Shown here piece after piece: positions 1 to 64,000 of a DNA stretch of 64,000 nt. Within the stretch, counting starts at the first letter, position 1, and every line of letters begins with the position of its first letter. The DNA comes from Deuterostichococcus epilithicus. Taxonomy: Eukaryota > Chlorophyta > Trebouxiophyceae > Prasiolales > Stichococcaceae. A program made the position numbers and the translations under genes. The stretch covers positions 124,001-188,000 of the forward strand of contig JAVTLE010000019.1 in the NCBI GenBank assembly GCA_033439295.1, given 5' to 3'. The notes beneath the pieces are model-generated. The model searched no databases. It saw nothing but the letters and a program-made list of their open reading frames with translations, and had not been told where the DNA came from.

Positions 1-3000
1 CATCCCGAGATCTTTCTGCAGGCGGGCGGGGAGCTGACACGCGATTGGCTGCCGGGCGGCACCAAGTCGCTGCAGCGCGCGGCGGTGCTGCTGGCGCTGC
101 TGCGGCCGCCGCTGTCGTCCCCTGCACCGACGGTGCAGCCTTCCTGTGGTCTTCAGCCCGGACATCTCATCTCCTGCCTCTCGCCTCGTCCTCGTGGAAC
201 AGCGGCTGTATATGGAGGGGTGTGGCACTCCGGCTGTGTTCGAGCTGGCCTCCTGTCGTCGTACATCCTAAGCCCATAAGGGTTTATGCCCTCATGGGCA
301 GGCAACATGCGGTCTGGTGCGCCTGTGCCGACAGCCGATCAGCTGTCAGTCACGAACAAGGCTTTGACGCCTCGTGCCGCAGGCTGCACGGTGGGCGGAG
401 CCTCAGGAGCACGCCGCGCTGGCGGCGGCGGTCGCCGGCGCGACGGCTGGGGTGCTGCCGCCGGGGCTGGGGGCCGCTGCCGGGAAGCCGCGCTCCGACG
501 CACGGCGGCGGGTGGAGCCGCCCCAGGTCTGCAGGCCACGAGGCTGTGTAGACACGGCTCTCGTTGGCGCGGTCCTGCACCCCAGCTGCAAATTGCGGCA
601 GCGTGAGGGTGCTGTCCTGAGGTGTTGGCAGTTTCGTTGACAGGCGCGCCTTCAGGGTTCGGGGTGTGCGTACTGGGCCAGTGACCGTCAGTGGCAAGCG
701 CTGCTCTGTGTGACACCTGTCCAGGCGGCGCCCAGCGCGAGGCTGCGTGTGCACTTCGCCTACCCTGGCGCGGAGGCGCTGCTGAGCCACAGCGCCTTCG
801 AAGCCGTAGACACGCCGGCGGATGCGGACATCCTGTGGTACTCGTCACCCGTGCGTGACTTCCTCGCCATTCCCCCGTGAGCGCACGCCTCAGTCGCCTG
901 GGTTCTGCACCTCCTCTTCTCTGGAGCCTGTGACAGGCATTGCGGCCGCTGCAGTGCCGCCAGACTGGAGGCTGATGTCGACAGCCTGCGGTGCCGGCCG
1001 TCAGTGTGCCAGCATGCAAGCCTGCACCAGCTGCTGGATTAGCTCGTCTGGGCGCCGCCCGTGCAGCAAAGGGTGTGCCTGGCTGCGCATTGGGTGGCGT
1101 GCCGGGCTGCGCGGTGTCAACGAGCATCCATGATCTGGGACTGCCATGCCAGCAGCGGCTTGTAAGTAGAAAGTTTTCCTTTAGGCCTTGAGCAGCCCGA
1201 TGGGCCTTGTCCCGCTACCTAGCTGCCGAGATCAGGCCTGCTGCACATCTTCTGTTGGCAGCGGCAGCGGAGGCGTCATTGCCACGACCGAGGAACTGAG
1301 CTGGTCTGCCTGCAGGCGGCAGCGCGTGAGCCAGTTCCCGTTCGAGGGCGCGCTCGTGCGCAAGGACCTGCTTCCGGCAACGCTGCGGCGGCTGGTGGCT
1401 GCTGGCGCATCGTCTGAACAGGACGGCAGTGTGGTACTCTTGGCGTCGCCTCAGAATTGGCACCCAGAGCTGCTGCCGGCAGCATATGACCTGGCGACCG
1501 AGCCGCACTTCTTCCTGGCCGACTTCCAACAGGTATGCAGTTGCGGCAGGCCTGCTGTGGTGTCTGTCCTCACCCCTGCCTCCTCGTGAACAGTCTTCAC
1601 GTGTGTTACTGTCTGCGTCTGCCCGTCTGGCGCTTGGATGCGGGATCCTTGGCGCATGGGACTCAGGTTTGATGCCGCGCTGGATGCGACACACTCGGGT
1701 GCATGTGCTCTCGACAGCTGGTACCGTGCTGGGAGCTCGCAGCTGCTATCCTGCTGCCACATGCTTCATTCCCGCTGTAGCACTGCGCTGTTTTTGGGGT
1801 GGTGCTCCCCACTTTGACCAGTCCATTGCACCAGGCCAGCGCTGCTGCTCAGTGCAGAGCAGTGCGGCCACAGAGCATGCACTAAATAGACCCGGCCGCC
1901 GCGCTCTCGTCCCCACTTGCGTCGACCCAGTGCTCCGGAAAGAAGGGCGCAGCTGCCGGCACACGCAAGGCTGTCGCAGGTTGGCGCAGACGGTTGGAAT
2001 GCAGCATGGTAAGGCTAACGCACTCGCCATACCCTGTGGTAACTGTTGCAGCTGCACGGGTTGCCTCCAGTGCGGCAAGTGACACAGAGCCATCTGCGGC
2101 TCTCAGCACGCTCTCAGCCCTCTGAATACATAAACACATACATACATTTTGTAGATGCCCGCTGCCTGCGTTTTGAGTGGAGCAACGGTGCCTCCTGCGT
2201 CAGCAGCTGCAGCGTCGGCGTGCCCAAGGACCTTGGCACATGTTGAACAGATTCATGCGGCGCCCAGCGACACAACTGCAGCGCTCGCTCTGCTCATCTC
2301 ATCTATGTGATGGCGGCAGCAGCATGGTGTTGCCAATGACTCGAGTGTCATTCTCTATTGCTGATCCGCTGCAGAGGGCAGCCACAGGCGCGGACAACCA
2401 CTGGGTGGTCAAGCATGCTCAGGGCACCCGTAGTGCCGACGCCTGCGTCACCGATGATGCCGCCACCGTGCTGGCCTACAGGTGCTGTCCCCTCTCCGCC
2501 TTGCAGACTCGGATTTTCAGCGCGGGCCATCCATGCAATCAGGTGTAACCTTGCCAGCGTGCTGGCAGCCTTGCCCTGGGAGTGTGGGGCTAGCCTTCCG
2601 CACACAAGAATGGGAGGCCCCTGAAGGTTGCTTTGTGATCGAGTGGTACATCCTTCGTGCACGCGCACCATAGCCCGAGACATGGCGCGCAGCCGCCTGG
2701 CCCTATCAAATTTCCTCGGTGATCTTAGGTGTGGCCTCTCGTCCAGTGCTGTTCCGGGCGCCGCCCAGAGCGGTGGGTTTTTGTGTCGGTCTTCTCATGT
2801 TTGCTTTCGTGCATGGTTGTGCAGGTCGGCGCCGGGCGGTGACCGTGTGGTGCAGAAGTACCTCGAGCGACCTATTACCTGGCGCGGCCGCAAGTTCGAC
2901 CTGCGGGTGTACGCCGCTGTCAAGTCCTTTGCGCCGCTGGAGGCCTACCTGTTCACCGGCTGGTGAGATTTAAACCCACCGTGTACAGGCACCTTGAGAC

Positions 3001-4359
3001 ACCCAGCTGCTGACTGCATTGTGCAAACCGACAGCCGTGTCAGGTATTGTGCGTACACGTGGGGCACCTCACCCGACTGATTGTACCACAGGCTTGAGGC
3101 TGCACAACGATCCAGTGGTGGATGGAAACCCATGTTGACCCTGAGTCACACACACCAGCTTTCTGTCCGCAGGTACGCTCGCGCCGCGAACAAGCCATTT
3201 GGGCTGCAGGCAGACTCTCTCACGGACTTTGAGACGCATTTCACGGTGGTGTGCTACGAGGAGGACGCCCAACTGCGGGAATCTCAGGTTGGTTTCGCTG
3301 CTGCACCAAGTGCTCGAGTGACTCAGCCATCAACGGATGACGACTCGAAGCATGCCATATGCCAGGCCAGGCCGCGTTCCAGCAACCAGGTCCAACCCAG
3401 GCTAGAGGCACTCAGAGCATTTCCAATAGCTAGACGTCCCGCACGCCAAACCTGCAGCAACAGAAAGCGGTCTCCGTTCCATCAAGCCTTCCTGTCGACG
3501 CAGGCGGTGGTGCCCAAGTCCGAACTGGCGCACGAGCTGGCGGCGCAGGGCGTTGATTTGGACACCCTGGAGGGACAGTTGCGGGACCTGGTGCGGGATG
3601 TGCTGCGCGCCGGCGCCACGCAGGTGCAGTGCTTCCTCAGCCTGTGCTCCAGGCGGTGAGGAGGAAACAGCTGCTGAGAAGGCTACGACTGTAGCTCGAG
3701 CCGGACCTGCTGTTGCGGGGAGGTGTGTGCTGGGTGTTGCACGCCGCATTGGCTGCCACCAGACCGCGGAGCTGGGCGTGACATTCTCGGCCCGCATGCT
3801 GCATTCGCGTCAAATTGGGCTTGCAGAGCCGGAGGCATGTACGCTGGTATCTGCTGACAGGTCTTTCCAGAAGGTTGATGCTGCGACAAATGGCCCGCAT
3901 TCAGGATGAGACCATTCCTCTGAACTGGTGGCATGCACTACACTGCAGATCGGCAGTTGGCCGAGCTCACGCGCAGTGTACGGCCTGGACGTCATGCTGG
4001 CGCGGAGGGGCTCAGCATCGGACGCCGCCACACGCAAAGCAGCAGGCAGCGCGAATGCTGCCACAGAAGCTGGCAGCCGCAGCAAAACCCCGGCTGCGAC
4101 TGGCTCGCAGGCAGCTGAAGTCAGCGACACCGGCGGCGCCCCGGCGCAGGAGGCAGCAGCCGCTCCGGCGGCAGAGAACGGCAGCGGCAGCGGCGGCGGC
4201 GGCGAGCGGAACGCGGCGGTGCCGCAACTGCTAGAGGTCAACAGCGCGCCAGACTTTGGGCTGGTGTCCGCGCAGCACCCTGACTTTCTGAACGATGCCT
4301 TCGCGGTGCTCTTCCTGGAAGGGTCGCAGCCGCTGCCTGCATCCTTCCTGCGGCTGTAG
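1..4359 (+). CDS. TTLL12: Tubulin-tyrosine ligase-like protein, TTLL12 type (5' end outside window)
   Basis: Exons seen: 1-132 (partial), 407-526, 725-876, 1316-1532, 2375-2481, 2825-2962, 3173-3287, 3504-3623, 3949-4359. All phases join, giving 503 visible residues. TTL-family landmarks appear in order: VSQFPFEGALVRKDLL, then ADNHWVVK, then VVQKYLERPITWRGRKFDLR, then DFETHFTVVCYEED, then VYGLDVML, then LLEVNSAPDFG and PDFLNDAFAVLFL before the stop. This order is typical of the ATP-grasp TTL domain; the FPFEG block and the short C-terminus fit TTLL12 best. TTL enzymes ligate amino acids to tubulin tails, but TTLL12 proteins are divergent and may be pseudoenzymes. Here the usual KPWN segment after NHW reads KHAQG, which supports weak or absent ligase activity (inference). 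An Ala/Gly-rich insert of about 80 residues (about 4000-4220) separates the last two catalytic-domain blocks. The first exon (HPEIFLQAGGELTRDW) belongs to an upstream domain I cannot name. Confidence 0.8.
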
Positions 4360-4891
4360 GGCGCCGGTGGCGCTTTTGCGTGCCCGGCGGCAGCAGAAGC
4401 AGTTTCGCAATGAGCAGCACGGCATGGCGGCCACTGCCGCCATGCTGGCGGCAGCAGGGCGGCACCGGGAGGAGCATTTGAGGCAGCAGAGCTTGCTGGG
4501 CACTGTCAAAGGCACACCCGTGCGATTTTTTTTGCAGAGTTCATGAGCTGGAACTGGACAAAGAGTGCTGGAACATTCTGGAGTCGAACCAGTTCGATGC
4601 AAGGTTTGTAGGCACGTGACGGCCGCACGGGACCCCTCCGCAATTCCTTCTCACTGCAGTTTGAATAAGAATTAGAATGCACACAACCAATCCCATATTG
4701 CTTCCGCTTCACTGCCGCGCGCACCTGCCGTGGTCGGCGATCCGCGTCACGGAGGGACCAAACAGATCTGAGTGAGCAGTCCAGTGTTGTCCGCAGCCTC
4801 AGTCAGCAGCACGGATCTGCCCCCAGGACGGTTGCACGCTGCTGGAATGCATCTCTGATTCATTTCTGGTCATTCCAGCCGACGGGCCCAC
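4360..4891. other. Intergenic region between the TTLL12-type gene and squalene synthase
   Basis: Contains the 3' UTR of the TTLL12-type gene and the promoter of squalene synthase, which are on the same strand. One segment (4541-4604) lies behind a T-tract and acceptor-like TGCAG, encodes an acidic peptide beginning VHELELDKECWNILESN and ends at an AAG/GTTTGT donor-like site. It may be an extra 3' exon or a relic. No other gene is visible. Confidence 0.5.
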
Positions 4892-7800
4892 ATGGCAGGC
4901 GCCAGGGCTGCACAGCAGCCGGAGGGTTACTGGTGGGATCCCATCGCCTTTGCGTATCGACAGGCCAAGCGGCTGGTCGACTTCATCTATGACGACGTTG
5001 TCGCCGCCGTCGCGTGGTGCGCCGGCCGCCTGCTGCTTGCAACAGCTACCCTGCAAGCCGAACTGCAAGTGGCGCACATGCTGGCATGCGGCACCAGGCT
5101 GACCCTCCTAAGCGATTGTCATGCGGATCCTCTTCTGCCCCGAAGACACACTGTAGCGACTGTGTGGACTGGGCGCGCAGGCCCTTCCTGCTGAAGCTGT
5201 ATGCGCTGCTGAGCCGGCCGGACGAGCTGTGGCCGCTCGTGCAAGTTGCGCTCGCGGCGCGACGTGCCAAGGCACTGCCGCAGGACCCCGACCTGGCATT
5301 CTGCTACGGCATGCTCAACAAGGTCTCCCGCAGGTAGGGCAGTTCGTGACGCCAGCTCCTTGAGCTGCCATGCTGCGAATGGCAGCAGCTCAGCCAGCGG
5401 TCCTGGGTGGAGTTTGGGGCACTGCGCGACGGTGCTCTTTTGCCGCCTGGTGTGGACCTGGGTACTCTGCGGCCGGACATTCTGGCGCCGGCTTCGCATC
5501 AGTAGAGCGCGCTGTTGGCTGCATCGCACTGCCGGCAGTCCAGCAGGAGGGCCCACGCGGGCATTCCCGTTCAATCTGCGCACTCTGCAGCCCAGAGGCA
5601 CCAGCGCCAGCCTTCCACTGAGCCGTGCAACACTTTGACCGCCCCCCCTGCCCGCGCAGCTTCGCCATCGTCATCCAGCAGTTGCCGGACCGGCTGCGGG
5701 ACCCGGTGTGCGTCTTCTACCTGGTGCTGCGAGCGCTGGACACCGTGGAGGACGATATGGCCATCCCTCAGGACGTGAAGATCCCGCTGCTGCGCGCCTT
5801 CCACGAGAAGTGCTACGACAAGTGAGTCGTGGTCCAGCCCGGGGCTGTGGCGGGTGTCCTCTGCAAGTGTGTGCCTGTTCGCGCGCGTGGTTTGCTGCTC
5901 TTGGCACGTGGCACAGGTGGACCTGGGCTGGAGGATCAGAGGCAGTGGGGCGCCGGCGCGGCCTGGTCAGTGACGGAGGGTTCAGAGGCGTCTGGGCAGC
6001 GTCAACCCCGATCAGCGTGCCGTACAGCCTTCCTGCTGCGCCCTCGTGTCAGGGGCTGGACCATGGAGTGCGGCGCGGGGCACTACACGCAGCTCATGCA
6101 GCAGTACCCGCGTGTGGTGGCGGTCTTTGGAAGACTCGGGAAGCAGTACCAGCAGGTGGGTTTCAGGCTTTCACGAACAACATGGCGCCGCGGCTGCGAC
6201 GCCTGGCTGCGGTTCGGTGTCCGCTGAGGCTGATGCTGCAGCAGCCAAAGTATCTCTGCACCCGTCAGCGGCGCCCCTGCCGGCCTGCGACCTCCAGTGG
6301 ACGCCCACGCGCCTCCAGCCCGAGCACCGCGCCGCTGGCGCCCTGCTTCCGCATCCCGTGCAGCATGCCGGGAACCGTGATGCGTTGGTCATAGTCGCAC
6401 ACGCCACGCCGCCGCAGGTGATCGTGGACATCTGCCGCCGCATGGGGGAGGGCATGGCGGAGTTCATCCCTAAGGACGTTTTGAGCGTCGCCGAGTACGA
6501 AAGGTAGGAGCTTCAAATGCCCTGCCACCGAGTGAGCTTGGTGCCGTCGTGGCTGTGAGGCGGCGCTCGTGAACTTTGCAGGGTCTGGTGCCCCCATCCG
6601 GTTGTGGAGGTACGCAGATGCGGCGGCACATGTCTTGCCCAGAATCTTTGGCTTCCACAAGGATGCTAGGCGTGGAAATCAGACACCAACCAGAGGCCTG
6701 GCTCCCCATTGCAGGTACTGCCATTATGTGGCGGGCCTGGTGGGTATCGGGTTGTCTGACCTGTGGGCGGCCAGCGGCCTGGAGAGCGAGGAGTTTGCCG
6801 GCGAGGAGGTGAGATGCTCATTATTCATGTGGCGTTGACCAGCATTGTGTTGGCGTCTGGGGGCATTCCCCGTCCTGAGAGGGTCTGCGGCAAGTCCATG
6901 GCGGCAGCCGATCTCGAAAAGCAAATGTGACCCCGGCAATTACCAGCCATTCATGCCTGATCGCCGTCCACAGAAGCATGTCAAGTCCGCCACAGGACGA
7001 GGTTGCACGGGATCTCGCAGCTCCTCGCGATTGCTTGCGCCTGTGCGGGCGCAGGTGCTGTCGAACCACATGGGGCTGTTCCTGCAGAAGACCAACATCA
7101 TCCGCGACTACCTGGAGGACATTATGGAGGAGCCGGCGCCGCGCATGTTCTGGCCGCGCGAGATCTGGGGCCGTCACGCGCAGGCGCTTGCGGAGTTCAA
7201 GGTTGAGATGTTTCTTGCTTTGTGTCCGTTAGTCTCCTGTCGCCTGGGACGGTCTGGAGTTTGCGCCACAGACCCGCTGATGCGCTGCTCCGCTCAGGCC
7301 CCCTGGCGGATGTCACGACAGGGCACCCGCCCACAGGAACCGAGAGGTTTGCACAGGGGTATCGATGTTTGGTGGCGGGCTGATGCATTTCGTGTTTTTG
7401 TGGCTGGAGGCAATCGCCGGGGGGCTTGCGGGCGTCTGGAGCTTGGGCATCGGCAGCGGTTCGTGTCGGCAGCGGTTTCAGCGAAAGATGCCCTTGTCCT
7501 AAGGCTGCCCGCTGCTGCATGTGGTCGACATGAGACCAGCCACCAGCTCGCTGCAAAGCCGTCCAACCCGTCAGGGCAAACGAGTTGTCCACTGAAAACG
7601 CCGGCCTGGCTGCGCCGCAGGAGAAGGAGAATGCGCCGGCAGCGGTCGCGTGCCTGAACGACATGGTGACCGATGCGCTCAAGCACGTGCCACACTGCCT
7701 GAAGTACATGGAGCGCGTGCGAGACTGGCAGATCTTCCGCTTTTGCGCCATCCCCCAGGCGCGCGCTTGCATTCACCGCACCATCCAGCTGGGTGTGTCT

Positions 7801-9179
7801 TGTGAACTCACGATTGCCGCCGCCCCTGCTCCGCCCGCCCCGCGCGCGGGGGGGCTATTAGTGTATCTACCTTGCGCGTGCAGAGACCCTGTTGGAAGTT
7901 TATTCTGTCTGTACTTTGCCATGCCCCTTGCATCCAATACAAGTTAAAGCGACATCTGCGCTGCGCTGGTGCCTCGCTGACATGCAGTCCCGCGCGCAGG
8001 TCATGGCCATCGGCACGCTGGGGCTGTGCTACGGAAACCCCAAGGTCTTCACAGGTGGGCTGGCACACAGCATCAATTTCATAAGAAAGATGTAGACCAG
8101 CAGCCATCGCAGCAAGTAGCGCCAGCTGCAGACATGTCGGCGGGCCCAGATGCCTTGCACAGGAGGCGGCCTGGCGACAAGCTTGCCTGTGTGACTCGAC
8201 CACAGTGGACTGTCGGCTTGCATCAACTTGCATTCGTATATCATCCATATGTCAAGCTGATGGTCATGATGTGGTCTGCAGGCGTGGTGAAGATGCGTCG
8301 GGGGCAGACGGCAAAGTACATGGCGAACCTGGTCGGCATGCGGGACGTGTACGAGGCATTCAACGAGTGGGCTGTAGCAATTGGCGTCAAGTGTCAGCGA
8401 GTGCGGATGCTGCTGTCCCTGCCCCGCATTCCCTCCGTCTGGGTGACTCACATTAACTCTGAAAGCTCCTGTTCTGGCAGTGCTGTTCGGATTCACTGGG
8501 AACAGCGAGCACCTCGATCAGCCTCTGCTCCGCCGCTTTGCATATCCGCTTTCGGCGCAGCAGGCAGGGCGCAGCGTTGCGCTGCACGCGACGGCTTACA
8601 GCTGTCGTGCCAGATCAAGAACCGGCTGAGCTGCAGGTGTTGAAGACGTGCCCTGAGGTCGAACGTCTCTTCTTGTCCCAGGTGCAGCTCAGCAGCAAGC
8701 AGCAGGTAGTGGAGACGGCGCAGAAGACAGCAAAGGAGGTGCAGACGATACAGGGCCTCTGCGCCGCCGGCATTGCGCGGTGCCCGCCGCGCCGCCGCTC
8801 AGGTGAGCTGTGCGGTGCACTTAGCCCCCTTATGCACCAGCCTTCGATGTACTCAATTGCAATCGGTGAGAGTTCTGAAGTGCCCTGACGGCTCGGGCTA
8901 TGTGTGTCTGCAGCGCGCACGGTCTGACGGCCCTCATATGCCCCATCTCTGGCGTTTCTTGAGAGCTTGCACCCTACACCCTGAAACTGAACATGCAGTC
9001 ATGCCGCGCCCCGCACCAGCCGACTCCGCGACCACCCTCACACTCAAATCTGACCTCCGCTTCCATTTGCTGCAGCCTGGAAGGTTGTGGCCAAGTGGTA
9101 CTTTAACTTTGCGGCGGTCGCCCTCATCGCATATCTGGCAGTGAAACTGCTGGACCTCGACATTTTTCAGGTGCAGTGA
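4892..9179 (+). CDS. SQS: Squalene synthase (farnesyl-diphosphate farnesyltransferase)
   Basis: The enzyme joins two farnesyl diphosphates through presqualene diphosphate to squalene with NADPH, on the ER membrane; it is the first committed step of sterol synthesis. Thirteen exons: 4892-5016, 5181-5333, 5660-5821, 6053-6155, 6418-6503, 6715-6808, 7055-7201, 7621-7758, 8000-8054, 8282-8373, 8614-8636, 8693-8802, 9076-9179. The product is 463 aa, close to plant enzymes (about 410) plus an N-terminal extension of about 40 aa. Both Mg-diphosphate motifs are present: DTVED at residues 120-124 and DYLED at 259-263. Other conserved blocks are [29 protein letters not shown] and [16 protein letters not shown] hydrophobic helix at about 438-455 ([17 protein letters not shown]) is the usual C-terminal ER anchor. 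Intron 8 (from 7759) begins GC, forced by the conserved IPQ/VMAI junction. Exon 11 is only 23 nt. The ATG at 4892 is the first in frame; the conserved domain starts in exon 2. Confidence 0.95.
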
Positions 9180-10310
9180 AAACCTGGCACCGATGGCAGG
9201 TACTGACCCTCGCCTCAGTATGTATCTGCTGCCGAGCCCTGCATTGGCCGCCCGGTCAAGCTGCAGCCGCTTGGGACATGCAGGACCTCTCGTTAATGCC
9301 AGTGGACAGGCTGCACCATCTCAAACTACCTCTGCCCACACGGTGTTCCTTTTGGTAACGCAGGCCGGACCGCCGGAAGTGGCACTGGAGGACTACATTG
9401 ACTGACGACAGGTCATCAGAGATCGGAGAGGCAGTTCTGGAGACGACCGGGAGGGTGTGGGCCACGAGTTGGCAGCTATGCGGCGCTGCCGGTTGGGCCA
9501 TGAGGTGCAGCGGCGGGAGCTGTGGGCATGCATGCGGTGGCTGGGTTCTTGTGTCGCGGCGTCGGTGGCTTCTCTGAAATGCTGTCCGGCGTGGGTACTG
9601 TAGAAGTGCCGAAGTCGAGACTGCGCACGAGATCGGAGAATTGCGCACTATAATGGAGAATCCGATACCTACTGTGCGGCGCAGAGCAACGGCGGCATCC
9701 TTCATGGCCTCGCCTTCATGGCATGCCGACACGCAGACAGCTGCAGCCAGGTTTCGTGATGTGAAGGGCTCCTCTCACTGCAGAGTAGCGCATGTAAGCA
9801 ACGTGCAATGCTAGTTGAGTTGCAATGCTGATTGTGAAATGCAGGCGCTGCGCTGCAGGGTATTCTGGAAAGATGATTCAACATCAAAGAGTCCTCATTG
9901 AAGACACATCATTTCCGCAGCAAGGTTCGGTTTGGTGCATTTGTCCATTCACAGCGCCGGTGTGCAGCTAGCATCCACTAGCGGAGGTCGACATTTGCAA
10001 GTCACATCCTGCAGGTCATCCAACAGCAAGCCCGGCGCAATCTGCTTCGCACGAGCCGAAACTTGCTGGTGTTGTATGAGCTTCGACCGATAGCACTCCC
10101 ACAACGGGCCGCACGCTTGCCAGCGTCCTACATCAGATCGAAAACCACTGAGCCTCCGTCCAAGCTCGTTCAGCAGCCAGCCAGCGCAAGACTGCGAACA
10201 TCACCTCGAAAGCGTTGCTTATTAGCCGCGACCTCGTTTCGGAGATCCACGGCAGAGCCGCAGTCGCAGAAACAGGGTGCACAGAAGGGTGGGTTGCCCG
10301 GCGCCGCGCC
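9180..10310. other. Intergenic region
   Basis: Lies between squalene synthase and the small adaptor-subunit gene, both on the plus strand. It should hold the terminator/poly(A) region of one and the promoter of the other. No coding segment with splice or homology support was seen. Confidence 0.5.
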
Positions 10311-12627
10311 ATGGGCGACTACGGCCGCATTCAGGCACTCGTGATAGCCACGATGCCGGGCCATGTCGTCTATGAGCGCTTCTACAGCAGCTTCACGGAC
10401 CTCGAGCGAGCCGAGCTGCGCGCCGCTCTGCAGGTGGGCTCTCACAGCTCCGCCGCTTATAGCAGCCGGAAGGGGAGACTTGCACGAGTGCCGACCTCGG
10501 ACAAATTCGCATGACGCGCTGTGGGGCAGAGTGTCTCAAAGATCTGGCAGCCGATGTCTGATTCAAAGCGCATCATACGCTGTCAGAGCCCTCCGTTCAT
10601 GTTTTGACAAGGCTACCCTGCCTCGGGCAGGCGCATTTGGGAGCGGTTGTGGAGCCCAGCTGCCTGCACAGCTCCTCATGCGCTTTTCCCTCGCATGTGA
10701 GCGCTGACCTGCAGGTTGCTCCACCTGCAGGCTGCTGCGGACCCCATCTTGCCTGCAGCGCAGGACGGTCTTGACTATGTGGCACGCTACAGGTGGGTAC
10801 GTCTGCTGCTGTGGTGGAAGAGCGCACAAAATACCGCTCAAACTACGGCAGGGCACATCGCCTGTTGCCACGAGTGCGAAGCTGCGCTGCGCGGGACGAC
10901 ACTTTCCGACGGGCTTGCTGTCAAATGCTGGCATCTTGGAACTGCCGCATCGGCGGCCATTAGCAAGTGCAGCAAATTCTCTCTGCACCCTGTCAACGGC
11001 ATAGATGGCTCGCCGCACAGCGGATGCGGTGGTTCCTTGAAGGCATCGGACCGGCTATTGTCGGCGTTTCAGTTGATTTCTCATTCATCTCAGCGGTCCA
11101 AGAAATGCTGAATTGCTAGGGCGGGCATGGTGGTGCCATTTGATGTGTCCGCAATTGAGGGACCCAGATGGCAACCGAACCCACGAGCTGAACATACGCA
11201 CAGACCTTCCTATGCCTTCCAACTGAGTCGATCACCACAGGGCGGGCGCGGTGGTGTTCGTCATGTACGACCTGGACTTCAACCTCGCACAATGGTCCGA
11301 ACTTGGAACCCCCCGCCAAGTCTTCTGACGGTGCCGCTTGCCAATACAGGGCGGGCGCGGTGGTCTTCATGAAGACCACCGATCTGGTCTTCTACCTCGT
11401 CGGCAGCGGCGAGTACGACGAACTCATGCGTGCGACCCCCCCCGCCCCCGCGCGACATCGGCCTGCCTTGATCCTGCAACTGCCGGAAGACCACGAAACC
11501 GACACATGCTGAACCCTCGCACCTGGCGGCGCACCCTGCTGAGGCGCATCCGCGCCCGCACCTCTGAAGAAGGGGGTCCTTCGTTGGTTGGATACGCAGC
11601 CTGCTGGCTGCGCTGGGCTTGCGGGGTGGTTTGCTGCGAACTGTGAGCAGGTGGCTTTAGGGTTTCAGGGCAGCCCCCTGTGTGGAGGCACCCACCAGAC
11701 ATTGAGAGGCAGTGCAGCCTGACCAGACATGCTGAAGGGCCCTGGGAAACTTCGATCCATCATCAGCATGCTTCACCACTGGCAAGCATGGCAAAGTACG
11801 GCTGCTGCGTCCCGGGTGCAGCTTTACATGAACTCAAAATGCTCGGAAATTCTTTGCAACTTGATCGCAGCTTGATTAAAGGAAACTGTCTGGCGTGAGT
11901 CACAGCGACCAGGGTCGTGCTGGCGTCGCTGGTGGTGTGTCTGGTGATTGCAAATTGCCGTCAGTTGATGCACCGCAGGAGGTGCTGCATTCGCTGGTCT
12001 CGTGCCTGGCAGCGGGTCCTGCGGCGCATGCACCCTCTGCAACGCCATACATACATCGCAAAGCTGAACCGTGCTGTGTGCAGTGCGGGAGGTGCTGGGG
12101 TCGCTGGTCTCGTGCTTGGCAGAGGCCCTGGGGCGGCAGCCGAGCGAGGCCGCCATCTTCCGCGACTACGGCCGCGCGGTGCTCGCCCTGGACCAGGTCA
12201 TCTGCGAGGTGGATTTTTGGAGGTTTTCCCCCATTACATGGAGTGCACCTTCTGACTAGAAGTCCTGTGGAACTGTTGCACGACCGTGTTGGTGAGAGCC
12301 ACGTGCGCTGATTCTCGGACATGCACCACCGAGCAGTCTGTGTGTCGACTGCATGTACCGCAGCTTGCGAAGCTCGTCTCCCACATCTCGGTCGGCCAAA
12401 TTGTGACTGCCGTGACATGTGCTGCTTGCAGGGCGTCTTGGACGTCACCGACCCTAAGGCCGTGCGCCGACACGTGCAGGTGTTTTGTGTGTGTGTGTTT
12501 TGTTGGTCGGGTCGGGGGTGCACAGTGCTGCGCAGTTGGGAAGAGGCCGGAATTCACAGTTGCATAAAACGATGTCGCGTCGAGCCAGTTCTGACAGTGC
12601 ACGGGTGATGTGTCTGTGCAGGACTGA
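10311..12627 (+). CDS. Small longin-fold adaptor subunit, sigma/zeta family; probable TSET/TPLATE small subunit (LOLITA/TSPOON type)
   Basis: Exons 10311-10433, 10731-10792, 11350-11429, 12084-12208, 12432-12479 and 12622-12627 join in phase to 147 aa. The start MGDYGRIQALVIATMPGHVV and the block VFYLVGSGEYDELMLREVL are the beta-strand and helix signatures of the clathrin-adaptor small chain/coatomer-zeta (longin) family. The end LALDQVICEGVLDVTDPKAV matches the 'D-E-I-V-D-G-G-x-I-L-E-T-D' element of zeta-COP. The short length, the YERFY opening and the GSGEYDEL block resemble, from memory, the plant TPLATE-complex small subunit LOLITA more than true zeta-COP. Such subunits act in endocytic or Golgi coat complexes. 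The last exon is just Asp plus stop; read-through of exon 5 to 12608 is the alternative. Introns 2 and 3 contain decayed copies of the next exon. A coatomer zeta paralogue remains possible. Confidence 0.7.
11118..11295 (+). repeat. Two decayed copies of exon 3 of the small adaptor-subunit gene
   Basis: The start of exon 3 (11350 on, GGCGGGCGCGGTGGTCTTC after ACAG) is echoed at about 11236-11295 (CACAG, then GGCGGGCGCGGTGGTGTTC) and more weakly at 11118-11145 (TAGGGCGGGCATGGTGGT). Spacing is about 110-120 nt. The middle copy keeps an acceptor site and an open frame starting GAVVFVMYDLDFNLAQW, so it could be an alternative exon. Confidence 0.75.
11913..12020 (+). repeat. Two decayed copies of exon 4 of the small adaptor-subunit gene
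   Basis: Exon 4 begins TGCGGGAGGTGCTGGGGTCG and continues CTGGTCTCGTGC. A close copy at 11971-12020 reads GCAGGAGGTGCTGCATTCG followed by CTGGTCTCGTGC. A weaker one at 11913-11950 reads GTGCTGGCGTCGCTGGTG. Both sit in the intron upstream of the real exon. Confidence 0.7.
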
Positions 12628-13226
12628 GGAGGCAATTCGACATTCGGAGTTGTCAGTGGCGCCAAAATGTCCGCTTGACGCTGCTGACGGGATGTCGCCA
12701 GTCGAGCACGCCGATCCGCGGGCTTGTATTATTTCATCGTTGGATCGGACGATGGAGCCGGTGATCTTGGCAATCTGGCACATGGTGTTCTTTCTCTACC
12801 ATTGATCTGAAAAAACTCCGACAGAGGTCACACCACTGAGACATCCTTGAACCTGCGCTGACTCTTTGTCAAGAGAGTTTCAGGGCGTTGTGGCCCAAGC
12901 ATTGCTAGTGGGCGGATTTCTGGTCATAGTCTCGACTTCCCCCTCCTGATTCCCTATTCTCTACTGCTCATTCGGACCTGAACGCTGCAAAGTTCTGGAG
13001 GGCTGTCCCCGCTGTAACCAGTCCAATCACGCCGCTGATACGTGGCCAATGCCTCCGCATGACCGCATGCAAAGCTACGGCCTGCCAGCCTCATGCCGCC
13101 CCTGCAGCCACCGCGCCGCCCGCTGCCGGCGCCGCCGCCGCCGCCGCCGCATCGCCGTTGCTGGCGTGGGCAGGCGATGACGTGCAGTTTCGCACTCTGT
13201 CGCCGAGATACACCATCTGCTGCACC
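12628..13226. other. Convergent intergenic region
   Basis: Lies between the 3' ends of the plus-strand adaptor-subunit gene and the minus-strand GT31 gene. Partly AT-richer than its surroundings; a short GCC run lies near 13117-13155. No gene seen. Confidence 0.5.
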
Positions 13227-16200
13227 TCAACCACCTGTGCATTCCAAAGGCTGCAAATTCAGCCACAAGCAGCATGGCAGCATCCAGGCATGCCCTGGCA
13301 AGACGGTCGGTAGTGGGGCCAGCCACCTGTTCAGCACCAGGATCACACTCGTGCCGCATTCCAACAGCAGTGTGTTGGGCACGACTCGAGGCAGCTGAGA
13401 GCATCGGGGCTGTGACAGGGCACATGCTGTCAGAGAGGCATCATCGCATGCCTTGTGCAGCACCAGCCAGGGCTGGCTGCTGCACAGGTCCTTTTCGACC
13501 CAGTCGTGCAGCTGGTAGTTGACGACGCCGGGCGACGGCGGCGGCCCGAAGCAGCACTCGTCCGCGATGGTCCTGCAGTGATCAGCACGATATGTCGAAC
13601 ATGTCGAAGCCGCGGCGTCTCGATGCCTCAGGCCGAAATAACTTCGTGAACTGGTGTCGTTCCCCCAAGTCGCTGCAAGAGCAGGCCACGAACTTTGGCA
13701 GTGCAGCTCGACGATAAATACCATAACTGACAGCTGCCGGTGCTGCGACACCCGAGCGCTACCCTGCGTGCTGGAGACCACAGGTTGCAGTCGACTCTGC
13801 GGCTTCGCAGGAGGAGGTACCGCCTGGAGTTACTTCGCTTCTTGCGACCCACCACGCTCGTCAAACGCCAAGCAAGGCCGGTGACTACCTGACTTTCTGA
13901 CACAGCGCAGCTTGCTCGCAACTGTCGCCAAACCCTAAACCCTAAACCCTAAACCCACCTGAAGCGGCTCTGGTTGATGTGGCGCAGGTCCCATGCCTGC
14001 AGCCAGTACCCAAATGTGGCGTCCTCCACGGTGTACCGCTTCAGCCCCACCGTCTTCTGCGTCGCGATCAGCATCCTGTGCGGGGAGCGCCAGCGCATGT
14101 CGTCACAACTCGGCACTTTGAGAACGTGAAGGGGCTCAAATCTCAGGCTGTTTGCCGGCCCCGTCAGCATGCGCTGTGGGTGCCAGCTGCTGGGATGCCG
14201 GGCCGGCCGCTGGAGCTGGCCTGCCAAGCACACTGCAGATGCAGGGTGCGGCATTCTGTCGTCCCATTTCCGGTCCAATTCCGCTGATTCATGTTGGTCG
14301 TCCACCCTGGAACCGGCTGCGATGTGCTGAGCCCGCTTCGCTGGCCGCAGGCCGGGTGCGCAACACGAAACTCTGAGAGGCAGCAGCCACGTTACAAGGA
14401 TGCGACACCTTCAAGAGACGCATCTGCAAAAGCGGTTGCTCCTGGCTGCTTCTGACTGCTGCTCCAAACGTGGACGCACCTGGCGACGTCGTCGCTGATG
14501 ACGTAGCCGCCGCCGACCATGTACTTAGGGTAGTCCTGCAGCCCGGTGTGCGCAAAGAATTCGTCGCTGTTGTGCGGGTGCTCCGGCTTGCCATGCGTCA
14601 CGATGATGCGTTCCACCTGCGACCAGGCGGTGGGGAAAACCTGAAGGCGGAGTGTGTAAGGAAGGAAGGCGGTGTGTGTTGCGCTGTGCGGGTGCTGTAA
14701 CATGGCATGACATGGCATGGATCATGGGCATGTTTCCCGCCTGTGCCCACAGACAGGCCCCTGGGGTTGTTCGTAACTCACACCAACGAGACAGCATGGC
14801 AGACAGCTTCGACCTGTACAGTCCAGCACTGTGCGCGTTGGCTGTGTGTCCCAGGGCCGGGGCCGTTGCGTCATGCCAGCAGGGCACGCATCACCCGCCC
14901 ACCGCACGTCGCGACAGCACCACCCACGTGCAGCGGTCTGGCAAGATACAAGACGCAAGCGCGGTGGTGCAGGCCTGCCGCCTCCGGAACCCTATACATG
15001 AAATGCACCTTCCACTTTGGTGGGACTGCATCCGAATTGATCCCAAAGCTAGAGGGAGTCGAAATACCTGGTAGCCCATGTACAGCGCCTCCTGCCGGCA
15101 GGCGGTGTTGCTGCACGCCTGACGCAGCACCCCGACCAGCCCCGGCACGTTCACGAAGCTGTCGTCATCCGTCTGCACGCACCAGCAGACAGGCTTGCAT
15201 GCATCGCACGAGTCGGCACCCAATCGTTCCTCCGATGCACTATTTGGGAGCGCCCCCGCAAGGCGTTGCAGAGGTCGTCCCAGCCCTGCGGCCGGCCCCA
15301 TGCACATGAGTGCTCTGCCGCACCCACCTCTCCCCTGCAGGACAGGGACCGCTGCCCCGCCCACACATGCATCTCGCCTTGTGACGACAGCTCTACCGAG
15401 TCAGCTGGATATTCCAGAACGAAGCAACAACAGGACATCAGTACCAAGAATGTTGCAGGGGTTCAAACACTTCCATTTGTATTGAACGACAGACGCGAGC
15501 TGTGCGTGACTCGAATGTCCCACACCTTCAGCACGAAGGAGAAGTCGTTGGACGCGACCACGTGCTGGAACACCTTCAGCGTGGAGTCCCCTATCGTGCG
15601 GTAGTTCTGGTCGGCCGGGATGTCCAGCCAGACGAAGTCGTTGTGCGCCCTCAGCTCCGCCGCCGCCGGCGGGTCCACCGGGCCGCGGGCGGCGACGAAG
15701 AACCGTGTCGCCGATCGCCCCGGCACCTGCCGGCAGGAGTGGGAGCCGCCTCTGGCCGGGGGGCACAGGTGCGGCAGGCGAATCGTGCCGAGGCGCAGCA
15801 GAGCATGCAGGCGCCTTGATGCAACATCGCCACATTACTCCTCCCACCCGCATGCGACGCAGCACAGGCGCCTTGGGACACGTAATTGCACCGCTTCTTT
15901 CAGCCCAGCTGCGGGGGACACGGAGCATGGCCGTGAGGGTGCAGGAGCGGGCTACCTGTGATGCATCAGCCCAGGCCGCACGGACCGCCCCCCGCCGGTC
16001 CCAGTTGTTGCGCGCCGAAATGATGCCTGCAGGCAGGCGCGGGAAGAGTGGAGTCAGGCACCTGCCCCGCCTCATAGGCTCGCAAATCTTGCCGGAAGCC
16101 GCTGCTTCCGGTGTCATCTCTTGGGCGCCCTGCGCCCTGCGCACAAGCAGGGCAGCTCTGCAAGCATGCGCGGACAGCAGTTGCACTGCCTAGGTAGCAG

Positions 16201-16565
16201 ACTGTGGCCGCTCATCTGGCGGTGTGGGCACACCATCACGGCCTTGACCCATCGCTCAGAGGAGGCTCCTCACCGATGAACAGGAACAGCTTTTCCCGCT
16301 TGGCAGCGTCCCCGCCCAGCAGGCACTGGTCCAGAGACTGCACGCCGCCGCTGCCATGCAGCATGCCGCCGCCGCCGCCGCCNCNGCCGCCGCCGCCGCC
16401 GCCGCCGCCGCCGCGGTGCAGCTGCCGCAGGCGAGGTGCCAGCGTCAGGCACAGCAGCAGCGCCGCCGCCAGCGCCAGGCATGTGAGGATGCGGCGTGAG
16501 CCGCAGCGGCGACCGGCCGCCCTACGGGGTGTCGCCTGCATGCACACAACCATGATGAATGGCAT
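13227..16565 (-). CDS. Glycosyltransferase family 31 (beta-1,3-galactosyltransferase-like), type II membrane protein
   Basis: Exons, minus strand: 16565-16274, 16026-15956, 15726-15526, 15172-15068, 14640-14480, 14075-13959, 13572-13227; phases join to 430 aa. The N-terminus is basic followed by one hydrophobic helix (ILTCLALAAALLLCLTLA), a Golgi type II signal anchor, then a poly-Gly stem. Galactosyl_T family (PF01762) landmarks follow: IISARNNWDRRGAVRAAW; DSTLKVFQHVV; the metal-binding TDDDSFVNVPGLV at about residues 189-201; YMVGGGYVISDDVA; and VEDATFGYWL. The enzyme should transfer a hexose, usually galactose, to glycoprotein or glycolipid acceptors in the Golgi. The exact sugar cannot be told. 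The last exon (TIADECCFGPPPSPGVVNYQ onward) is joined by phase only; without that splice the protein ends in the telomere-like tract. The poly-Gly stem contains two ambiguous bases. Confidence 0.88.
13930..13956. repeat. Interstitial telomere-type repeat (AAACCCT), nearly four units
   Basis: Three perfect AAACCCT units plus AAACCC. On the coding (minus) strand of the GT31 gene it reads GGGTTTAGGGTTTAGGG and starts directly behind the donor GT of intron 6 (exon edge at 13959). The flanks are ordinary genic sequence, so this is not a chromosome end. Confidence 0.95.
16365..16414. repeat. GCC/CCG trinucleotide run with ambiguous bases
   Basis: A long CCG run with N at 16383 and 16385 encodes the poly-Gly stem of the GT31 protein. 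Length may be mis-assembled, although the flanking phases agree as given. Confidence 0.9.
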
Positions 16566-17831
16566 TGGGTGCACAGACGATGCAATCCAACATCAAAAGC
16601 GAGCGGTTGGCCGGCACCGGCAATCACTTGGTCTGGCGAAATAGCATACTTGTGACTGCGGCTTGGCCCACTGCGAAGAGGCACGCGTGTTCACACGCAG
16701 GCCCCGTGGCGTGTTCAGCCTGTCCACCTGCAGTAGAGCATACAACAGTCGGCTTTGGCTGCTGCTAGAACAGCGGCGACCTCAGGCGGCAGCAGCCGCA
16801 TGGTGCGTGCCATGTGGGCGCCTGCAGCAGCACGCACGGACGTGACAGGATGCGGTGGCGGGCGGGTCGATATGGGAGGTGTGATCGAGGCTCACCGCCA
16901 GCAGAGGCATGGTGTAGCTACTGGTGGCGACGCGCCGCCGCGGAAGCGGCCTCGCAGCGGCCTGGGCTGCGCCTCACAACAGCAGGGCCGCCGCACGGTG
17001 CACCAGTAGGCTCATACACGGTGCTTGCGGCCTCAAACGCACCGGGTTCGGGTCAAGAGGCCAGCAAGCTCGTGGCTGGCCACGTTCTGGCACCAAGTTG
17101 CCACTGGCCTGCTGACACACGTTGAGCAAGTGAGATGGTGCACTGTCAAGCTTCAAAGATCGCGATATTGCCATGGTCCATTGACCTAGGAGCGTCTGCG
17201 TGTCGCCGGCGGCAGCTCGCAATGCTCTATTCAAGTTGGTCAGCTCAACTGCGGCGCCAGCGCATGCACCATATACAGCAGTGCCGGAGCCTGACTTTGA
17301 GGCCCAGACGCTCCTCAACTCGATGATTCAAAGCAAAATTCTGACGGAAGGTTTGTTCAATGCTCAAGATCTGTAGTAATGAGACTAAGGAATCCGGGAT
17401 TAGATGGCTTGCTGCAGATTTGTGACGCAGGGCACCGAAGGCGCGCTGGGCAGAATCACGAAGCTTCAATTGACTGTTCTCAAGCTTCTATCGGCACCTT
17501 GGCACCGCTTCTCGCTTCTGCAAAGCCAAAATATACGCATTTTGAAGAAGTCCCATTATTTAAATGGTAAATTCGGGTTTTGTGTGTCGAGCCAAGAAGG
17601 AAGCGTCGAGACGGTGTTCGAGAATGCAAATCGCAAAGCTATTGTCGGTAATCTTTGAGACGTCTGCAGAGCTCCTTCTGCTGATGGACGCAGCGCTGCT
17701 AACTCACAGAAGCGCTGCTTGTCGAATGCACGTGTTCCGACACCGAGTTGCATCGATGGGGGTGCATACGCAGACTGAAGCCACATTGCGCGTTCGAAAC
17801 CATCAGCAGTGACCTCCAGGAATCGTCCAAG
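16566..17831. other. Divergent promoter region between the GT31 and ECM29 genes
   Basis: Both flanking genes start here and read outward. The ECM29-proximal half is AT-richer than the coding DNA. I saw no supported gene, tRNA or transposon in it. Confidence 0.5.
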
Positions 17832-20800
17832 ATGGCGGCTGCTACCGAGAAGGAAGAGGTTGAGGAACTAGATCGGGTCCTCACCCGGCTCGCTCTCACC
17901 GAGGACACCAACCTACAGAAGGCGAGCGCCGGCTTGCTGATGAGTAGTGATGCAAGAATGCCATGCAGCCTGCATTCATGTATATAACGCTCGTCGACTT
18001 ACTTGCGCTGTGGCATTTCAGGGTGCTGCATGCCGCAGTATGCATCTGCAGTGTTAGAGGGACCGCGCTGTGATGGTTGACTGACGAATACAACGCAAAC
18101 GAATCTTTATGTGTGTATCGTCATGGGGAGCATACTATTTCCGCGGAAAATATGCCAACTAAGAGGCTGCGAGCCTGCAACCTACCGCAGGTGCTGGCGC
18201 GGCTGCTGCCGCTGGCGCTGGAGCGGCTTGGGTCCCCGCACCAGGCGTCCCGCACCAAGGTGGGCCTCGCAGCGCCTCTCACGGCAGGCACAGGTCGCCG
18301 GGGTCGCTGCGCCGCAAGCAGCTTGCATCCCTGCTCAGCGAGATTCCGACGCCTGCGCGGCCGCCGGGTCTCGCTCCGGCAGGGTCTGAAGGCTGTTGCT
18401 TGAGCCGCCATGCCCCAGTCGCCACACCCTCCATGCCCTGCGAATGGTGTGTCCACTGGACTGTGCGGGCGAAAGCTTTCCGATGCGTCCCCAATCTCAA
18501 CGCACAGGTGCTGGAGATGCTGTCGCACATCAACAAGCGGGTCAAGGACCAGCGGGCGATCGGCCTGCCGTTGGGCGAGCTGCTCGCCCTGTACCAGAAG
18601 CCGGGTGCGGCGCCCATGGTGCGCAACTTTGCGCTGGTGTACGTGGAGATGGCGGCGGCGCGGGCCACCCCAGAGCAGCGCCTGAGCGTGGTGCGGCCCC
18701 CTCTGTTGCATGCAATGACAGCCAGGCATCCATGTATTCGGAGAATCATCGGGGTGGCATGGGCCACTGCAGAGCAGCTACAGGCCGTGGTGCGCCTCAA
18801 CCCCCACTTAGGATTCCTGGAATTCCGCCTCAGCTTCATGGCAACTTTGCGGACAATCCACAAACAGTGCATATCTGGGGTGCGCCCCACTCCCTCAAAT
18901 TGAAGGCATGCTGCCAAGGCCGTGTGCTGGTTTTGCATCCGTGGGGACAGCGATGGCCACCCTGGAGCAGTGGGTGGCTGCTGCGGTGCGCTGCCAGCCG
19001 CAGCGCATCCTCATCAGAGTTTGCTGCTCAAGCTCGGGTGTCATCCCGTAGTTTTGTCAACTGAGCAGGCCATCCCAAACTATGTAACCATCTTGGGGTG
19101 CTGTGCACTAGGGCATGGCCGTGCGGGTCTGCAGGCAGCAGACAATCTGGCCAATGTCAGGACCGCGAACCCGCTATTGCCAAGTTGCGCTGTGTGTTGG
19201 CTTCTCAGTGCCATGCCCTGCAAGCTATGCTGTGACTGCCACTGCTAAGCAGACCATGCGCACTTGGTAGCTTGCGTCAGGGAATCGTTCGGTCTCAAGG
19301 TTGGTGCCAGGCTTGACGAGTGAAGTGCGCTGCGCAACTGTGCGCATGCCTGTTCAATCTCCTCTTCCTCCCGGTCTCATTTCACTAAGTGATCCCAGCG
19401 GACGCGCTGGAAAGGCCTCGTCCATTTGCGGCAGGTGCCGCAGCTGCTGGCGGGCGTGGCGGCGAAGCCGGCGCAGCAGCGCGACATGCTGCTGCGGCTG
19501 GCCTTCAGCGGCCTGGCGCCGCTGGGCGGGGCCCAGGCGCCGCGGGCCGGCGGCCTGGACGAGGAGGCGGCTTTCGCAGCGAGTTATGGGTTTCTGGAGA
19601 GCGCCGCGGACCGGGCAGCGTTCCTGGACTTTGGGCTGAAGCTGCTGCTCTACAGCCCGCCACTCAGCGTGCTGATGCAGGTGTGACATTCTGTCAGGCT
19701 GAACATGCGAGGCCTGATGTGTCTCTGCTTTTGTGTGGGCTCCGCCACGAGCTGGGCTGCTGAGCTTGGTGCACAGACGTGGGCCACACAGCTTGCAGAT
19801 GCCAACATCACATGCGGCATGCAGGGTTCCAGACCCGCGACTGACGTTGGTATGTGTCATGCTCAGGGTGGGGCATTGCGGGGGGCGGCCCCGCCAATTC
19901 CGCAGCCGCAGGGCGCGCCTGGAGGGGCGCCGCCGCCGGCTGCGAAAGTGGCGCCGCCGGGGCTATCGCTGGCGGACCTGCCCCGCATCGAGGGCAAATC
20001 GGCACCATCAGGCAAGGTCCTCGAGATAGATCTACACTAACCTCAGAGACAGTCGTGTGGCCTGAAACAGCGGTGCTGCCGAGGCTGCTGCTAGCGGTGC
20101 TCTGGCGCATCAAGAGCAGATCGGTGTGGATGGGACAGCAGCTCGGCCGTTTATGAAATGTCAGGGCAACATCGTGGCATGTTCGAATCGCACATCCACC
20201 TCGGCTGCACTGATTTCAGCAAAGTTTGCTGCAAGCCTGGAACATTGCGGCTCAGCAACGCAGTCATTGATAGCAGCCTCTAGTCGGGCGAGTCCGAGAT
20301 GGCTGGCCTCGTTTGACATGCCTCTGCCCGCCGCAACACCCACGGTTGAGGGTAGATGTCCAGCTGCAGCCAGGTTCAACCCATGCCAGACCGTGTCGGT
20401 CAGGGCCTGGCTGTGTACAGCTGACCGCAGCTGACATCGTACTCCTCGGTGAGTGTTGCGGGCTGAGCAGGGCAGAAGCATGTTGTATGTTTTGCACATG
20501 CTCAGCTTGTGTGTGCCCCAGGTGAGCCAGCAGACTTCGCCGCCGCCAGCGGCAATTGGCAAATCTCCTGTAGCACCTCGTGACATAACCTGACAGTCAG
20601 GCAGCCTGCACTTGCCTGTCATCGCAGGCGAGCAGCTGACGGCGCAGCGGCTGGCGCTGCTCAACTTCAGCGCTGCCGCCGGCGTGGCGCCGGCCGAGGT
20701 GCTGCTGCACTACCTGGTCGCCGCCGTGGATTCTGCAGACGCCCAGGGACGCGTGGCGGCGCGCGGCGAGTCGCTGCTGCGCAAGCGCTGCGGGGTGGAC

Positions 20801-23800
20801 TCCAGCAAGCCCGCCGTCGACCTCGAGGATGCCACGCTGGTGAGTTGAAAACACATTCTAGTTAGCTGCTTTGGCGCACAAGAATGCAGAATATGCAGAA
20901 TGCAAATCATAAGTGGCGGGCAGCAAGGAGCTGCTGCGATATCGCTGCGGGGTGGGACTACATGATGTAGACAGGGCTGGCTCATGCCATCGACCTGCGC
21001 TCTCTTTGCGCCGGCAGCTTTGTGCATCTATTGAGCGGCTGGCCATAGGGCAGAGCTGAGGGTGCACGGGTGCCGTGGCTGTGGCAACCTGTTCACCCTC
21101 CGCATGTATATGCCGTGGTGCACCCAGCTTGTGCTGCCACTGCGCTCATCGTCCTCGGCTCTGCCCCGACCATCCATTCAAGTGCGTTGCGTCTCACTCA
21201 AGGCAGCTCAGTTGGAGGGAGATAATGCCGTCTGCCCTGGCAGGGCTGGATAGGTGGACCCGGTGGTGCAACTCATGCCGAGCTGGCAGAAAGCGCTCGA
21301 TCCCCAAACCCTCTGGCTAACCTTGCAGAGTGGCCCATCTGCATACCAAAATGGCAGTGGGGCCACGTGCTGCATCGATTCACGCAGCGGCCACAGAGTT
21401 CAGAAGCAGCAGCTGGTGCTCGTTGCCGGCTGGTGCAGTGCACATGCTGCCGACAATTGTGCGACGAAGTGTCAGCTGGCGACTGGTCACCTATTCTTCC
21501 CCATCTGGCTGGCAGTTTAAAGGAGGATCTGATCCTTTGAGAACCTCATGCGCTCAGGTGAAGAAGTTGTTCGGGCTGTTTCTGGGTAGCGGCACCCCCG
21601 GGGCGGCAGCAACAGATTCCACGGTTGCGGCCGCGGGGCCGGCGCTGCAGGCGCGGCTCATGGGACTCTTCACACGCAGCCTGGCCGCCGCCAACTCCTT
21701 CCCACAGACGCTGCAGGTCCGCGCTTCTGATTTCCGGTGCAGTTGAACCTAGGCTCATAGACACATTCGAAGATTGCCGCTACTGCAGCGGGCGCTCCAC
21801 GTCTGGTCCGCCTGCAGCGCTCCCAACGCTTGGCGGCGCTGCGCCGATGCTGCCCTCACGGCCTGTGAACTATGCCCTGCATACGTATCATGGGCCTTGG
21901 ATGCGATACCACTCTGCAACATGAAATGTGCAGCGCAAAAGCTGTGTGCTGCCTCAAACCCTGTGCGTAAGCCAATATCCCGTGCAAGCCGTGTCCTCAC
22001 GTCTCTCCCCTTTTATGTGCAGGTCATCTTCACTTGCGTCTACGGCGCGGGAACCACGCTGCGGCTCAAGCAGGCGGGCATGGAGTTTGCGGTGTGGGTG
22101 TTCAAACACGCGAGCGACGCACAGCTGGCGCCCATGGCGCCCGCTGTGCTGCAGGGCCTCCTGCGCCTGCTGGACTCGGGTGATTCTCCACTCTCTACGT
22201 CTTTACATCCTGTTCCTGTACTTTCGGGGGTTGCTGCCGGGGATGATGTCGCATGGAAGCTGAGCACCGCAGGCGCTGCAAGCCTAGCACCGGGTGCTAC
22301 CCCGACTGACTGTGCATGTTGACCAGGTTTGGGATGCGCAATGCGAACTTTGCACACATGTCAGATGGCTTCACAGGCTGTTGCTGCAGCTGCTGTGGAT
22401 ATCGAAAAGTTGAGGATGCCCAACAGCTGGTTGCTGTAAAGCCGGCACCATGCATGCCTGCAAGAGGAATGTTGATGCAGAGTGTAAGCAGCACTCTGGT
22501 CGCCTCGTCATCGCCTTCTGCCCATGCGTCTGGCAGTATGCACGCTCACAAGTCGCGCATCGCATGTCGAGGTGTCGGACAGCCTGAAACACTTCTGCCT
22601 TTTCTGTTCTGCCTACCCTCCAGGATGGGCCAGAGGGGTTTAGCCTGTCCGACATCCTGCAGAGCCGCCCTTGCAGTCTGTGCGTCAACAAGTACTGCAA
22701 GTCGGCCTCCGTCATCACATGTATCCTGCCTGCAACGCCGCAGAGCCCCCCGGCGATGTGGCGGGGCGCGGATTGCGGTCCTTCACCTACCAGGCGGTCG
22801 GCCAGCTGGCGGCTCGGGCGCCACAGCTGTTTGCGTCCGACGTCGCCATCGCCGCCCGCTTCTTCCAGGCGCTCGTCAGCGAGCCGCCGGGCGTGCGCGC
22901 GGCGGTGCAAGAGGCTGTAGGATCGCTGGCGGCGGCATACCGCGGCTGCGCCGGTGAGGACAATCCCAGTCTGTTCCATGGGTTTGAACTCCTTTGTCCC
23001 TACAGTCTGGTTTTCTCTGTCAAACGAACTTGGTTGAATAGCTCTCACATGAAATTAGCACCCAGGGATCCTGCACAACATCTAACAGTGACTGCCGTAT
23101 CTGAAGGCAATTCCACCGACGTGTCGACGCGCTGCTGTTGGACAGCATTGGAGCGCTGTACAGGGGGCGGCGCCTAACGCGAAGCAAATGGAACTAGTCT
23201 TGAAAACGGGTCCTGGTGACGCAACGACAGGCTGATGCTGCGTCCCTAAACCCTGAACCTAAATCCACAGGCGAAGACGCCGCCCGCATCGAGGCGTTGC
23301 TGCTGGACAGCATCGGGGCGGCCGAGGAGGGCCGCCGCCTGGCGGCTGCGCAGTGGGCGCTGCGCCTTTTCGGCTTTGCCCACGTGCCGGCGCGCTATGT
23401 GTGCGTGCTGGCGGCCGGCGATGGGAAGCTGGAAGTACGTGAGGCGGGCGCCGGCGGCCTGAAGCCGCCCAAGGCCGCTGCGGGAGGTGCGGCGCATTAG
23501 ATCCGAGAACGCTCCTTTGACTGGATCTCTGGGCCCTGAGCACAATGCTTGCTTGTGCAGGCTGGCCAATGGGCGGACACACGAGTGGGACTTGCTTGAC
23601 TGCTGGTGCCAGCGCACAAATCTAGGAAGCTTGTCAGCCTCTGCTTCCCCTTGCCTGAGCCCGTTTTACAGCTGGGTTGCAAGTGCTGTGCAATGGCATG
23701 TCCCCAGGTGCATCCCTGGACGCGGCGGCGGTGGCGACGGCGGCGGTGAATGCCCACTACCCTGCGGCCGCCGACGTCATCGCGTACTTCCGCGGGCGCC

Positions 23801-26800
23801 ACCCGAAGCTGGCCGGCGGCGCCGAGGCGGGGGAGGCCCTGGCGCTGCCGCCGGGCGCCTTTGCGGCGCTGATCGCCTTCCTGCGCACCTGCCGGAAGGA
23901 GGCGGCGGCGGGGCAGCAGGAAGCAGAAGACCTGGCGGCATATGCAGGTGTGGCACCTGACGTATCAAGCCTTAAAAGCAAGGCCCTGTTGCTGTGCAAG
24001 GCTCGTTGGGTGCGGATTTTGGTAATTGCACAGTCCACATGCGATAAGGTCTCGTGCAGACCACAGGCGTGCTGCATTGGTTTCGTGGCCTGCGCCTTAC
24101 TTGTCTAGCAGGTGTGTTGGATCATGCGACTGTCGCAACACATGGCATGTGGCAGTGCACGGTGCAGCGCGGTGATGCTGTGGCAACACCCTTTCCGTCG
24201 ATGACTCCGTTTTACTGCTGCATGTTTGGCGCCGTCTGCCATTTCGTATGCTCTCGACAATTCCGCGACAGCATCCTTTATCACTTTGCTGTGTGCCACG
24301 GCATACACGCCTCCAGCGAGCGCTTTTCACAATCTCATTCTGATGTAGGCCTAGGGGACCGCCAGCTGCAGCGCCGGCGTCAAATCGCACATCAGCGTGA
24401 TTTGACGTCTGCACTGGATTTTGTGGCGCTCGAGGATCGCCTGCAAGGATCCCCTGCGAGCAGCTGCGGCGCCCTGCCTTACATGCCTTCGCTGGCCTCA
24501 GGTCAACCCACCCTGTACTGCAGGCCTGCTGGAGCATGCCCTGGTGCGGGACTCGACGCCGGCGCTGCAGCTGGCGGCGCTGGAGGCTCTCCTGGAGGTG
24601 GCGAGCGGCGCGCCGGACGCTTTTGCGGAGCGCTATGCCCCGCGGCTGCCCTGGCTGCGCGCCTACCTGTCGCACACCGACGCCGCTGGTGTGGAGCTGA
24701 TTCTTTTGAATCTTACCGCATGTTCCTCGCAAGACCTATGTGTCATGGCTGCGTCGGGTTGACGCCTGCGGGTGGGCTCCTGCCTGTGGCGCTCTGCAGG
24801 ATGCTGTGTGGCTGCAACAATGTGAAAGGCTCTTAAACTGCCCGTTGAACACCATCCTCCCATTCACCACAGACACCCACGCGACTCCCAGAGGATGGTG
24901 TCGAGCCAGGCACTGAGAATGACTCTGCTCTGCACTTGCTGACGTGCAGCACGAGAGGCAGCGGCCAAGCTGTGCGGCGTTGCGAGCGCGGGACAGCCCA
25001 GCACCTCGGCTGCGGCTCTGTTGGCGGAGCTGGCGGCAGCGCTGGCGCCGCCGGCTGGTGGCCGGGACGGCGCCAAGAAAGCCGGGAAATTCGAGGAGCG
25101 GGACGGCGCCACGGCGGCAGTTGGCTACGTGTTGGCGCAGTCGATGACTGGTGAGGGTTTCGGTTTGAAACTGCCCCGCAATATTCTGGTTGTTGCAGGC
25201 AGCTCTTTTTGGGGCACAGCCACGAGGCGAATACGGATCGGGGAACTGGGAGATGCCATGCGACGCTGTTCTCGTTGTTCTTCACTTCAGTATGAGCATC
25301 GTTTCGACCGTTGTATTCTTCAACCTTTTTCCGTCTGGGTAGATTGCACCTAGCAGTGCACATTCCGTACGCAGTTGTGTGGCTGAATGTGAATTCAATT
25401 CAAAGCATTTTTTATACGCCCACAGCACAAGACATTATTCAGGGCAGCGTTGCCGCTGCGCAGCACGCTCCTTTCCCATTGAGACGGCTATGCTTTGGAG
25501 TCTTGCATGCATCACAAACCTACAGAGCTCAAGCGTCAGCACAGTCCACTTCGGTTCTCATTGTTGATTGCGCAGAATTGGGCTGCAAGGCTCGAGGTGT
25601 TGTCTCTGTCAAGGAGAGGCGCTGCCTGTCCTTAGAGATGATTGCCCTCAGCCTTTCAGTTGCTGGAAGCCCTTCAATGCTGGGAACGCTGTGCCAGGTG
25701 CTTCTGGGTGCACCTCCTCGTCGGCGCACACCTAAGTTGACGAGGATCGCACACGTTGCTGCCGGGTGCCGTCTTGCCGTGGTGGTTCTGTCACCATGAC
25801 ATCGTGGCTCTGCACCGCTGACTCTGCACGGCACCGGCTGCGCCATGCAGGCCGACCGCACGTCGGTGCCGACAGCCAGACCGCTGCCGCGGCGGAGCTG
25901 CATGCTGCGCTGGCAGATTCGGACACGCAGCTGGCGGCGGCCGCGGCCGCGGCCCTGGGGCACGCCGCTCTGAGGTGCATTCCCTTTCGTTGTTCACTAG
26001 GCCGATTGGATGAAGCATCACTTGCGAGGTGACCTGCCATCTGAGCAGGCTGGCACAATGGACGCGAAACGTGTGTTTACTTGTGCAGGGGCGCGCTGCC
26101 GCTGCCAGGGGGTGCACCGTCGCCGCCCGATGCCGCCGCAGGCAGCGCTGCGGGAACAGCGGCCACTGCCGCAGCACCCGCCGCCGCTGCGCCGGTCGCT
26201 GCCGGCACGCCGGCGGGCGATGCGACATGCGCGCAGCCCGCCGCAGACGGCGCAACGGCGATGGATTCCGACGCGCTGGACGTCGGCGCTGCAGCCAGCG
26301 CCACGGTGGGCGGCAGTGCCTCAGCGGAAGCAGGAAGCACAGTCCAGGCCACGCGGTGGAGCGTTCTGGAGCGCATCATTGGCCTGACCAAGGACCGCGA
26401 CAACAAGGTGACCATGCAGAGCAGCTCCTCAACGGTGCACCGTGATCCAGCAGCTGCCATAATGGCTTCATGCCTGCTGCCCTGCATGGCTCTTGGCAGC
26501 CCCTCTGACAAGTGGCACCTCAGTGAGGCGCCGGTAGTAGCCCTGCTGCCTGCACACTCCCCCAAACCCTGAGACATGTCCTGCTCGGGAGCAAAATGGA
26601 ACAGAACCGTTCACGAGCGACAGCGATCACGGTTTCAGGTGGTGCTGCGTGCCGTGGCGGCCGTCGGGCACCTGGCGTCCACCGCTGGCGACACGCCGCA
26701 GCTGGGCGCGGCGGTGGACGGCTTGTTTGCTCTGTCAGGCAACAAGGCTGAGGAGGTGCAATTCGCCGTTGGCGAGGCGCTGTGCTTCGTGTTCGGAGGT

Positions 26801-29800
26801 GAGCCGCCTGAGCGCCGAAACTTGAAGGAAGAGCAACTGTTCACACACCTTCACGGTGTGAATTCTGCAGCGCTGTGCTCCTTTCTCGGAGGTCAGCTGA
26901 CACCAGACGCCCCGTGGGCTGCTGCACAACAGCGACGCCAAATGCGGCCCTGATGCACGGGCCTGATGCACTCCACGAATGCGCAAAATGCTGCGAAACG
27001 ACGGTACCAGGTGCGCTGCGAACTGTTGCAGATGGCAAACAGCTTGCCAGCGGCGGTGGGGCACGAGTTCCACCACCAGCGCTAGACCCAAGGGAAACCC
27101 TGTGAACCTGAGCGGCAGGCTCTCGTGGTTTTGCTATTGCTGCGATGCGTACCCATGCCAGCCATGGTGCTACCAGATCACATCTCAGGCATCTGCAGAC
27201 CTCACTTGGCGTTGAGGCAGCTAATTCGTATGGAAAGGCCTCAAATTTGGGGCGCTTGACCTCTCGGTGCAGATAGTGCGGGATGGCAGCCATAGGCTGC
27301 AGTCACAGTCATCGGCTGCTGGCACGAGATCTGTGGCCTGCGGCGCTCACTGCCACCTCTCCGCATCCTCCTTTGCAGTGGCCATCTGTCATGCACTAGG
27401 GGGTCACACGCTGACTGCGATGGTTTCGAAGGCCTTGCAAACCTCAGTAGCAATGGCTCACGGCAGTGTGCCTGTGCATTCATTCGTTGCAGGCGTACCG
27501 GTGTCAGCGGACACGATTTTGCGTAGCACCTACCGTGGGCTGGCCGCCTGGCTCACCGCCGCGGGCGGCGCCGCCACCACCGCCATCGCAGCGCCCGACG
27601 GGCCCGCCGCCGACGGCCCGGCGCCGATGGCGGAGGGTGATGCGGAAGCAGGAAGTGGCGGAAGCGGCGTGACCCGGCAGGGCGCCCCCGAGGCGGGCGG
27701 CAGGGCGGCGGCCCGGGAGCAGATCATGACCAAGATCATGGACGAGCTGATTTTCCACCCCCGCACAGAGGTCCGTGCCGGGACGGATCTAAACACGGAG
27801 CTTTCACAGCGTGTCCCATGGAACGCACTGGCCGCCTCATTGACGGTTGCTGTTCGTCGTCGGATCTGCTCAACAGCCTCTGCAGACTGCAGCATGCACC
27901 GCGCCCATGGGCAGGGCCCCGTGCCTCCACGAGCACATCCTCTCCGAGGATCCTTCTACGAGAACTCGGCTGGAGCAGACTTGCCTGCAATGCCATTTCC
28001 ATAGACCGTGCACGCCCGGGGTGCAGGTGCGCTGCGGCGGCTGCATCGCGCTGCTGTCGCTGGTGAGCTACACAGGGCGCAATACCGCGCTACTGCCCCG
28101 CCTGCCGGCCATCCAGGTACGTCTGCAAGTCGCAAATGTGCTACGGCACTGGTGCGGAGGATTGTACACGAGAAGCATTCGAGAAGCGGCTGCGCGCGCC
28201 GAGTCACCAGAAACCATCTGCCGCCTCACCTGCGCGCAGGAGGCGTTCTCAGGGCTGCTGGGCGACGCGAACGAGCTGACGCAGGAGATGGCCAGCCGCG
28301 GCATCAGCGTCGTCTACTCCCTGAGCGACGCCGCCGCCCGCAAGCAGCTGCTGGACGGCCTTGTCGGCACGCTGCAGGGTGACAGCTGGTCCTGCAACAT
28401 ATTTTCCCAACCTGTCTAACGATCTGGCTGGCGCCTCTGTGGTCTCAGATGGGGGTGCGTGTGACAGCATCATGCAATGACCATGCGCAGGGTACTGCGG
28501 TGCTCTGCCAGATGCTCGTGGTTGCTGGTCAACCGTGAAGTATGAACACATTTGGCCGGGGATGCTCAGTCGTGTTTGCATTGCCTGTCGGCGTGACTGC
28601 TGGCCAGTCTCCTCTTCGGCTTTGTCCGCAGCAGCGCCACAACTAGTTTATTGCATTCGCTGGCGACACCCAGCGCTGTATTGTCCGAGGTTCAGCTGTC
28701 TCGCCAATGCCACTGGCCGCATGCAAGCGTTTGCTGTGGTGCAGCTGCAGTTGGGTTGCGGCAGTGGCGTTGAGCGCCCGGTCTAGGATGATACGTCAGA
28801 AAAACGAGGTCGATAGCATCTGCCCTTACAGTGATCAGAATTTCATGTCTGCAGTGCGAACGCGGCAGCAGTCCTGTCAACAGGAGGCTCGACAGATTCG
28901 CTCAGACGATCTGTGCCTGACGTGGTGCCCATGACTACAGCCCGAAATTTCGATCAAAGTAACCCAGCACATCAAAGGTTTCACCCCCTTTGACCAGGCG
29001 GCCCGCGCAAGCGGCGGGCGGTCAAGCTGGAGGGCGACAGCCGCGTGTTTGCAGAAGGGGCACTGCCCAGCGCGCCGGGCGGCGGCGGCCTCACCACGTA
29101 CCGCGAGCTGTGCGGTGCGGCACGGAAACACCACCTTCCACGGCGTGGCGGACGTCCTTTTTGTTCATGTCTGCCGCCTGCATCGTGTATCCTTGGCATG
29201 TGCAGCCTACAAGCGCTCGTTACGGTCCTTGTATTTAGCGTGACACAACTCTTCATGTTCGGAAGATGGTGTCAGGGCAGCTGTGAAGCAGTCGATTTGA
29301 ATCCTCCAAAGCTAGCCGACCTGGGGCAGCCCGAGTCGACGTACTGCTATGTGGCCGTCAGGACTGTCATTTGATGCAAACACTTTCTGGGTTGCGGAAC
29401 TGGCCAAAGGCCTACCGCTCCAGGGACCTGCCTGACTCCCTGAATGTTGGGTTTGGGGCGGCAACTTCAGAGCGGTAGGCCTTTGGCCTGGAAGCTCTGA
29501 GCTGTCAGTTTCATACGAGTACATACATCTAAGGTCACCATGCAAATGCGATCATGAGCCACACCAATCTCCAATCTTGAACATACACATCAGGCCTGGC
29601 CAACGACCTGGGGCAGCCGGATCTGGTGTACCGCTTCATGGACCTGGCCAACCATGCGGCGAGCCTCAACTCCTCCCGCGGCGCGGCGTTCGGTTTCGCC
29701 GGCATCGCCAAGCTGGCGGGCGAGCAGCTGGCACCCTACGTCGCCTCCATGGTGCCAAAGCTGTACAGGTGTGTGCGGTTTGATTCTCCCAACACTCCTC

Positions 29801-32800
29801 TCAGCGCTTGGACAAGCTCTTGGCGAGCAGCTGGCGTCCTCGCATCGCGTCCACGGCGCCCAGGCCGTGCAGCTGCTGCCCTGCGTTCCTCTATGGTGCC
29901 AATCCCTCCGCGCCAGCATTCTTTCGTTGTTTGCACTCTGCACGTCTCCTTGTCCAGCAGCTGGCACCCTGCGTCGCCGCCAGAGTACCCGAGCTGTACA
30001 GGGTGTGGGGATCCCACAGCGTTGCAATTCCTGACGAGTCAGGGTGCTGTCACCCTGCAGTTCCAGGCGGCATGAAGCAGCTGGGACGTCAGCGTCGCCA
30101 TCCCAGTGCTGATCTCGCGCCCGGGAGTGCTCGCCATCGCAATGCTGACCCTGCGCCCACGGGCCCACCACGTCACGGCCAGCTTGTGCAGATGCACACG
30201 CTGCTCAAGGAGGCGGCGGCTGTGTGCCGCATGCTCCTTGTAGGAGTTCATGTTCTGCAGACGGTGGCTGCCTGCACGGTGCTGCGCCTGCAGCCCTGGT
30301 CGGCACTTTGTCGAAGCGTCCGAGCAGTCGAAAAACGCCCTATATGCGGGGTTTTTTTTGGGGGTTTGTTCATCCCTAGGATCCTGCACTCATCAGCCCT
30401 ACTCAAACTTACTACTGCAGGAACCATTTCGACCTCAGTGTAGGCCCCCGCAGGCGCGAAGCAAATGGCGGCAGGCGCTGGTCCCCGAGCGGCGCGTGGT
30501 AACTGCAAATAAATCCCACGGTCTTGGAAACCTTGATCGCAGATACCAGTGCAACTCCAACCCACAGACGCGCGAGACAATGGCGGCCATCTGGCGGGCG
30601 CTGGTCCAAGAGCCGCGCATGGCAATTGCAATTTGAACTTCACGATATCAGATAACCCATATGCAGGTATCAGTACGATCCCAACCCACGGGTGCGCGAG
30701 GCGATGGCGGCCATCTGGCGGGCGCTGGTCCCGGAGCCGCGCGCGGCAGTCGAGGCGCACTGGGACGCGATCGCGGGCGAGCTGCTGGGCGAGGTCGGCG
30801 GCCGGCTGTGGCGCAACCGCGAGGCGGCCTGCCTCGGTCTCGCAGACCTGCTGCAGGTGCGGGATTCGACAGACTTTACAACATTCTCAAGTGGTTTTTG
30901 TCATCTGTTCTGCGGGCGATTCCGATCAGCCGAGCCAGCCGCCTCCACCTGCCACCTGTTCCTGGGGTGTGCGCAAGGCGAGCCCCTCAGAACGGACGGC
31001 AGCCTGATGACAGCGGAGCAGGCGAGTCGGCGCCGCGGCGCACCAGCGTTGGCAGTGCCATGCTTGCACGGCCCTCACAGTGCGGCTCGGCAGGCCGTCA
31101 GTGCACCCTGCACGGCAGACGTCGGGCGGCGCTTCTGCCCCCCATCTTCTTGTTGGATTCGGGTGCACTTCTTGTCCGGCCAGCTGGTACTGTGAGGGTC
31201 TGCATTGTCCAGCACGCCTCAATCGATGCCCGCACGGCAGCGACCTGAAGACGCTGACACCTGCCGGCCGCAAACAGCTCAGCATGGCTTGTGTGCCTCA
31301 GACAGTCACAGTCTGGCATGCTGCCACCTAGGTAGGGCAAGTGCAGCAGACCTGCCGCAGCGGCATCCGCAGGGGCATGCCAGTTGAGTGTCATGCCGCA
31401 GCACCCAGGCGCAATGCACGCCAGGCGTCGCTGCGCATGCCGCACGCTGTCAAGTCTTGCAGTGAGACGCCGCTGCCGCAGTCTGGACTGCCACAGGCAC
31501 ACGGGAGTCGCAGCAGTCATGAGGGAGTGATGCCTTGAGCACTGTGGTCGTTGGCCGATACCAGACTTTCATTTTCCGCACGACATCCTGACGTGCTATG
31601 TATGCGACGCTGCTTTCAACAACAGCCCCGCATACCCTGACGTTGGTGTGCACACTCGCACTCTGCCGCTGCAAGCCGGCTGTGCGCGGGCGCTTCGAGG
31701 ATGTTTGGACAGTGCGCTGTCAGCACCCTCATTGGATGATCAAGCTTTTCTCGCGCAGGGCCGCCCCTGGTAGGACGTGCGTTGTGACGAAATTGGACCG
31801 TGATGCTGCGCTGTACCGCGGCTCACGCTGAACGCACACACAAACGCTAAAGACGCATGAACCCTGCTGAAGCTTGCAGACTGCACACTGCACACAAGGG
31901 CGCCGCTGGCCGGCCGGCCGTGGCCGCTGCGACAGGATGTGGGCCGTGGCGCCACGCACGCCCGCCGCTGGCCAACGATGCACATTCGCTGGAGCCACGC
32001 ACAGTCTGTCGCAAACTTGTCGCTCAGGGCCGCTGCCGGCCACATGTGCGGGGGCGCTGCCACGAGACGCGGACAACGACCGCCGGCGCACACCTTCTGT
32101 AAGAACGGAAACTCTGCGTTAACAGGGCCGGCGATGGCCGGACGTACGGGGCCGCTTCGACGAGATGTGGACCATGGCGCTGCGGGCCCTGGACGACATC
32201 AAGGAGTCCGTCCGCGCGGCGGCGGTTACACTGGCGCGCGCTCTGCGGAGTCTGACGCTGCGGGTGACGGACCGGGGACAGGCTGGCGAGGCCGACGCCG
32301 CGGCGGCCGTCGCCGCAGCGCTGCCGCTGCTGCTAGAAAAGGGTGAGGTTTCGAAGTTCTGTCTGTGGAGAGGGGGCCTCGCTGCCGCTGCTGCTGGAGA
32401 AGGGTTAGCTCCTATTCTGCTGCATGTTTTGCTTTTGGTTTCGCTGGTGAGTCCGACAACGAGGCTTCAGGGCAGGGAGGAGCCCGGCCCGTGTCCTGGA
32501 ATGTGTGTGGTAAAGTGCTGGTTGTCGCCCCGCGGTGCAGGCCGCAGCACTTTCCTGTAGTTGCCCCGAAGGGCAACCATCAACCTAGCTGCAACTGGTA
32601 GAAAACTGAGAATGGCACAGGGACACTCGACCGCAGCGGTACTGTTGCTGTGCGTCGTCGCTGCCACTGCGGGTAGCTGCCTGGGAATGACGCGGCAGTG
32701 GCCAGCATTTGTATGACGATCTCGATGCTCATTGCTGGTGCTGGAAGCGGCCAGCGCAGCAGGACTCAACCAGTAGTAGCTCCGGCCGTTGACGGGCTGC

Positions 32801-35800
32801 GGCTGGTACTGAAATACTCCGTCTGCGCTGGTCGTCCTCATGAGCGGCCTCAGTATGCGGACACTGATTGGAGGCGTCCGCTGGGGCTGAAGGTCGCTAG
32901 AGTTTCCAGAGTGTTGTAGCTGCAAACGTCATACAGTCGGCACATCACTGCTTGACACACACCAGGCCCGGCCGTGGCGGTCTCACATGGCTGGGGTGTG
33001 TCCATGTAGCAGAAGGTTGTCCGGGCGCCTGCGCGGCCTGCGACTCCAATTAACAGTGCACTTCTATGCGTCTTCAACCCGAGGAACGCTCCGTTGCAGG
33101 CACGGGCGTACTCAGAGGTGCCTGGCCTGGTGGTGGGCACGCAGCCAGGGTGGACGCCAGGCCAGAGCTGCTGCACTTTCAGATCCTGAGCATGAAAGGG
33201 CAACACAAACCTCTGTTGGAACCTCCGCTGGGATGGGCAGCAGGGTGACGGAGGTGGCGGGCCCGGCAGTGGACACCATCGCTGCGATTGGCGCTGGGTC
33301 AGCACTGTGACAAACAGGATCACTATGCAGTGTACAGACAGGACAATGCGACGGTATAACATTCGCCACCATCATCTTGCGTAGGCATGGGCAGCGCAGT
33401 GCCGGAGGTGGCGGGCCTGGCAGTGGACACCATCGCCAAGATGGTGACGGCTGCGGGGCCGGGACCAGTGCGGCCACACCTGCCGCTACTGGTCGGCTCG
33501 CTGCTGGAGTCGCTGTCAACGCTGGAGGTGAGGTCTGCAACTCTTCCAAACCCTGGAAATGAGTTTTAATGCTCTGCTATGTGGTACGTGGGTGACAATG
33601 CGCATCGGGATGGGCGCACCTGCCGCCGCTGGTCGGCTCGATGGGTCAGAGAAGACCTGAGCAAGTCTCCAACAAGAGCGTCGTCCCACATGCACACGGG
33701 CATGCCAGGATGCAGATGCAGTTTCATGTTGGCTCAGGGCAACGCTGCCGTTTCCGTCCTCTTCAAGACATGCAGGCTGTTCATGTCGCGGAAGGTCCCA
33801 ACTGCCTGCCAACACGGCCAAGCACTTTCCTCTATGCAGCTGTGCATTGGCTGCTGGCCTCCCTGGCCCGGAAGCTTACTCGTGTCGTCAGGCTCGTTGA
33901 AGCAGGAGTAAGCAGCCGGGCCTTTGAATGCCGGCATCGCGTGCACAGCTGCTGCCGGTTGCACTGGCATCTCGCATGAAGCATGTGGTTTCATACTTAG
34001 GACTCGTAGGTGACACAACTTTGAGCAGATTGTGTCGGCTGGAGATAGCTCTGAATAGGGTTTTGAGTTCAATGACAACCCACAATCAAGCTCCGAATCC
34101 CTTAGCAACTGCAGGACTTGCAGCTGAGCCACCTGGAGCAGCATGCGCAGCACCTCGCGCTAGACAACACCCAGTTGGGCGCCCTTGCAGGCCTCAAATG
34201 GTGTCGACAGGCCAGTCGAACAAATATCTGTGTCCTCGCCTGAACACACAGGACTCACGGCTGAACTACCTGGAACAGCATGCGGAGCGGCTGGGGCTCG
34301 ACAACGCCCGGCTGGAGGGCGCGCGTTTCTCTGCCGCCAAGGCCAGCCCCATGGGCGACGCCCTGGACGCTGCCGGGCGCTACGTGGACCAGGCCTCTCT
34401 GGGTGAGTGTCGTCGCAGCAGGTTGCTGAGCTGCTGAGCTCTACTTTGCCAGCGCAACCGCTCGAAGATCTGCAGACAGCTTTGCGCCAGCCGAGCAGCG
34501 GCATGCTGTGACTCGTGAGGGCTCAGCAAAGCCGTGTGCAGAGTTGTGAGCGGTTGCCCTGGCAGTGAGCCACCTCATGACGCTCTAGGCATGTTGGTCG
34601 CCAGCTCGGGGGGTTCCCGGCACCAGTCGGGGGTGATTTTGTCTGTGTCCGGCGGCAGCAATGCAAGCTGGGACCCCGCAGCTGCGAACCAAGCGAAGTT
34701 GTCCCACTCTCTGTCCCGCTGTATGCTACACGCCGACAAGCTTGATGTGCCGCGTGTTGGGCCTGTCAGTGCCTGCAACAGAGGGCGCTGGGTGCCGACA
34801 TTTCCGCCTTGATCTGGCCGCCTGCAGAGGCGCTGGTGCCGCGGCTGGGCAACATCGTGCGGCGCGGCGTGGGCGTTAACACACGCGTCGGCGCAGCACG
34901 CTTCATCTCGGGGCTGGCGCTGCGCATGGGGCCCGACATACGGCCCTCGTCGGGCGCCCTGATCAAGGTGCAGCCCCCATATTGACACGCAGCTGAGATG
35001 AGACGCCTCTGGACACCGGCAAGTGTCAAGGGGCGTGGACAGCGGCAGCAAGTACCTCCGCTAAGTTGTTGCGTTTGCTGAGCCTCATATCGCTAGCGCT
35101 GCACACCACAGCATGCCGGCATGGAAACCATCATTGTGTTCTACAGCACTCCGCGGGCTGCAGAGCACCCATCCCAACCTGCCCCTGGTCTTCTGCCATG
35201 CTTGGGGCAGTGTGCCTGGGCATCTCTCTGCAACGCAATACACGTGGCGATCGAAAAGCCGGAGATCGGCTGCTGCCAGCCCGGATCCGCACACGGTGCA
35301 GACAGCAAGGAACTCTCAACCCTTAAACGTGCCAGCCCAGAAGCCGGCCCGCCGTCGGCCTGCAACCTCCGACGCCCAAGCTCCTGAGCACTGGATCCCT
35401 GCATGCAACAGAAACTTGATACCACCGGCCCCCTGCATACAACAGGCTCTGGTGGGCGCCGCCCGCACCGAGCGCAGCGGCACCGCACAGCGCGCCTTCG
35501 CCGCCGCCGCCGCTGCCGTCGCCCGCCATGCGCCCGACGCCCGCGTGGAGAAGCTGCTGGCGGAGGCGGCCGCAATGCACGGCGACCCGGGGGACCGGCC
35601 TGCCCGGCAGCTGGCGGGCCTGCTGTGCAGGGAGACCGCGCGCAACGCCGCGGACGCCTTTGCCAAGCACGCTGCCCAGGTACTTGCACTGTGCCAGCCG
35701 TTTGTGCCTGCGAACTCTGACGTCGACCCTGAAGGTGAGGACCCTGACGCGGGAGAGAGGTGTGGCGCATGCCGGCCCGTTCACCTGCAGTCTTCTGTTG

Positions 35801-38800
35801 TGGGAGCCACGCAGCAACGGCCTGCGTGCAGCGTGCAGTTGCACTTCGTCGCCGGCGCTAAGACATTGCCCACTGCCGAAGTGGTGCTGCTGCTACTGCG
35901 AAGCAGGGCGAGGGCAGGCCTCGTCCTGGGCATCGCCGAGGGTGCCATACCTCGAACGACCACCCTTGCCCGCAGGTGCTGCCGCTGGCCTTTGTGGCAA
36001 AGCAGGACGAGGAGATGGATGTGGCGGAGCTGTGGGGCGAGGTGTGGGAGGAGGCCACCAGCGGCGCGGCCTCGGCGCTGCGGCTGTACATCGCAGACAT
36101 CGTGCCGCTCATCACTTCCGGTGCGCTGTGCCCCTGGCGTGTGAGGCCCGGTCTGCACCTTGCGTCATGCAGGGTTTCACGACGCCTAGCGCCACCCGGC
36201 TGGCGGCGCAGCCCCCTGCTTCCGGCTGCCGCACCAAGGGGCGCCGCTCATCTCCCGGGCTGGCCCGTGAGCCGGCATCCGGATATCGTGCCTGGCATGC
36301 CACCACGAACGAAAGACAGCCAGGCGGCGTGCGAGGGTCGATGCAACGGCTTGCTGTGGGGAATGCCGGACCATCACCGGAGAATGCCGGACCGTGTCCG
36401 TCGGTGACACGCCTCGTCGCCGCCGTGTGGCCGCAGGGCTGGCCAGCCAGCAGTGGGGCCGGAAGCGGTGTGCGGCGCTGGCCGCGGCCGCGGCGGCAGA
36501 GGCAGCGCCGGACGCCGTGGGACCACATGCGCAGAAGCTGGCCGGCGCGCTGCAGGTGGGCGTGATCGCACACGCTTCTTCCACACACGTGTCCCACATA
36601 TACCTGTCTTGCTGGCATGGTGGAAGGTGAGGAAGCGGCGGCGGCTGCGGCGGCGACTGCGTCGGGTGCGCCGCGTCGCTCGCACAGAGCCACACACGCT
36701 AAGGCAGCAGCTGACGCACCGCGCCGACCGCACAATCCGGGCACACGACCTGGTTTGCAGAGGCCATGCCGGCCTGCGATCGCGCCGTGCGCACCCGGCA
36801 GGCAGCGCCGGAGCGTGAGACGGCAAGGAGGCTGTTTCCTGAGGGCGCTGGCGGCGCTTGCTCAGGTGCCAGCAGCGTTCAGAACCCAGAACAACCGGAA
36901 GGGTGGTGACCTGAACATCGGCTTCGAAGATCGAGAAACCCTAAACTCTAGACATCGTGCCAGGCGGAGCTCCCCGGGCGGCTATGGGACGGAAAGGAGG
37001 CGGTGCCGGCGGCGCTGGCTGCACTCGTGGCGGCATGCCCTGCCGCGCTTGGCGAGCCCGGCGGCGCGGCGGCGGTGGCGGCCCTGGTGGAGGCAATCGG
37101 TGAGCGGTTCTACTCATCGTATCTTCTGGACTGATGGATGAGAAACCCTTCTGACAGCCGTGCTCCCGCTGCCCTCCGCGAGCCCGGCGGCGCGGCCCCA
37201 GTCGGGGCCCAGGTCGCGGCGGTCAGTGAGTGCATTGTGTGACAGACTCGTGTGGAGTTCCCGTGCCAGAGCTGTCGGGACATGCTGCGCGAGCGTGGAG
37301 CTGCTGCAGTGGCCTGCGGCGCCCCTGGCCTGCTGAGGTGGCCGGGCCACACATCGCTGCTGCTGCCTCTTGCGTGAGGCGCTGCTGCAGTCCATGCGGT
37401 TCCTGATGTTCCCAGCGTGCACTTCGATGGTCCGCACGCACAGCGCATGTTTTTCACGCAGGTAGTATCGGGCAGGACAGGGTGCTGCACCTGTTTCAGT
37501 AGTCATGCATGGAGAAGGCTGCAGCCATGCGGTGCTGCATGTCGCATTTGGCCTGGCCGAGCTACAGGGTACGTGGCCAGCGTGCAGTGTGCCAGGTGGA
37601 GTCAGGAACCTGGCTCCGCACCGCTGCTTCAGGCCTTGCTTGCCGGCTCGGTGCCCTCGCCCTGCCAGACTGCGCGTGCAGCACTTGCATGTTCTGAACT
37701 GCACCATCGACATGATGTCGCAAGGTTGTGACTGCCCATTCCTGTTCGTTCAGATTGCATTTGGCCGTGCGGCCGCGCAGATTGCAGCTCGTGGCTTCGT
37801 GGGCTAGACTTTCCGAGGAAATGGCGCCATTGCGTTGGCGATGGAGAGCCTTTGGCAGCCGCTTTGGATGGTTGCTTTTCGAGCCAGTCACCTGCTTTGA
37901 GCAGCGTCGCTGCAAGTTCAGGACACGGTGGCACGATCTGGGATTCAAACTGGAACCCTTGGTTCTGCAGCAGTGCACACAGCGCTGGGCCCGCGGATGC
38001 CTGAGAAGGCCGGAAGCTTCTTCCAATGGTTGCCAGACCGTCCAAGCAACCTGATGAGACACCCGCACGCCCTGTGCGTGCAGGGCGCAAAAAGGCGGAC
38101 TTCCGAAAGGCGGCGCTCGAGGCGCTCCGCAAGACGCTGGCCGCCCTCCCGGCGCAGGACCACTTCGCGGCCGCGGCGCCGCCGCTGCTGGCGGCGCNGG
38201 CGGCGCATGCCGAGGTGCAGGCCGCCGTGCTCGCGGGCACCGCGCCGCCGGTGCGGCGCCTCCGCATGACTGGGAGCACCCGGGCCCCGAGTTGTCCGGA
38301 GCTGCCTGGCGCAGTGCTGCACCAGCGGATTCAAAGACCCGATGCAGCGGTCGGTCTGCCGCATCCAGCGGCGATGGGAAGGCTGGGCGGCTGCACACGC
38401 AGCACTCGTGCAAGCACAGCATGACAGCCGCTGCACTCGGCTCATTCGTTTCACTCGTGCCTGACATCGTCCAGACGGCCGGGAGGTTCTGCTCGACCCT
38501 GTACTGGAGGCTCGGCCCCGCAGGTCCAGGATTGTAATAGAGCTGCTACTGCAACAGTCGCTCAGGTAGCTTTTGACCGTGCTGCAGGCGCCGGCCGACG
38601 GCGACGCAGCGCTGGCTGAGGCGCCGACACCGCTGCCGGCGCTGGAGGCCGTGGCCGCGCTCGGCGCCGCATGGGCGGGGCGGGCGCGGCGACTGCCGAG
38701 GCGCGCGGCGGCGACGTGGCGGACGCGCTGGCGGCGGCGCTGCTGCCGGGTGATTGGCGGGCGCCCTTGCTTGCTGACAGGCTGTTTGAAGGCTCTGAAC

Positions 38801-39840
38801 CTGTGCAGCAGCGCTGCTGGCCTTTACATGAGGGCGTGCGGGGCGTTTCTGCACCACCCGCGCTTTGGGTGCTGTGCCAGCAGGTTGTGTCAGCCGCTCT
38901 CGCGAGGTTCTGTCCTTGGCCCAAGCCTGGTTCGCTCTCCTGTTCCCAGGACACTCGTGGGCGACACGGGTGGAGGCGCTGGGCGTCGCCAAGGCGTATT
39001 TGCTGAAGCTGAGCCGCCTGAATGCTGGAACGGATACTGCCGCCGGCGCAGCGGCACATGGGGCTTCGCCCCCGCAGCTGACGGCGCAGCAGCTGCCCTG
39101 GGCTGCCAAGCTGGTGCCGGGTGAGTGGGAGCCCGGAATGTCGAGCTGAACCGTACTTGGCCAGACTTAAGTACCGGTTGACGCTGGGCTTATGCGTCAG
39201 GTGACATGCATCCCTGCCGGCTGGCGCAGCTGCTCTGCCGCAGATCCAACTGGTGTCGCTCATCTGCTTTCTGAACTGTGGCCTCGCAGACTGACTTGCA
39301 AAATCACAGCAAATCCGCGCCCCACATCGCAGGCATCCTGGCCGGCACTGAGGAGGCAAAGGTCTCTGCTGTGCGCGCCGCGGCGCTGACAACGCTGCAG
39401 ACGCTGGTCGAGCGCGCGGGTGGCGGCGCCGCGCTGCCGACGGCGCTCGCGGCGAACGTCCGCGGTCGGCTGGGGGCACTGGTGGCCAGTGAACGTAATT
39501 CGGCCATCACAGCGCAGGTCAGTTTTGTTGCAGCGGTGGCACGCATGCTGTGTTGGAAGGTGTGTGGTGGGCCGGCGTGTCGTGTGTGGGTTGAATGTGG
39601 CCAAGATGGCTCGCTGGTAGCGCCTGGTTGTGCAAAGCCACCGTCGCAGTTCCCAGTGGCAAGTGCTCCTGAGCTTCAGCGCCTGTGAATGCTGAGGTGC
39701 GTGCATGCCTGCAAGCCTGCGACAGGCTGGTCCTAGGTACCTGGTTCATATCGTCTGCAGAAGTTGAGGTGCTGTGATGATGGGTGCAGGCTGCAGCATT
39801 GCTGGCGGCCATGCCGGCGAAGATGGAAGAGGGGAGTTGA
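17832..39840 (+). CDS. ECM29: ECM29 proteasome adaptor/scaffold (HEAT-repeat protein)
   Basis: ECM29 tethers 19S to 20S proteasome particles and couples them to vesicles and motors. Exons: 17832-17921, 18191-18259, 18508-18690, 19435-19680, 19867-19993, 20628-20839, 21558-21716, 22023-22179, 22744-22953, 23271-23486, 23708-23947, 24524-24688, 24950-25150, 25851-25974, 26089-26407, 26639-26798, 27493-27770, 28027-28116, 28240-28378, 28998-29114, 29594-29768, 30667-30856, 32126-32342, 33385-33527, 34252-34402, 34828-34967, 35446-35679, 35976-36120, 36437-36555, 36964-37099, 38084-38250, 38588-38749, 38950-39120, 39333-39517, 39790-39840. About 1,960 aa (human about 1,845). Family blocks in order: [85 protein letters not shown]-type segment, [44 protein letters not shown]. 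All phases agree except for one missing base near 38672-38692. Introns 1 and 5 begin GC. One N at 38198. Confidence 0.95.
18759..18995 (+). repeat. Two decayed copies of the 3' edge of ECM29 exon 3
   Basis: The exon 3 end GGGCCACCCCAGAGCAGC plus its donor GTGCGG is echoed at 18759-18797 (GGGCCACTGCAGAGCAGC, then GTGGTGCGC) and more weakly at 18949-18995 (GATGGCCACCCTGGAGCAG, then GCGGTGCGC). Both lie in intron 3. Confidence 0.65.
20915..20972 (+). repeat. Decayed copy of ECM29 exon 6 in intron 6
   Basis: Reads GAGCTGCTGCGATATCGCTG then CGGGGTGG, matching exon 6 GAGTCGCTGCTGCGCAAGCG then CTGCGGGGTGG (about 20767-20820). The copy has indels and an in-frame stop. Confidence 0.6.
23126..23180 (+). 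repeat. Decayed copy of ECM29 exon 10 in the preceding intron
   Basis: CGCTGCTGTTGGACAGCATT followed by GGAGCG and GGGCGGCGCC echoes exon 10 TTGCTGCTGGACAGCATCGG followed by GGCGG and GGCCGCCGCC (23294-23340). Confidence 0.65.
23244..23266. repeat. Degenerate telomere-type tract at the 3' end of an ECM29 intron
   Basis: CCCTAAACCCTGAACCTAAA, three degenerate CCCTAAA units, ending 4 nt before the acceptor of exon 10 (exon starts 23271). Confidence 0.8.
29311..29356 (+). repeat. Decayed copy of the 5' edge of ECM29 exon 21
   Basis: CTAGCCGACCTGGGGCAGCC then CGAGTCGACGTACTGC echoes exon 21 CTGGCCAACGACCTGGGGCA then GCCGGATCTGGTGTACCGC (from 29596). Confidence 0.65.
29821..30008 (+). repeat. 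Two decayed copies of the 3' edge of ECM29 exon 21
   Basis: The exon end GGCGAGCAGCTGGCACCCTA, continuing to CTGTACAG/GTGTG, recurs at 29821-29880 (GGCGAGCAGCTGGCGTCCTC) and at 29955-30008 (CAGCAGCTGGCACCCTGCGT to GAGCTGTACAG/GGTGTG). The second copy keeps the donor context. Confidence 0.75.
30451..30622 (+). repeat. Two copies of ECM29 exon 22 in the preceding intron
   Basis: Exon 22 has GCGATGGCGGCCATCTGGCG then GGCGCTGGTCCCGGAGCCGC. A near-perfect copy at 30540-30622 starts at its own acceptor-like AG, with ATGGCGGCCATCTGGCGGGC then GCTGGTCCAAGAGCCGCGC. An older copy at 30451-30500 has ATGGCGGCAGGCGCTGGTCC then CCGAGCGGCGCG. Confidence 0.85.
31682..31720 (+). repeat. Decayed copy of the 5' part of ECM29 exon 23
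   Basis: GTGCGCGGGCGCTTCGAGGA then TGTTTGGACAGTGCGCTG echoes exon 23 GTACGGGGCCGCTTCGACGA then GATGTGGACCATGGCGCTG (about 32143-32183). Confidence 0.65.
32376..32408 (+). repeat. Decayed copy of the 3' edge of ECM29 exon 23 with mutated donor
   Basis: CTCGCTGCCGCTGCTGCTGG then AGAAGGGTTAG repeats the exon end GCGCTGCCGCTGCTGCTAGA then AAAGGGTGAG. The copy directly follows the real donor by about 35 nt. Confidence 0.75.
33231..33300 (+). repeat. Decayed copy of ECM29 exon 24 upstream of the exon
   Basis: GATGGGCAGCAGGGTGACGG then AGGTGGCGGGCCCGGCAGTG and GACACCATCGCTGCGAT matches exon 24 (33386-33455) with GGAGGTGGCGGGCCTGGCAG and TGGACACCATCGCCAAGAT. A copy of the exon's 3' part lies at 33608-33645. 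Confidence 0.8.
34109..34185 (+). repeat. Decayed copy of ECM29 exon 25 upstream of the exon
   Basis: Starts GCAGGACTTGCAGCTGAGCC, then ACCTGGAGCAGCATGCGCAG and CTAGACAACACCCAG. The real exon (34252 on) has CAGGACTCACGGCTGAACTA, then CCTGGAACAGCATGCGGAGC and CTCGACAACGCCCGG. The acceptor CAG/GACT is conserved in the copy. Confidence 0.8.
36936..36950. repeat. Short telomere-like tract near an ECM29 acceptor
   Basis: AAACCCTAAACTCTA, about two units, 13 nt before the acceptor of exon 30 (exon starts 36964). Confidence 0.6.
37160..37231 (+). repeat. Decayed copy of the 3' part of ECM29 exon 30
   Basis: GCTGCCCTCCGCGAGCCCGG then CGGCGCGGCCCCAGTCGGGG and GCGGTCAGTGAG echo the exon end CGCGCTTGGCGAGCCCGGCG then GCGCGGCGGCGGTGGC and CAATCGGTGAG (37045-37105). 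Confidence 0.65.
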
Positions 39841-40298
39841 AAGGAGGAGAATCGCATGCATTACGGTAGATCACGGGATTGGCGCTTGGACTTGCACTCC
39901 GATGCAGAATCCAGTCTGGGTGAACATGGCTACGTATAGGACATGCAGATGGAAGGCTGTGGTGCGCCATGGGAGCATGTGGAAGTTGGTACGCTGTCCA
40001 AGAAGTCTGAAAGTTGAAGCGTTTCAATGGTTCAGGCAACCGCCAGCAACCCAGAATGCACACTGACTGGCTGCTTGTACAGCTGCCAAGCCCTAGCTCC
40101 CCATTCCCCCAAACATGCCCGCTGAATGGCAACACGCTGCACGTCGACAAGCTGTCGCTGTCCTTGGCCTCCTGAGATGCATCTCAACCTCTGACAAGAC
40201 CGTCGACAATTCCTGATCCAAAAGAGCCGGTGTGTTGGCCTGCAGTCGCCATCAAAATCTTGCTCTGCTCTGGTTCTGCAACGACTGAACGCCAGTCT
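39841..40298. other. Convergent intergenic region
   Basis: The 3' ends of ECM29 (plus) and the GPI-type gene (minus) face each other here. No gene seen. Confidence 0.5.
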
Positions 40299-42965
40299 CT
40301 AGGTCAGCATGGCGAATGCAACGGCGGCGATGGCCGCAGTGGCTGTTCCAAACGCAACGGTGCGGCTGGCGGACTGCGGGGCTGGGGCCGGCGCAGCGCT
40401 GGGGTTCATGGCGCCTGCAGGTTGTCAGACGAACAGTTCATGGGAAAGCTCGAGCAGAACATGGTAATTTCGTACGGCGCCGTGACCGACAGTGATGGGA
40501 TGATGGTGCAATTGCACATGCAAGAGATCGTCTGGCGCAAGCCGCACAAGTACGCCTGGTCGGTGCACCTGCTGCGGCGCTGCCGGGGCCGGGCGCGGGC
40601 GCAGAGCTGGGCTCGGTGCCGGGTGCGGCGCCAGGTGCGCTGTCTGGGGTCAGCGCCGCGCCTGCAAAGGCCAGGCGAAGACGCGTTACAGATGTGCCAT
40701 TGCAGGCGTTGCAATTTGAAAATTTAGGGGGTGAATGTTGGAGCCATGCCATCCGCCAGCATGCAAATGGCAAGCGTGCATGTGACATGCACCGCCCGCA
40801 CTCTACAGTGTCTTCCACGCAGAGCAAGGCACCACGTGTTTGCAGGGGTTGGGCTGCTGTCAGCATGAAAGGTGACGCAATCATGCAGCTGGCATCACGC
40901 CTAGTTTGGATGAACAGCGTTACCGGCCAGCCACATTTGAGGCAGCCAACTTGGGTTTGCGGTTGGGGTTCGCATGAGTTGCGGACCAAGGATGCACGCC
41001 GTTGTGAACACGCTGCAAGCATTGGTGCTCACCAGAGGGCGAGTCAGCCATGCCGGGCTCAGTGGCGGGCGCGGTGGCGGGCGCCAGCTCCATCTCCGGC
41101 GCTGGAGCCGGCGCCATCGTGGAGTCTGCCAGGAAGAAGCGCGCCTGCATCCGGGGCCGACATGTCAAGGGCCTGGCTTTCGCGGGAGAAGGACAGCTGG
41201 GGGAGACCACGTTTCGTTGCACGTGTGCAGGGCACAGGTCTGAGCGGGGTTCGGGTGAGGCATGCTGCACAGCTTGTATCGTTTTCATGAGTCAGACCCG
41301 CGCATGCCCTGCGGGCCAACATGACCACAGACCCAGCAAACGGGCAGCACACCCAGGCACACCGTATGGTCACATCCCTCACAATTGATGCAGGCCAGCA
41401 GCCTTAGCTGCTGTTGCATATCCTGCGGCGCTCTTGGATTTGTCAGGCGCCTCGCCAGCCGCACAGCCGGTACTCCCTTGCTGTCGAGCATCCTGAGATT
41501 CATCAAAATCGACGCCTGGGGCAACAGCACACCGTGGTGTTGACGGTCGTGTTGAAGTCGGGGCAAGGGTTCGTGATGATGTACGTCGCCCGCGGCGCTG
41601 TGCACGGGTCGCCCGACGACGAGGTGCCGTTGCCGCTCGACACCGAGTTGGCGGCGTCCCGCGCGGCCACGGTGCAGAAGCGCTTCTCTGCCGTGGTCAT
41701 ACCGAAAGTGCGCGCGTAGTTCGTCGTGTCGGTGCCTGCGAGTATTGCGGCAGCAGCAGCAGCTTGTCAAACGAGACTTCATGAGCAGTCAATTGAACAG
41801 GCTCCTGCTGGCAGGTCGCACTGCCGGCTTCGAGGATGCGCGAACTCGCAACACGTGTAGCTGTGCAGCAAGTGCGTCGTGTCCCCTCTCATCGGATGGC
41901 CACAGCCCGTTACTAATGACGAATTCCCGAGTAATAACATCCAAAGCTGTGATGTCCGTGCAGCACGAGCAGCAAGAGGTGAACCTGACGACATGCAGAC
42001 GAAGGAGTTGCGGACATCGTTGGCGGTGCTGGCCCCGACAGTTGCAGTGGCCGCGTCCGCCAGCACGCAGCCGTCTGTCTCGTACACCTGTGTCACCCTG
42101 CAGCAGATTTTGCAGAGGTCACGCTTCAGCGCTGCAACCCCGGTGTGGCAGCAGTCATGAGCAGACAACGAAAGGTAAACTCGAGCATGGCAGCGGGGCC
42201 GAGAGGGCTCACGTGGGGCTGGAGGCGACGCAGGCAGAGTTGTTCGCCCTGTAGCTGCTGCGGCTAAAGAAGAGGTTGGAGCCCGGGATGCCTGCCTGCT
42301 GGTAGTCTGCCGGGATGGCAATGCTCTGGTTGTTCACCTGCGAGCGGCACGGTTGCAGGGCTGGACCTGGACCGCAGGTCTGTTTGCAGACTCGTCAATG
42401 CATGCGGGAGGCTGCACAGGCAGCGAGGTTGTTCACGAGCTTCCACTTCGTCACTCGCGCTGGCACGCCGGCTCAGGAGGGACGGTCTGTGCTGGGGCGA
42501 GGCGACATCGTGACTTGGGAAAATCTCCCACGCCGGGGGCAGGCCCCATGCATGCGAGCAACGGACGGTAAGATTGTGTGTGAGCCACACCTGGAAGCTG
42601 GCGTCCTGAAGGCACATGCCCTCAGCAGCGGTGATGGACACGACAAGGCAGCCACCGGGTGGCACCACGAGCTGAGTGCCGACGGTACGGTTGGGGGAGA
42701 TCTCTCCGCCGATGCCGGCGGAAGTGGCGGCGGTGGGGCCCATGGCGGCGACCGGCACCGTCGCGGCACCGGAGCCGATGGAGCCGACGCTGGTGGTGGC
42801 GATGTTGGTGTCGTCGATCGGCGCAGGCGCCAGTGCCGTCGCGGGCGTGATGGCGGCGCCCGGCGGGGTGCCGACTGCCAGGAGCTGGGCGGCGGATGGG
42901 CTGAGGGCTGCTGCGAGCAGCGCCGCGCAGAGCAGCGCTGCGAATGTGACTGGGCTGCGGGCCAT
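40299..42965 (-). CDS. Secreted Ala/Pro-rich protein, probably GPI-anchored; family unknown
   Basis: Exons, minus strand: 42965-42591, 42337-42213, 42097-41985, 41735-41516, 41172-41033, 40661-40569, 40414-40299. All phases join, giving 393 aa. A classical signal peptide (MARSPVTFAALLCAALLAAA, cleavage near residue 26) starts it. An Ala/Pro/Thr segment follows, then a Cys-containing domain with several N-glycosylation sequons (for example NRT, NQS, NNS, NGT, NTT) and a CCCP element. Two Ala-Pro tracts (MAPAPAPEMELAPATAPATE; APGAAPGTEPSSAPAPGPG) follow, as in hydroxyproline-rich cell-wall proteins. The end SASRTVAFGTATAAIAAVAF plus a few residues, with a small-residue cleavage zone and a terminal hydrophobic stretch, is a GPI-attachment signal. 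I do not recognise the Cys domain. It is likely a cell-surface or wall glycoprotein. Intron 4 begins GC (from 41515), required because reading on meets a stop after three codons. Confidence 0.75.
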
Positions 42966-44012
42966 GGCTGCTGAAGGGCTGCGGCGCTGCTGACCTGCGG
43001 CGCAACAACATCATGCTTTGAGGGACACGAACTGTTGTGTTGCAGGTCGCGACTCAATGTGCAGCCTCTTAGCGAAGGGCCGGTGGCCTGCGTCTCAAAG
43101 CGCTGCCCTGCCTCCGAGCTGATTAAAGGTAAGCCGATCTGGCCGAGACGAGACGGATGTCGGCAGGCACGTCGTGGAGACCGGCTTTGCACGATATGCA
43201 GGCGATTGTTGCTCCGCAGGGATGGCCAACCACATCGCGCACGCACGGGGCATCGTGACGCCCTAGTCAACAGCTGGTGCTGCAAGCGTCTGGGCTCTAG
43301 ACACCAGCAAAGACAACAGCCCATCGGATGGATGCAGGCTTCGCAGTGCTGAAACGAGCTGCGATTGGTGCATCAGTATGTCGCAGCAGCGCTGCAGGTG
43401 CAGCCTTCCGACAAGCGTGCCGCGGTGCACATCGGTACAGATCTGGCGAAGGTGACCGGGACGCAGGATGCAACCAACGCATAGAGTCGACGTAAGAGCC
43501 GGAAACATGCTCCGGCGCGTTGCAGCACACATGCCCGTCCTGGGACCGACCGGCATCGACGCCCCTAGGGCGAACATGAGCCACGGGACGGTGCATACGT
43601 TGAACCCACCGTGGAAACGCAACACGCGGATCAAAGAAGCCTGCTCCCGCCTTCCGCAGTACTCTTGCCTGTTGGCGCTGCTGATCCGTGACTGCGTGCC
43701 GTTCGGGAAGTGTGCTGGCGGCCGAGGCGCAGCTGGCGCTTTTTCGTAGTCAAGTGAGACTCTCATCAACTTGTATCCCCATCATATCACCAAAGGGGTG
43801 GCACAGGTGAGGCCTCTTGAGTTTTGGCAAGTGGCCAACCCTTGTCCAGTGCCACATGCACCGATCATTCGATATGCCAGCAGACAGCACCGCCGCACGG
43901 ACGTCCCTCGCGGGCCGCAGCACCCACCCGCGCCACCGACGCTAGGCGCTGCAACTGAGCTGCTGCACATGCTGTCGCCGTTACTGCCGCCGCATGCCCA
44001 GGACGCTGCAGC
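42966..44012. other. Intergenic region
   Basis: Promoter of the GPI-type gene and 3' region of CMS1 (both minus strand). A minus-strand open frame at 43263-43769 has no homology, splice or compositional support. Nothing else is seen. Confidence 0.5.
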
Positions 44013-46980
44013 TCAGGCGGCGTCCTGGCTGTTGAACAGACCGATGCGCGTCTGCCCGGCGGCCAGGCGCGGCCCCCAGTGCTCCTGGAAGAAGCGCCAA
44101 AAGTCGGCGCAGGTCTCCGGCACGTCCAGGATCGTCCTGCAATCAACCGGCAAAGAGACAACATGAAGGGAGGCAGGGTGCTGAGGGCTGCGACTGTCCG
44201 CACACCAAGGGGTTGCACCAGCAGAGCCCCCGCACTGCTACGATGCCACCGCCCAGCCCCAGCGTCGCTCTTGCTGCCCGACCTGGTCTCGAGCATATTG
44301 CGCCCCTTGGACTTGAGGGCGGCATCAGCCAACACAGTGACGGCCAGGTGCAGGGCACGTGGAGGGGTGCTGTACCGCTGCTGGGTGTCCAAAGCACCCC
44401 TGGCAGCGCCGACTGCTGCCAAGCAGTCTGGGGGCCACATTTGAACCTGGTAAGCTTCCACAGGTGGGCATCCGCCTGCACTTGCTTGGCGTTAGGGGCG
44501 CTGTACACGATTGGCATCATGGACAACGTCCATGACAACGAAGTGCCGCTGGTCCAACTGATGGCTGCAAGCGCAGGGTGATGCCCTCGTAAGGTTGAAG
44601 GAGAGCCGGCCCATCTCTGTTCCGAGACCCATGTCTACACGCACCCGCTGTAGCCAGTCAAGCCGTGGGGCTCGCATCAGACGCCAAGTCGAGAGTCTTC
44701 ATGAGGGCATTCTAGTGCGGGATCCCGCCCGCCGTCTGGCGTCCGAGCCACGAGCTCCAGACGCAGGCGGCCCGTTCGAGGGCGCCGGGCATGCTGCAAC
44801 AGTCGGACGCAGGTTTTCGTGAACGTTGCGCGCACCGCTGCTTGGCATCCAGGGCAACGTCCAGGAGGACGAGGCGCAGCCGGTCCAGCTTGAGGGCGCC
44901 GAGCGCCGCCAGCTGGCTGAGGCGGTGCGGCGTGCCGACGCCGATCGCGGGCGCAGACCTCGTGAGCAGCGCCTGCTGGTCCGCCACCTTGAAGTGCTTG
45001 GCGAACAACTTGGCGACTTTGCAGGCCTGTGGGGGGTGCGGCAGGGGGGCCATGAGCGCCAGTGATGCTTGACGCGATGCTTACCGCGCAGGATGCGGTG
45101 ACACCGGGGACACGAGTCGGATGTGGCGGCAAGCGCAGGGCCAGCCGTGCACGAGCAAGAATGCGAACAGGCGTTGGGAGCTCCGCGGGGTGGCAAAGGT
45201 GCCGCACCGGCCTGCTGCCGTGTCAGAGCAGGCGGCGACGCGCGCGGTGCATGCGAGCACAGGAAACCCTTAACCCTACGCACTGGCCTACCTGGTGCAG
45301 CGTCGGGAGCTGCTTGATGAGGTCGTTGGCGCCCGCCGCGGAGGCCGCGACCAGCAGCACGCTCGGCGAGCCGGCCGGCCGGCTCCTGTCGTCTCCCAGG
45401 TGCTGCCGCCAGCCGGGCCCCGCCGCCGCCCGGAGCTTGTCCTCAAGGGTGGGCTGCCCCGCCAGTGGCACCACGAAGCTGCCTGGCAGGCGGCAATGGG
45501 GCAAGCATTAAAGTATTGATAGAAGGCCCTGCCGCCGCCTAAGCCTGGTCCTCCAGTGTGCACTGCCTCGCCGGCGGCACCACGAAGCTGCCTGTGGACG
45601 GGGCACCACGCAGGTGTTGCGGGAAGTGAGCCTTGAGTCGACGGATGGCTGGTGTCTTGGCTCGTGGACGTGGACTGTGCTGGCCACGAGCCTGGCAACC
45701 CCTGGCACAGCCGGCAGCCTGCGCGACCCGCCTCTCGCGGCATTGCCAGGCGACCCGCAGTTCACGCCCTGCTCGCTGGATTCTGTTGCAGCAGGCGCGC
45801 ACCGTCAAAGCTTCCACGGCGCTCCGCCGGCGCGCCCGTGGCGCCTGAGTAGGACCCCCAGAGCCAGTCGGCCTGCTGGGCCGGCTGCGCCTCGGCAATC
45901 GCTGCCGCTGCGCCGCGCGACGCCTCAAACTCCAGCGCAGACGCCCTCTTCTGCACCTGCGGATATGCGGGGGTGGGGCAGCGGTCGAGCATGCGTTCGA
46001 GGGTGTGCGAGCTCCCGGGTTGCGAGCTCCCAGACTTAGAGGTTCTGCCGCCCTTGCTGCCCTTGCACGAGAATCTGACATGAGCTGCAGCTCCTGCAGC
46101 CCTGCAGGTGCGCTGCCGCCGTCCACCACGGCACTCCACCGACCTGCTGCTCCAGGTGCAGAGCGGCGCAGAGCGGCGCATCGGCACACCGACACCCCTT
46201 CCCTCCGGGTCCTTGCCAAGAGCAGGAAAGGCGAAAACCGCCCACCTTCCTCTTGCGAGCCTTCTTCTTCTGGTTGCCCGTCGCCTCCGCAGCGCCGCCG
46301 GCGCCGCCGCCGGCGCCGCCGCCTGCGTCCCGCCCCTCGATCTCCGCCGCCAGCGCCTCTGCACCATCCTCGCCCAGCGAGCCCGCGTCAGAGAGCGCCA
46401 TGTCCTGGAAGTCGTCGTCGTCGCCACCCGCCGGCGGCGCAGCGGCCGCAGCCTTCCTGCCCGCGGCCTTCCTGCCTGCTGCAATGGGGCGCGCGGGCAT
46501 CTGTTGGTGTGAGGGGGTGACAGACTCTAGTCCAGGGGCCAGAGAGAACTCTGCAGCGGCAACTTGGATCCGTGCGCAGACACACGGACTTGTGAGCGGT
46601 CCAGTGCTGCAGCTGGCAGAAAGTCAATTCCCTAGTCTCTGCAGGGTGTCAAACCCAAAACAGCGCACCCCCCGATGCCCAGCCCCACAGGTTCACAAGA
46701 TGCTGCATGCTTGACGGCTTCCAATTCTCATTAAATTCTCAGTCAGTTTCAGAATTTCAGGATGTGTGAGCCCGGCCGTTTCTCTTATGTGTGCACCTTT
46801 CGACTTTGAGGTGGGCTCCGCCTGCATTGCGGAGTCGCCGCCGCCGGCGCGCACATCCAGCCGCTTTGCCTTGCGCTTTGCGGCGACCGCCTTGGGCTTG
46901 AGCAGCCCCTGCTTCTTGAACCCCTTCGTCTTGCGCGCCGGCCCCTTCGACTTGCCCTTGCTGCGCGGCATGAGTGCCAT
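44013..46980 (-). CDS. CMS1: CMS1 ribosomal small-subunit biogenesis protein
   Basis: Exons, minus strand: 46980-46797, 46478-46246, 45956-45803, 45482-45292, 45026-44836, 44136-44013; phases join to 358 aa (human CMSS1 279, yeast Cms1 291). The N-terminus is strongly basic (MPRSKGKSKGPARKTKGFKK), as in nucleolar proteins, followed by an acidic Ala/Gly segment and a second KKKARKRK cluster. The Cms1 domain (PF14617) follows: SVLLVAASAAGANDLIKQL, KVAKLFAKHFKVADQQALL, SAPAIGVGTPHRLSQL, LDRLRLVLLDV, and the C-terminal TILDVPETCADFWRFFQEHW. This is a degenerate DEAD-helicase-like fold; the yeast protein associates with the small-subunit processome. The ATG at 46980 is chosen as the first ahead of the basic segment; a second Met lies three codons later. 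The real exon 4 has a decayed duplicate just upstream. Confidence 0.88.
45264..45278. repeat. Short telomere-like tract near a CMS1 donor site
   Basis: AAACCCTTAACCCTA, 14 nt downstream (in gene sense) of the donor of CMS1 exon 4 (exon ends at 45292). Confidence 0.6.
45541..45594 (-). repeat. Decayed or alternative copy of the start of CMS1 exon 4
   Basis: In gene sense it reads CACAG/GCAGCTTCGTGGTGCC then GCCGGCGAGGCAG and CACTGGAGGAC, encoding GSFVVPPARQCTLEDQA and then a stop. The real exon encodes GSFVVPLAGQPTLEDKL. The copy has its own acceptor, so mis-splicing into it would truncate the protein. Confidence 0.8.
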
Positions 46981-48448
46981 GGCGGGGCGCCGCGGTCCCG
47001 CTGGCTGCGCGAGAGCAGAATAAAGCCATGTTGCATTCCCCAAACGGCGGTGGCGGCAGCAGGCGGCACGACGCAATGCCCTTTCGGAAATGCGACCATC
47101 CCCGAGATAACAGCTGGAGCTGTTTGATTCCAGTGTCCTTTGATTGCTTGGCAGCGTCCATCGACCAAGCCAACATGAACAGCGCAGTGCATCAGTACCT
47201 GTTACTTTTTCGTAGACTATCTGCCGATGCCTTTCAGCGTTGCTATTCTGCTGTGGGGTGTTTGCTGTTCACTCCTGGCAGGCTACAGTGGTCCGTCAAA
47301 AGCTCCGCCTCTACGGATGGGTCGCTGGTGCCGAACAAAAGTTGAAAGCAGGGACGTGCAGCATGTAGGGCCTTGCGCTGTATGATGTTTGTCCTTCAGA
47401 ACAACATGTCGTGTTTTCGCGCGACCAATCGGAAATTTCAAATTTCGGCAGCGCCGGCGCGCGGACTCGACATGCATGGGTGTAATGCTTCCTGCAACCG
47501 CAGGCGGCGGCAGCTGGCAGATTCCACTTTGTTCCCACGAACTCTACCTACCTCATTCTGAACGAAGCTCCAGGGCAATTTACACATCCTCGTTGACCCG
47601 CTCAAACGGTCTTCCATTCATCATCAAGCTCAAAATGCCACGTACGCGCCGCAATTGCTGCAACAATACCTACAAGGAAAGAAAGCCAACTCTATCGACA
47701 CACACAAAGTTTTCCTACCGTCTCACGCACAAAGCTGCACCATATAACAAAGCGGGCGCCAGGGGCGCGGCCAAGTTCAAGCCATGAGGCATCTGAAGGT
47801 TAGCGTGCATAAGATATTGACTGAGAAAATTGGTCGATGGCACATTTAGTGTGACGGCGCCGGCAGCCGCAGCCTCCCACATCCCCTGGCTGCATCGCTG
47901 ACCTCCCGCTTCGCCCTTCGCCAATACCCTCTCTCGAACGGTGGCTGCTGAGTTCGTTCGTGGCCACCGAGGCAGCCCACCGCCTCTAGCCGGTCGTCGA
48001 GCGTATTCCATTCAAAAGTGGGCTGTTGTCGCCCCATACCTCGCTGCAGCCACAGCAGCTGCCGCGCACGCGCCACTAACCTCACCATTCCTCGGCGCTC
48101 GAAGTGGGAGGGTTCTCTTCCTCTGTTCGCTGTGTGAGTTTGTGACGGCTGCCGGGTGGCAGTCTGATCGCCCATCGCCCATTTACCAGATCCCCATTCG
48201 GGTAGCGCGCCCGCCAGCGGCGGCGCACGGCACCCCAGACTTCCGCACTTGTGCAGTTCCCTTCGTGGAGTTCTCTTCATTCTTTGCGTCAGCTGCCGGC
48301 GGCGCCGCCGCTTTGGCGCCGCCCAGTACCCAGCTGCTGCCCTTGCCTGCTGTTTCTGCCCTGATCCCCTCACCCGCCAAGGTTGCCGCCGCGCCGGCAG
48401 CGAGCGCCGTGCGCAGGCATCATGCGCGGTCCCGCAGCGGTGTCAGTT
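46981..48448. other. Intergenic region
   Basis: Promoter of CMS1 and 3' region of the PPR gene, both minus strand. The part at about 47200-47850 is AT-richer than the surroundings. A plus-strand open frame from 47941 into the PPR terminal exon is an antisense shadow of low-complexity coding sequence. No gene is supported. Confidence 0.5.
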
Positions 48449-48691
48449 TCAGTCTGAGACCCCAAAGTCGGCCAGCCGCCGGTGCAGGCGCGCCAGGTCT
48501 TCGGTCGTCAGCTCACCATCGCTGTCGCCGCCGCCACCGCCACGGCCGCCGCCGCCCTCGCCGTCAGCTGCAGCGGCGCCGCCGTCACAGAGCACCCCTG
48601 AGCCCGGCCGCGGCAGAGCGCCTGATAGGGGGTGACCCTCAGGCGTCTGCGGCTGCGGCACCAGCCGGCCCGGGGAGGGCGCCTCCTCAGA

Positions 48692-48726
<35 letters not shown>

Positions 48727-51700
48727 TCGCGAGGCTGCCGGCAGCCGAAGCGCTGTGCTGCAGCTGTGCCTGCGGCTGCGGCTGCTGCGCCACGGGCTGC
48801 GCCTGGCGAATGATGGCGATGCACGCGGCCAGGGCACCCGCATCAGGGTCCTGCTCCGACCGCAGGCGACTGCTTCAGGATTCACTCCGGAGTAGCTGCG
48901 ATAGCAGCTGTCCCCAACAGAAATGGCAGTGCAGCAACCGCGCTTGCAAGTGCAGCAAAGCAAGCAGGCGCCGGAAGCTGCAGTGTGGCGGACCACAAAC
49001 CCGCTTCTCTCTGCTGAAGCCTCCCAGCCACTGTCCCTTCCGTGCCATGCTCCAACATGTCCGCCTGACACCGGCAATCCCACAGAACTCACAAGTTGGT
49101 GTCGGGCAGCTGGAGCCTCTCACCGTGTGCCCTGTGAGACTGGCGAGCGACGCGGGCCACACCGGCGCCGCGCCCACCGCCGCGCGGCCCACCGCCAGCG
49201 CCGCCGCCGCCGCGGTGCTGCCGCGGAAGCCGGGCATGCGGGCGTCGGGCGCCGCTGCCGCCAGCGCTGCCGCCGCGCCGCCGCCGACCCAGGTGGACGC
49301 CGCTGCGTCCTGGGCAGCCGCCGGAAGCCAGGTGAACATCAGCAGCCGTTCAGCGTGCTCCACGCTACGAATGATTTCCAGGTGTGCCTGGCAGCGGCAA
49401 CGTCAGGTGGTGGAGGTGCAGACACTGTGTGGCTTGAGGATACAGGGTGCTGGGCCCGGGCGGCATTGGATGATATCCTGACAGTGCCACCCTGACGCTG
49501 CCGCTGGCATTGCAGGCGACCGCGGTGAGCAGCCAGAGTGCTCTGGCAGCATAACAGGGTGATGCTGAAAGAAAGCAGTGCCCCTGCCATGTGAGTGGCG
49601 TGCATCCCCGTTCTGTGGCGTGCCACATGGGGAGGACCGACGACCGGCCCAAACCTGAACATCCGGCCCTTGTCGCTCGGCAGCGCAGCACTTGGCGGGG
49701 GGCGGCTGGAAGCTGGGGCGTGCGCACAGCAGCAGCGCCGGAGTGGGAGGCCACTGTCCCGAGGGTTTGTCACTCATCAGCGCCTTTGCCTCTGCAAGCG
49801 AACCCCCTGTGTGGCATGGCCACACACCTGGCTGTCGGCGCCGAGGCGTTCCAGCAGCAGCGCCAGGATGCGCGGCGCGGACACCGCGCCCGTGCCGGCG
49901 TCGCAGCCACCGAGGCGCGACTGCAGCCTGACCGCCGCGGCCGCCGCAGCGCCGGCATCGACGCCCGCCGCGCCGGCGACCTGCTCCGCTGCCGCGGCGC
50001 GTCCGGCTGCGGAACAATCAAGGGGTATAAAGGGTTCAAAGCTTACCCTTTATTGCCCAGAAGAGTGCGGCACGCAGCGGCGTCGGCGCATGGAGCGGGG
50101 CACAGGCAAGGAGAGGTGCGGGTGCAGTGTGCTGTTCAAGAGCGCAAGGCTCGGCGAGATGCTCGTAAAGTTTGCTCCCGCAGCTCTGCTGGGGTCGCAC
50201 TGAAGTTGTTGCCGGCAGCTACCAACCGGCGGCCGGCGTCAGCATGCGCCAATGCTCTGGATGTGCTGGCAGGATCGGACTTCCTGAGCGATGTCGTGTT
50301 GCCAAGATGTCAGCAAGTACCACAATACTCACCCTGCCGAGCAGCCAGCATGAGCGAGGCCGCCGTGAGCATCGCGTCGTCCGCCGCCGCATCCAGGCAC
50401 ACCACGCGGTCCGCCACCTGCAGCATGATTTCAAACATATGACATAAAAGGAAGTTTCGAATTATAATTGGAAAGCAACATGTCAATGCTGACGCTTGGC
50501 AGAGACCGAAGCCACGGCCAAACCAGTGTCGCTCCTGAGAGGGGCCACGCTCGAGTGGTGACTGTCGCCTCTGTTTGCCTCTGACCCTGCGGCTGCTCCG
50601 CGCAGGTCACTGGGCGTGTTTGACATCGACCGCCAAACAGCGCCTTTAACTGCTTGACGACTTGCGCAGTCATCGAATAAGCCAGAGGGAAGTCGACTTG
50701 TAGGATCTCGGGGGCACATGGGAAGCAGGTTTCTTCCTCCGGGCACACTGGAAGCAAGTGTTTCATCCGCAACTCGTCACGCGCGCACCGCAAAGCCAAA
50801 GTCTGTACATGTGATTTGGGCTATGACATGTGGCGATGGCAGCCAGGGTTTTAGGGTTTAGGGTTTGAGCCCACCTGGACGGCATCCGCCGCGATCTCTG
50901 TCGGCAGGCCGCACGCTGCGGCAGCGGACTGCAGCGCCGCCAGCCGGGCGCAGCGCGCTGCCGCAGCGGCCTCCGAGGCGAAGGGCTGCGCGCTCACGCA
51001 GTCGCGCGACTCAAATTCCTGTGTTGGTGCAAGCGTGCTTCAGTACAGTATGGCTTTCTCCATGATATTATTCACACATGTACCAGACCTGTGCATCATA
51101 AGTGGGCCACCTCAGCAGTGCACTGGAGGAGCACTCTGGGGACATGGGACGCGGCGGGACAGACGCCGCGGTGGCAAGCCCTGCCGGCAGCGGTGGCCGC
51201 TGAGCAGCCGCTCAGCGGCGGTTGCGGCCAACTGCCGAGGGACTGAGACTGCACGGACTCGCCTGCACGGCGTGCAGCGCGCGGCGGCAGCGGGCGTCCC
51301 GGTCGGCATCCTCGTCCACGAGGGCCTCGTGGGGGCCACGGGCTCGCGCTGCCGCCGCCGCCAGCGCTGCTGCCGGCGCCGCCGCGGGCGAGGCCGCCCA
51401 GCGGCGCACTGCACCAGGTTCCGCCTCCAGCCGCAGGCCCTGTAAGCACGTGAACATGTGGTGAGCATTCTAGGGTTCAGCAAGTCGTGACACACGTGGA
51501 TGCGCTCGAGATGGTGTCTCGGACACGGCAGCGGGGCTGCCAGCTGCATGCGCTGCTTCTGCAGGTCTGGTTGAGCAGTCTGACGCCAGTGCAACCAACA
51601 TCGCCTTGCCGGCTTTGCAGTGCTGATGATTGTTGCAGCAGCGTTAGCACGCCAGCCCAGCAGGCTGCGGCACGCTGTTGCCAACAAGCTGCGCATACAC

Positions 51701-54700
51701 CCCGCTGGCAAGCGAAGTACAGCCGCGGCTCGATCGGCTGCGAATGCTGCGCAGCTGGAAGGCTAGCGGACACCACTGCAATGGCACGCCGACACGATAG
51801 CGGCAGGGGCAGCATTGGCTGGCAACGCAGCTGTCACAGAGGCAAGGCGCTGCGCGCTAGGGTTGGAAAGGGTACTCATGTGTGGTTCCTGGCCTCAGAA
51901 AACGGAGGCCAACAGAGCCGCGGTCGTGGCCACAGCCGACGTCTTCGTGTCCAAAGTCGGCATGCTTCCACACCGAGTACACTGCCAAGCACACCTGAGG
52001 CGTGACGGTCAGTGCCACCGGCGCCGAGAGCCCGGCGAGCAGCATGCGCAGCTGCCCCGCGACTTCCTCCGCCGGCGCCGCCGCGGCAGCCCACGGTCGG
52101 TCATGCTGCAGCAGCAGGGCCGCCGAGCAGCCGCCGGCGCTGCCATCCGGTGAGACGTGCCCGGGCAAGGAGCTCGCAACGCCTGCAGCATGCATGCATC
52201 CGAGCGTCAGGAGACGGGGCAAGCAAGCTGGATCTGTGGGACGGATTCGCTTATGCGATGGTCTGAAGTGCTGCTGCTGCAAACGCGCCGTCAAACAGCA
52301 CGGCACGCTTGAGCCGCCGCTGCTCACGTGTTGCCGTCAGCCGGTAGCACCCTCTGCACACTTGAAAACAAGCACTGGATCCGTCTGCACGCCCGGCTCC
52401 GCACCTGAAGACAGGCGGGACATGGACGACGAGGAGGCTGCCCGTAGGGTGGCGCCGGCCACGTCCTGGCCCCGCACGCGTTCGTCCGCCGCTTCGTGCA
52501 GGCCCTCCGCGCCTCCGCCGGTGCCGCCGTCGCGGAAGGCCGGCGACAGCAGCAGCCAGTGCAGCGCGGCGGCGCTCCTACCNCCCCGGTCGCCGCGGCG
52601 ACCGCAGTCTCGTCGCTGCCGGCTTGCAGCCTGCGGCATGCAGGTGGCACCATTCAGACACCACATGCACGGCAGCATCGACCGTCGCGGCGTGCACATT
52701 TGTTGCACACACGGCCGACTCGAAACGGGCGGCTGCCAGCACTAGCAGGGGCGCTCCCTGGTGCGCCTGCCTGCTGCTGGCCAGCGCTCGAACACTCCAT
52801 TGCTTTCTGATCCCCTGTCACCTTCCGTCGAGCGAGGCGGCCTTCTGATCTCTGCGCGCTAGCGGGTAGAGTGCGGACCTGAGCGCGCCACTGCTGAGCG
52901 CAGCGTCAAGGTGCGCCACCGCCAGCGCCTGCGCCTGCAGGCCGCCGCCCATCCAGAGCGCCTGCAGCACCGCATTGTGGTGTCCCGCATCCGCGCGGAT
53001 GCCCGCCGCCTGAATAGGATTTGACAGGCAGTTGTCAGGCCGCCTGATCAAATTTTGACACGCACTTGTCACGGTTGCTTCAAATTGCCGCCCTCAACTC
53101 CTTCCCGACCCTCGATTTGGTCTCCATCTGTGAAGGGTCTGGACTCGGAAGCGCCAGGCTTGAACGAGTCAACGACGTCGCGGGCGCCCCCCTTGTCAGC
53201 GCACAGCGCTCCTGGACGCCGCTTGCCTTGCGGAAATGACATTCCCCCAAGGCGACAGTCTCCCATGACGGGACGCCGGCTGAGCTTTTGCAGACAGGTG
53301 ATCCAGTGTCCGATGGCTCTGTGCCGTGCGGGCAAGGGCGACTGTGCCTGAAACCGCTGCACATCAACAGCCATTGGCAGGCAACGAAGGCCAAGGCGAC
53401 TTGCCGGCCTGTGGACATAGGCAGTCGGCAAGAAGCGGGTCAACAGGCATTGCCGGCCTGTGGACGCGCGCAGTTGGCAAGAGGCAGGTCGCCAGGCGGC
53501 GCCAGACTGCCTGGTCCTGCCCGCCTCAGTTGCCCCTGGCGCGTGCATGCAGGCAGAAGGGCGCCGCCCTAAAGTGGAGTCTGCTCAGGCGCACAAGGCG
53601 CTGCCACCTTGCAGACCAGGCTGCGTGACGGACCCCCTCTTCTGTGGTGCATTGTGTCGCGCCAAGTGCCATCCTTTCACAGTGCATGTATGAGGCGCGC
53701 ATTGATGCCTGACGCGTGATCGATTCCCACCTGCAGGCGGCCGAAGACGTGGAGAGCCAGCTGCCACTGGCCGCCGCCGGCCAGCGCGTTGAGCAGGCTG
53801 CTGAAGGCCGCTGCGTCCGGTTTGCACCCCCGGCTGCGCATGAGCTCAAAGATCTCCAGGCCCCGCTCCCAGCGCCCGCCTGCAAACAGGGGGGATTCTG
53901 CGGTCCCAGGGTGCCGGGGCAGGCGGCAAAGCAGAGTGAGGTGTGAGGGTGTGGGGGCTCGACGGTTTGCGGGCCCGACTCCCTGCGCATGCCTGCAAAC
54001 AGAGAAGCGTCTTGCGGCTCAGAGGTGCAACAGTGCAGATGCCTGCTGTTGCGCTTCTGCAGGCGGTGCGTACAAGCAGGGCTGGCGGCTGAAGGCAGCT
54101 CACAGGAGACGACGTTGACCCCCAACATTTGACGATACACACACACTGTGCGTGTAAGAGCGCCATCGACAACCCTGTGCCTTCGTAGCCATCCCTGTCC
54201 ACGAGAAGTTCCTGCAGGAAGGGGGACATGCCGGCAGGACTCACTCTGCGTGCAGGCGGCGAGCGCGGCGGCGAACGTGGCGGCGCTGGGCTTGAGCAGC
54301 GCCCGCAGCATGTCGTCGAACAGCTGCAGCGCCAGGCCGGGGCGGCCGCCGCGCTCCGCGGCCGCCACGAGGGCGCCGTACGCCACCGGGGAGCGCTCTG
54401 CGCCGCGTGCGGCCATGTCCTGCAGCACCGCCAGCGCCTCGTCCACCTGCAGGGCCAGCATTTAGGGTTCAGCTGATAGGGGGTGTGGGGTATATTGGGG
54501 GGGTGGGCGGCCATGTCCTGCAGCACCGCCAGCGCCTCGTCCACCTGCAGGGCCAGCATGTAGGGTTTAGGGTCTACGGCAGGCGCTGCCCTCCAGCCCG
54601 CCAGGTCCTGCAGCACCGCCAGCGCCTCGTCCACCCGCAGGGCCAGCATGTAGGACTCAGCATTCTTCAGCAGCGTCAAAAGGCAGCACCACACTGGGGC

Positions 54701-57700
54701 TCCATGGGGCCGGAGCTGCCACTGTTGAGCGGCCATGGCGGTTCTGATAAACGGCTCCACGCTGCGGGGCAGGGCCCGGGACCACTGATATGTAGGCTGA
54801 TATGTAGAAGTTCAGCCTCATGCCTGTCTGGCATGTGGCAGTTGGCAGAGCCTTTCAGCATTGCTGTTCTGGTGGTTCTGCGACAGCACTGCAGCGGCCT
54901 TGCAGCAGCGCATCAAAGGCGCTGGAGGCGCGGCTCTCAGCAAGTCCTCACTTGAAGCCACATATTTGCAGCCTGGAGCGGTCCGAGCTGACAGGCAGCA
55001 CTGCAGGCGTGCGGCACAGGCACTGAGTGTGCCAGTCCAGCACGCCGGCTGCCCGGGAGCCGCCCTCTGCCGGAATGGAGAAGCTCAGCAACGGGAGGAA
55101 TCACGCTGCACTGTAGCGCGCGGACCGCTGCGGCCGCTCCAAAGCGCGTCTCGGAGCGTTTCCAGCTGCGGCCTCTCAAAGCTCGTCTCAGAACGGCTCC
55201 GCCTGAGTTGTGACCCACCTGGCCGGCGCGCGCGAACACGGAGACGAGCGCCGTCGCAGTGGTCGCCGTCGGCGCAGCGCCGTCGGCGAGCATGCGGCGG
55301 TAGACCGCGGCCGCAGCGCCGGGCTGCCCGGCGCGCGCACAGGCGCCGATGACCGTGTTGTAGGTCCGCACCTCGGGCGCAGTGCCCTGCAGAAGGGGTC
55401 GAGACAGAGGCTCAGGGGAGACAGAAACGATGGCCCGCCTTGAGTCTGACCATTGGCCGGGAAGCATGTGTGCCTGCGAGCTGTGCAACAGCCGCAAGCA
55501 GCGTGCGCCAGACCAACCGCTGCGGCGTCGCAACCCCGGGAGCCGGCGCTGATTTGGGTGTTGATAGAGGATGTTAAGAAGCGCAACACCCCATATGAGG
55601 GCGCATAGGCCCCGCCTTGCAGGGCTGAGGTGACCATGTCAGGAGCGGGCAGGGTCGACTGACAGGACAATCGCCAGCAATCTGCCGAGGGCCCCCGACA
55701 TCCTGATCCACGACCGCACCACCCTTTTATTGCGTCACATTTATGTCAAAAAACTCTTTCGTCGAACCAAGGCTGGTGACAGGAGCATCGCACCTGCGCC
55801 TGGAGCGTGTCCAGCACCTTCACCGCCTCCTCCCACTGCCCCGTTTTTGAGTGTATCTGCAGCAGCACCGGCGGGAAGCAAGTCAGGGAAGCTGGACACA
55901 CGGAAAGCCAGACCCGGAGTAGCCTCAAGCACAGAGAAACTGCACAAGGAGACTAAACACTCTATGCAATGATGTGCAGCATGAGCTACAGCTACTGTGC
56001 ATTGCATTACATGCAGTACACCATGCCGGTGCTGAGCACATAGCTGACGAATGCCAAGTCGGGTCTGTGCAACAAACTGACAGAGCTCAGAGCGCTGCGA
56101 GCTTGGGAACAGTGACTGTGAGGCCCGCACGTCAATGAGGATATTGTATGTGACGAGGTTGGGGGTGCAGCCCTCGCGCAGCAGCTGCTGGAAGACGTCA
56201 AGTGCCAGATCCAGCTCGCCAGCCTTGATGCACACTGCGGCTCAGAGAGCTTTTCCAGTGATGCTTGTGATTCCTATCATTTGTTCTCCTGTGGGCACAT
56301 GCCCAGCACGAGGTCCAGCTCCCCGGCCTTGATGCATGGGACGCAACAACACAAATTGCTGGTCAGCACAGACACACAAGGCTGATGGGATACGATTCGC
56401 TTCCGGCTTGCGGTTCCGGCTTGCGGCTTGAAGGCTCTCAACCTGCGTCTGGCTTGTGCAGCCAGCACAGGCGGCTCTGGCGGCAGCAGCAGCCAATATG
56501 AGCGTCATGACGCTGCAGACGCTGCAGCGCTGCCATGCCGCGGCGCCCCACACACGCACAAGGGCGTCGTCTGAGGGTGACCAGGTTCATTCCTGTGTCA
56601 ACGAGCTGGGCCTCACCGTTCATGAGGGCAGAGAAGGCATGGCAGTTGAGGGAGATGCGGCGGGTGCGCATCTCCGCAGCGAGCGCCAGCGCCGCTCCCA
56701 GCCCCTGCCCAGCGCCGCACTGCGGCATTGCGACAGGCGCCGTCAGGATGAGACCTTCTCGAAAGGGCGGCGGCTTGCAGTCCTGCCGCAAGGGCGTAAA
56801 GGCAAGTGCTTGGCCGCTGCCCATCTGCAAACGTGCTGTCTGGTGCACCCGGCCGGGAGCAGCCAGTAGGTTGGGCTCGTAGAGTTGCAGGTGTCCTCAG
56901 GCTCACATCTTCCACGGAAGCAATCAGTCGAAACTGTTGTCGGGCGGCGAATGCACCTGAGCAATGATGGTGGTGTAGGTGTACACATCGCACAGCGATG
57001 CAAGCGGGTGGCTGGACGGCTGGCTGCGCAGCCAGTCGAAAATCTCCGAGGCGCGCCCCGACAGCCCCGCCTGTGCACACGGAACATGTAACTTCTACGG
57101 CTATGATTGAACGAGGAGAGCAGTGCACCAAGGTGAGCTGCAGCCGCTGGCTTGCGACTGATTGTCTCAACTGTTGTGTGACAGCAGAGCCTGTTGACAT
57201 GTGGCGAGACAGCCCACAGCACTGCCGCCTCAAACGCCCTGACACACTCCTGAAAGGAACTGCTTCGCTGGGAAATGGGCGAGCACAGGGGTGAGCTGCT
57301 GCTCGCCTTTGCAAGCTCCTTCAGCAGGGCAGCCAGGGCGCGGGAATCCAGGTGGTGCAGGCCACGCGCCACCACCTGCAGGCAAGATTGGACAGGTCGA
57401 CTTTGAGCGGAACATGATGCACAATTGACGGACGCCTGAGGCGGAAGTTGCTGCGCTGCGAGGGGCACAGCTGGGGGCGGACTCGCATGCCAATCAGGAA
57501 GAGAGTGCAGCCAGCCTGACGCCACAGAGCGGTTTCAGATGCGTTATGCAGGAGATCCCTCAAGGCTGGCTACGGAACGGAATGCTCCCAGAACCCGGGT
57601 GGAAAGGTCACCGGCGCAGCTTCGGCATCCAGTGGCAGCTGCTTTACGACCCGCAGAAGGTCTTCCACCGTGGTCTCCTCGCCGGCGGCGGGGCCATCTC

Positions 57701-58612
57701 CGCAGCCGCCCGCCTGCATGCCTGTGACCTGTGCCCACAGCTGGCGGTAGCCCGCGCCGTCAGAGACAGTGGGACTGCTGATCCCTCGGCCCGCCAGGCC
57801 GGCGCCCGATGTTGAGCGGCTGAGCACCTGCGGTGCATTGCAATGGGAGCTGGGTTCATAGGAAAGAATACACAGTCACCTGTTGGTCCCGTGATGGCAG
57901 TGAGACGCGCTAGCAGTCAAAGATGCTGCACGGATCCAGCTGGTGTGAGGTCAATTACAGCACAACAGACGGGCAAGGGGGCCAACCTGGGGGGAGGTGT
58001 GCCCGCTGACAGTGCTGCCGCTGATGCGGCCATAGCCGCCGCCGCCATCGCCGCCAAACCCGAAGTCTCGACCCGGGCTGGAGCCGCGGCCACCGATGTA
58101 GCCGCGGCCGCCTGTGCCGCGCCCACCGGCCTGATTGTTAAGCGGGCCGCGGCCGCCGCGCCGCGGCGGCGTGCCAAAGTCCGCAGATCTCACCCGCCGG
58201 TGCGACGCCGGCACATCGCTGCCGCCTCCATATTGCGTGGCTGGGCTCTGGATGCCGACACCACTGTTGCCAAAAGTCGGCCTACCGTGCATGCTGCCGT
58301 GTACGCTGCCGTTGGAGTGCGGGCTGCCTAGAGCGCCGCCGAATGGCACCCCTGCACCGCCACCGCCGCCAAAGCCGCCACTGCCGCCGAGGGTTGGGGA
58401 GGGCGGCGGCTGGTTCGAGAAGCTGCTGAGGTTGGCAGCCAGGCCGCTGCCCATGGACAGGTGCCGCCTCAGTCCTGCTGGCTGGTATGGCGCCAGCGGC
58501 GCAAAGTCGCCATAGCCAGAAGGCACCCCACGTTCGGCGCCGTGCTGCGAATTGCCGGCGCTGACGCTGCCGCAGAACCCGCTGCCAGCATGCAGGCTGC
58601 CGCCGGAGCCGC

Positions 58613-58659
<47 letters not shown>

Positions 58660-60113
58660 GGCGGCGGCGGCGCATCAAACTGCGGGCCGCCCGCACGGCC
58701 ATGCACGAAGCCGGGCCGCATGCCGCTGCGGCCCGAGGCGACATGGCTTGCACCGGCGCCGCCATCGAATGACACTGTGCGTCGCGGAGGCATCATCCGT
58801 CCGGCCATGGGCCCAGAGTGCAGCGGCCCGTGCTGGCTATGGCCTCCGCCCTGCTGCTGCTGGCGATTCAGCTGCGAGTAACTCTGCTGCTGCTGCCACT
58901 GTGGCGCCTGGCCCAGTGGCTGCCCTGCCTGCAGCTGCGACAAAGCATCGGCCTGGAGGCCGCCAATGCGCTGGCTGGGGCTGCTCAGCGGCAGCCCGCT
59001 CAGACCGAAGCCGCCAGGGCTGTTGGGGGCCTGCGAGACACCAGATGCCCCCGTCTGGTGCAGGTGTGCCTGCTGGTGTGCCGGCTGGCCGAATAGCTGC
59101 GGGCTGGAGCGGAAGCTGAAGCCGCCGCCGCCGCCGCCGCCGCCGCCGTTTCCCAACTGCAGCATGGGCCCCGTCGCTGCGTGCTGGAAGTGCATCGGCT
59201 GGCCCTCGGGCAGCGACATGGCGCCCATCGGCAGCAGCGAGCTGGTCGAGTGGCAATGCAGCGCGGGCGGGCCCATGGGCGACTGCGGCTCCGCCTGTGC
59301 GTCGTGTCTGCTGTTTAGAGAGGGAACGCCGCCGCTGCCGCCGCCGTCACCGTCCAGGAATCCCGCTGCTGCAGTGGCCAGCTCCTCGGGCCGCGGCGGC
59401 TCGCTGAGGTAGCGGTGCAAGGGCCGCTGGGCTGCGCCAATCGGCAGGCCGGTGCGGCCGCCAGACGGGGTGCTGGGCTGCGAGCCAAGCTGCTGTTGCT
59501 GCTGCTGCTGCGCTGCCAGCATGCTGGGCGGCGCTGCCAGCGGCGGAAGGTGGTCCAGCAGCGGTGGCGACGGCGTGTTAGGGCTCATGGATCCATGGCC
59601 GCCACCGAAAGCAATGCCGTTGGCGCCAGAGTGCGGCGGGTGCGACATGCCAGGGTAGAATCCGCCGCCGCCGCCGCCGCCGCTGGCCCCGCCGACAGAC
59701 GTCTGCGATCGCTGCAGCGGCCCCGCCTGCGGTGCGTGCTGCTCGGGCACAGCAGCATGCTGCGCACCCGATGCTGAAGGCGACTGCCAGGCGAAGGCGG
59801 CTGACATGTTCGTCAGCCCCACCGCGCTTTTTAACGCATTGAAATCGGTGCTGTTGAACGAGTCCCACGTGATGAGGCTACGCAGCGGTGCGGGACTGCC
59901 GCCGCCGCCGTGCTGCGCCAGGCCTGCGCTGCCGGCGGGCGCGCTGCCGAGGTGGCCGAAGGCGCTGCCGTTGCTGGCATGGCTGTGGCCATCCTCCGAG
60001 GAAAATGCCAGTGAGGAGGTCGAGGAGGCTGGGCGCGGCAGGCCGTGTGTGGCGCCGCCAACACCTCGGCCGTACGCCGTGGGGGACTCGCATTGCGCGC
60101 CCGCGTCTGCCAT
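48449..60113 (-). CDS. Pentatricopeptide-repeat protein with long Gln/Gly-rich N-terminus and cyclin-like C-terminus
   Basis: Exons, minus strand: 60113-57987, 57827-57612, 57375-57307, 57070-56957, 56719-56617, 56234-56131, 55856-55794, 55386-55219, 54446-54245, 53879-53731, 53009-52879, 52615-52405, 52182-51995, 51439-51263, 51018-50875, 50417-50333, 50006-49828, 49309-49124, 48850-48449. About 1,672 aa. Residues 1-709 (one exon) are low complexity with Q15 and poly-Gly runs. PPR helices follow: SEIFDWLRSQ, LCDVYTYTTIIAQ, CHAFSALMN, LALDVFQQLLREGCTPNLVT, WEEAVKVLDTLQAQ, EVRTYNTVIGACARAGQPG, MLADGAAPTATT, VDEALAVLQDMAARG, WERGLEIFELMRSRGCKPDA. PPR proteins bind organellar RNA and steer its processing or stability. 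The end (ARLAALQSAAAACGLP; GFRGSTAAAAALAVGRAAVG; PVWPASLASLTGH) resembles a cyclin box pair. No clear transit peptide is seen. Introns 3 and 14 begin GC. Exon 12 contains N at 52583 and needs one extra base to stay open. Family assignment is strong, cyclin likeness moderate. Confidence 0.85.
50845..50866. repeat. Telomere-type tract in a PPR-gene intron
   Basis: AGGGTTTTAGGGTTTAGGGT, three units, starting 9 nt inside the intron from the donor of PPR exon 15 (exon ends at 50875, donor GTGGGC). Confidence 0.9.
54422..54657 (-). repeat. Triplicated acceptor and start of PPR exon 9, with telomere-like tracts
   Basis: A unit of about 48 nt whose gene-sense core GTGGACGAGGCGCTGGCGGT then GCTGCAGGA encodes VDEALAVLQD. 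It occurs at 54422-54470 (real exon start at 54446), 54515-54566 and 54606-54657. Each is preceded in gene sense by ATGCTGGCCCTGCAG-type acceptor sequence. Telomere-like TTTAGGG tracts sit at 54461-54469 and 54561-54573, directly upstream of two acceptors. Confidence 0.9.
56294..56344 (-). repeat. Decayed copy of PPR exon 6 in the preceding intron
   Basis: Gene-sense TGCATCAAGGCCGGGGAGCT then GGACCTCGTGCTGG encodes CIKAGELDLVLGMC. The real exon (56234-56131) encodes CIKAGELDLALDVF. The copy lies about 100 nt upstream. Confidence 0.85.
58614..58658. repeat. (CTG/CAG)15 microsatellite encoding poly-Gln
   Basis: A pure 45-nt CTG run on the plus strand, read as 15 Gln codons (CAG) in exon 1 of the PPR gene. 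It is likely length-polymorphic. Confidence 0.95.
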
Positions 60114-62040
60114 GCCGACGCAGCCGCCGGTGGTCCCTGCCGTGTTGGTGTCCCTACCGATGTCCCTGCAGCTGCTGCTGGCCGGCCGTTACACCAACAC
60201 TGCTGACCGCGCCAGCATACAGCGACACCTGCGGCAGCAACTCCAGGGTCGCTGCGGGTTCTGCTGCCGCCTGAAGTGTGGTCCACAGTCTCGACCAGGA
60301 GCCTGGCAGACGCTGCACAGCTGCCAACATGTGTTAGTTGAAGAACGGGGGATCGCTTGCCGATGTGGTGTCAAGCAAATTGGGACTGGAGCACACTGAG
60401 CGCCTGATTGCGGAGCCAAACCGTTCAACCTGCCATACAAACACCTTGCGAGTTCCAGACCAGCGCCAAGGAAGCATACTCTGGCAGCAATAGAACAGCT
60501 TTAGTCCAAGACTGTGCCAAGACCCCTATTGAGCTCGCTGACGGCTGCTGTAGATCATCTAGAGGTTGCTGGAGGTTTGAGACAGCCATGCTCAGCGCTG
60601 ACGCACGCTTGACGAGCAGTCTCTCGAGGCCCGGAAAACCGGACAGGGAAGATGTGCACGAGCCCCGCACTCGGCATGACAAAAGACAGCCGCGGGCAAT
60701 CAATCCTGAATATCATTGGGAAACGACTGTCGACGGATGTGTGTGTGACCAGCTCCCCATGCGTCCTGACTGAACGGCCCACGCGGTGCGACGGGGAACA
60801 AGCCAGTGCCTGGCGGCCAGCAACGTCAGGCAGCGCCTCTGAATTAGCGCTCACCTGACCCGCAGACAATCCTCACACACCAGTCGTTCTGCCTTGACGC
60901 CCCAAGCCCCCTAACTGGACCCTCCCGCGTCTCACCTCAGCCAGAGATCTGGTGCGGATGCTCCTCAGCTCCTCAGTGCAAACCGCTCCCGTCGATCAGC
61001 TGAGCGCCGATGCGCAATCTTACAAGAGCTGCGAAGCGCCTAGCGGCGAACACCGGCCCGCTGCATCGCCGCTGGCGGCTCTGACTTGCACCCCACAGAG
61101 GCGCTGAAGCAACGGGCTCCGTCGACGGGCGTCAATCGCCTCGGCAGCCGCGGTGCTGCGCCGACATGCACCCTTACACGTACCGATGCCGTGCGAATAG
61201 ATCCTGCTGGCGAGTGCGCGGCGTGCTGGCCAGCTGTGAACTTTGCAGCCAGGTGCCCGTCAATCAGTCATGGAGCACAGTGATGATAGGTGGTATTTAA
61301 GGCACCTTAATAAATACCGAGAATAATTCCGGAGGAAAGTGAAGCATTGCGCCTGCGACGAGGGCCACATTGACAGGCAACAGGTGCAGCGCAAGCTGGA
61401 GTGTCGCCCCTGCTCCAGAACAGTCCCTGCACCATCTTCTGGCTGTAGTTGCTGCTCTCCGTCGCGTGGGCGTCGTTTCCAGTCTTGTGAGGCAGCTCCG
61501 TTTCGGTCATACCGTAACACCCCGAGCAAGGGCCAGCCGGGCGTCGCACGAGCGCTGCCGGTAGCACGAGGTCTGCTTGGTATTTCATACAGTAGGGGAG
61601 TGCGCCGGCGCCCCCCAATCGGCATAGCAGGTGCAGCTTCCTGCGAGGCTGCCACTATCGAATGGCACACAGGGGACTGATTAAATTGCTCGAGTCATGT
61701 GACGCACCATCGAGGAGACAGCACAGACGCAATTACAATGATGTTGTGCAGCGTATGCCCAGTCCTCACCGCATGGACGCATGCCATGCAATGTTCACGA
61801 AACTTCTGCTACGAAGCGCATGCATGAGCATGCCACAGCTAAGACGCTGGAGCGCGCAAACGCGTCGTCATCATCAATTACTGTCACGTGTTTCTCAGCG
61901 GTTGTGCCGACACTGCACTCATTGCGTCATGCATGTGCTACTGTGACGCTGCAGATGTCTGGGCGCCAAGATCTGCCTGCATCCCTGCGGGGGTTTGCTG
62001 CTCAAGGTCCGCCTTCAGGCGGACTTCAACATCCATACTG
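60114..62040. other. Divergent intergenic region
   Basis: Promoters of the PPR gene (minus) and the small membrane protein (plus). A plus-strand ATG at 61955 opens a 17-codon frame (MSGRQDLPASLRGFAAQ) ending at a donor-like CAAG/GTCC. Its phase does not join the next exon, so I leave it out of the gene model. Nothing else is seen. Confidence 0.5.
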
Positions 62041-62554
62041 ATGGATCTGTCTGCGCTCTGCCCGCAGATGGTGTCGCTGCAGCAGAAGGTGGGCGCGCTG
62101 GGCGGCCCTGCAAAGCTCGCGCTGGGCGCGCTGGCAGCAACGGTTGCCGGCGGCAGCTTCTACTTCCTGTCAACCTATGAGGTGTTGATGGTTCTCGTTG
62201 TCAATGTTCTGGTCCAAGCTGAACGCCACTATGCGCCTGACTGCTGCATCCGAGGGCTGTAAAACGTGTCGTGCATGGACAGTGGGAATGTTTTGGGGCG
62301 GTGCTGCCAGCGCTGCAGCTGCGGTTGTGGCTGCAGCCACCGTCAGGTGGTATCCATGCAAGTTCAAGAGCTTTGCTGACAGCTGCGACTCCCGACCGCA
62401 GGCTTGCGAGGGGTGCAAGCGGCGGCGCGAGGCCATGAAGGCGGCGTTTAAGGACGCTGGCCTGGGTTCATTGTCGGTACCGCCGGGGTCCACTGCTGGC
62501 GTGCAAGCGCAGCAGCAGCAGAGGGCGGAGCAGCCGCAGCGCCAGGCCCAATAG
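62041..62554 (+). CDS. Small single-helix membrane protein, unknown family
   Basis: Exons 62041-62181 and 62402-62554 join in phase (GAG/GCT) to about 97 aa. The start could be 62041 (MDLSALCPQMV) or the Met at 62068, which also follows an acceptor-like CCCGCAG; an upstream exon is possible. A short amphipathic start (SLQQKVGALGG) leads into one hydrophobic helix (AKLALGALAATVAGGSFYFL). Exon 2 begins with CEGCKRRREAMKAAFKDAG, a CxxC pair plus a basic helix, and ends in a Gln/Ala-rich tail. Size and layout suggest a small organelle-membrane or ER protein. I do not recognise the family, and the gene model rests only on splice sites, phase and an uninterrupted frame. Confidence 0.5.
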
Positions 62555-62995
62555 TTTTCTCGCTGGATTTGGGAGCAGCCTGACAGGGAGGCAGGACCTG
62601 ACAGGGAGGCAGGCTGCGGGGGGTGCAGCACTGATTTTTCTTGTCCCTGTGCGTGCACACTGGAGGCGTATACCTGGCCAAGGCTTAAGACACATAGAAA
62701 GCAATTCGCGCTGCTGGGCCACAGCGAGCATGCGGAAGCAATCCCAGCCAGCAGCGGATTGCAGCTGATGCAAATAATCTGTCGGCTGCAGCAGAGATCT
62801 AGAAAATACACAGTCCTTGGGCTGCGGCATTTGGCACCCAGAGTGCTCGGATGACCAGGTGACCAGATGGAGGACAGCGTCCAGGCTGACACCAGTAGGG
62901 CCTCGCGCCAGGCAAAGCGCATTCGCGTCATAGAAACGAGCAGTTGCAGCGTAGTACAGATTAGTACGTGCTTTGTCCAGAGCATGTGGTTTACT
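62555..62995. other. Convergent intergenic region
   Basis: 3' sides of the small membrane-protein gene (plus) and the FkbM gene (minus). A small tandem repeat GACAGGGAGGCAGG occurs twice at 62580-62611. No gene seen. Confidence 0.5.
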
Positions 62996-64000
62996 CTAAC
63001 TATGAGTTGCAGCAGCGAAACGTGAACAAGGATGCGGTCGCTTCAGCCGTCTCATGCCAAGTGTGCATGCGAGGCCCAGCACAACCAAGGCCATGAAAAG
63101 GAAAGAGCGGGTGGCGCCCGACATTTGTCTCCTGTTGGCCTCTGAAGTCGCCCGTTGCGGCCCAGCACCTACTGCATGCTGCCACTCAGTTAGGGGCGTT
63201 TCAGGAGTCACACTGCCGTACAACGTCCCGTTGATGTACCAGTCGTCCACGTCGACGTGATGGGCGTGGATGAAGCCATTCCGCAGCAATACCTCCCGGA
63301 TGCGGCGGCGCTTTGGCTCCTCATAGTTATGCTCCACTGTCACCAGGCCCACCGAGTACTCCTCAAACGGCCATGCTTCCAAGATGTCCGCCTCCTGCCC
63401 CTCAACGTCCAGACTCAGGTAGTCGATGTGCCGCGGGATGGCGGGCAGGCTGCCGGGCCAGCCATCGGGCAGGGCGCCAGGCGAGGCATGGCCTGCTAGG
63501 AGCTCTCGGATGCCCAGGGTGCGCAGCTGCACGATGCTCGTGCCGGCGGCATGCAGTGCGGCCTCCCTGTGGGTGTCGAGCGTGTCGAGGATGCCGCCAA
63601 TGGCCGTGTTGTTGGCCGGCCGCACAAATTCCACCTTTGCGCCGCCGACGCCGCTGACGGCCGCATGCACGACCGCGCAGGTGCGGTTGGCCGCCGGGGC
63701 ATCGAAGTCTGCCGGGAAGGGGTCGACTGCGACGCCCTGCCACCGGTGCCGGTCCAGGTAGAACGTGTTGCTGTTGGAAATTGCCGAGTTAGCGCCCAGG
63801 TCTATGTAGAAGCCCGGCTCTGGATGTAGGCGGGCGACCCACTTGTCCTGACCGAACTGGCTCTTTTCCAGCGGGTCCCGCGGCGGCGCTTGTGACAGCA
63901 GTCGGTCGACGAGTTCCCAGTTGACCGCGTCCACTGCGGCCGGCGCCAACCGCGGCCGGCGCAGGTTTGAGAGGGACAGCAGCACAAGCGCCAGCCCGCA
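62996..64000 (-). CDS. FkbM-type SAM-dependent methyltransferase, membrane-anchored (5' end outside window)
   Basis: The frame is open from the window end to the stop at 62996 (334 visible residues, no intron). The FkbM methyltransferase domain (Methyltransf_21) is clear: FGQDKWVARLHPEPGFYIDL, then GAN (SAM-binding loop), GVAVDPFP (acidic end of beta 2), VHAAVSG, and IDYLSLDVEGQEADILEAWP, followed by VGLVTVEHNYEE. Such enzymes O-methylate sugars or other small acceptors; the substrate cannot be read from sequence. The visible N-terminus is hydrophobic (CGLALVLLSLSNL), most likely the end of a signal anchor that begins outside the window. A second hydrophobic helix near the C-terminus (SFLFMALVVLGLACTLGM) is followed by a basic tail. 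The catalytic domain may thus be lumenal, consistent with glycan methylation in the Golgi (inference). Confidence 0.85.
   Translation of the reverse strand, partial: CGLALVLLSLSNLRRPRLAPAAVDAVNWELVDRLLSQAPPRDPLEKSQFGQDKWVARLHPEPGFYIDLGANSAISNSNTFYLDRHRWQGVAVDPFPADFDAPAANRTCAVVHAAVSGVGGAKVEFVRPANNTAIGGILDTLDTHREAALHAAGTSIVQLRTLGIRELLAGHASPGALPDGWPGSLPAIPRHIDYLSLDVEGQEADILEAWPFEEYSVGLVTVEHNYEEPKRRRIREVLLRNGFIHAHHVDVDDWYINGTLYGSVTPETPLTEWQHAVGAGPQRATSEANRRQMSGATRSFLFMALVVLGLACTLGMRRLKRPHPCSRFAAATHS

What the first reader, a model, noticed from the sequence alone, without database searches (positions are those of the whole stretch)
17832..39840. Introns of ECM29 are full of decayed copies of the neighbouring exon edges
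At least ten exon edges in this gene have one to three diverged copies in the flanking intron (near exons 3, 6, 10, 21 at both ends, 22, 23 at both ends, 24, 25, 30), several keeping an acceptor or donor. Graded divergence implies repeated, ongoing events. This is what intron gain or growth by local tandem genomic duplication, a published hypothesis, would leave behind, but I know of no case this dense. It would also explain why the gene spans 22 kb.
Basis: partly seen in the sequence, partly recalled or inferred. Interest (0 to 1): 0.85.

Follow-up and report, generated by a model that had tools for sequence, protein, structure and literature searches.

The report
Decayed exon-edge copies in algal introns
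In this algal genome a number of introns contain worn copies of the edge of the neighbouring exon, most likely left by old local duplications across splice junctions that made the introns longer, and they occur in several genes rather than only in ECM29.

Summary
In a curated ECM29 model, 11 of 68 exon edges have a copy in the adjoining intron, where 0.3 are expected. It is not confined to ECM29: 26 of 759 edges in other genes sampled from the same genome have one (1.0 expected), although ECM29 is about five times denser. Copies are mostly direct, lie 97-161 nt from the junction in 18 of 21 junction-reaching pairs, sometimes form arrays, and mutate nearly without regard to codon position: untranslated debris. 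Introns with copies are longer (median 453 against 246 nt).

Local duplication across an existing splice junction, hence intron growth, is the best explanation; classical intron gain is not shown. "Ongoing" is not supported: 1 of 30 longer copies is at least 90% identical, where steady production predicts 29%.

One feature stays odd. In 16 of 21 pairs the intron half of the supposed tandem unit is unrecognisable. Plain tandem duplication with equal decay fails; it fits this measure if introns diverge about 2.5 times faster than exon-derived copies, which I could not measure independently. The alternative is a copying process bounded by exons. No RNA data or relatives were available.

The parts
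17832..39840 (+). ECM29-like proteasome adaptor gene, 35-exon model (about 5.9 kb exon, 16.2 kb intron)
   Evidence: self-trained HMM, curated frames, Pfam ECM29_N and HEAT_ECM29
18748..18789 (+). copy of exon 3 3' end, d=99, id 0.71 over 42 (weak)
   Evidence: score 18
20915..20962 (+). copy of exon 6 3' end region, d=157, id 0.81 over 47, 35 nt short of the junction
   Evidence: score 26
23124..23175 (+). copy of exon 10 5' start region, d=165, id 0.73 over 52, 18 nt from the junction
   Evidence: score 24
24395..24443 (+). copy of exon 12 5' start region, d=151, id 0.71 over 49, 22 nt from the junction
   Evidence: score 21
29317..29348 (+). copy of exon 21 5' start region, d=287, id 0.78 over 32 (weak)
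   Evidence: score 18
29821..29872 (+). nearest copy of exon 21 3' end, more decayed (coordinates approximate)
   Evidence: multiple alignment
29956..30001 (+). second copy of exon 21 3' end, d=233, id 0.85 over 46; a third lies near 30076
   Evidence: score 32
30470..30499 (+). outer copy of exon 22 5' start, d=247, second unit of the array
30544..30624 (+). copy of exon 22 5' start with its intron part still alignable: a clean junction-spanning tandem duplication, d=123-124, id 0.83 over 81
   Evidence: score 53; z 3.9
31898..31952 (+). outer copy of exon 23 5' start, d=228, id 0.78 over 55
   Evidence: score 31
32025..32074 (+). inner copy of exon 23 5' start, d=98, id 0.74 over 50
32380..32403 (+). 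copy of exon 23 3' end, d=61, id 0.92 over 24
   Evidence: score 20
33233..33282 (+). copy of exon 24 5' start, d=154, id 0.90 over 50; intron part not alignable
   Evidence: score 40; z 1.2
33612..33643 (+). copy of exon 24 3' end region, d=140, id 0.84 over 32, 24 nt from the junction
   Evidence: score 22
34115..34178 (+). copy of exon 25 5' start with CAG kept, d=137, id 0.77 over 64
   Evidence: score 34
37165..37220 (+). copy of exon 30 3' end, d=126, id 0.77 over 56
   Evidence: score 30

Best explanation
Junction-spanning local tandem duplications lengthened existing introns. A unit of about 100-160 nt containing an intron end plus 30-95 nt of exon was duplicated in direct orientation. 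Splicing kept using the copy that joins the rest of the exon, so the other exon edge was left inside the intron and decayed neutrally. Some were duplicated again into arrays. Most detectable events date from an earlier period (copy divergence about 0.2). The exon-derived part stays visible because its partner in the mRNA is conserved; the intron-derived part is nearly erased because both of its copies drift and intron sequence turns over about 2.5 times faster. SHOWN: copies, orientation, spacing, near-neutral decay, lack of young ones, longer introns, a few clean units. INFERRED: tandem duplication as the event for the majority, the faster intron turnover, and which splice sites are used.
For: Direct:inverted 71:2. 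In 21 junction-reaching pairs d is 97-161 for 18 and 233-254 for 3; I read the longer values as two-unit arrays, because intermediate copies are seen for two of them, L008 7474/7367/7253 and ECM29 exon 21, and weakly for L010 (E 0.013). 5 of 21 pairs have an alignable intron part (z>2), among them exon 22 and L008 4698. Substitution rates by codon position 0.192, 0.189, 0.267 over 37 pairs: copies are not coding-constrained. AG kept in 7 of 15 acceptor copies. Simulated junction-spanning duplication gives 71-85% of matches within 4 nt of the junction; observed 24 of 36. With copy divergence 0.15-0.35 and introns diverging 2.5 times faster, simulation gives mean z 1.22 and 26% of pairs with z>2 (observed 1.10 and 24%; P=0.36) and 24% of pairs with identity >=0.85 (observed 24%). 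Junction-spanning tandem duplication is documented in potato (PMC4974935; abstract, outline and Results section read).
Against: With equal decay rates and the indel rate seen in the copies, the model predicts mean z 3.6-6.6 for the intron part against 1.10 observed (no draw of 2000-4000 as low), so it needs the extra rate factor, which I did not measure independently; at a factor of 2 it is still too high (1.98, P=0.013). The factor of 2.5 then predicts almost no intron-intron pairs (ratio 97:1), whereas 36:7 were seen; the seven may be younger duplications. 11 of 36 copies lie more than 15 nt from the junction, against 3-7% simulated. No relative shows the state before an event. Young copies are missing, so no event is caught fresh.
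Confidence: 0.5

Rival explanations
1. Exon-bounded local copying: a repair or template-switching process copies only the exon edge (with about 5 nt of intron) and pastes it about 35-100 nt into the adjoining intron, so that homology truly ends at the splice junction.
For: Ungapped identity falls from 0.78 (exon 0-9 nt) to 0.46 (-10..-1) and 0.31 (-20..-11) across 21 pairs. The spacer resembles the outer flank at p<0.05 in only 1 of 21 pairs and the exon interior in 0 of 21. 16 of 21 pairs have z<2, including five with core identity 0.84-0.90. A first measure over 39 BLAST pairs gave mean z 0.10 on the left and 0.39 on the right, with 0 and 1 above 3.
Against: I know of no mechanism bounded by exons. 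About 14 nt of acceptor are shared in L003 7140, and whole units exist (5 of 21 with z>2). A rate factor of 2.5 makes ordinary duplication fit the intron-part measure. A model that copies random nearby segments fails: 17-37% of matches within 4 nt of the junction, against 24 of 36 observed.
Confidence: 0.27
2. The copies are functional: alternative exons, decoy splice sites or conserved intronic elements.
For: Some copies keep AG (7 of 15); identities cluster rather than spread.
Against: Nearly codon-blind substitutions, 30 indels and 7 stop codons in 37 pairs. The spacing d shows no preference for multiples of three: 14 of 49 hits, where chance gives about 16 (counted).
Confidence: 0.07
3. 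Intron gain by tandem duplication of an exonic AGGT segment (Rogers model): each intron was created by the event.
For: A few short introns begin or end with the copy (window 54447-54526, 45479-45563, 58775-58882, L020 9483-9586).
Against: 25 of 29 acceptor-side and 17 of 20 donor-side copies with score >=17 lie 48 nt or more from the opposite splice site, and spacers do not resemble exon interior (0 of 21).
Confidence: 0.06
4. Exon identity kept by ongoing gene conversion from exon to intronic copy after old tandem duplication.
For: Could explain exon-limited similarity; slight clustering of mismatches (block variance p<0.05 in 5 of 30 pairs against 4% simulated).
Against: Conversion should give many near-identical tracts; the clustering is not significant overall (p=0.07, longest runs p=0.40) and 1 of 30 copies reaches 0.9.
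Confidence: 0.06
5. Chance or compositional similarity between GC-rich exons and introns.
For: Weak hits are common by chance: at score >=16, 65 of 827 edges against about 15 expected.
Against: 37 of 827 edges at score >=20 against 1.3 expected; orientation bias 71:2.
Confidence: 0.01

Closest known systems
Junction-spanning tandem genomic duplication in a potato RdRp gene (Ma et al. 2016, PMC4974935; abstract, outline and Results section read)
   Same: Direct local duplication of intron end plus exon start; the acceptor signals are inherited from the parental intron.
   Different: There a new intron and exon arose, the two copies differ at ten nucleotides and one such event is described. Here the copies stay inside the old intron, are about 20% diverged, occur at dozens of edges and mostly lack a recognisable intron half.
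[quoted passage not shown] reviewed in PMC3443670, passages read)
   Same: Intronic sequence derived from neighbouring exon.
   Different: No new intron is needed here; most copies are not next to the opposite splice site and the spacer does not resemble exon interior.
Staggered double-strand-break repair in new Daphnia introns (PMC4202315, passages read)
   Same: Direct repeats in and at the ends of introns; passive increase of intron length.
   Different: The exon-edge repeats there are 4-12 bp; here they are mostly 30-95 nt and old.
Introner elements (PMC9860276, start of abstract in the search listing only)
   Same: Genome-wide intron remodelling.
   Different: No shared repeated element was found: apart from copies in the same array, 21 spacers had no match better than E 0.010 in 264 kb, and two spacers matched only themselves in the whole genome.

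Membership tests
Tandem genomic duplication (junction-spanning) | two direct copies close together | tested here: met
   71 direct, 2 inverted within 600 nt, spacing mode 90-150
Tandem genomic duplication (junction-spanning) | the whole unit is repeated, intron part included | tested here: inconclusive
   z>2 in 5 of 21 pairs; equal-rate model rejected, model with introns diverging 2.5 times faster fits this measure
Tandem genomic duplication (junction-spanning) | absent from the ancestral gene | not testable with these tools
   no relatives of this genome are held
Rogers-type intron gain | copy abuts the opposite splice site and intron length equals the unit | tested here: not met
   42 of 49 hits with score >=17 lie 48 nt or more from the opposite splice site; a few short introns are possible exceptions
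Rogers-type intron gain | intron absent from relatives | not testable with these tools
   no relatives held
Functional alternative exons | coding constraint on the copy | tested here: not met
   0.192/0.189/0.267 substitutions at codon positions 1/2/3; 7 stop codons in 37 pairs
Functional alternative exons | spliced into transcripts | not testable with these tools
   no RNA-seq
Introner elements | introns share one repeated sequence across genes | tested here: not met
   21 spacers searched in 264 kb, 2 of them in the whole genome: no shared element; other introns were not searched genome-wide
Spliced-mRNA or cDNA insertion | copy continues into the neighbouring exon | tested here: not met
   outer flank resembles the other exon in 2 of 21 pairs at p<0.05, median p 0.80

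The most novel reading that the evidence does not exclude
A copying process that respects exon borders: exon edges, cut at or within about 5 nt of the splice site, were pasted about 100-160 nt away into the adjoining intron across many genes of this alga, making introns grow from both ends without copying intron sequence.
Probability: 0.27. Interest if true: 0.85.

Novelty: new variant of a known kind. Interest (0 to 1): 0.58.

Why it matters
How introns lengthen is rarely visible, because intron sequence decays. Here about 7% of the introns examined (31 of 449) keep a readable trace of how they grew, with conserved exons as a reference for dating. If ordinary duplication is the cause, this gives a handle on the rate and age of intron growth by local duplication in a compact algal genome. 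If copying is bounded by exons, it points to a link between splicing or transcription and DNA repair that I did not find described in an open-access library (searches).

Tried and rejected
Chance and composition were rejected with shuffles, foreign introns and reverse complements. Copies from spliced mRNA: rejected. Repeated element in the spacers: none found. Random nearby templated insertion: rejected on junction clustering and on the low number of intron-intron pairs. Duplication wholly inside the exon: the spacer does not resemble exon interior. Gene conversion: no significant mosaicism. RNA-guided break repair (PMC11390984, abstract and outline seen) was looked at as a possible route for exon-limited copying and not taken further.

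Plain tandem duplication was first rejected in a simulation with few indels and mostly young ages. I then found that older ages and more indels weaken that rejection, calibrated the indel rate and tested faster intron decay; the final position is the milder one. More than three times the observed indel rate with old ages would also do (P 0.05-0.07).

The first gene-finder training collapsed into intergenic sequence and was redone. A first display of extended alignments aligned many pairs with themselves and was discarded for those.

Full report
WHAT WAS CHECKED. The window lies in a 46.8 Mb genome in 21 contigs, GC about 0.57-0.65 in the pieces read. I used the 64 kb window and 24 stretches of 10 kb from the same genome, 304 kb in all. 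A hidden Markov gene finder trained without labels on 264 kb of this gave 400 introns. For ECM29 I curated 35 exons by frame and splice site; Pfam confirms ECM29_N at 1.1e-107 and HEAT_ECM29 at 6.6e-48. Exons 2-32 read without a stop; exons 33-35 read open only in the frame; exon 1 was not translated, so the borders of exons 1 and 32 are provisional.

In ECM29, 11 of 68 exon edges find a partner in the adjoining intron at score >=20, against 0.30 expected from length-matched foreign introns and 1 with the reverse complement; in other genes 26 of 759, against 1.0 expected and 0 with the reverse complement. A separate test with 80-nt edges gave 32 of 602 edges at score >=30, against 0.10 in shuffles, 0.45 in foreign introns and 1 in reverse complements. 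So ECM29 is a dense case (Fisher p 8e-5, post hoc) of a feature seen in other sampled genes too: 11 of the 24 ten-kilobase stretches have at least one edge at score >=20 and 13 have none. 31 of 449 introns carry a copy at this threshold.

ANATOMY. Over 264 kb there are 71 direct repeats spaced 40-700 nt at E<=0.01 and 2 inverted within 600 nt. By predicted label, 36 are exon-intron, 15 exon-exon, 8 intergenic, 7 intron-intron and 5 exon-intergenic, although introns make up twice as much sequence as exons. Among 21 junction-reaching pairs, d is 97-161 for 18 and 233, 236 and 254 for three; I read the last three as two-unit arrays, because intermediate copies are seen for two and weakly for the third. 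Copies of exon starts lie upstream and copies of exon ends downstream, inside the intron; among hits with score >=17, 42 of 49 lie 48 nt or more from the opposite splice site. Of 15 acceptor copies, 7 keep AG at the exact place; of 6 donor copies, 1 keeps GT. Introns with a copy are longer, median 453 against 246 nt, partly because a copy needs room.

THE COPIES ARE DEBRIS. Over 37 pairs, substitutions fall at 124/645, 121/640 and 170/636 of codon positions 1, 2 and 3, with 30 indels and 7 stop codons. The near-even pattern means that the copies are not under coding constraint; the excess at position 3 fits silent change in the exon (inference).

THEY ARE NOT YOUNG. Of 30 copies at least 35 nt long, 1 is at least 90% identical; a steady supply with neutral decay predicts 29% (p=0.0005). 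The mean identity 0.786 and spread 0.056 resemble a single age near K=0.2. A caveat: near-perfect copies might be called as exons by my gene finder; one candidate is window 54412-54473/54600-54661 (92%).

THE ODD FEATURE. Averaged over 21 pairs, ungapped identity is 0.78 in the first ten exon bases, 0.46 in the last ten intron bases and 0.31 in the ten before. The stretch between copy and exon does not resemble the outer flank (1 of 21 at p<0.05) or the exon interior (0 of 21), and apart from copies in the same array it has no match better than E 0.010 in the sample. A tandem duplication should repeat the intron part too. Using a matched measure, observed mean z is 1.10 with 5 of 21 pairs above 2. 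Simulated duplication with the calibrated indel rate gives 3.6-6.6, and no draw was as low as observed. Letting introns diverge faster than exon copies closes the gap: at a factor of 2 the model gives 1.98 (P=0.013), at 2.5 it gives 1.22 (P=0.36) with 24% of pairs at identity >=0.85, as observed. At 2.5 it also predicts nearly no intron-intron pairs (97:1), fewer than the 36:7 seen, so those seven would have to be younger events. The clustering of matches at the junction (24 of 36 within 4 nt) is roughly what junction-spanning duplication predicts (0.71-0.85), while random templated insertion predicts 0.17-0.37. Against the model, 11 of 36 copies lie more than 15 nt from the junction (simulated 3-7%).

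READING. I prefer old, junction-spanning tandem duplication with fast intron turnover (0.5) over exon-bounded copying (0.27). The first is a documented kind of event: a potato gene shows a tandem duplication across an intron-exon boundary that inherited the acceptor signals (PMC4974935; abstract, outline and Results read). Daphnia introns show direct repeats from staggered breaks, but the exon-edge repeats there are 4-12 bp (PMC4202315, passages). The review of intron-gain mechanisms treats tandem duplication of exonic AGGT segments as a route to new introns (PMC3443670, passages). In what I read of these, none describes genome-wide intron growth by exon-edge copies; my searches for such a report showed none in their listings, in an open-access library only.

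SCALE IN ECM29. Offsets from edge to copy for the 15 edges with score >=18 sum to about 2.4 kb of about 16.2 kb of intron (arithmetic), so visible copies account for about 15% of the intron length; older, unreadable ones may account for more.

The odds did not change.

Noticed in passing
window 24359-24443: In ECM29 intron 11 an inverted copy of part of exon 12 (24541-24577, 86% over 37 nt) sits directly beside a decayed direct copy (24395-24443); together they could form a hairpin, which hints at a template-switch or fold-back event (not folded here).
   Followed up: partly
window 54395-54661: Array on the minus strand with spacings 98 and 188 and identities 79-92%, including a called 80-nt intron that begins and ends with the repeat; a candidate for a more recent intron made by tandem duplication.
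   Followed up: partly
window 45416-45594: Repeat with d=109 at 80% around a called 85-nt intron (45479-45563); may be an exon-start copy that the gene finder took for an exon.
   Followed up: partly
window 16364-16480, 48692-48811, 59115-59150: Repeats of simple-looking sequence matching each other across the window; they look unrelated to the exon-edge copies.
   Followed up: no
L012 6152-8549: Large direct repeats with period near 1.4 kb at about 69% identity, likely a tandem gene or internal repeat.
   Followed up: no
L009 4009-4190, L018 7798-7925, L016 3812-3942: Repeats outside predicted exons (two labelled intergenic, one intronic) with spacings 66-83; L009 and L016 cover nearly the whole unit or more, L018 about 50 of 78 nt. 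These look like ordinary short tandem duplications.
   Followed up: partly
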